Below, one piece after another: positions 1 through 25,694 of a stretch of DNA of 25,694 bases. Origin of the DNA: a virus. Location: IMG/VR virus record IMGVR_UViG_3300020465_000088, positions 1-25,694 of that record; one strand, written 5' to 3'. Under the pieces are notes generated by a model, which saw nothing but the letters and a program-made list of their open reading frames with translations, searched no databases and was not told the DNA's origin. The stretch's first letter is position 1; each line of letters starts with the position of its first letter. A program made the translations under genes and the position numbers.

Positions 1-1038
1 TACAGAATTCTCTAGGTATTGTCTATATAATTGTTCTGTGGCCATGTTTTTACCTTTGGCCTCTACCTGTATGTCGAAGTGGTCTGAGAATGACAGTGCC
101 CAATCATTTACCTTTCTGTTTGGTAATAGATCAGAGTGTGCTCTTAGTTTCTGTTTTTTGCAACCTCTGTCTAGTAAATCTTTAATGTTGTGCATCTCTG
201 TGTGTGTTTTGTCTCCAAGTCCTGCAACTGCTAGGTGCTCATCTCTGGAATACGAATAGTGCATAGAAGGCCTTACACCACGCCAACTGTCTATAACCCT
301 TTTGACCCTGTCATCTGTAGGCTCAATGTATTCCTCGTCTCGTATCCAGTGATGGTGTATGTCCATAACAAGTGCAAGATCTTTTTCCAGTTCTAAACTT
401 GCATCAAGTCCCCAACCCATCTCATCATTCTCAATAGTAATCAAGTTTCTTGCTTCGGACGAAAGTCTTGGTAACGCCTTACGTATGCCATCTGGTCCTT
501 GTTTGCCTGAGATGTGTACGTTTATCTTGCAACCATCTTGGAATGATTTGCCAAAGCCCATCCAACGTGCCATATCCGCGTGATATTCAAATTCTTCTAT
601 GCTTCTCTCAACTATATCAGGTGTTGCACTTGATAACACACAGAACTGCCCAGGATGGAAACTAACTTTTACATCTAATTTCCTTGCCATTTCACCAACG
701 GGTGCAAACAGATTTGGCAAATGATTTTGTAGTTCGGGTCTTTGCCACCACGACTTCCAATCTTTTTCTGTATAGCCTTGTAGCATTTCGCTACCTAATC
801 TGACCATCCTACGTTCAGGTGGTAGTGTGCCAACACGTTGCACTAACCTACGTGCGGCCAGTGTGTTGTGGGTCATGATATCCCACTGTCTTTGTTCTGC
901 TTCGTCCTTGTGTTCTCTGAGCCAACGCATTGTGGTTGATCTGCCGTTAAGTTCTCTGTCCTTTGCATTGACTTTCATTCCGCCAAACTCTGACTCATTG
1001 TTCAGCCATTTGCAACAAAAACCAAAACGTTGTACCAT
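1..1038 (-). CDS. uvsE: UV-damage endonuclease (UvsE/UvdE family), 3' end beyond window
   Basis: The minus-strand frame is open from an ATG at 1038 to the window edge (346 codons, no stop). It matches the UvdE family, TIM-barrel metallo-endonucleases that nick DNA 5' of cyclobutane dimers and 6-4 photoproducts. Visible motifs are RFGF near the N terminus, FHPGQ at residues 127-131, HISGK from 175, TIENDE at 201-206, DIHHH at 226-230, MHYS at 259-262, AHSD at 300-303 and EAKGK at 326-330. These supply the His, Glu and Asp metal ligands expected for the family in the right order. The family is usually near 300 residues, so only a short C-terminal tail should be missing. T4 itself uses a different enzyme (DenV) for this lesion. 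The family call is strong; substrate range is inferred. Confidence 0.93.
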   Translation of the reverse strand, partial: MVQRFGFCCKWLNNESEFGGMKVNAKDRELNGRSTTMRWLREHKDEAEQRQWDIMTHNTLAARRLVQRVGTLPPERRMVRLGSEMLQGYTEKDWKSWWQRPELQNHLPNLFAPVGEMARKLDVKVSFHPGQFCVLSSATPDIVERSIEEFEYHADMARWMGFGKSFQDGCKINVHISGKQGPDGIRKALPRLSSEARNLITIENDEMGWGLDASLELEKDLALVMDIHHHWIRDEEYIEPTDDRVKRVIDSWRGVRPSMHYSYSRDEHLAVAGLGDKTHTEMHNIKDLLDRGCKKQKLRAHSDLLPNRKVNDWALSFSDHFDIQVEAKGKNMATEQLYRQYLENSV

Positions 1039-1069
1039 GCTAATATTATAACAGATTTTTTTGATATGT

Positions 1070-1456
1070 CTAGTCTTCTAATAGGGTCTGCATCATCGCC
1101 CAGTGTCCTATTATGTCACTGCAATGAAGTTTGAATTTGAATTCTCTATCTATGTCTCTCAGTATTTTATTTGCTTTGGCCATACTTACTCCTGCATTGG
1201 CTGGTAATTGTAAAGCATTGATAGTTTTTTTCTTCAATCCTTTTGCGGCCTGTACTCTATGCCAACCATCGGTCAACAGATAGTAACCAGAGTCTTTGAT
1301 TGGCGTCACTAATATAGGATCCCACACGCCATCCTTTTTAAGTTTGTTGATCCATCCACGTTTCTCTTTGTTAAGAGGACGTTCAACACCTAGTCCCATT
1401 TCGGCCATTGTTACTAATTTTTTTATGTCTACTTTAATTTTTTTGATTTTAATCAT
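1070..1456 (-). CDS. ParB-like nuclease-fold protein
   Basis: This 128-residue protein has the signature of the ParB/sulfiredoxin fold: a WDPILVTPI strand near residues 45-53, then YYLLTDGWHR at about 58-67, where GxHR is the nucleotide-binding motif of the family. There is no C-terminal helix-turn-helix like that of chromosomal ParB, so it is a stand-alone catalytic-fold domain. Such single-domain proteins are frequent in marine T4-like phages; in other families this fold is a nuclease or CTPase. The ATG overlaps the end of the upstream co-chaperonin gene by 8 bases, suggesting translational coupling. The fold call is good; the biochemical role is unknown. Confidence 0.75.
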   Translation of the reverse strand: MIKIKKIKVDIKKLVTMAEMGLGVERPLNKEKRGWINKLKKDGVWDPILVTPIKDSGYYLLTDGWHRVQAAKGLKKKTINALQLPANAGVSMAKANKILRDIDREFKFKLHCSDIIGHWAMMQTLLED

Positions 1457-1892
1457 TCCCAGGTAGTTTGGTCATCTGTTTCATACCACCCGTATTGACA
1501 TAACCTGCCTGCATTCTGTTCTGATCGGGTTCGTCCTCGGATACCAACAAGATGTCATTCTCGTCTACCATTCTCACTTCCAGTTCAACATCTTTTTTCT
1601 TAACTTTGAATCCTCTGCTCCAACGTCCATGTGACACCATGATCCACTCTCCGACTTTCACGTCTTCCTGTTGATCACCGATTGCGTATACCTTACCCCA
1701 TCTAGGGTGTATTCCACCTTCTGATCCATCGTCGTCTGTTAGTATTATTCCGCCTTTGGTTTTTGTTTCACCAAAGTGCATGTCAGAAACTAGTACTCTT
1801 TTCTTAAGGGGTTTGATGTCGTGCTCGACAGTGTATTCCTTACCACCATGTGATCCAAAACCTTTTGCTTGTAAATCTTCTAACTGTCCCAT
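1449..1892 (-). CDS. GroES-like co-chaperonin (functional analogue of T4 gp31)
   Basis: The middle of this 147-residue protein aligns by eye with GroES. It has KPLKKRVLV at about 27-35, then ETKTKGGIIL, matching the GroES mobile loop with a hydrophobic IIL tripeptide where GroES contacts GroEL, then GKVYAIGD, DVKVGEWIMV and DENDILLV. Unlike bacterial GroES (about 97 residues) it has an N-terminal extension of about 26 residues and a C-terminal tail of about 25. In T4 the equivalent protein, gp31, replaces GroES so that host GroEL can fold the capsid protein. The same role is inferred here. No strong Shine-Dalgarno sequence is seen upstream of the ATG. Confidence 0.85.
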   Translation of the reverse strand: MGQLEDLQAKGFGSHGGKEYTVEHDIKPLKKRVLVSDMHFGETKTKGGIILTDDDGSEGGIHPRWGKVYAIGDQQEDVKVGEWIMVSHGRWSRGFKVKKKDVELEVRMVDENDILLVSEDEPDQNRMQAGYVNTGGMKQMTKLPGND

Positions 1893-1913
1893 AATAGGAT
1901 AATTTTAACAGAT

Positions 1914-2300
1914 TTATTCTAAGCCGTCAAGTGCCGCGTCTATGCCTTTTTTAGGTGCAACTGTTTTTTTCTGTGCTACTTTAGGTGCCGCTTTTGGAGT
2001 GGATACTTTAGGTCTTGCAACCTTCTTTGTTTCAACTGCTCTAGGTTGCGGTGCTGGCATTGTTTTACCTTTGGTTGGTGTGTCACTTACCATGCCCTTT
2101 GGCTGTTCGTAATACTTCTTGATGACTGTCTCTTTTGGTGTAACTATCTTACCACCTGCTCCTAACACATCGCCTCTAGCATTTACGTTCATGTTTCCAA
2201 TTGCCTGTACTGACTCATTGGCCGCTCTAAGTTTTTCTATGTCCACCATACGTCCCTGCATGGTTCTATACATTCTTTTTCTGGGTGCTCTTGCTACCAT
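1914..2300 (-). CDS. Hypothetical phage protein with Pro/Lys/Ala-rich tail
   Basis: This 128-residue protein has a basic N terminus (RAPRKRMYRTMQGR), a central region rich in Asn and Gly (GNMNVNARGD), and from about residue 75 a low-complexity tail rich in Pro, Lys, Ala and Val that ends in acidic DALDGLE. The tail is probably disordered. A TAGGAG-type ribosome binding site lies about 10 bases upstream of the ATG. I do not recognise a functional domain. Similar short basic proteins occur in marine myoviruses, and a scaffold or DNA-associated role is possible but not shown. Confidence 0.72.
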   Translation of the reverse strand: MVARAPRKRMYRTMQGRMVDIEKLRAANESVQAIGNMNVNARGDVLGAGGKIVTPKETVIKKYYEQPKGMVSDTPTKGKTMPAPQPRAVETKKVARPKVSTPKAAPKVAQKKTVAPKKGIDAALDGLE

Positions 2301-2328
2301 AATTATATGCTCCTATTACGTATACTTA

Positions 2329-2850
2329 TCATCTTAAAAATTCAGTGATGTCTAAATTGTACAGCATGGGATTGATCTTGTGTACACCTATCAGGAAAAG
2401 ACAGAAACTTGCCACACTTGATCCCCGGCCAACTCCCCATACCACATTGTTTGCTCTTAGAGTGTCTATAAAATATATTAAAAACTGTAAAACACGAATA
2501 AATTTCTTTTTCTCAAAAAGAGCATATTCGGTCTGCACTCTCATTTTTTCCTCGTCGTTCTGGCATTTGTCTAACAACCACTGTAACACATTTATTTGGT
2601 AATACTTCTCTGGCATGTGCCATTTATCGCAGTTCTGTTTGTCAAATATCTCAGGATCAGGCCTATTTGGTGCTGTGTTGATCACAGGTAGGTCTATGCC
2701 CAACTCTTTGAGGCTCTCGGAGTACTTGTCTATGTCGTTGAAGTAAAGTTTTGATAGATTGAAATCTGGGTCTGTGTAAAGCAAGTCAATGGCATCCTCT
2801 TCGGAGAATATTACATCACCGTGATCATTTATCTTTGTCTTTTCCGCCAT
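2329..2850 (-). CDS. Short protein with DNA polymerase III alpha (C-family) GRGS motif
   Basis: The last 35 or so of 173 residues read VGRGSSVASFCLFLIG, then KINP, then YNLDITEFLR. This is the C-family polymerase (DnaE/PolC) segment GRGS(A)AGS...LGI..IDPL.YDLLFERFL. In DnaE this is followed directly by the catalytic PDFDVDF strand. Here the frame ends with tandem stops TGA TAA exactly before that point, so the catalytic aspartates are absent. The N-terminal 130 residues do not show an obvious PHP domain. Its start overlaps the upstream gene by 26 bases, and AAAGG lies 7 bases upstream of the ATG. Relationship to Pol III alpha is well supported; polymerase activity is very unlikely. Confidence 0.78.
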   Translation of the reverse strand: MAEKTKINDHGDVIFSEEDAIDLLYTDPDFNLSKLYFNDIDKYSESLKELGIDLPVINTAPNRPDPEIFDKQNCDKWHMPEKYYQINVLQWLLDKCQNDEEKMRVQTEYALFEKKKFIRVLQFLIYFIDTLRANNVVWGVGRGSSVASFCLFLIGVHKINPMLYNLDITEFLR

Positions 2851-3460
2851 CTAAAACCTTTGGTTGGAACTCAAATATTTTAGCATGATACTCGTGCTGT
2901 TTGTCAACAGGAATTTTTTGATTGTTCCAACTGAAATGTCCTGTGTAGATGCCTTTGTCCATTTCTCTGTCATATGTTGCCGTGTCTGCCCTCAACCACC
3001 ATGGATCGAATTTGCTGTATTTTGCTGAAAACCAATCGGGTCTATCTAACAGTATAAGCTCTTTGCTGTCTTTGTCAACCTTGTAGGTAATACCGTCACC
3101 CTGCCACGATGACAATTCAATGTTGTTGATGGTAATAACTGAATCTAAAACTGCATTTGCCTTGCAGAAGCATACCGCGGCCATGATTTGGTCATAGGGA
3201 GGTTTTGGTAATTCAATAAATCTATTTGTGGTGCTCTTTTTCAATGTGCCGTAGAGAGGTTCGTCTCTCCAGGTTGTGATTGTGTTGGCAAACACTTGTT
3301 CAAAAAGATTTTTTAGCCTCTCAAAGTAATTTGTCTGTTCTTTAAGATCTGGTGTGTGAGGAGTCAATGATATCTTAATTTTGTATTCATTCGAGAATAG
3401 TTCTCCGTCAACTATGATAATCGATTTAAATTTTGTCTTCCAAGAAAATGTGTTTGACAT
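2825..3460 (-). CDS. Hypothetical protein, 211 residues
   Basis: I do not recognise this protein. It is a mixed alpha/beta, moderately charged sequence with an aromatic-rich segment (DPWWLRADTATYDREMDKG) around residues 155-173 and a Lys/Asp-rich C terminus. There is no signal peptide and no transmembrane helix. The frame can be opened 3 bases earlier by a TTG, but the ATG at 3460 is the more likely start. It lies 12 bases after the preceding gene. Its 3' end overlaps the polymerase-motif gene by 26 bases, so the two are probably translated together and may be partners. Confidence 0.72.
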   Translation of the reverse strand: MSNTFSWKTKFKSIIIVDGELFSNEYKIKISLTPHTPDLKEQTNYFERLKNLFEQVFANTITTWRDEPLYGTLKKSTTNRFIELPKPPYDQIMAAVCFCKANAVLDSVITINNIELSSWQGDGITYKVDKDSKELILLDRPDWFSAKYSKFDPWWLRADTATYDREMDKGIYTGHFSWNNQKIPVDKQHEYHAKIFEFQPKVLDGGKDKDK

Positions 3461-3472
3461 CAAGACTATTTA

Positions 3473-3727
3473 CTAGTCCATGTTGACAAGATCACCTAGG
3501 TCTGGTTCTCCCCTTAACTTCTTGTTGTTCTTGTGCCAGGCCTCTAATCTTCTTTCTCTGATAGCGTTCCTGTATGTGTTTAGGGCGTGTGTGAGTTGTT
3601 CCAACATGTCTGGATTTCTGCCAAATCTTTTTGCGGTGTTAACTTTTCGAGAAAGATCTTTGATTCTTTTCGAAATATCCTCGTCGGACAAGTTTCCTAT
3701 TTCTTCTTGTAATGGATGGAAGTACAT
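3473..3727 (-). CDS. Small hypothetical helical protein
   Basis: This 84-residue, strongly charged protein is predicted by eye to be almost all helical, with alternating Arg/Lys and Glu/Asp (EDISKRIKDLSRKVN, then RNAIRERRLEAWHKNNKK). A good AAGGAG ribosome binding site lies 5 bases upstream of the ATG. It resembles small helical proteins common in T4-like marine phages. No catalytic motif is visible. Confidence 0.75.
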   Translation of the reverse strand: MYFHPLQEEIGNLSDEDISKRIKDLSRKVNTAKRFGRNPDMLEQLTHALNTYRNAIRERRLEAWHKNNKKLRGEPDLGDLVNMD

Positions 3728-3742
3728 GATACTCCTTGGTTA

Positions 3743-4306
3743 TTATACGTACTGTTTGCCTAGTTGGTGCATCAGCACAGTTGTGCCACCATCAGGCGAC
3801 ATAAATTCAAAAAGAGCTCTGCCTAACCCTATAGTGATTTGATCCGAGGTTCCGTCAAAACCTCCCACATTGTCTGCTTTGATCACAGCAGTCGGGAAAG
3901 TTAGAATACCTGTTGATGTTGGATTGACTGTTATGTCTAAAATAATTCTACCCAGTGCACCGGATGGGAAATTTGTAAATGCGAAAGTGGTATCGGCCGT
4001 GATGGTCAATGTTTGGTAATGACCATTTCCGTGATTCAGTGTCACAGATCCACTACTCACTGTGCCATGTGCATAGATTGTTTCAGAATTATTTTTAAGT
4101 TTTGCTCTTGTCACTTCATTGTTAGTGAAATCACTGGATGCGTTTAAATTTGCTTTGTTTGTCTGCAGATCTTCTATTTCAGATTTTGCTTCTGTGAAAT
4201 TTGTCTTTATCTCGTTGAAGTTATCTCTGAATCCCTGAGAGCTATTATCCTGCCCTGCTCTAGGGTATGAGCCGTCTATGTTTCCTGGTACTATCTTACT
4301 TGCCAT
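3743..4306 (-). CDS. Small virion structural protein (fibre-associated)
   Basis: The 187-residue protein begins MASKIVPGNIDG and carries QDNSSQGFRDNFNEIKTNF at about residues 19-37. This is a variant of the N-terminal NENF block of the fibre proteins in this window. A short coiled-coil stretch follows (EAKSEIEDLQTNKANL), then a Gly/Thr/Ser-rich beta region. It is therefore probably a tail or fibre component. The ATG overlaps the stop of the upstream structural gene by one base (TAATG). AAAGGA lies upstream of the start, and an ATAAATAC octamer lies about 30 bases upstream inside the previous gene, so it can probably be transcribed on its own late in infection. Confidence 0.75.
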   Translation of the reverse strand: MASKIVPGNIDGSYPRAGQDNSSQGFRDNFNEIKTNFTEAKSEIEDLQTNKANLNASSDFTNNEVTRAKLKNNSETIYAHGTVSSGSVTLNHGNGHYQTLTITADTTFAFTNFPSGALGRIILDITVNPTSTGILTFPTAVIKADNVGGFDGTSDQITIGLGRALFEFMSPDGGTTVLMHQLGKQYV

Positions 4307-6831
4307 TATTGAATTCCTTTGTCTCTAAATTTAAGGTATTTATCTGTGGCTCTTTCTACCTTAATTATTGTGCCGTCAGACGGTACTTCCTTGGTAAAAG
4401 TAATTGTTGTCTTTTTAGTTGTCGTGTTGTGCGAAAGAGTGATGCCCAATTCATGATCTGCCGATCTAAGGGTGCCGTCTGCTGTGAGATATGTTGGTTT
4501 GATGTTGTTGTCTGCCGTTACTCCTTGACCTACAAACACTATATTCGCTCCTTCTTTAACTACAATATCTTCCTCATGGATCAGTTCGTCGACAACGAAA
4601 CTGGTAGTTGTACCATCTGCTGTGAATGTTTCTGTTGCAACTTTGCTCTTGCTGATCACATACCTGTCAATTATGAATGATATATTTTTGAATTCTAATG
4701 CCTTGTCCTTTATCCTTTTTTTGACAAGTTCAGATGTTCCTGGTTTACAGTAACATATTGGCACGGCCATGACATATCCCAGTGGTGCAAGATCACCTGA
4801 CTGTGTTGTTTTCATCCAAAGTGGAAGGTAGTCCCATTCCTTGTGACCTAAACTTTTCATTCGAGATCTCATATTTGCAACAGCATTAGGATATACTGTC
4901 TCGATAAATCCTAGGTCTGCACTCAATTGGTTTGCATATCTCACTTTAGATCCGGAAGTACTAAAAGACAGACCTCCGTCTGTTGTGACTTCGTATTCCA
5001 TGTAGTCTGCTGTGGCATTCATGCTGGAAGCTCTTGGACCTAGCACAGGTTTTGCTACCGTGGTTCGTAGTTTTATAGAACTAGAAACAGCAAGTCCGTC
5101 TTTGTTTACCATTGAATCATTTACTTCAAGATACACTACCTCATATTTTATGGTACTGTCTTCCTTAGCAACCGCTGTTTTAAGATCACCAAAGTAAAGT
5201 TTTTTTGGTGCATGATTCTGTTCCATCTGTTGTTGGAATGCTGTAAGTGTCTGTGCTTCTAGTCCAGACATCATAAGCATGTCTGGTTTGACTTTCATTC
5301 CAAAATTACTGTCCTCAGGTCTGTAGATATAATCAGGTGAATTAATATCAGGGTCTTGGGAAATATTATAAAATACATTTTGATCTATCAGAGAAGTTGC
5401 ATGTCCGTTCATGTTACCATATTCTATCTGTGTGTATGGAATGTCTATGTTGATTGTAAATTCTTTTGATGTTGCCAATGATTGATACTGGTCACTTACA
5501 GAAGCAGTGAATGTGTATGCTCTTGTAGAATCAGTGAAGTCACTGGGGTCTATTGTTCCTATCAGGTGTCCCTGTCTTGAAAGTGTTATTCCTGGCGGTA
5601 GTGAACCTGATGTTTTGGTGTAAGTTAATACTCTGTTTGTTTCTTCTGCCACTGCCTCTATAGACAATATACTAGGTACATCTGCCTTCAATGTTCCGAT
5701 TACTGTTGGTGTTGAAAATGCAATACCTATGTCTATTTGACCTATCACTTTCATTGTGAAAGTTTGATCAGTGAACACGTTCAGACTTGATGATATTGTC
5801 CTGTTTGCTCTGACGGTAAAGGTATGGGTGGTTTCCACCGCTGTCTGTCTGGCCAATTGTCCGTAAAGTTCACCGGAGTTGATATCTATGGAGACTCCTG
5901 AGGGCAAAGATCCAGAAACGATCGAGTATTCTAGATCGCCTTGTAAAGGATCAAAGTCCTCAACATCTATTTTTATTACCACTGCGTTGTCATGTCTAAA
6001 CGTACCAAGGTCAGAACCTGTTCTGAAAACAGGTCTCCTGCTGGCGGTTAAATCCATAGTAAGTGGAGAGCCATCTATTTCTGTTTTGTCAATGGTGATT
6101 GCTGTGTTTGAAACTCTCCAGAAGTCAGCACTGTACACAAAGATACTGTTATTCTGTTCTACGAAACTTGTGCCATCTGACACTCTAACTATGAAATCAA
6201 AATTCTTGCTTATACTTTTTGTTGTGACAGTCCTGTCATATGTGCCATCGAACTGATCGTCGTTGCCACTTCCATCATAACCGCCACGCACTCCAAATCT
6301 TTCATCGTCTGTCAGTTGTACAATTCCTGATATCAATCCTGTTGACGACATTGTGATGCCTGGTGGTAACTCACCCTGCATTATTTCATACACTAGGCCC
6401 TGTCCTGCTTCAGTATCCGAGTCTGTTGCCTGCATCTGAAGGTTCACACTAGAACCATCTATTACCCAGTACAGTCCAACACTGGTAGAATCATCAAGTT
6501 GAAGTTGTCCTGCCGCTGTTGTAAACACAGGAGCATCTGCACCCTGTACGTCTAGTGAGAATGTCCTATCTGTGATAGCGGTACCGGCCGTGGCTCGCAC
6601 GACGAAGGTGTAAAGAGTTCTTTTGGCAACCTCAGCCGGAATACCTGTCAGTAAGCCATCTGTTGTAACCTGCATTCCTGCGGGTAGGCTTCCTGCTATC
6701 ACGGAGTAAGTGATGGCCGTCGAATCGCCCATAGGAACAGGATCATTCGCTTCTAATTGTAGCGAATAAGCGACCTGTTCGTCAATAGTTGCTAATTTAC
6801 CTGCCGTGGTTGTCCACACTGGTGTTGCCAT
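4306..6831 (-). CDS. Large virion structural protein with Ig/cadherin-like modules
   Basis: The 841-residue protein contains about four putative-Ig (He_PIG-type) modules, each with the hallmark SLPxG or ELPPG followed by G.L.G. The LP motifs fall near residues 48, 154, 308 and 410. Each module is closed by a beta strand of the YTFVVRA or FDFIVRVSD type. Residues from about 465 to the end are different and contain a region with two cysteines (AVPICYCKPG), perhaps a particle-attachment or trimerisation domain. The start at 6831 is preferred over an in-frame ATG at 6864, because AAGGAG sits 7 bases before it and a late-promoter octamer sits upstream. It is likely a tail or baseplate-associated decoration or adhesin. 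Confidence 0.82.
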   Translation of the reverse strand: MATPVWTTTAGKLATIDEQVAYSLQLEANDPVPMGDSTAITYSVIAGSLPAGMQVTTDGLLTGIPAEVAKRTLYTFVVRATAGTAITDRTFSLDVQGADAPVFTTAAGQLQLDDSTSVGLYWVIDGSSVNLQMQATDSDTEAGQGLVYEIMQGELPPGITMSSTGLISGIVQLTDDERFGVRGGYDGSGNDDQFDGTYDRTVTTKSISKNFDFIVRVSDGTSFVEQNNSIFVYSADFWRVSNTAITIDKTEIDGSPLTMDLTASRRPVFRTGSDLGTFRHDNAVVIKIDVEDFDPLQGDLEYSIVSGSLPSGVSIDINSGELYGQLARQTAVETTHTFTVRANRTISSSLNVFTDQTFTMKVIGQIDIGIAFSTPTVIGTLKADVPSILSIEAVAEETNRVLTYTKTSGSLPPGITLSRQGHLIGTIDPSDFTDSTRAYTFTASVSDQYQSLATSKEFTINIDIPYTQIEYGNMNGHATSLIDQNVFYNISQDPDINSPDYIYRPEDSNFGMKVKPDMLMMSGLEAQTLTAFQQQMEQNHAPKKLYFGDLKTAVAKEDSTIKYEVVYLEVNDSMVNKDGLAVSSSIKLRTTVAKPVLGPRASSMNATADYMEYEVTTDGGLSFSTSGSKVRYANQLSADLGFIETVYPNAVANMRSRMKSLGHKEWDYLPLWMKTTQSGDLAPLGYVMAVPICYCKPGTSELVKKRIKDKALEFKNISFIIDRYVISKSKVATETFTADGTTTSFVVDELIHEEDIVVKEGANIVFVGQGVTADNNIKPTYLTADGTLRSADHELGITLSHNTTTKKTTITFTKEVPSDGTIIKVERATDKYLKFRDKGIQ
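4336..4343 (-). promoter_or_regulatory. Candidate T4-type late promoter
   Basis: ATAAATAC on the minus strand differs from the T4 late -10 box TATAAATA mainly by a one-base shift in register (GATAAATACC). It lies about 30 bases upstream of the small virion protein start at 4306, inside the 3' end of the previous coding sequence. Confidence 0.55.
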
Positions 6832-6838
6832 TACTGTA

Positions 6839-6844
6839 CTCCTT
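6839..6844 (-). promoter_or_regulatory. Ribosome binding site deciding the start at 6831
   Basis: AAGGAG lies 7 bases upstream of the ATG at 6831. The alternative in-frame ATG at 6864 has no such site and would run through the late-promoter octamer, so the shorter protein starting MATPVW is chosen. Confidence 0.75.
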
Positions 6845-6850
6845 ACAAGG

Positions 6851-6858
6851 GTATTTAT
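6851..6858 (-). promoter_or_regulatory. Candidate T4-type late promoter
   Basis: ATAAATAC on the minus strand (context AATAAATACC) lies about 20 bases upstream of the start of the Ig-module structural gene, followed by its AAGGAG ribosome binding site. It sits between the stop of the 52-residue gene and that start. Confidence 0.6.
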
Positions 6859-6864
6859 TGGCAA

Positions 6865-7023
6865 TTACCTATGATTATTCTGTGTGCGAATCCAGTGCTC
6901 TAGTCGTTGTTTAAGGCTTTCACGATCAATTTTATCAGATGTACGTCGTATTGCCTCCTCCAAGCGTCGTATCTCGGAATGTGCGGACTTGGGCCTATTA
7001 CGGTCGTTGTAACGTTTTCTCAT
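6865..7023 (-). CDS. Small basic hypothetical protein, 52 residues
   Basis: A 53-codon frame from the ATG at 7023 to a TAA at 6865 fills the gap between the fibre gene and the Ig-module gene. The product starts MRKRYNDRNRPKSAH, is strongly basic, and continues as an amphipathic helix (SEIRRLEEAIRRT, then ESLKQRLEHWIR). Composition and context fit a real small phage gene rather than chance. The ribosome binding site is weak (GGA 6-8 bases upstream). No function is recognised; nucleic-acid binding or a structural cofactor role is possible. Confidence 0.62.
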   Translation of the reverse strand: MRKRYNDRNRPKSAHSEIRRLEEAIRRTSDKIDRESLKQRLEHWIRTQNNHR

Positions 7024-7059
7024 TGTTGTCCGGTGGGACTTTTTATGTTTTTTTATCTA

Positions 7060-8610
7060 TTACGATGCGTTAAAATAAGGTACTACGTATTCTGTGCCTG
7101 AAACCTTAATTCTCAGGTAACCCACAGGTCTGATTTCATTTGCAGAATCAAGTGGCAAGTGCGTTGCGGCTCCAACTGCACCAACAGTTGTCTGGGTATC
7201 AGTCAAAAAGTCTATTAAACCTGTGCCGTCTGTGTCTAGTTGTAAATCAGCATTTGAATTGTGTGTTGTAATTGTATTTGCTGTAATAGATACTTCTTCC
7301 AACACAACCGATCCTGTACCATTTGCTTCGATTATTACGTCATGATTTGTAACAGATGGACTGATTTTTGCTACTGGTCCTAACTTCATTTCTGAGTCTA
7401 CGAAGACTGTGTGGGCCGTTAATATCGAAGGAACGTTCACTGTGTTACCACCAAGTGTAATTGATCCTGTGCCGTTGGGATTGATCAATATTGCACCATT
7501 ACTGTTTGTTGCAACAATGGCATTAGCATCAATCCTGATGTTGTCAACTACTAATTGGCCTGTGACATTTATGTCACCTGTTACTGTTTGCCCAATAGTC
7601 GTCATTGCACTCTTAACATCAACAACACCTGTGCCGTTGGCCTCAAGTTCTAAGTTGGCATTTGAGGCGAATGTTGAAACTTTATTATCTTTGATCCTGA
7701 CACCGTCTGCGTCTAATTGTGTTGTTGTTATGTTATTTGAATTGCTTATGTCAGCAGTGGTCAAAGTTCCAACTACTGTTGTGTTTGGAATAATTCTGAC
7801 TATTCCTGTGCCTGATGCATCTAATTCTAAATTTGCGTTTGAGGCCCCTGTTGTGATGGTGTTGTCAGCCATTGAGATCGTATCGACAGTAACCGTACCA
7901 GTCATGGTCGCCGCGTTGATCGTTGGTGCAGTAAGCACTTTGTTGGTCAATGTTTGTGAACCTGTCAGGGTCGCCACTGTGCTGTCAACCGCGATAGTTA
8001 CTGTGTTGCCTGAACCTGCTGTTGTGATACCAGAACCGCCCGAGAACTGTAGAGTCTCAGAGTCAAGGTCTATGTTTAATGCTGTTGAATCGTCACATGT
8101 AAAATCTAAATCCTGTGCCGTGACTGTGTCATCTACGTATGCTTTGATCGACTGCTGTGTAGCCAACTGTGTGGCAGAGTTAGTTGCCATGTTATCTTCA
8201 TCTAAGATACCTGTCACAGTTGCTCCTGTTGCCAAGGCTAAAGATGTTCCTACTGTTAAAGTGGATCCTAGGGCGGTTGCACCAGACACATTTAAAGTGC
8301 CTGTTGTCTGAATGTTTTCTGCAATCGTTATTTGTGTTGAATCATCTGAACTGATGGTTGTGCCATTGAATTTCACTGCACCAAGTTTTATACTTCCAGT
8401 GCCATTTGGTGTGACTGTGATATCACCGTTTGTTACACCAGTTGTTATTGCGAATGTGTTAACATTCAGGTTTGCGTCTAATGTGTTTATGTCATTATCC
8501 GCACCGTATAATTCTACGAAGTTGTCATTGATTTTATCAAATGCTGTTCTTAACGGATCACCTGTACCGTCATTTGCACTAGATCCTATGTTGATTGCTT
8601 GTCTTGCCAT
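7060..8610 (-). CDS. Tail-fibre-like protein, 516 residues
   Basis: The N terminus carries the block SSANDGTGDPLRTAFDKIND followed by NFVELY, shared with the neighbouring fibres and likely the particle-attachment region. The rest is a series of short beta repeats with the theme NANLEL.A.GTG.V.I (for example near residues 258-270 and 316-330), typical of an elongated beta-helical or beta-prism fibre shaft. AAAGGGA lies about 10 bases upstream of the ATG, and a late-promoter octamer lies about 25 bases upstream. No chaperone or peptidase domain is visible at the C terminus. It is probably a receptor-contacting or accessory fibre. Confidence 0.82.
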   Translation of the reverse strand: MARQAINIGSSANDGTGDPLRTAFDKINDNFVELYGADNDINTLDANLNVNTFAITTGVTNGDITVTPNGTGSIKLGAVKFNGTTISSDDSTQITIAENIQTTGTLNVSGATALGSTLTVGTSLALATGATVTGILDEDNMATNSATQLATQQSIKAYVDDTVTAQDLDFTCDDSTALNIDLDSETLQFSGGSGITTAGSGNTVTIAVDSTVATLTGSQTLTNKVLTAPTINAATMTGTVTVDTISMADNTITTGASNANLELDASGTGIVRIIPNTTVVGTLTTADISNSNNITTTQLDADGVRIKDNKVSTFASNANLELEANGTGVVDVKSAMTTIGQTVTGDINVTGQLVVDNIRIDANAIVATNSNGAILINPNGTGSITLGGNTVNVPSILTAHTVFVDSEMKLGPVAKISPSVTNHDVIIEANGTGSVVLEEVSITANTITTHNSNADLQLDTDGTGLIDFLTDTQTTVGAVGAATHLPLDSANEIRPVGYLRIKVSGTEYVVPYFNAS

Positions 8611-8634
8611 GTTTTATAATCCCTTTTGTTGTAG

Positions 8635-8642
8635 ATATTTAT
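8635..8642 (-). promoter_or_regulatory. Candidate T4-type late promoter
   Basis: ATAAATAT on the minus strand (context GATAAATATC) lies about 25 bases upstream of the 516-residue fibre gene, in the 60-base gap after the preceding fibre gene. Confidence 0.6.
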
Positions 8643-8670
8643 CGTTAATTCTATAAACCTAATGTAATTA

Positions 8671-10215
8671 TTATATGTCTATTGCTATACGTTGGAGTTT
8701 GAACACAATGCTATTATCGGTAATGTTGGTTACCTTGACTTGTACATCGTCACCACTTACTCCAACCGAGTAGGTTGATAGACCCGTTGCGTAATCACTG
8801 ACTGAACCAAACGTTGTGATGTAAGCGTCTGTTCCATCGTGGGTCACGTTTGCCTCTATAAATTCGTATCTGCTGTTTGAGGCGTCTGTGGCTGATATGA
8901 AGTATTTTGCACTTCTGTAAACTGTTTTATCGAATGTGTTAAGCACACTGGTCGCCGAGCTGGCCACTGTTGTGGCGGCATCTGCAATGTCTGAATTATT
9001 TAAAGTGGCTCCAGCAGTGGCAAATGAAAGCACTCCAAGACCGTTAGTGGTAATAAACTTGCCCGCCGAGTCGTCTGCAGTTGGGAAAGTGAAACCACTA
9101 ATCCTAACTCCACCTGTTCCGCTACCTTTCAACTCTAGATTGGCGTTTGATGCATTGGTTGAAACTGTGTTGTCTGATATGGTCACTCCGTCGATGGTTA
9201 AACTTTCTGTCGTTGCCAATGTCGTGAACGTTCCTGCCGCCGGCGTTGCTCCACCGATCACTGTGCCATCGATGGCACCGCCACCTATGTCTACATCATC
9301 GATAACAACATTTCCACTTCCATTGCCTGATATCTCAAGATTGGCATCGGAGGCGTTTGTTGAGATTGTGTTGTCCTTGATTCTGACAGCATCAACATCC
9401 AGTTGACCTGTGATAGTTTCTGTGCCCGTTACATCAACATTTCCAACAGTGGTAACTGCCGCTGTTGTAAGTCCTGAGGTAACTTCCACAGTGCCCGAAC
9501 CACTGGCAGATAATTGCAAGTTTGAATTCGAGGCGGTGGCTTTGATTATGTTGTCAGTGATGTTTATGTTTGAGTCAACCGTTAAATTTGAAATAATTAC
9601 ACTTCCTGAGCCTCCTGGAGTTAGATTAAGATCAGCGTTTGAACTTGTTCCAATGATGTTGTCATTGAATGTTAAATTGTCGATTGTTACTGTTCCTGCC
9701 AAACTGGTTGTGCTGGTAACAGTCAAAGTTGAGAGGGTAGTTAATCCTGACGGTACTGCCAACGTTGAACTTAGGGTTGTAGCACCAGATAATGTTGATA
9801 TCCCTGAAACGTTCAAGGTTCCGTCAACTATTAGTCCGTCGTTGATGTTGATTGTTGTGGAATCATCTGAACTTAAAGAGGTTCCTTTTATTTTGATTGC
9901 CCCAAACACAACAGAACCTGTTCCGCTAGGTAATAGATTGATGTCATCATTGGACCTAGTGCCTTCGATGTTGTTGTCGTTTATCCTTATGGCAGGAAAT
10001 GTAATCGCACCAGTGCCGGCTGGTTTGAAAACAATGTCATCATTTGATCTTGTGGCACTTATTTCGTTACCGGTAAACGAAAGTGAATCTACTGTGATAC
10101 CAGGAGCAGAGTAAACCTCTGTGAAATTTTCATTCACTTTGATCATTGCGGCACGTAAATTATCGCCTGTTCCGTCGTTCGCGTTTGATCCTATGTTTAG
10201 TGTCTGTTGTGCCAT
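8671..10215 (-). CDS. Tail-fibre-like protein, 514 residues
   Basis: The product opens MAQQTLNIGSNANDGTGD with NENFTEVY at about 28-35, the shared fibre N terminus. Residues about 45-370 are beta repeats of the SNANLEL/SGTG type. Residues 176-333 align without gaps to residues 173-330 of the upstream giant fibre and are very similar even at DNA level. The last ~95 residues (from LNTFDKTVYRSAKYF) are a single copy of the module that is repeated about ten times in that giant fibre. The ATG follows the stop of the giant fibre by one base, so the two are co-transcribed and translationally coupled. It may be a shorter paralogue or a distal fibre subunit. Confidence 0.84.
   Translation of the reverse strand: MAQQTLNIGSNANDGTGDNLRAAMIKVNENFTEVYSAPGITVDSLSFTGNEISATRSNDDIVFKPAGTGAITFPAIRINDNNIEGTRSNDDINLLPSGTGSVVFGAIKIKGTSLSSDDSTTININDGLIVDGTLNVSGISTLSGATTLSSTLAVPSGLTTLSTLTVTSTTSLAGTVTIDNLTFNDNIIGTSSNADLNLTPGGSGSVIISNLTVDSNINITDNIIKATASNSNLQLSASGSGTVEVTSGLTTAAVTTVGNVDVTGTETITGQLDVDAVRIKDNTISTNASDANLEISGNGSGNVVIDDVDIGGGAIDGTVIGGATPAAGTFTTLATTESLTIDGVTISDNTVSTNASNANLELKGSGTGGVRISGFTFPTADDSAGKFITTNGLGVLSFATAGATLNNSDIADAATTVASSATSVLNTFDKTVYRSAKYFISATDASNSRYEFIEANVTHDGTDAYITTFGSVSDYATGLSTYSVGVSGDDVQVKVTNITDNSIVFKLQRIAIDI
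9217..9690 (-). repeat. Fibre cassette copy A, paralogous to 14063-14536
   Basis: These 158 codons match 158 codons of the adjacent giant fibre gene without any gap. Both begin at the TIDNLTFNDNIIGTSSNADL block and end after GGxTPAAGT. Several stretches of 20 or more bases are identical, for example around TTTGAACTTGTTCCAATGAT on the plus strand. Confidence 0.8.
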
Positions 10216-10216
10216 G

Positions 10217-13200
10217 TTAAACTTTCATTGTCCTTTTAACCACTGTAACCGTGTGTGTGTTAGTATTACTTATCGTGCCTCTTAATCTCACATCGTCACC
10301 ACTTATGTCTGCAGTGAATTCCACTAGATCGCTAGTATGGTTGGTTGCCCTACCAAAAGTGGACAAATACACATTTGTGCCGTCGTGCATCACATTGACG
10401 TCCAGTGTTTCGTAAAGTCCAAGTGCGCCACTGCCTGGGTCACTGATCGATACATGGTATTTGGCACTTCTAAATTCGGTCTTGTCAAATGTGTCAAGTG
10501 TGGCCACAGAACTAGGTGCCCCGGCCAACCTTGTAAGATGTACCCTGTACATGTTCACAGTGGTGTCTGTGTTTTGCAGACTGTTCTCTGCTCTCAATTC
10601 CACGTTACTGCCGTTGTGTGCAACTGTGAAATTCATCAATGGCGTGGTGGTCGAATGTGTGCTTATGTTTGCACCTTCCTGTAAGATATATGGTGCTGTG
10701 CCGTCAGACACAACCATTAGTTCTGCTATCTGAGATTGACTGGCCGCATTTTTTCCTACAACGATATAGTTTGCCAACTGGACTCCCGAGTGTCCAAATG
10801 TGTCAATCACATCATATAGGAATGCATCATCTACCTTCATGTGGATCCTAAATGCGTTGACAGTGGTACTGCCACCTGCAGTGGATGCCGCACTCAGGGT
10901 AACTGTGTTTGAACCATCGTGTGCCGCTGAAAGAGTCAACATTGGTGTTGCTTTTGATGATACATGGTTAGCATGTGACACAAAGGCTTCCGCACCGTTG
11001 GTGACCAAGGTCGCTTCTTGTATCTCTGCTGTGCCTTCCGAGGCGTTCCTGGCAACAATAACATAATGGGCACCTGTATGACTTGTATCCTGTAAGGTAT
11101 CTATTGCAGTTGCCGAACTTGATACTGTCACTGTATCACAAAGTTTACTGTCGGCACCTTCGGCATTAGACTCACTGTCTGATAATCTGATACGATAGAA
11201 TTTTATTTTGACGTCTGCTGTCGACGGAGTGGCAAGCAATCTAAGATTGGTCCCACTGATGTCTGCAGTCAAGGTGATTAGACTGTTATGGCTATTGTGT
11301 TCGTTAAAAGATGAAATGTAGGCATCAGTGCCATCATGCACAACCAGGCATTCTATGTTAGACATGTGGCCGTTGATAGTGTCGTCCGCGGAAATGTAAT
11401 ACTTGGCACCTCTGTAATCAGCGTGTGCCCAACTGTCTAGCGTTGTTGTGTTGTCCGCAGGTGCTTTTAATCTTACTGCATAAGCACTGACTGCCGTTGA
11501 AGCACCTGACGTTGAACTTGCTTTGACACTTACCGTACCTCCCGAAATAGTGGCAGTAAGTTCCAACATATCTGTACCTTTAGTGCTGACATTCGGACCT
11601 TGTGATACAAAAACGTTTGTTCCGTCTGTCACCACAGTGGCCTCACAAATAAATTTTTCATCTGAACCGTTCTGTCCACAAACAACGTAATGTACAGCAT
11701 CGGTGTCACTAGATTGGAAACTGTCAAAAGTTGTTGCTGTACTAGATGTCGTGACATTTCCTATAACTTTCCTTGTGCTGTCAGTGGTTGCCTCGTCTGA
11801 CTCTGTATCAGCGAATGCTACTATCCTGTTGACAATAACTTTTGTACTGGCACCTGACGTTGCAGAACCTCTCAACCTCACACTGTTAGAATCTATATCT
11901 GCCGTCAACGTGATTAGGCTGTTGTTGCCTGAGAAGTGCTCGTTGTATGACGTGATGTATGCATTAGTATTGTCGTGCGTGATTAAGCACTCTATGTTGC
12001 TGGTTTCGCCTGTTGATTGATTTCTTACATTTATAAAATATTTTGCCGCGGCGTGTGGAGCCTTTGTAAACGTATCAAGGTTAACGACACTGCTGTCAAT
12101 TATGTCAACATGCATGATGTCATGGACCAAACCCAACTCGCCCACGTATCCTGTGGAGTCATCGTCACCAATTCCTATTCTGTAGTACCCCATGGTGTTT
12201 GATGGTGTGACAGATGAACCATCACTGTCTGTCATTCTTAATCTTATTTTGGATGCACTGTCATCTGCTGTGACCATGTCGGCATCAAATGTTGGATGAG
12301 TGTCACCCACATCTGTTCTAGTGACTGCTGATGATGTAAGGAAAGCGTTATTGAAATTGTGTAGAAGAGAAATTTTTTGTGTTTCAAAACTGCCGTTGGC
12401 CACGTCCTTGGTCACGACATGGTACAAGGCGCCGTTGAATTGACTCGCTGTGAATTCTGCCCCTGTTCTTTCTGCGGCAACACTTCCTTGCAAGGTTCCT
12501 TCTGCTATGACATGATCTATTACTGTTTCATTGTTACCTCCCGCGGTAACACCCGCGTGTGTGCCTATTTTTCCTGTTGTTCCAGTTGTTGTGTTTGGCC
12601 CAAGTCCTATTGCATAATATTTTAAAGAGTTTTGTATTGTTGTTGACCCATCGCTCTGACCAGTCGCTTTCAATTCTACATTGGATCCGTTGATGCCAAC
12701 GTCAAAGGCACTGATGTCATTCATCGCACCTGATTTTACGATATGACTGTCTGTGACACCTGCCACTTCTGTGCTTCCGTCTGCACTTATGCCATGATTG
12801 ACACTCAACTTGTTCATTATGAATTCGTTGTTCGTCATGTCCTTCTGCACCATGTGATAGAAAACACTATCGAAATCCGCTTTTGCCCATGTATTGATCA
12901 CTTTCTGTGAGCTCATGTCTGGACTTGCTGTTCCCCTGAAACTGTTGGTGTTAATTGTTGTGGATGCCGTGTTGCTGACTGTCTGTGCACCGATGATTTT
13001 TTCAAGGCTATTAATTGTTGAGTCAGATTCATTGTCTGCCAACAGTATCCTGTACATTGTAACTCTACAAGTTCCAGCGGTACCGTTAGCACCTCGTAGT
13101 CTCACATCACTTCCGCTTATGTCTGCTGTGAATGTTGCCAGTGGAGTGTTTCCTGAATTCGTAGAAATAATGTTGTAGTCTTGGATAAATGCATCAGAAC

Positions 13201-15052
13201 CATTATGAACTATAAGCAGTTCAGCATTCATCACTTCATTTGTGGTCGTGTTGTTAACTGACACATAATATTTTGCACCTCTGTAACTTGCATGAGCAAA
13301 GGTGTCAAGGTTTGCCACTGCACTGTCAAGGTCTGCTGTGACCTTTGTGGCCACGTTGCCGTCTGTATATCCGGATGAGTCATTATCTCCCAATCCCAAT
13401 CTAAAAAATGTCAATGCGTTGAATGTTGATTTGGTTGATCCATCTGCCAGTGTGCCTGCCTGTCCTTTGAATCTTACCTTGGCTACTGCACTCCTTATAT
13501 CACTAGATGTGGCGATTATCTCATCGTTGTTATTTGTTTTGATGATCTGTGATGTGCCATCGAAAGCATCAAATGTGCTACCATCCGTTGTTCCTTGTGC
13601 AATGGTTGTTTTGAATCCTGCAAACTCAATAGAACTGTCAGCGGCGTCATATCTCTGCAAACAAAGATACCATGCACTGTCATATTTTGTTTGATCAAAT
13701 TGATCTAAAACACTGTCACTGCCGGCGCCTATGTTCTCGTGTGCACCAGTGGCCGTGTTTGCATCTAATTCTGTTATGCTGGAAAATCCGATTGTGTTCC
13801 TTGCGTCTTGTATGTCTGACTGCCCAAGCAATAATGGAGCAGTGAACCACGCCAACTGACCGTTTCCGTCTGTCCTCAATAGTTGTCCTGTGTTTCCATC
13901 CGAGTTGGGCAAGTTAATGCCCCCAGTGATCAAGTTACCGTTGATGTTCACATATCCCGATCCGTTGGCGTTGAATTCGATATTGTCATTTGATCTATTT
14001 GCAGTAATAACGTTATCCGTGATTGTGACCCCGTCTGCTGTGATTGAAGGAGTTGTAATAGAAATGGTAGTTAATGTCCCCGCCGCTGGTGTAGTTCCAC
14101 CTATGACTACATTGTCAATAGCACCTCCGCCTATGTCCACGTCGTCGATAACGACATTTCCACTTCCATTGCCTGATACTTCAAGGTTGGCGTTTGAGGC
14201 GTTTGTTGAGATTGTGTTGTCCTTTATGGTCACACCTTCCACATCTATTTGTCCGGTCACTGTCTTTGTTCCAGTGATGTCAACGTTGCCTGTTGTAGTT
14301 ACGGCGGCCGTTGTAAGTCCGGATATGATTTCCACACTTCCGGAACCACTTGGCGACAGCACCAGATTGTCATCGGATCTTGTGACCTTTATAACGTTAT
14401 CGGTCAAATTAACGCTGGAGTCAATTGTTAGATTGGAAACGTTAACCACACCCGTTCCGCCTGGAGTTAGATTTAGATCAGCGTTTGAACTTGTTCCAAT
14501 GATGTTGTCATTAAAAGTGAGGTTATCTATTGTGGTAGTCCCCGCTAATGACGAGGCACCTGAAACAGTCAATGTCGAAAGCGTCGTGGTGCTAGAAACA
14601 TCTAAGGTGGATCCCAAGTTTACAGCACTGCTGAAAGTCGGAGTGTCGGCATTCAGTGTTCCGTCCACAATTAGGTTTTCATTTACATTAATTGTCGAGG
14701 AGTCTGTGGCTACCAATGAAGTTCCTGAAAATCCCACGCCATCTACAACAACCTTACCAGATCCACTGGGTATAATTTTTAGATCATCGTTTGATCTAGT
14801 CAGTTTGATGTTGTTATCTTCGAAAGTGAGAGCAGGGAATACCACGTTTCCTGTTCCCGAAGGCTTGAGCACTATGTTGGCATTAGAAGATTTGGTTACA
14901 ATGTTATTTTGCTCAAACTTTATATCAGCCGAAACAACCGGAAACGCATAAAGTTCTGTAAAGTTTTCGTTGATCTTACGGCCGGCATTCCTGATAGTAT
15001 CACCTGATCCATCATTTGCCTGTGCCCCTATATCGATTATTTTCTGCGCCAT
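10217..15052 (-). CDS. Giant modular tail-fibre/adhesin protein, 1611 residues
   Basis: The N terminus MAQKIIDIGAQANDGSGD with NENFTELY at 28-35 is the shared fibre anchor. Residues about 50-370 form a shaft of short SNANLVL/SGSG beta repeats. Residues about 370-445 are a linker (NSDGNTGQLLRTDGNGQLAW is typical of phage fibre joints). Residues 447-1611 are about ten degenerate copies of a ~95-residue beta module, each starting like LDTFxxxxYRxAKYYVS and ending like VRLRG......YRI. No ribosome binding site is evident. The sequence CTAAATAT lies 6 bases upstream of the ATG, unusually close for a promoter. The length and modularity suggest a long receptor-binding fibre. Confidence 0.85.
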   Translation of the reverse strand: MAQKIIDIGAQANDGSGDTIRNAGRKINENFTELYAFPVVSADIKFEQNNIVTKSSNANIVLKPSGTGNVVFPALTFEDNNIKLTRSNDDLKIIPSGSGKVVVDGVGFSGTSLVATDSSTINVNENLIVDGTLNADTPTFSSAVNLGSTLDVSSTTTLSTLTVSGASSLAGTTTIDNLTFNDNIIGTSSNADLNLTPGGTGVVNVSNLTIDSSVNLTDNVIKVTRSDDNLVLSPSGSGSVEIISGLTTAAVTTTGNVDITGTKTVTGQIDVEGVTIKDNTISTNASNANLEVSGNGSGNVVIDDVDIGGGAIDNVVIGGTTPAAGTLTTISITTPSITADGVTITDNVITANRSNDNIEFNANGSGYVNINGNLITGGINLPNSDGNTGQLLRTDGNGQLAWFTAPLLLGQSDIQDARNTIGFSSITELDANTATGAHENIGAGSDSVLDQFDQTKYDSAWYLCLQRYDAADSSIEFAGFKTTIAQGTTDGSTFDAFDGTSQIIKTNNNDEIIATSSDIRSAVAKVRFKGQAGTLADGSTKSTFNALTFFRLGLGDNDSSGYTDGNVATKVTADLDSAVANLDTFAHASYRGAKYYVSVNNTTTNEVMNAELLIVHNGSDAFIQDYNIISTNSGNTPLATFTADISGSDVRLRGANGTAGTCRVTMYRILLADNESDSTINSLEKIIGAQTVSNTASTTINTNSFRGTASPDMSSQKVINTWAKADFDSVFYHMVQKDMTNNEFIMNKLSVNHGISADGSTEVAGVTDSHIVKSGAMNDISAFDVGINGSNVELKATGQSDGSTTIQNSLKYYAIGLGPNTTTGTTGKIGTHAGVTAGGNNETVIDHVIAEGTLQGSVAAERTGAEFTASQFNGALYHVVTKDVANGSFETQKISLLHNFNNAFLTSSAVTRTDVGDTHPTFDADMVTADDSASKIRLRMTDSDGSSVTPSNTMGYYRIGIGDDDSTGYVGELGLVHDIMHVDIIDSSVVNLDTFTKAPHAAAKYFINVRNQSTGETSNIECLITHDNTNAYITSYNEHFSGNNSLITLTADIDSNSVRLRGSATSGASTKVIVNRIVAFADTESDEATTDSTRKVIGNVTTSSTATTFDSFQSSDTDAVHYVVCGQNGSDEKFICEATVVTDGTNVFVSQGPNVSTKGTDMLELTATISGGTVSVKASSTSGASTAVSAYAVRLKAPADNTTTLDSWAHADYRGAKYYISADDTINGHMSNIECLVVHDGTDAYISSFNEHNSHNSLITLTADISGTNLRLLATPSTADVKIKFYRIRLSDSESNAEGADSKLCDTVTVSSSATAIDTLQDTSHTGAHYVIVARNASEGTAEIQEATLVTNGAEAFVSHANHVSSKATPMLTLSAAHDGSNTVTLSAASTAGGSTTVNAFRIHMKVDDAFLYDVIDTFGHSGVQLANYIVVGKNAASQSQIAELMVVSDGTAPYILQEGANISTHSTTTPLMNFTVAHNGSNVELRAENSLQNTDTTVNMYRVHLTRLAGAPSSVATLDTFDKTEFRSAKYHVSISDPGSGALGLYETLDVNVMHDGTNVYLSTFGRATNHTSDLVEFTADISGDDVRLRGTISNTNTHTVTVVKRTMKV
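10220..13714 (-). repeat. Array of about ten ~95-residue beta modules in the giant fibre
   Basis: Module starts fall near residues 447, 579, 717, 868, 990, 1107, 1203, 1316, 1414 and 1517 of the fibre. The recurring pattern is a hydrophobic-Asp-[ST/Q]-[FWL] start, an aromatic AKYY.S strand, ECL..HDGT.AYIS..NE, an ITLTADISG..VRLRG strand, and a closing YRI or VRL strand. Copies near residues 579, 990 and 1203 are most alike, and others have diverged. The single module at the end of the neighbouring 514-residue fibre belongs to the same family. Confidence 0.82.
14063..14536 (-). repeat. Fibre cassette copy B, paralogous to 9217-9690
   Basis: Residues 173-330 of the giant fibre are collinear and gap-free with residues 176-333 of the 514-residue fibre. 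Conservation is high at DNA level in patches, with local divergence between them. Confidence 0.8.
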
Positions 15053-15058
15053 TTACTA

Positions 15059-15066
15059 ATATTTAG
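15059..15066 (-). promoter_or_regulatory. Weak late-promoter-like octamer
   Basis: CTAAATAT on the minus strand lies only 6 bases upstream of the giant fibre ATG, in the 42-base gap after the preceding fibre gene. The position would give an almost leaderless transcript, so this is a weak candidate. Confidence 0.3.
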
Positions 15067-15094
15067 CGGTTTTTACGATTTGATTAAACGGCTA

Positions 15095-16519
15095 TTAACC
15101 CGTGCTTATTTTGACGTCATTTCCTGATCTAAACAGTCTGCCGGCTACTCCCGGGTCAGAAGTTGGAAGGCTAGTAAAATCTATCTGTGAGCCATCTGCC
15201 GCAAGGTTTCCTGTAACTGAAACACCATTTGCAGTTGTTTCAAACTTTTTACTATTATCATGATAAAGTTCAACTGCCCCATCGGCAATACCCTTCACCA
15301 TGGTTTCTGAACTACTATCCTTACCAAGTATCACATTGTTGTCACTCTGAATGTAAAGGCTTCCGGTTCCTGTTTCTCGTATTATTGAATGACTTCCATT
15401 GTGGAATATCTTTAGGTCATCGGCATCACCAATCCCTAGATAGTTGTCAGTGACACTACCATCGGGTAGTGTTAAAATGCCTGAGACTTTTGCTCCTGTT
15501 CCTGTTACTCTAAATGCTTCTGCCAAGCCACCCGCCACTGTGAACGTCTGGAATATCAATTCGTTTGCTGAGCCACTGGTGCCGTCGAACAAGATCTTTG
15601 CTCCTGATGTGTCGGCCTGCCCTATGAAGTCTATGCCAGGAACGTTGGCGTTGTCTGTTCTTTGGATTTTGACAAACGGTGTTGCTCCTTTTACAAGTAG
15701 ACTACTAGACATCTCAACCTCACCTGTACCATTTGCAGATATTTCTAAATTATCGTTAGATCTTAATGTTGTAATTTTGTTCTCAGCCATGCTGATGGTA
15801 GCATCACCCAAAGTTGAATCACTGTCATCCATGATATTAAAAGTTCCTGTGACACTTGCTCCGCTACGTGTAACTCTGAATCTTTCGTCTGTACTTGAAT
15901 CATCTCTTACTTTAAAAATAATTTCTTTGTTAATACCGTTGGTGCCTTCCATGTATATCTTGGCTCTGACGTCACCGCCGGCACTTTGGAAATCAATACC
16001 TGGTGTGTTTGCATCACTTGTTCTCTGGAGTGTTATGACCGACGAGGCCGATTTGATGTGTAATTTTGTGTCTGGCGCATTTACAGTACCAATACCAACC
16101 TGTCCATCGTTGTCAATGATCAAGTCACCTGTACCTTCCGTCTTAAGCCTCAAGTTTGCGTTTGACCCATTAGATGTAATTTGATTGGTAACTATTTCCG
16201 TTGCCGTGACCGGACCTCCCAACACCACACCGCCTGTGCCGTTTCCAAGTATTGTGATGTCCGCATTGGTGTCAAGCGAAGTAATGGTAGTGTTGTTTAT
16301 TGATAATCTGTCTATCTCAACAATACCCGTTCCGTTTGCAAATATTTTTACATCACCGTTCGTGTCTGAATTTGTTAGATTACCGTTTGATGATGTTGTA
16401 GCGGCCAAATCCGTGTATAATTCAGAAAAGTTCTCGTTCGATTTGGTCATAGCGGTACGTAAGGTATCGCCTGTTGCTGGATTTCCCAGTGATCCTGTGT
16501 CTATTATTTTTCTAGCCAT
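15095..16519 (-). CDS. Tail-fibre-like protein, 474 residues
   Basis: The N terminus MARKIIDTGSLGNPATGD with NENFSELYTDL is a diverged version of the fibre anchor. Shaft repeats (SNANLRL.TEGTGDL, SNDNLEISANGTGEVEM) are interleaved with two copies of a longer unit: V..QRT.DAN.PGIDF, then AKI...GT.G..ELIF, then FRVTG.GA.V.G, at about residues 165-235 and 280-350. A third region (YLGIGDADDLKIFHNGSHS, then FETTANGVSVTGNLAADGS) is a motif widely seen in marine phage fibres and structural proteins. A late-promoter octamer lies 12 bases upstream. It is the most 5' gene of the fibre cluster and the only one with this unit. Confidence 0.83.
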   Translation of the reverse strand: MARKIIDTGSLGNPATGDTLRTAMTKSNENFSELYTDLAATTSSNGNLTNSDTNGDVKIFANGTGIVEIDRLSINNTTITSLDTNADITILGNGTGGVVLGGPVTATEIVTNQITSNGSNANLRLKTEGTGDLIIDNDGQVGIGTVNAPDTKLHIKSASSVITLQRTSDANTPGIDFQSAGGDVRAKIYMEGTNGINKEIIFKVRDDSSTDERFRVTRSGASVTGTFNIMDDSDSTLGDATISMAENKITTLRSNDNLEISANGTGEVEMSSSLLVKGATPFVKIQRTDNANVPGIDFIGQADTSGAKILFDGTSGSANELIFQTFTVAGGLAEAFRVTGTGAKVSGILTLPDGSVTDNYLGIGDADDLKIFHNGSHSIIRETGTGSLYIQSDNNVILGKDSSSETMVKGIADGAVELYHDNSKKFETTANGVSVTGNLAADGSQIDFTSLPTSDPGVAGRLFRSGNDVKISTG

Positions 16520-16531
16520 AATGTGTTATTC

Positions 16532-16539
16532 GTATTTAT
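16532..16539 (-). promoter_or_regulatory. Candidate T4-type late promoter, possibly bidirectional
   Basis: ATAAATAC on the minus strand (context TTAATAAATACG) lies 12 bases upstream of the 474-residue fibre gene. The overlapping plus-strand bases read TATTTATTAAATAAT, so a related AT-rich box also faces the divergent plus-strand gene. Confidence 0.5.
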
Positions 16540-16550
16540 TAAATAATAAT

Positions 16551-16829
16551 ATGTTCATAGAAACCCTAAAAACAATGAAGTTGTACAAGAGGGAGAGCAA
16601 ACTGGGTACAATGCACAATTATCATAGGAAGAACCTTATCTATGTGTTCAAATGCGATGCCTGTTCGGAGACTTTCATGAGGCCCAAGAGCAAGGTAGAT
16701 CCAGCTCGTGCTTCAAATGACTACAAACACGTATGCAATGATTGTGATTCAAAGAAATTCGCACAGGCTGTGGGTGTAAAGATGCGTAAGGTCTATAAAC
16801 TTGACGCAAGTAGCACTAAGACTCTATAG
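16551..16829 (+). CDS. Small CxxC/CxxC zinc-finger-like protein, lone plus-strand gene
   Basis: This is the only convincing plus-strand gene. From the ATG at 16551 it encodes 92 residues with KCDACSETF (Cys 35 and 38) and VCNDCDSKKF (Cys 62 and 65), a likely four-cysteine zinc site, in a Lys/Arg-rich protein. A segment between the cysteine pairs (MRPKSKVDPARASNDYKH) is basic. In-frame ATGs at 16575 and 16611 are possible alternative starts, and no clear ribosome binding site distinguishes them. Its stop overlaps the stop of the convergent minus-strand gene within the palindrome CTATAG. DNA binding, a regulatory role, or a degenerate HNH-like nuclease are all possible; no His/Asn catalytic motif is obvious. 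Confidence 0.7.
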   Translation: MFIETLKTMKLYKRESKLGTMHNYHRKNLIYVFKCDACSETFMRPKSKVDPARASNDYKHVCNDCDSKKFAQAVGVKMRKVYKLDASSTKTL

Positions 16830-17567
16830 TGCTTTCCATTTGATGTCATCACGATGGCCAGTTATCCATCTCTGTAGGTCAGCGTAGATGCCACACTTTA
16901 TATTTGGTTGATCAAAGTACCATTTGAGAAAAGGATTTCCTTCCAGGTACTCTTTCCTGTTTATAAAACGAAAATTCGTTTTTGGGAATCTACGGATAGT
17001 CTGTCTCAGTTGATACATCCATTCATATTTCAGATATGCTTTCATGCTCTCACGACCAGGGTAGTTTATGGAATTTTTATAAATGTTGTTCTGTATCCTG
17101 CTGGGGGTTTCCATTTCCCACTGCTGGGCTCCCATTATGTCGAATGCCATTATCACAACATTTTCAATGCCTGACTCTGCCGCCAGCAACACCGCAGAAC
17201 AACCAGATCCTTTTGCAACAGAGAAATCATTGGTCTTGATCTTGCCACCCTTTTTTACGTCACCACCTCTCCATATTCTGTAAATTTTAAGACCAGTGGG
17301 CACATCGTTGATGTTATCTCCATCACAGATATAGTTCCAATCACTTATGTCATCCAACCCGTGTATCTGTGGAGACTCCTTTCCATTGTTGTGCCATGTT
17401 GCCAGTTCCTCATACATTGGAGGATTCACAGCCACAATGTGATCGCACAACATTGGATGATCTCGGTATATGGCGTTGCAACCATATATCACACCTTTGC
17501 CTTTTAAATTTTCTATTGGAAATATGTTTCTCGACTCACCGTTACCTATTATGAAAGCAGTGTCCAT
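16824..17567 (-). CDS. GNGESR protein, GT42/DUF115-like putative glycosyltransferase (copy 1)
   Basis: The 247-residue protein starts MDTAFIIGNGESR. The nucleotide-binding-like GNGESR (8-13), GCNAIYRD (about 29-36), KGSGCSAVLLAAESG and VVIMAFDIMG follow the order seen in sialyltransferases of family GT42 and in DUF115/Maf proteins (GNGPS, CN.FY, S/TG..A...G, G.D). The frame extends 10 codons upstream of the chosen start, but the ATG at 17567 overlaps the stop of the Fe-S carrier gene by one base (TAATG), which makes it the natural start. A paralogue lies at 23261-23902. The fold assignment is an inference from motif order; sugar donor and acceptor are unknown. Confidence 0.68.
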   Translation of the reverse strand: MDTAFIIGNGESRNIFPIENLKGKGVIYGCNAIYRDHPMLCDHIVAVNPPMYEELATWHNNGKESPQIHGLDDISDWNYICDGDNINDVPTGLKIYRIWRGGDVKKGGKIKTNDFSVAKGSGCSAVLLAAESGIENVVIMAFDIMGAQQWEMETPSRIQNNIYKNSINYPGRESMKAYLKYEWMYQLRQTIRRFPKTNFRFINRKEYLEGNPFLKWYFDQPNIKCGIYADLQRWITGHRDDIKWKAL

Positions 17568-17902
17568 TACACCCCAAATGATTCTCCACAACCACAACCG
17601 GAAGATGCGTTAGGATTTGTTATCTCAAATTGTGAACCAAACACTTCCTCTTTCCAGTCTATCTTTGTGCCTGCAACATAAAGCATACTTGCGTCATCAA
17701 CAACAAATTTACCTGTCTGCCAATCCTCTGTATGATCGTCTGCACTAACATCTTCCTTTTTATCTATGAATCCCCACTTGTATTTGAACCCTGCACAGCC
17801 ACCGCCTTCAACCATTAGGCTGACAGCATATTTGTCTGGTTGTTTTGCCAACAATTTCTCCATTTGATTCTTTGCTTCTTCTGTTATTTCAAACCATTTC
17901 AT
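17567..17902 (-). CDS. A-type iron-sulfur carrier (IscA/ErpA/HesB family)
   Basis: Starting at the ATG at 17902, the 111-residue protein begins MKWFEITEEAKNQM and has the three family cysteines: GGGCAGF (Cys 36) and GCGCG (Cys 103 and 105), almost exactly the spacing of E. coli IscA. The frame is open 18 codons further upstream, but that would overlap the previous gene and add a non-homologous extension. A-type carriers bind a 2Fe-2S or 4Fe-4S cluster and deliver it to apo-enzymes. Homologues are known in marine phages. Its placement in an operon with a radical SAM enzyme suggests it matures that enzyme. Confidence 0.9.
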   Translation of the reverse strand: MKWFEITEEAKNQMEKLLAKQPDKYAVSLMVEGGGCAGFKYKWGFIDKKEDVSADDHTEDWQTGKFVVDDASMLYVAGTKIDWKEEVFGSQFEITNPNASSGCGCGESFGV

Positions 17903-17913
17903 ACTATTAATTA

Positions 17914-18237
17914 TCAACTTCTCTCCCCCATGTTTTGCAAACCTATTGCCAACCAAAAACGGGTGGCATCTCTTTTATATTGAAAACTCATGTAACTGTT
18001 CTGGTCCTCCCAATGGTTCTGTGGGTTTTCTATGTTTCCTGCAGGTTTGAACCACCAACCCCAATTTCCTTGGCAGTTGATCTGACACCACTCTATGCAC
18101 TCACCCATGATTCCATTGGAGTTCATATCTATGTTATACCGGAATTTCTTTTCGTAACCGCAGTCGGATCCAATTTCATCCAGTCCGGGACTGATTCTTT
18201 TGATCTCCGCCGCTTCGTAGAATTTCTTTTTACCCAT
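17914..18237 (-). CDS. Cys/Trp-rich hypothetical protein
   Basis: This 107-residue protein is unrecognised. It has cysteines at 26, 47, 51 and 55 (ECIEWCQINCQ, a CxxxCxxxC spacing) followed by GNWGWWFKP and a C-terminal NHWEDQNSYMSF, then RDATRFWLAIGL. The aromatic and cysteine content suggests a small metal- or cluster-binding or redox protein. The start overlaps the end of the dehydrogenase gene by 8 bases, and the Fe-S carrier begins 11 bases after its stop, so it is co-translated with both. Confidence 0.72.
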   Translation of the reverse strand: MGKKKFYEAAEIKRISPGLDEIGSDCGYEKKFRYNIDMNSNGIMGECIEWCQINCQGNWGWWFKPAGNIENPQNHWEDQNSYMSFQYKRDATRFWLAIGLQNMGERS

Positions 18238-18811
18238 GATCGTAATTTAATCCCAATGTAATTTGGTCAATCTGTGTGTTATCTTTTACTGCAAGGCAGT
18301 ATGTTATAAAATTTACTATATCAACACAGTTCACGCCGTTTCCGGTCCAGTTTGCCCTGGATCGAGATAGCTCGGTATCGAGTCTGTCTGGTTTAATAAG
18401 TGTTGTTCGGAAGCTCACATTGTTTTTCCTGAATGCCCTACTGCATTGTAGACTTGCAGATTCCAAACTTTTCTTTGCCACCCTGTATGTCTCCCACATC
18501 GGATCGGGAGAAACAACATCATCACTCGCAATACTACCTATGTTGAATATGAATCCTGTTTTATTTTTCTGTTTCCATGCATCAAACATTTTTAATAACA
18601 ATAAAGTTTGTCCGAAGTTAGCATGATCCTCTTGTGGTGGCCCATCAAAAGCGTTATTGACAAACACATCGTACTCGAGGCTTTTACTTACTATTTTGTC
18701 CACATCTTTTGTTATGTCGAACCCGTTCTCGCGGCTTATAGAATCTGCCCCAAGATTTTTCACGATCGTTTCACCAAGACCTCTGTTTCCGCCTGTGACT
18801 AAAATTTTCAT
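18230..18811 (-). CDS. Short-chain dehydrogenase/reductase (SDR)
   Basis: The ATG at 18811 overlaps the stop of the radical SAM gene (ATGA) and has GGGGGAAG upstream; 20 further upstream codons are open but non-homologous. The product is a compact 193-residue SDR. It has the TGGNRGLG cofactor loop (6-13), NNAF where SDRs have NNAG, FNIGSIAS for the catalytic serine region, and YRVAK as the YxxxK catalytic pair. Classical SDRs are about 250 residues, so this is a shortened form. It should use NAD(P)H to reduce or oxidise a carbonyl or sugar-nucleotide; the substrate is unknown. Confidence 0.88.
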   Translation of the reverse strand: MKILVTGGNRGLGETIVKNLGADSISRENGFDITKDVDKIVSKSLEYDVFVNNAFDGPPQEDHANFGQTLLLLKMFDAWKQKNKTGFIFNIGSIASDDVVSPDPMWETYRVAKKSLESASLQCSRAFRKNNVSFRTTLIKPDRLDTELSRSRANWTGNGVNCVDIVNFITYCLAVKDNTQIDQITLGLNYDHG

Positions 18812-19944
18812 CTTACACTTCCCCCTTGATCCCAACATTTGGTGAAAGTCTGTCCACACGTAAATGCACATTCAAATAGTCTGCCCTCTTTGAAATCTTT
18901 TTTGCTCCAGGAACTCTGTAAGTCCTTCCAGAATCGGTTTTCAAATATTTCGATCATTGTTTTATTTTGTATCTTAAGATTATCTTTTCCATATTTGTCA
19001 TACATTTCTATAATTTGATTATTATACATTTTTTTACCCAGCGGGTCAAATGATCCAGGGTGCGTATCTTCGTGGAATCTAGCATCGTATAGGTTGTGTT
19101 CAAAGAAATTACACGGCATTACTATTCCCTCCGCTGTGATTACCACTTTATTTCCTAGAAGTGCATCACACGTGATTTCAGTTTGTTTGAAATAATCAAT
19201 CAAGGAGCCATATTTCTTTTTTATCTCATCCACCCTGCTTACACTGTCGTTCCTGTATTGTGGATCGATCGGCATTTCCAGATGCCTGATAGTCTGTCCC
19301 ATGCTATTCTTCACAGGCCATTTCTGCATTGGTTCTAATTTCTTTTGATCAAAAAATCTTCCTGTTTTTCTAACCAAGCAGTCAAGAAACCCATATTCTT
19401 TGGCTAATGCTTTCACTGTGTCTATTTGATGTTCGTTATGCTTGAAAACAATAAAGTTCCATTTTGCTTTGCCTCCTGCATTTATAAAGTCCCTAGCATT
19501 TTGTATTGCGTGTTCGTACTTGACTCCAACTCTATAAAGATGATTCGTATCTTCTAATCCATCTATCCCAAAATCTATCTGTCCATAACCGTTCATGATT
19601 TTTGCTATCTCTTGCCAGAACCCTTCCTTACGTTTGGCTCCGTTGGTGTGTATGTATAACCACAGGTCATGCTTCTGTGATCTAAACCATTCCAGTATTT
19701 CTAGTAATTTTGGGTGTACTGACGGATCTCCATAACTGCCACAGAAAAAAATCTGTTTGCATCTATCCAATATTTCCTTAGTAAAGGCTTTCTTAATCCA
19801 CTCTATGTCCATGTCCGCCAGTGGCATGTGTGGATTTACCTTGCCGCCATTTATGTTTCTCGGACATTGTGGACAGGCCGCATTACATCTTGTGGTTATC
19901 TCCAGTTGCCATTCTGTAATCTGATCAAGGCTAAAATTTATCAT
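18808..19944 (-). CDS. Radical SAM protein with SPASM-like C-terminal cysteines
   Basis: The 378-residue protein starts MINFSLDQITEWQLEITTRC. The cluster-binding motif CNAACPQC (Cys 20, 24, 27; CxxxCxxC) is followed by GSYGDPSVHP, a GxxGEP-like SAM-binding motif, and LWLYIHTNGA. C-terminal cysteines in ITCDALLG, VMPCNFFEH and CAFTCGQTFTKC suggest auxiliary Fe-S ligands as in SPASM/twitch enzymes. Its ATG overlaps the glycosyltransferase stop (ATGA), and its stop overlaps the dehydrogenase start. It is too long and too cysteine-rich to be the queuosine enzyme QueE. The reaction is unknown, but a modification of a sugar, peptide or base is likely. Confidence 0.88.
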   Translation of the reverse strand: MINFSLDQITEWQLEITTRCNAACPQCPRNINGGKVNPHMPLADMDIEWIKKAFTKEILDRCKQIFFCGSYGDPSVHPKLLEILEWFRSQKHDLWLYIHTNGAKRKEGFWQEIAKIMNGYGQIDFGIDGLEDTNHLYRVGVKYEHAIQNARDFINAGGKAKWNFIVFKHNEHQIDTVKALAKEYGFLDCLVRKTGRFFDQKKLEPMQKWPVKNSMGQTIRHLEMPIDPQYRNDSVSRVDEIKKKYGSLIDYFKQTEITCDALLGNKVVITAEGIVMPCNFFEHNLYDARFHEDTHPGSFDPLGKKMYNNQIIEMYDKYGKDNLKIQNKTMIEIFENRFWKDLQSSWSKKDFKEGRLFECAFTCGQTFTKCWDQGGSVR

Positions 19945-20645
19945 TGCCAGTTATCTTCCACAAACTTGTCTGCACATTCCATTGGATTAGGCTTCCCATG
20001 GAAAACAGCAACCTTGTTGCCTTCCTGAATTTTTGTAGGAGTTTTGAAGAAACATTTTCCATCCTTCGTTAGGAGTTTAGTATCTTTTAGTCCAATCATT
20101 TCCCATTTGTAACTTCTAATCCATGCATCGGGCCAATGATTGATGTCTTCTTTTGCCCTACTGGTTATCCAATCTTGATCTCCGTGGTTCTGTGACATTA
20201 TCCTGTTGGCGTCTTTCTCGAAGTCATTCCAAAGGTAGTCCATCTTGCCTGTCTGCCATCGCATACAACTGGAATTCGAGTGTGTCCAATTTTCTACCCT
20301 GCATCGATTGAAGTCTCTGATTATCATGAACTTCCCAGGATTGTGAGTGAACAATGAATCAATGTTATCGAAAATCACAACGTCTAGATCAAAAAACAGT
20401 ATGTTTCCTTGCAGAGGCATCTTCGGAGAGAACATCCAAAGTTTGCTCCACCATGTTTTTATTATAGGACTTTTTGGCAGTTTGATCACATTGACTGCTG
20501 GATCCAATCCTGTGGCATCATCGGTAATACAATGGAACTGGAACGGAACCTTTGTGTGTCTCTTGACCATGTTATTGAGCACGTTTGCGTATTTTGAAAC
20601 ATATTTGTCGCCCCACTTAACGCACACCACGTGATTTGTATCCAC
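19941..20645 (-). CDS. Glycosyltransferase-like protein (GT-A fold, DxD)
   Basis: The protein has VVCVKWGDKYV near the N terminus, WWSKLWMFSP, then ILFFDLDVV with the metal-binding DxD, GDQDW further on, and VAVFHGKP near the C terminus. This matches the GT8-like arrangement of a nucleotide-sugar glycosyltransferase. A GTG at 20645 is preferred as start because AAGGA lies 7 bases upstream and the first residues then abut the domain. An ATG at 20681 would add 12 residues and a 65-base overlap with the upstream gene. Donor and acceptor cannot be read; host surface glycan or a virion protein is plausible. Confidence 0.8.
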   Translation of the reverse strand: MDTNHVVCVKWGDKYVSKYANVLNNMVKRHTKVPFQFHCITDDATGLDPAVNVIKLPKSPIIKTWWSKLWMFSPKMPLQGNILFFDLDVVIFDNIDSLFTHNPGKFMIIRDFNRCRVENWTHSNSSCMRWQTGKMDYLWNDFEKDANRIMSQNHGDQDWITSRAKEDINHWPDAWIRSYKWEMIGLKDTKLLTKDGKCFFKTPTKIQEGNKVAVFHGKPNPMECADKFVEDNWQ

Positions 20646-21798
20646 TTTTAAGTCCTTCCATTTGTATCTGTTTCCAATCATCGCTTTCTAGCGAATATGG
20701 GTAATTGCATTCAACTTCATTTTTTGCAACAATTTTGATGTTAGTTATATTTAAATTATTGCTCAAGACATTATAAATTTCACTGAAGGATTTTCCTTTG
20801 CCGAATGTTTTGTCTAGGTCGACCTGTCCTATTTTTATATAACCTAAAGAAAGTTTGGGATCTTCCCAATCATAATTGTTTTCTTTGAGCCATGTCCTAA
20901 AGTGGTCCATTTCTTCTTTTTTGAAATCGTGTTGTTCTGTAATGGTTTGTCCCCATTCAACATCAAACTCACCTGAATAATATTTCTGATGATTAATCTC
21001 GGAACACAATGCTTCGGTCATCTTAGGTGCGTGTTCGTCTCTGAAGACTTCATACAGTGTTTTCCCAACTTGCGACCAATGTAGATATACACCACCAAGT
21101 TCTCTGTCATACCTGTTGTCTTTAAACAACTCAAAATCCTCTTCATTTAAGTTATGTCTTGGAGCGTTGAGAAAAGTTGTGATCTGTGCAGGACGCATCC
21201 ATTCAGGTTCTATGTAATTCTTCCTGTCTGAATTTACCCAGGATTCTATCTCATGACAGATATTATTCAATTGCCTGATGGCATATTTTGTTTCAAGATC
21301 AGCCTGTTTATAAAATTCTGACAGTTGCCATGCGGTGCCCTGTAGTTCCTCAAAATGTCTGTGCAAAGTATTACATGCGTCATGCTTTAGACGTTTGCCT
21401 GGTGTTTTCATCTCATCGCCGTCGACCGCTTTACCTATCGGCAGACGAGAACTGTACTGGAAATCATCCGCTGTGAATGGATGTATCTGATCGTAGGCTG
21501 GTGAAAATTCAAAAGCATTTATTATAGAGATATTCTTGTTAAGTTCGCCTACTAGGAAATTTAAATTCCTTTTGGAATCAGCAAATCCCAAGAAACAGAA
21601 GTTCTTTTCAAGTATCCTTTTTTGCTTTAGATTGTCTTTGAGTGCATCTAGCCATCTATGCCCCAACGGTGTGTCGTAGATCTGGAAGTGATAGGCCTTG
21701 TTCGTCAGGCCCACCCTTATAATATCATGTATAAATTTATTCTTTCCTGTAGATGGCACTGTTGGCTCCGTGTTCTGCACATTCCACTTCCACAACAT
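20617..21798 (-). CDS. Hypothetical protein, up to 393 residues
   Basis: I do not recognise this family. Distinctive segments are FCFLGFADSKRNLNFL, KHDACNTLHRHFEELQGTA, a helical middle, LGGVYLHWSQVGKTLYEVFRDE and YYSGEFDVEWG. His and acidic residues are frequent in the middle and could form a metal site, but no known motif fits. The start is uncertain: the ATG at 21798 overlaps the QueD-like gene by 62 bases and has no ribosome binding site, and the next clear in-frame option is a GTG about 29 codons in. Its tight packing between the QueD-like and glycosyltransferase genes suggests it is part of the same pathway. Confidence 0.72.
   Translation of the reverse strand: MLWKWNVQNTEPTVPSTGKNKFIHDIIRVGLTNKAYHFQIYDTPLGHRWLDALKDNLKQKRILEKNFCFLGFADSKRNLNFLVGELNKNISIINAFEFSPAYDQIHPFTADDFQYSSRLPIGKAVDGDEMKTPGKRLKHDACNTLHRHFEELQGTAWQLSEFYKQADLETKYAIRQLNNICHEIESWVNSDRKNYIEPEWMRPAQITTFLNAPRHNLNEEDFELFKDNRYDRELGGVYLHWSQVGKTLYEVFRDEHAPKMTEALCSEINHQKYYSGEFDVEWGQTITEQHDFKKEEMDHFRTWLKENNYDWEDPKLSLGYIKIGQVDLDKTFGKGKSFSEIYNVLSNNLNITNIKIVAKNEVECNYPYSLESDDWKQIQMEGLKSGYKSRGVR
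20653..20657 (-). promoter_or_regulatory. Ribosome binding site supporting a GTG start at 20645
   Basis: AAGGA lies 7 bases upstream of GTG 20645, inside the 3' end of the preceding gene. The alternative ATG at 20681 has no comparable site. Confidence 0.5.
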
Positions 21799-22186
21799 AA
21801 CATCTATTGTCAGTTTTCTCTCTGATCAGTTTGTCTGCAAAGTCAAATGCGTGTTTGGCAAACATCTCGGCACCTACACCATCAAATATCACAATGTCAA
21901 CAAGGTCAAGTTTCTCAAGTTCTCTAAACTTGTCGAGATGTGGATCATTTACATCTAATGCAGTTTTGTGATCAAAGTGATCTTCCAACCATTTCTTCAA
22001 CGGTTTCAATCCGCCAAAGTCGACTGCCCAATTTTTATTGTCTAGTTTGTCACATCCAAATGTAAATTTAAATTGTAAACTATATCCGTGTAGCAAATGG
22101 CAATGTGAGTGATCTGCGTTGGGTTGTCTGAACACACAGGCCAATCCTATGTTGTGTCCGTATGTTTTAGTTGAATAGTAAGTCAT
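21737..22186 (-). CDS. queD: 6-pyruvoyl-tetrahydropterin synthase / QueD-like
   Basis: The 149-residue protein has the family's His-rich zinc region (HSHCHLLHGYSLQFKFTF, about 26-43), VDFGGLKPLKKWLEDHFDHKTAL with the catalytic-type DH pair (72-73), and C-terminal VEVECAEHGANSA with the conserved glutamate region. Members convert 7,8-dihydroneopterin triphosphate to 6-carboxytetrahydropterin (queuosine/7-deazaguanine route) or to 6-pyruvoyl-tetrahydropterin. The usual LHGH zinc motif reads LHGY here, so one His ligand is absent or shifted. CAGGAG lies 5 bases upstream of the ATG. No FolE, QueE or QueC is seen in the window, so the final product is unknown. Confidence 0.85.
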   Translation of the reverse strand: MTYYSTKTYGHNIGLACVFRQPNADHSHCHLLHGYSLQFKFTFGCDKLDNKNWAVDFGGLKPLKKWLEDHFDHKTALDVNDPHLDKFRELEKLDLVDIVIFDGVGAEMFAKHAFDFADKLIREKTDNRCYVVEVECAEHGANSAIYRKE

Positions 22187-22215
22187 CTTTTCTCCTGTTT
22201 TGATGACTTGCAGAG

Positions 22216-22223
22216 TGTTTATA
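22216..22223 (-). promoter_or_regulatory. Weak late-promoter-like octamer ahead of the island
   Basis: TATAAACA on the minus strand, one mismatch from TATAAATA, lies about 30 bases upstream of the QueD-like start in the 69-base gap before the accessory island. It could start an island transcript, but a single-mismatch octamer in AT-rich DNA is weak evidence. Confidence 0.3.
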
Positions 22224-22255
22224 GAGGGATGAAAGTCTTTGAGTCCTCTTGATCA

Positions 22256-22510
22256 TTAGTTCAGTTTCTTGTTAATCTTCTGATCTAGATCTAACTGGAA
22301 TGCAGTATCTCTGATACGATCAGTTAGTTCGTTTGGTATATTTAATTCTCCATCTATAATACTTTTTAAAAAGTGTATCATCACAGTAAACTCATTTCGG
22401 TTCGCCACAGTCTCAGGATCTATTCCGTATTGCTCCATTGCGTTCAACATGGCTTCTGACACGTCCACTAGTGCCTTGATGCTTGTAGAGTGTTTGTCAA
22501 AGTGTGCCAT
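22256..22510 (-). CDS. Small hypothetical helical protein
   Basis: This 84-residue protein is mainly helical and acidic (KALVDVSEAMLNAMEQYGID, then LTDRIRDTAFQLDLDQK). Its ATG overlaps the stop of the upstream gene by one base (TAATG), so the two are translationally coupled. No domain is recognised. It resembles small proteins of T4-like marine phages of unknown role. Confidence 0.72.
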   Translation of the reverse strand: MAHFDKHSTSIKALVDVSEAMLNAMEQYGIDPETVANRNEFTVMIHFLKSIIDGELNIPNELTDRIRDTAFQLDLDQKINKKLN

Positions 22511-22815
22511 TATGTTATTATACTCGGTTTCTTTGGTACCTCAATCTTGCTGAATACTCTGTTATACTCATCAGAAATCTTGTCATTAATATGTGCTATA
22601 GACACAATTTTGTCTATCGCTATGTCAAATGGCACGTCCTGTCGGGCAGTAGAGAAAAATGTACCAAATGCCAGGCCTTGTGGCCCGTTCATCAATACAA
22701 GTGCCTTTTCAATACTGACGTATGTGTCGGCCTTGCCTGTGTATTTCGCTATAACTTCCTCTCCTGAAGCCAATTTGAGAGTAACTACATCTCCATCTTT
22801 TATTTTATCAAACAT
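22510..22815 (-). CDS. Small beta-rich hypothetical protein, Sm-like in appearance
   Basis: The 101-residue product starts with KIKDGDVVTLKLASGEEVIAKYTGKADTYV, a strand-turn-strand pattern resembling the Sm/Hfq Sm1 motif, followed by a second beta half (LVLMNGPQGLAFGTFF). The resemblance is only in secondary structure and spacing, so a small beta-barrel is the most that can be inferred. It overlaps the downstream 84-residue gene by one base. No catalytic residues are visible. Confidence 0.72.
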   Translation of the reverse strand: MFDKIKDGDVVTLKLASGEEVIAKYTGKADTYVSIEKALVLMNGPQGLAFGTFFSTARQDVPFDIAIDKIVSIAHINDKISDEYNRVFSKIEVPKKPSIIT

Positions 22816-22830
22816 ATTTCTTATTATAAA

Positions 22831-23241
22831 CTATCCTACGTGTTTGTCAATGTATTTTTTAAGTTCTTTGTCTTGCACATCTGGTGGGATATGGTTGAAG
22901 AAGAATATTTGGTAACTGTCAGAACCATACTTGCCTATACCATGTAGGTCGCTGGCTTCTTTTTTGTTCCATGTTAGGTATTGTTCAGTCATCTTCCTGA
23001 TTCTTTTTGATCTCACTTCCCACATGCCTAGTGGTTTCAACATCTCCTGTTGTGTCTTTAACCTACCACGTAGGTATGCTTGGGGACTGGGATATCTAGC
23101 AAATAATTTTGGTAAGATTATTTTTACATGCTTACGATAGGTAAGATTTAGGCACATCACACCCACCATGTGCTTCCATCTCTTATGTGGCGCCTTGATT
23201 TGTTGTTGCACCATTAGGTTATCAACCATCGGTTTAGTCAT
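22831..23241 (-). CDS. HhH-GPD DNA glycosylase-like protein resembling MBD4
   Basis: The 136-residue protein matches the catalytic domain of MBD4, the eukaryotic T/U-G mismatch glycosylase. It has KRWKHMVGVMCLNLT (about 20-34; MBD4 has PWKILISTIFLNRT), LFARYPS, EMLKPLGMWEVRSKRI (about 66-81), EQYLT, and LHGIGKYGSDSYQIF (99-113), the helix-hairpin-helix. It ends DKELKKY, where MBD4 has DHKLNKY with its catalytic Asp; Asp 124 is therefore the likely catalytic residue. No methyl-CpG-binding domain and no 4Fe-4S loop are present. It should excise damaged or mismatched bases, perhaps deaminated cytosine or 5-methylcytosine; this specificity is inferred from family only. Confidence 0.86.
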   Translation of the reverse strand: MTKPMVDNLMVQQQIKAPHKRWKHMVGVMCLNLTYRKHVKIILPKLFARYPSPQAYLRGRLKTQQEMLKPLGMWEVRSKRIRKMTEQYLTWNKKEASDLHGIGKYGSDSYQIFFFNHIPPDVQDKELKKYIDKHVG

Positions 23242-23260
23242 ACAACAATTTTATATTGAA

Positions 23261-23902
23261 TTACTTTTTTGTCAACTGTTTGTTAACAAATTTGGCAAGT
23301 CCTTCATATGTGTCTTGAAAAACATTTTTATGCTGTTTCCACTCTTCAGGCATTTTCCAATCCGGTGCGTTTACTATGATCCATCTACAATCGGAGTGTT
23401 CAAAGAGTTTGTCAAATTGGTATATCCAGTATCTCGGATCAACCGGTCTTTTGATATAAGTGTAACCTTTTGATCCTTTGTAAATATTATTAACATTTTC
23501 AGGCTTGTTTTCCTTACCAAGTCCCCAAAGATCCATCCCTACTAAAAATATTGCTTTAGGTTTGAAGCTCATTCCTACTAATGCGGCAAACTGTCCGGTG
23601 CCCCAATGAAAAGGATCGTCTTGTCTTTTGTCTCCTTCGTATGGTAGATCCGGTACTTTCTTTACATTGGGCCAAAAAGCAAATTGTTTGTACCAATTTT
23701 CTCGAGTGTAAATTGTAGTATTTTTACCACAAGTGTTTGCCGCTTCTTGACACATATGGCGATCACATGCAACAATAACTTCTAAGTTATGATCACGGAA
23801 AATTGCATTACAACCTACTACAGTGGTAATACCTTTCAATGGTGTGATATCGAATCCACGTCTACTTTCACCGTTGCCTATTACACTTACATACTTGGTC
23901 AT
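23261..23902 (-). CDS. GNGESR protein, GT42/DUF115-like putative glycosyltransferase (copy 2)
   Basis: The 213-residue protein begins MTKYVSVIGNGESRRG and shares GNGESR, GCNAIFRDH, a GTGQFAAL segment and FLVGMDLWG with the protein at 16824-17567, in the same order. Divergence outside these motifs suggests an old duplication or separate acquisitions. An AAAGGGG stretch lies about 20 bases upstream of the ATG. The motif order resembles sialyltransferase-like and DUF115 folds, so nucleotide-sugar transfer is inferred, not shown. Confidence 0.68.
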   Translation of the reverse strand: MTKYVSVIGNGESRRGFDITPLKGITTVVGCNAIFRDHNLEVIVACDRHMCQEAANTCGKNTTIYTRENWYKQFAFWPNVKKVPDLPYEGDKRQDDPFHWGTGQFAALVGMSFKPKAIFLVGMDLWGLGKENKPENVNNIYKGSKGYTYIKRPVDPRYWIYQFDKLFEHSDCRWIIVNAPDWKMPEEWKQHKNVFQDTYEGLAKFVNKQLTKK

Positions 23903-23974
23903 AATACTATTTAATCACCCCTTTAAACAGCATTAGAGCAACGTACACTGCTGGTAAAACTTAAATTGGCATAG

Positions 23975-24265
23975 TTATACATCTTCGTGATTTTCGTGTA
24001 TTAGATGCCATACGGTAAGGTATTTGTCCCATGCTTTTTGCAGTGTTGGATATTTTCTTCGAAGCTCAATTGCTTCTGTTCCTACCATCTCCAACTCATT
24101 GTAGGCCTGCTGATTGTCTTTGGCTTTTTGTGATTGTTCAATTAATACCTTTTCTCCATTTGGTAATTGTTGATACACTGTTTCACCTCCGTCCGGTGAA
24201 GTATAGATAGGAGCAGGTATGATCCTTTTGCTGATTTTCTTTTTCCTTTTAGTAATTTTGGCCAT
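23975..24265 (-). CDS. Small hypothetical protein with basic N terminus
   Basis: The 96-residue product starts with a very basic stretch (KITKRKKKISKRI), then a short beta segment (YTSPDGGETVYQQLPNGEKVLIEQ) and a C-terminal helix. Its ATG overlaps the stop of the HIT gene by one base. No domain is recognised. The 72-base gap after its stop contains no gene that I can support. Confidence 0.7.
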   Translation of the reverse strand: MAKITKRKKKISKRIIPAPIYTSPDGGETVYQQLPNGEKVLIEQSQKAKDNQQAYNELEMVGTEAIELRRKYPTLQKAWDKYLTVWHLIHENHEDV

Positions 24266-24666
24266 TAGTAGTGATCCCTATGATCTGCATTGGGATGAGT
24301 GTATCTCATTCCGCCTTTTGGTTCCGCATCTCCCTTATGTCTTGGAATGAAGTGTATGTGTGGCCACATGATTGTCTGGCCTGCACACGACCCCACATTC
24401 ATACCTATGTTGAAGCCATCGATCTCACCTGACTTAATTTTGTCTTTGCCAAACTGTGATGCTAGAGCATAAGATTTGCCTATGTATTCTGCGGTGTCCT
24501 TTTTGGGTATGAACAATGTGTGCCCTGGAACGCATGGATATCGGTCACGGAAGACTCCGGTATATTCTGTCTCTATGAATGGTGTATCGTTGCCCATCCA
24601 CGTGCTTTCCTCATAACTGTCTATGGGTTCATATGGCTTCTTGTAGATAGGTTTTTTTGATTGCAT
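24265..24666 (-). CDS. HIT-family nucleotide hydrolase/transferase
   Basis: The 133-residue protein shows the HIT layout: TPFIETEYTGVFRDRYPCVPGHTLFIPK (about 28-55), then GFNIGMNVGSCAGQT (84-98) and WPHIHFIPRHKGD (101-113). The histidine triad HxHxH appears as WPHIH: His 103, in the position of the catalytic His, and His 105 are present, while the first His is replaced by Trp. HIT proteins hydrolyse or transfer nucleoside phosphoramidates and related nucleotides. The ATG overlaps the upstream gene by 38 bases. The substrate is unknown. Confidence 0.85.
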   Translation of the reverse strand: MQSKKPIYKKPYEPIDSYEESTWMGNDTPFIETEYTGVFRDRYPCVPGHTLFIPKKDTAEYIGKSYALASQFGKDKIKSGEIDGFNIGMNVGSCAGQTIMWPHIHFIPRHKGDAEPKGGMRYTHPNADHRDHY

Positions 24667-24988
24667 TTGTTTTGATTATTCCTATCCTTATATTACTAGA
24701 ATTTGGCCTATGTTGCAATCTTATTTTTTCCCAGATCTTTGTTTTTGGTACTGATGGATTGTACTGCCACAGACCCAGTAGGTTTACCAACGCTTTCCTT
24801 ACCTTCTCAGCACCACCGTGTTTCTTGCAGGTGTCTGATCTGCCAACGTGAACTATTTTGTTATCTACTTTAATCTTGTACACACAAGGCAGTCTTATCC
24901 ATTTGGTCTTGGGTGCCTTGCTGTGTTTAATTTTGAATCTCTCGACTGTATAAAGGTCGTTGATGGTGTACCAATTAATATCTAACAT
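24629..24988 (-). CDS. Hypothetical protein, possibly degenerate GIY-YIG fold
   Basis: The 119-residue protein has PCVYKIKVDNKIVHVGRSD (about 34-52), in which CVY and HVG stand where GIY-YIG nucleases have GIY and YIG, followed by a helix (KVRKALVNLLGL) and a basic C-terminal half. A clear catalytic glutamate is not identifiable, so this could be an inactive relative or an unrelated protein. GGGA lies 7 bases upstream of the ATG, and the start overlaps the exonuclease gene by 14 bases. Confidence 0.62.
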   Translation of the reverse strand: MLDINWYTINDLYTVERFKIKHSKAPKTKWIRLPCVYKIKVDNKIVHVGRSDTCKKHGGAEKVRKALVNLLGLWQYNPSVPKTKIWEKIRLQHRPNSSNIRIGIIKTNAIKKTYLQEAI

Positions 24989-25514
24989 TCTTGATTCCCA
25001 GTTGCTTGTAGACCTTTTGAACTTTTCTTGCCTGAAAGTAACAGTCTTCTAATGCATTGTGTAAACCAGTCCTCTTCTCATTGTAATCACGTGGAACAAG
25101 GCTGAACAGTGTTCGAGAATCTCTTATCTGCCAGTACTGCCATGGCTGAGGATGTCCCAGTTGTGCATATAGATTCTGTAGTATGGCGTAATCAAACAAT
25201 GGACCTTGACACCAGAATACATCCACACCCACGCTCCACTTGTTGATTGTCTTGATCATTGCGTCCAACGAAATACGATCCTTGTCTCCCAAGGCCTCTT
25301 CCATTATCTCTGGGTCCTGTTTGCCCCACCAATCCAGTGTGTCTTGCATGACATCTCTGCCCATCTCTGTCTGCGAGTCAACGTCCACACGGAAGTACAT
25401 TCCTTGTGCGGGTTCTACAGTGGTGTATGGGTCAAATTTGACACCACCAACAGTCAGTATGGTGGCATTGGGATTAGTGGACAAGGTTTCCAGATCTATC
25501 ATTGCGTGGATCAT
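24975..25514 (-). CDS. DEDD-family 3'-5' exonuclease (T4 DexA-like)
   Basis: The 179-residue protein starts MIHAMIDLET with the ExoI acidic pair (Asp 7, Glu 9). GPLFDYAIL carries the ExoII Asp, and HNALEDCYFQA supplies the ExoIII His and Asp, so it is a DEDDh RNase-T/DnaQ-type fold. Other conserved features are TLDWW and WQIRDSRTLF. The frame can be opened two codons earlier at a TTG, but the ATG at 25514 is preferred. T4 DexA is a comparable 3'-5' single-strand exonuclease; a role in repair, recombination or host DNA breakdown is likely. Confidence 0.86.
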   Translation of the reverse strand: MIHAMIDLETLSTNPNATILTVGGVKFDPYTTVEPAQGMYFRVDVDSQTEMGRDVMQDTLDWWGKQDPEIMEEALGDKDRISLDAMIKTINKWSVGVDVFWCQGPLFDYAILQNLYAQLGHPQPWQYWQIRDSRTLFSLVPRDYNEKRTGLHNALEDCYFQARKVQKVYKQLGIKNVRY

Positions 25515-25548
25515 ACACAATTATACTATGGAAATGTGGTAATGTCAA

Positions 25549-25694
25549 TTAGATCTCTGATCTAGAGTTCTCAGGGTGGCCAAGGCTCAACTCAGGCTTA
25601 CCGCCGTTGTCTATGAAATTCTTATATTCGGTGTAGTCTTTCTGTGACAAACAGTGTATCTCACCTGAGGAGTTTGAATAAACTTCCTGCATGA
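25549..25694 (-). CDS. Small hypothetical protein or C-terminal fragment at the window edge
   Basis: A minus-strand frame runs from the window edge to a TAA at 25549. An ATG at 25692 would give 47 residues (MQEVYSNSSGEIHCLSQKDY to SLGHPENSRSEI). Because only two bases precede it, the true start may lie outside the window. The hydrophilic sequence ends 34 bases before the exonuclease start. No domain is recognised. Confidence 0.5.
   Translation of the reverse strand, partial: MQEVYSNSSGEIHCLSQKDYTEYKNFIDNGGKPELSLGHPENSRSEI

Follow-up and report, generated by a model that had tools for sequence, protein, structure and literature searches.

In pelagimyophages and cyanomyophages, tail fibers, GT8 enzymes and radical SAM cassettes are found together in host-recognition clusters (HRCs; Zaragoza-Solas et al. 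2020, PMC7029224). The cluster is located between VrlC and the neck gene gp14. For apramycin, the radical SAM dehydratase AprD4 is paired with the NADPH reductase AprD3 for diol dehydration on a sugar (PMC5461906). Maf enzymes glycosylate flagellin before its export (PMC4065374), and the QueD of phage 9g is functional (PMC6884629). The window, meaning the whole stretch of 25,694 nucleotides that was analyzed, contains a block of genes whose closest known kind is the HRC of the T4-like pelagimyophages. Tail-fiber genes, glycosyltransferases and a radical SAM cassette also lie close together in the window. PMC7029224 describes the same combination for marine T4-like phages, with GT8-type and other glycosyltransferases and with radical SAM cassettes that vary among close relatives. 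The HRC is described there as non-syntenic, whereas the block reported here keeps a strictly syntenic core and varies at a single slot. A search of that paper with selected terms found no mention of four of its members, U393, CW, QueD and IscA. An earlier note had named no described phage pathway of the same composition, and none was found in the literature searched, nor was any paper on the gene combination of the block.

All eight ORFs of the block (16824-22186) lie on the minus strand, as read directly from the window. In the direction of transcription they encode a QueD-like protein, the 393-amino acid protein U393, a glycosyltransferase (GT), a radical SAM enzyme, a short-chain dehydrogenase/reductase (SDR), a Cys/Trp-rich protein (CW), an A-type Fe-S carrier (IscA) and a GNGESR protein (GNG8). 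The QueD and U393 genes overlap by 62 bases (21737-21798). The U393/GT overlap is 29 bases if GT starts at GTG 20645 and 65 bases if it starts at ATG 20681. GT and the radical SAM gene, as well as the radical SAM and SDR genes, are joined by ATGA. The SDR and CW genes overlap by 8 bases, an 11-base gap separates CW from IscA, and IscA and GNG8 meet at TAATG. The eight genes and their junctions are thus real, and the matching junctions together with the conserved gene order support the translationally coupled, compact unit proposed earlier. All genes tested (QueD, U393, radical SAM, CW, IscA, GNG8 and the upstream GNGb) are under purifying selection, with dN/dS values of about 0.04-0.15. The limits of the block are arbitrary, because the upstream genes w21, w22 and w23, a second GNGESR protein and an exonuclease are equally syntenic and tail-fiber genes directly follow the block. 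Operon limits could not be defined by the T4 late promoter TATAAATA, since it does not occur in the window. No nucleotide match to the window was found in GenBank phages.

Gene order was compared across IMG/VR contigs. Six genes, QueD, U393, GT, CW, IscA and GNG8, form a core that 57 of 58 evaluable contigs carry complete and with unchanged order. Together with the low dN/dS values, this recurrence is more than chance would give. Between GT and CW lies a slot, which holds the radical SAM and SDR pair in the window. Of 92 loci, 55 have nothing in this slot, and in the rest it is filled by one of four or more alternative cassettes. Its content is swapped among close relatives, most of which lack the radical SAM and SDR pair. 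On the U393 tree, 27 changes of slot content were counted, compared with 29.7 (25-32) for shuffled labels; the distribution of the cassettes on the core tree is nearly random. The pair also occurs in other phages that lack the remaining six genes. A single co-inherited pathway of eight genes is therefore rejected, and the earlier proposal of one biosynthetic route for the whole set is not supported: gene order and joint occurrence held for the core and failed for the radical SAM and SDR pair, which is an exchangeable cassette. The core itself splits in more distant phages, where all that is found of the block is QueD with U393, U393 with IscA, or U393 by itself. IscA and CW were retained in all 55 loci with an empty slot and therefore do not serve the slot enzymes alone.

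Family matches, motifs and the GNG8 model support a block that combines glycosyltransferases with redox and radical enzymes. GT (19941-20681) carries the D-x-D type motif FFDLDVV, matches the glycosyltransferase family phrog_1962 (1.7e-21) and has relatives in Pelagibacter phage Mosig and in PmgQ of P1. For GNG8 (16824-17567), an AlphaFold model with a pTM of 0.83 was obtained. VIA comparison gave Z scores of 10.8 to Maf (5mu5) and 8.3-9.3 to Cst-I and Cst-II, the next fold being thiamine pyrophosphokinase (Z 7.9). GNG8 thus models as a Maf/GT42-like glycosyltransferase; an MptE/pyrophosphokinase reading of the model, with a role in pterin or other diphosphate transfer, may also apply. With the nonulosonate glycosyltransferases Maf and GT42 it shares the predicted fold, the GNGxS motif and Asn positions in alignments, and its sequence weakly matches that of a GT42 sialyltransferase. 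It differs from them in being phage-encoded and in matching no Pfam glycosyltransferase, Maf/MptE-like or GT42 model. Furthermore, the C-terminal half of the family alignment has no conserved His equivalent to the catalytic base of Cst-II. No GNG8 protein match was found in GenBank phages. The core therefore contains two distinct glycosyltransferase-type proteins, the DxD enzyme and the predicted Maf/GT42-like one. Another putative Maf/GT42-like member, GNGb (23261-23902, minus strand), lies upstream; it was assigned to the GNG8 family by alignment, matches phrog_30607 (1.8e-23) and is equally syntenic.

The radical SAM enzyme (18808-19944) matches PF04055 (2e-9) and has a CX3CX2C motif and a set of C-terminal Cys residues, seen across homologous loci. 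These auxiliary-cluster cysteines suggest an enzyme of the SPASM/twitch type; the SPASM model itself was not matched. The SDR (18230-18811) has the motifs GGNRGLG and YxxxK, its start at 18811 is fixed by homologues, and its adh_short match (1.1e-5) scores 25.4, just under the curated cut-off of 26.6. Like AprD4/AprD3, the pair joins a radical SAM enzyme to an NAD(P)H-type reductase in a setting of sugar chemistry; the likeness rests on gene pairing and not on homology, and here the cysteines point to the SPASM/twitch type. The same pair recurs in four contigs (L082-L085). Two of them, L083 and L084, were fully read, and there it is surrounded by genes for an NAD-dependent epimerase, an FkbM methyltransferase, a GDP-mannose dehydratase and glycosyltransferases. 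The Fe-S carrier (17567-17902) belongs to the IscA/ErpA/SufA family (TIGR00049, 99 bits, over cut-off), and its three cluster Cys residues are present in 81 of 81 homologues. The invariant residues in the alignment of CW (17914-18237, 107 amino acids) include four Cys and several Trp, which makes a metal or Fe-S protein possible; no sequence match was found in Pfam, PHROG, PDB or GenBank phages.

U393 (20617-21798) was found in at least 271 viral loci, with 35-85% identity across about 390 amino acids. It carries an invariant H/E/C-H-E helix pair, N143-x-L-H146-x-x-F149-E150 and R175-Q-L-N-x-x-C181-H182-E183-x-E185, and the family has no PHROG. Sequence relatives were absent from Pfam, PHROG and PDB as well as from 50,697 GenBank phage records. 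The predicted structure (pLDDT 73) contains a partial cyclophilin-like barrel, with VIA Z scores of 8-9.3 to cyclophilin-like domains over non-contiguous parts of the model; Foldseek found nothing significant in the PDB. BFVD yielded relatives from uncultured phages and a weak match in Agrobacterium phage Atu_ph07, which was unconfirmed by a sequence profile. Among 46 distinct loci with deep relatives, genes of radical SAM clusters lie within 9 kb in 38 and a carbamoyltransferase gene lies downstream in 31; one contig also has aminotransferase and epimerase genes. Members with 35-51% identity occur in clusters of NodU/TobZ carbamoyltransferase and SPASM radical SAM genes in large uncultured phages (L116-L178). 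These clusters share the radical SAM neighbors with the window but lack QueD, GT and GNG8 and have many more sugar-pathway genes. U393 is a well-conserved phage family and probably an enzyme.

We tentatively read the block, at just short of an even chance, as a conserved module with which uncultured marine T4-like phages modify glycans and which lies beside tail-fiber genes in the same direction and has a swappable radical tailoring step. It probably decorates a sugar structure that is important for recognizing or protecting the host or the virus. The reading is based on the GNG8 fold, which best matches Maf/GT42, the GT family match, the recurrence of the radical SAM and SDR pair among nucleotide-sugar and glycosyltransferase genes, and the deep U393 relatives in radical SAM, carbamoyltransferase and sugar clusters. 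The tail-fiber gene directly downstream, the shuffling of slot content on the U393 tree, and the precedents of the pelagimyophage HRCs (PMC7029224), AprD4/AprD3 (PMC5461906) and Maf (PMC4065374) argue in the same direction. Inside the infected cell, the two glycosyltransferases would transfer sugars to either a tail fiber or a host surface polysaccharide, and U393 would be an enzyme in the same sugar chemistry. IscA could supply Fe-S clusters to phage radical enzymes and perhaps to CW. The slot cassette would contribute a variable tailoring step; in the window, the radical SAM enzyme might dehydrate or oxidize a sugar carbon and the SDR might then reduce the resulting carbonyl, by analogy with the logic of AprD4/AprD3. 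QueD is a candidate supplier of a pterin or 7-deazaguanine precursor, using the other enzymes of the host. One point against the reading is that the block has no genes for nucleotide-sugar synthesis, so that the donor sugar would have to be supplied by the host or by another part of the genome. Also counted against it are QueD, for which glycan chemistry offers no obvious role, the retention of IscA and CW beside an empty slot, the lack of a Cst-II-type His and a Pfam glycosyltransferase match in GNG8, and the basis of the AprD4/AprD3 comparison in gene pairing and not in homology.

A variant that differs only in the target is unlikely, though it is the strongest of the alternatives. Here the glycosyltransferases and cassette enzymes of the infecting phage would alter the O-chain of the host surface and so keep out competing phages, with the tail fibers as mere neighbors. 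The same interpretation is given for the GT8-rich HRCs of pelagimyophages in PMC7029224, and the nucleotide-sugar neighbors of the pair in L083 and L084 agree with it. However, no flippase or polymerase genes were seen, and a protein acceptor fits the strict tail-fiber adjacency and the predicted Maf-like fold at least equally well. The target of Maf is a filament protein.

We consider it rather improbable that the genes are loosely linked auxiliary functions with separate host-support tasks (queuosine or pterin supply, Fe-S repair, surface change), held together only by one late transcription unit. The separation of components in distant phages, the equal synteny of unrelated flanking genes and the report of Fe-S genes among marine viral auxiliary genes (PMC8940887) are in its favor. 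The core, however, stays complete and ordered despite constant exchange at an internal slot, and U393 repeatedly adjoins radical SAM genes even without the rest of the block.

The QueD-like protein (21737-22186) belongs to the 6-pyruvoyl-tetrahydropterin/6-carboxytetrahydropterin synthase family (PF01242, 8e-15, over cut-off; phrog_2389, 6e-41) and scores below the QueD equivalog cut-off (35.7 versus 89.25 bits). When aligned to E. coli QueD, the protein retains the catalytic residues Cys29, Asp72/His73 and Glu138, and two of the three canonical zinc His residues are changed, to Phe and Tyr. The resulting F/H/Y ligand set is common to the QueDs of phages Iggy and BUCT-ZZ01, which come from full pathways. 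The protein is nearest (50-55%) to phage QueDs that are mostly accompanied by queuosine-type genes. It shares subfamily, active-site and ligand residues with the 7-deazaguanine DNA modification systems of phages 9g and Iggy (PMC6884629), but in contrast to these it is an orphan. FolE and DpdA gave no matches in 16 related records, mostly fragments (the DpdA search having no positive control), and QueC gave two, both below cut-off. QueE was absent from every related locus fetched, likewise fragments. In tblastn searches of 181 fetched loci, QueE, QueC, FolE and DpdA of Iggy and BUCT-ZZ01 had no matches beyond their own loci and one another. The partners of a full 7-deazaguanine pathway were thus not found over cut-off in these fragmentary related contigs, which weakens the earlier suggestion of a modified nucleobase. 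DNA hypermodification, in which QueD would begin a 7-deazaguanine base that is modified by the radical SAM enzyme and SDR and glycosylated by GT, has the nearest QueDs and the functional enzyme of 9g in its favor but is very unlikely given these missing partners and the absence of the radical SAM and SDR genes from 55 of 92 loci.

Within the glycan-modification reading, a more far-reaching version is doubtful: modular glycan switching, with a fixed glycosylation core, in which U393 would be a new enzyme family, combined with a plug-in slot for radical enzymes exchanged among neighboring phages, which would change the glycan identity of the tail fiber or host surface. This would be a phage counterpart of serotype conversion with unusual radical-tailored sugars. 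An oddly mixed set of phage genes becomes a testable system, a fixed core with an exchangeable tailoring slot beside host-recognition genes, in an abundant group of uncultured marine phages. Fold prediction for GNG8 also brought to light a putative phage family of Maf/GT42-like glycosyltransferases. Provided that the glycan reading holds, the system bears on host-range variation of ocean phages and on resistance to competitors.

The gene directly downstream of the block (15095-16519, minus strand) encodes a tail-fiber or baseplate-connector-like protein with a gp9/10-type N terminus (PF07880, 6e-5, just below the curated cut-off; phrog_677), and a tail-fiber gene takes this place in nearly all contigs of sufficient length. 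The 304-base gap after the last gene of the block holds a conserved ORF on the opposite strand (16551-16829, plus strand), which encodes a small zinc-ribbon-like protein with two CxxC motifs and a weak Zn_ribbon_8 match. L092 and L113 have homologues of it at the corresponding position and with the same orientation.

The eight ORFs of the earlier note, and all of the junctions described there, were confirmed by direct reading of the sequence. By nearest annotation, they encode a QueD-like protein (PF01242; phrog_2389), U393 (393 aa, matching no family), a glycosyltransferase (GT; phrog_1962), a radical SAM enzyme (rSAM), an SDR, a Cys/Trp-rich protein of 107 aa (CW), an Fe-S carrier of the A type (IscA; 17567–17902, minus strand) and a GNGESR protein (GNG8). 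The window, a 25.7-kb viral record, had no nucleotide match in 50,697 GenBank phage records. Judged by the T4 gp9/10-type N termini on genes downstream of the block, the phage is a T4-like myovirus.

The window proteins, mapped onto the retrieved IMG/VR loci, gave a nearly universal gene order: exonuclease, upstream genes w27, w26 and w25, GNGb (a GNG8 paralogue upstream of the block), w23, w22, w21, QueD, U393, GT, an exchangeable slot, CW, IscA, GNG8, and tail fibre. The six core genes (QueD, U393, GT, CW, IscA, and GNG8) were complete and ordered in 57 of the 58 contigs long enough to judge; the exception was the distant L092. dN/dS was ∼0.04–0.15 for the genes where it was computable, with many dS values saturated. 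The block is a real unit, but its edges are arbitrary because the flanking genes are equally syntenic. IscA identity to the window was 91–95% in L024, L028, L054, L055, L075, L076, and L078 and 64–79% in the remaining loci. Neighboring genes do not follow this split, which suggests recombination within the core.

The slot between GT and CW was empty in 55 of 92 loci, where GT directly abuts CW (with a 4-base overlap in L075, for example). Filled slots held one of several alternative cassettes: the pair found in the window (rSAM-A + SDR-A), a second radical SAM type on its own, SDR-B with a third radical SAM after it (the reverse of the window order), or a pair of 160 and 355 aa without Pfam match. 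The last was located at L018 2316–3841 and L106 8347–10863 (second protein 355–363 aa); some loci add a third gene (312–335 aa) with only a weak aminotransferase hint. CX3CX2C, a CG(S/D)xGDP motif and C-terminal cysteines suited to an auxiliary cluster are common to the three types of radical SAM enzyme; YxxxK is present in both types of SDR. Slot content is swapped on short time scales within a fixed core, since its states were scattered on the U393 tree (27 changes, compared with a mean of 29.7 (25–32) for shuffled labels), the window and its closest relative L003, which has an empty slot, were strongly supported sisters, and dS between the window and L001 was lower for rSAM (0.50) than for U393 (0.78) and GNG8 (0.76). 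The interpretation in the earlier note is therefore supported in part: the genes form a compact, conserved unit but not one eight-gene route, as rSAM and SDR are exchangeable. Nor are the genes always together, as distant phages carried QueD + U393, U393 + IscA, or U393 alone, with the other core genes absent.

The QueD-like protein retains the catalytic residues, with Phe and Tyr replacing two of the three canonical zinc histidines. The identical residue set occurs in the QueDs of Iggy, a phage with the full pathway, and BUCT-ZZ01, where QueE and FolE are adjacent; the ligand change is therefore a trait of the phage subfamily rather than evidence of decay. Searches of 16 related records turned up no FolE, no DpdA, and no QueC above its cut-off, and QueE was not found in the related loci that were fetched; most of these sequences are fragments.

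U393 is a protein family without known function that deserves attention. At least 167 relatives were found in IMG/VR in the first search and then at least 271; the family was not found in PHROGs or, at tblastn sensitivity, in GenBank phages. The structure model was moderate (pLDDT 73, pTM 0.73), and a Foldseek search of the PDB with it returned no significant hit. A second alignment returned cyclophilin-like domains over non-contiguous parts (Z 7–9.3, barely above the level for unrelated folds). Residues N143, H146, F149, E150, Q153, G154, R175–N178, C181, H182, E183, and E185 were invariant in 57 sequences with identities as low as 35%, a pattern suggestive of an active site or metal site on a helix pair.

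The AlphaFold model of GNG8 (pLDDT 77, pTM 0.83) matched the Maf flagellin glycosyltransferase 5mu5 (Z 10.8) and the sialyltransferases Cst-I/Cst-II (Z 8.3–9.3), followed by thiamine pyrophosphokinase (Z 7.9) and other folds (Z ≤6.5). At the sequence level GNG8 weakly matched a GT42 sialyltransferase, with the GNGES and Asn motifs aligned. Because no conserved His was seen near the Cst-II base region and no Pfam model fits, GNG8 is best termed Maf/GT42-like rather than a demonstrated member.

The most likely function of the block is glycan modification tied to host recognition, as the sequences and models combine two glycosyltransferase kinds, tail-fiber adjacency, and slot enzymes otherwise found in sugar clusters. 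The glycosyltransferases would add sugars to an acceptor, either the tail fiber or the host surface, and the slot enzymes would contribute a variable tailoring step. The glycan reading of the earlier note is thus retained, without rSAM and SDR in a fixed route. The pair rSAM-A + SDR-A also occurs in L082–L085; in L083 and L084, the two contigs read through, its neighbors (NAD-dependent epimerase, GDP-mannose dehydratase, FkbM methyltransferase, and glycosyltransferase genes) point to sugar chemistry. Judged by gene pairing, its best mechanistic analogue is AprD4/AprD3 (PMC5461906), and Maf enzymes set a precedent for cytoplasmic glycosylation of a filament protein (PMC4065374). The slot enzymes alone cannot account for IscA, which is kept in empty-slot loci as well. 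The block is a known kind of phage region, like the pelagimyophage host recognition cluster of tail fibers, GT8 enzymes, and radical SAM cassettes (PMC7029224), but differs from that cluster in its strictly syntenic core.

Among 46 distinct deep loci, radical-SAM-containing cluster genes lay ≤9 kb from U393 in 38 and a NodU-type carbamoyltransferase lay downstream of it in 31. One such contig, L153 (2345–20798 of a 177.7-kb record), and related large contigs carry tandem SPASM-type proteins, U393, SGNH-like proteins, the NodU carbamoyltransferase, a kinase, an epimerase, an aminotransferase, and a deacetylase-like protein, which together look like a sugar pathway of large phages. In L113 (9555–15300 of a 114.8-kb record) and the similar L110, L112, and L115, QueD and U393 are present and GT and CW absent; DegT aminotransferase, UvdE, Fe/Mn-superoxide-dismutase-like, and Nfu-N-like proteins (named mostly by eye) precede IscA, possibly an oxidative-stress/Fe-S set.

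Four consecutive paralogous fiber/connector genes (7060–16519, minus strand; at 7060, 8671, 10217, and 15095) share a gp9/10-like N terminus of ∼40 residues and differ in the remainder. The interval between the block and the tail fibers is occupied, on the opposite strand, by a small zinc-ribbon-like ORF with two CxxC pairs (16551–16829, plus strand); its homologues in L092 and L113 have identical place and orientation even where other genes differ. The conserved upstream genes include a HIT-domain protein (PF01230; 24265–24666, minus strand), and a GroES/gp31-like co-chaperonin (1449–1892, minus strand) lies close to the window end.
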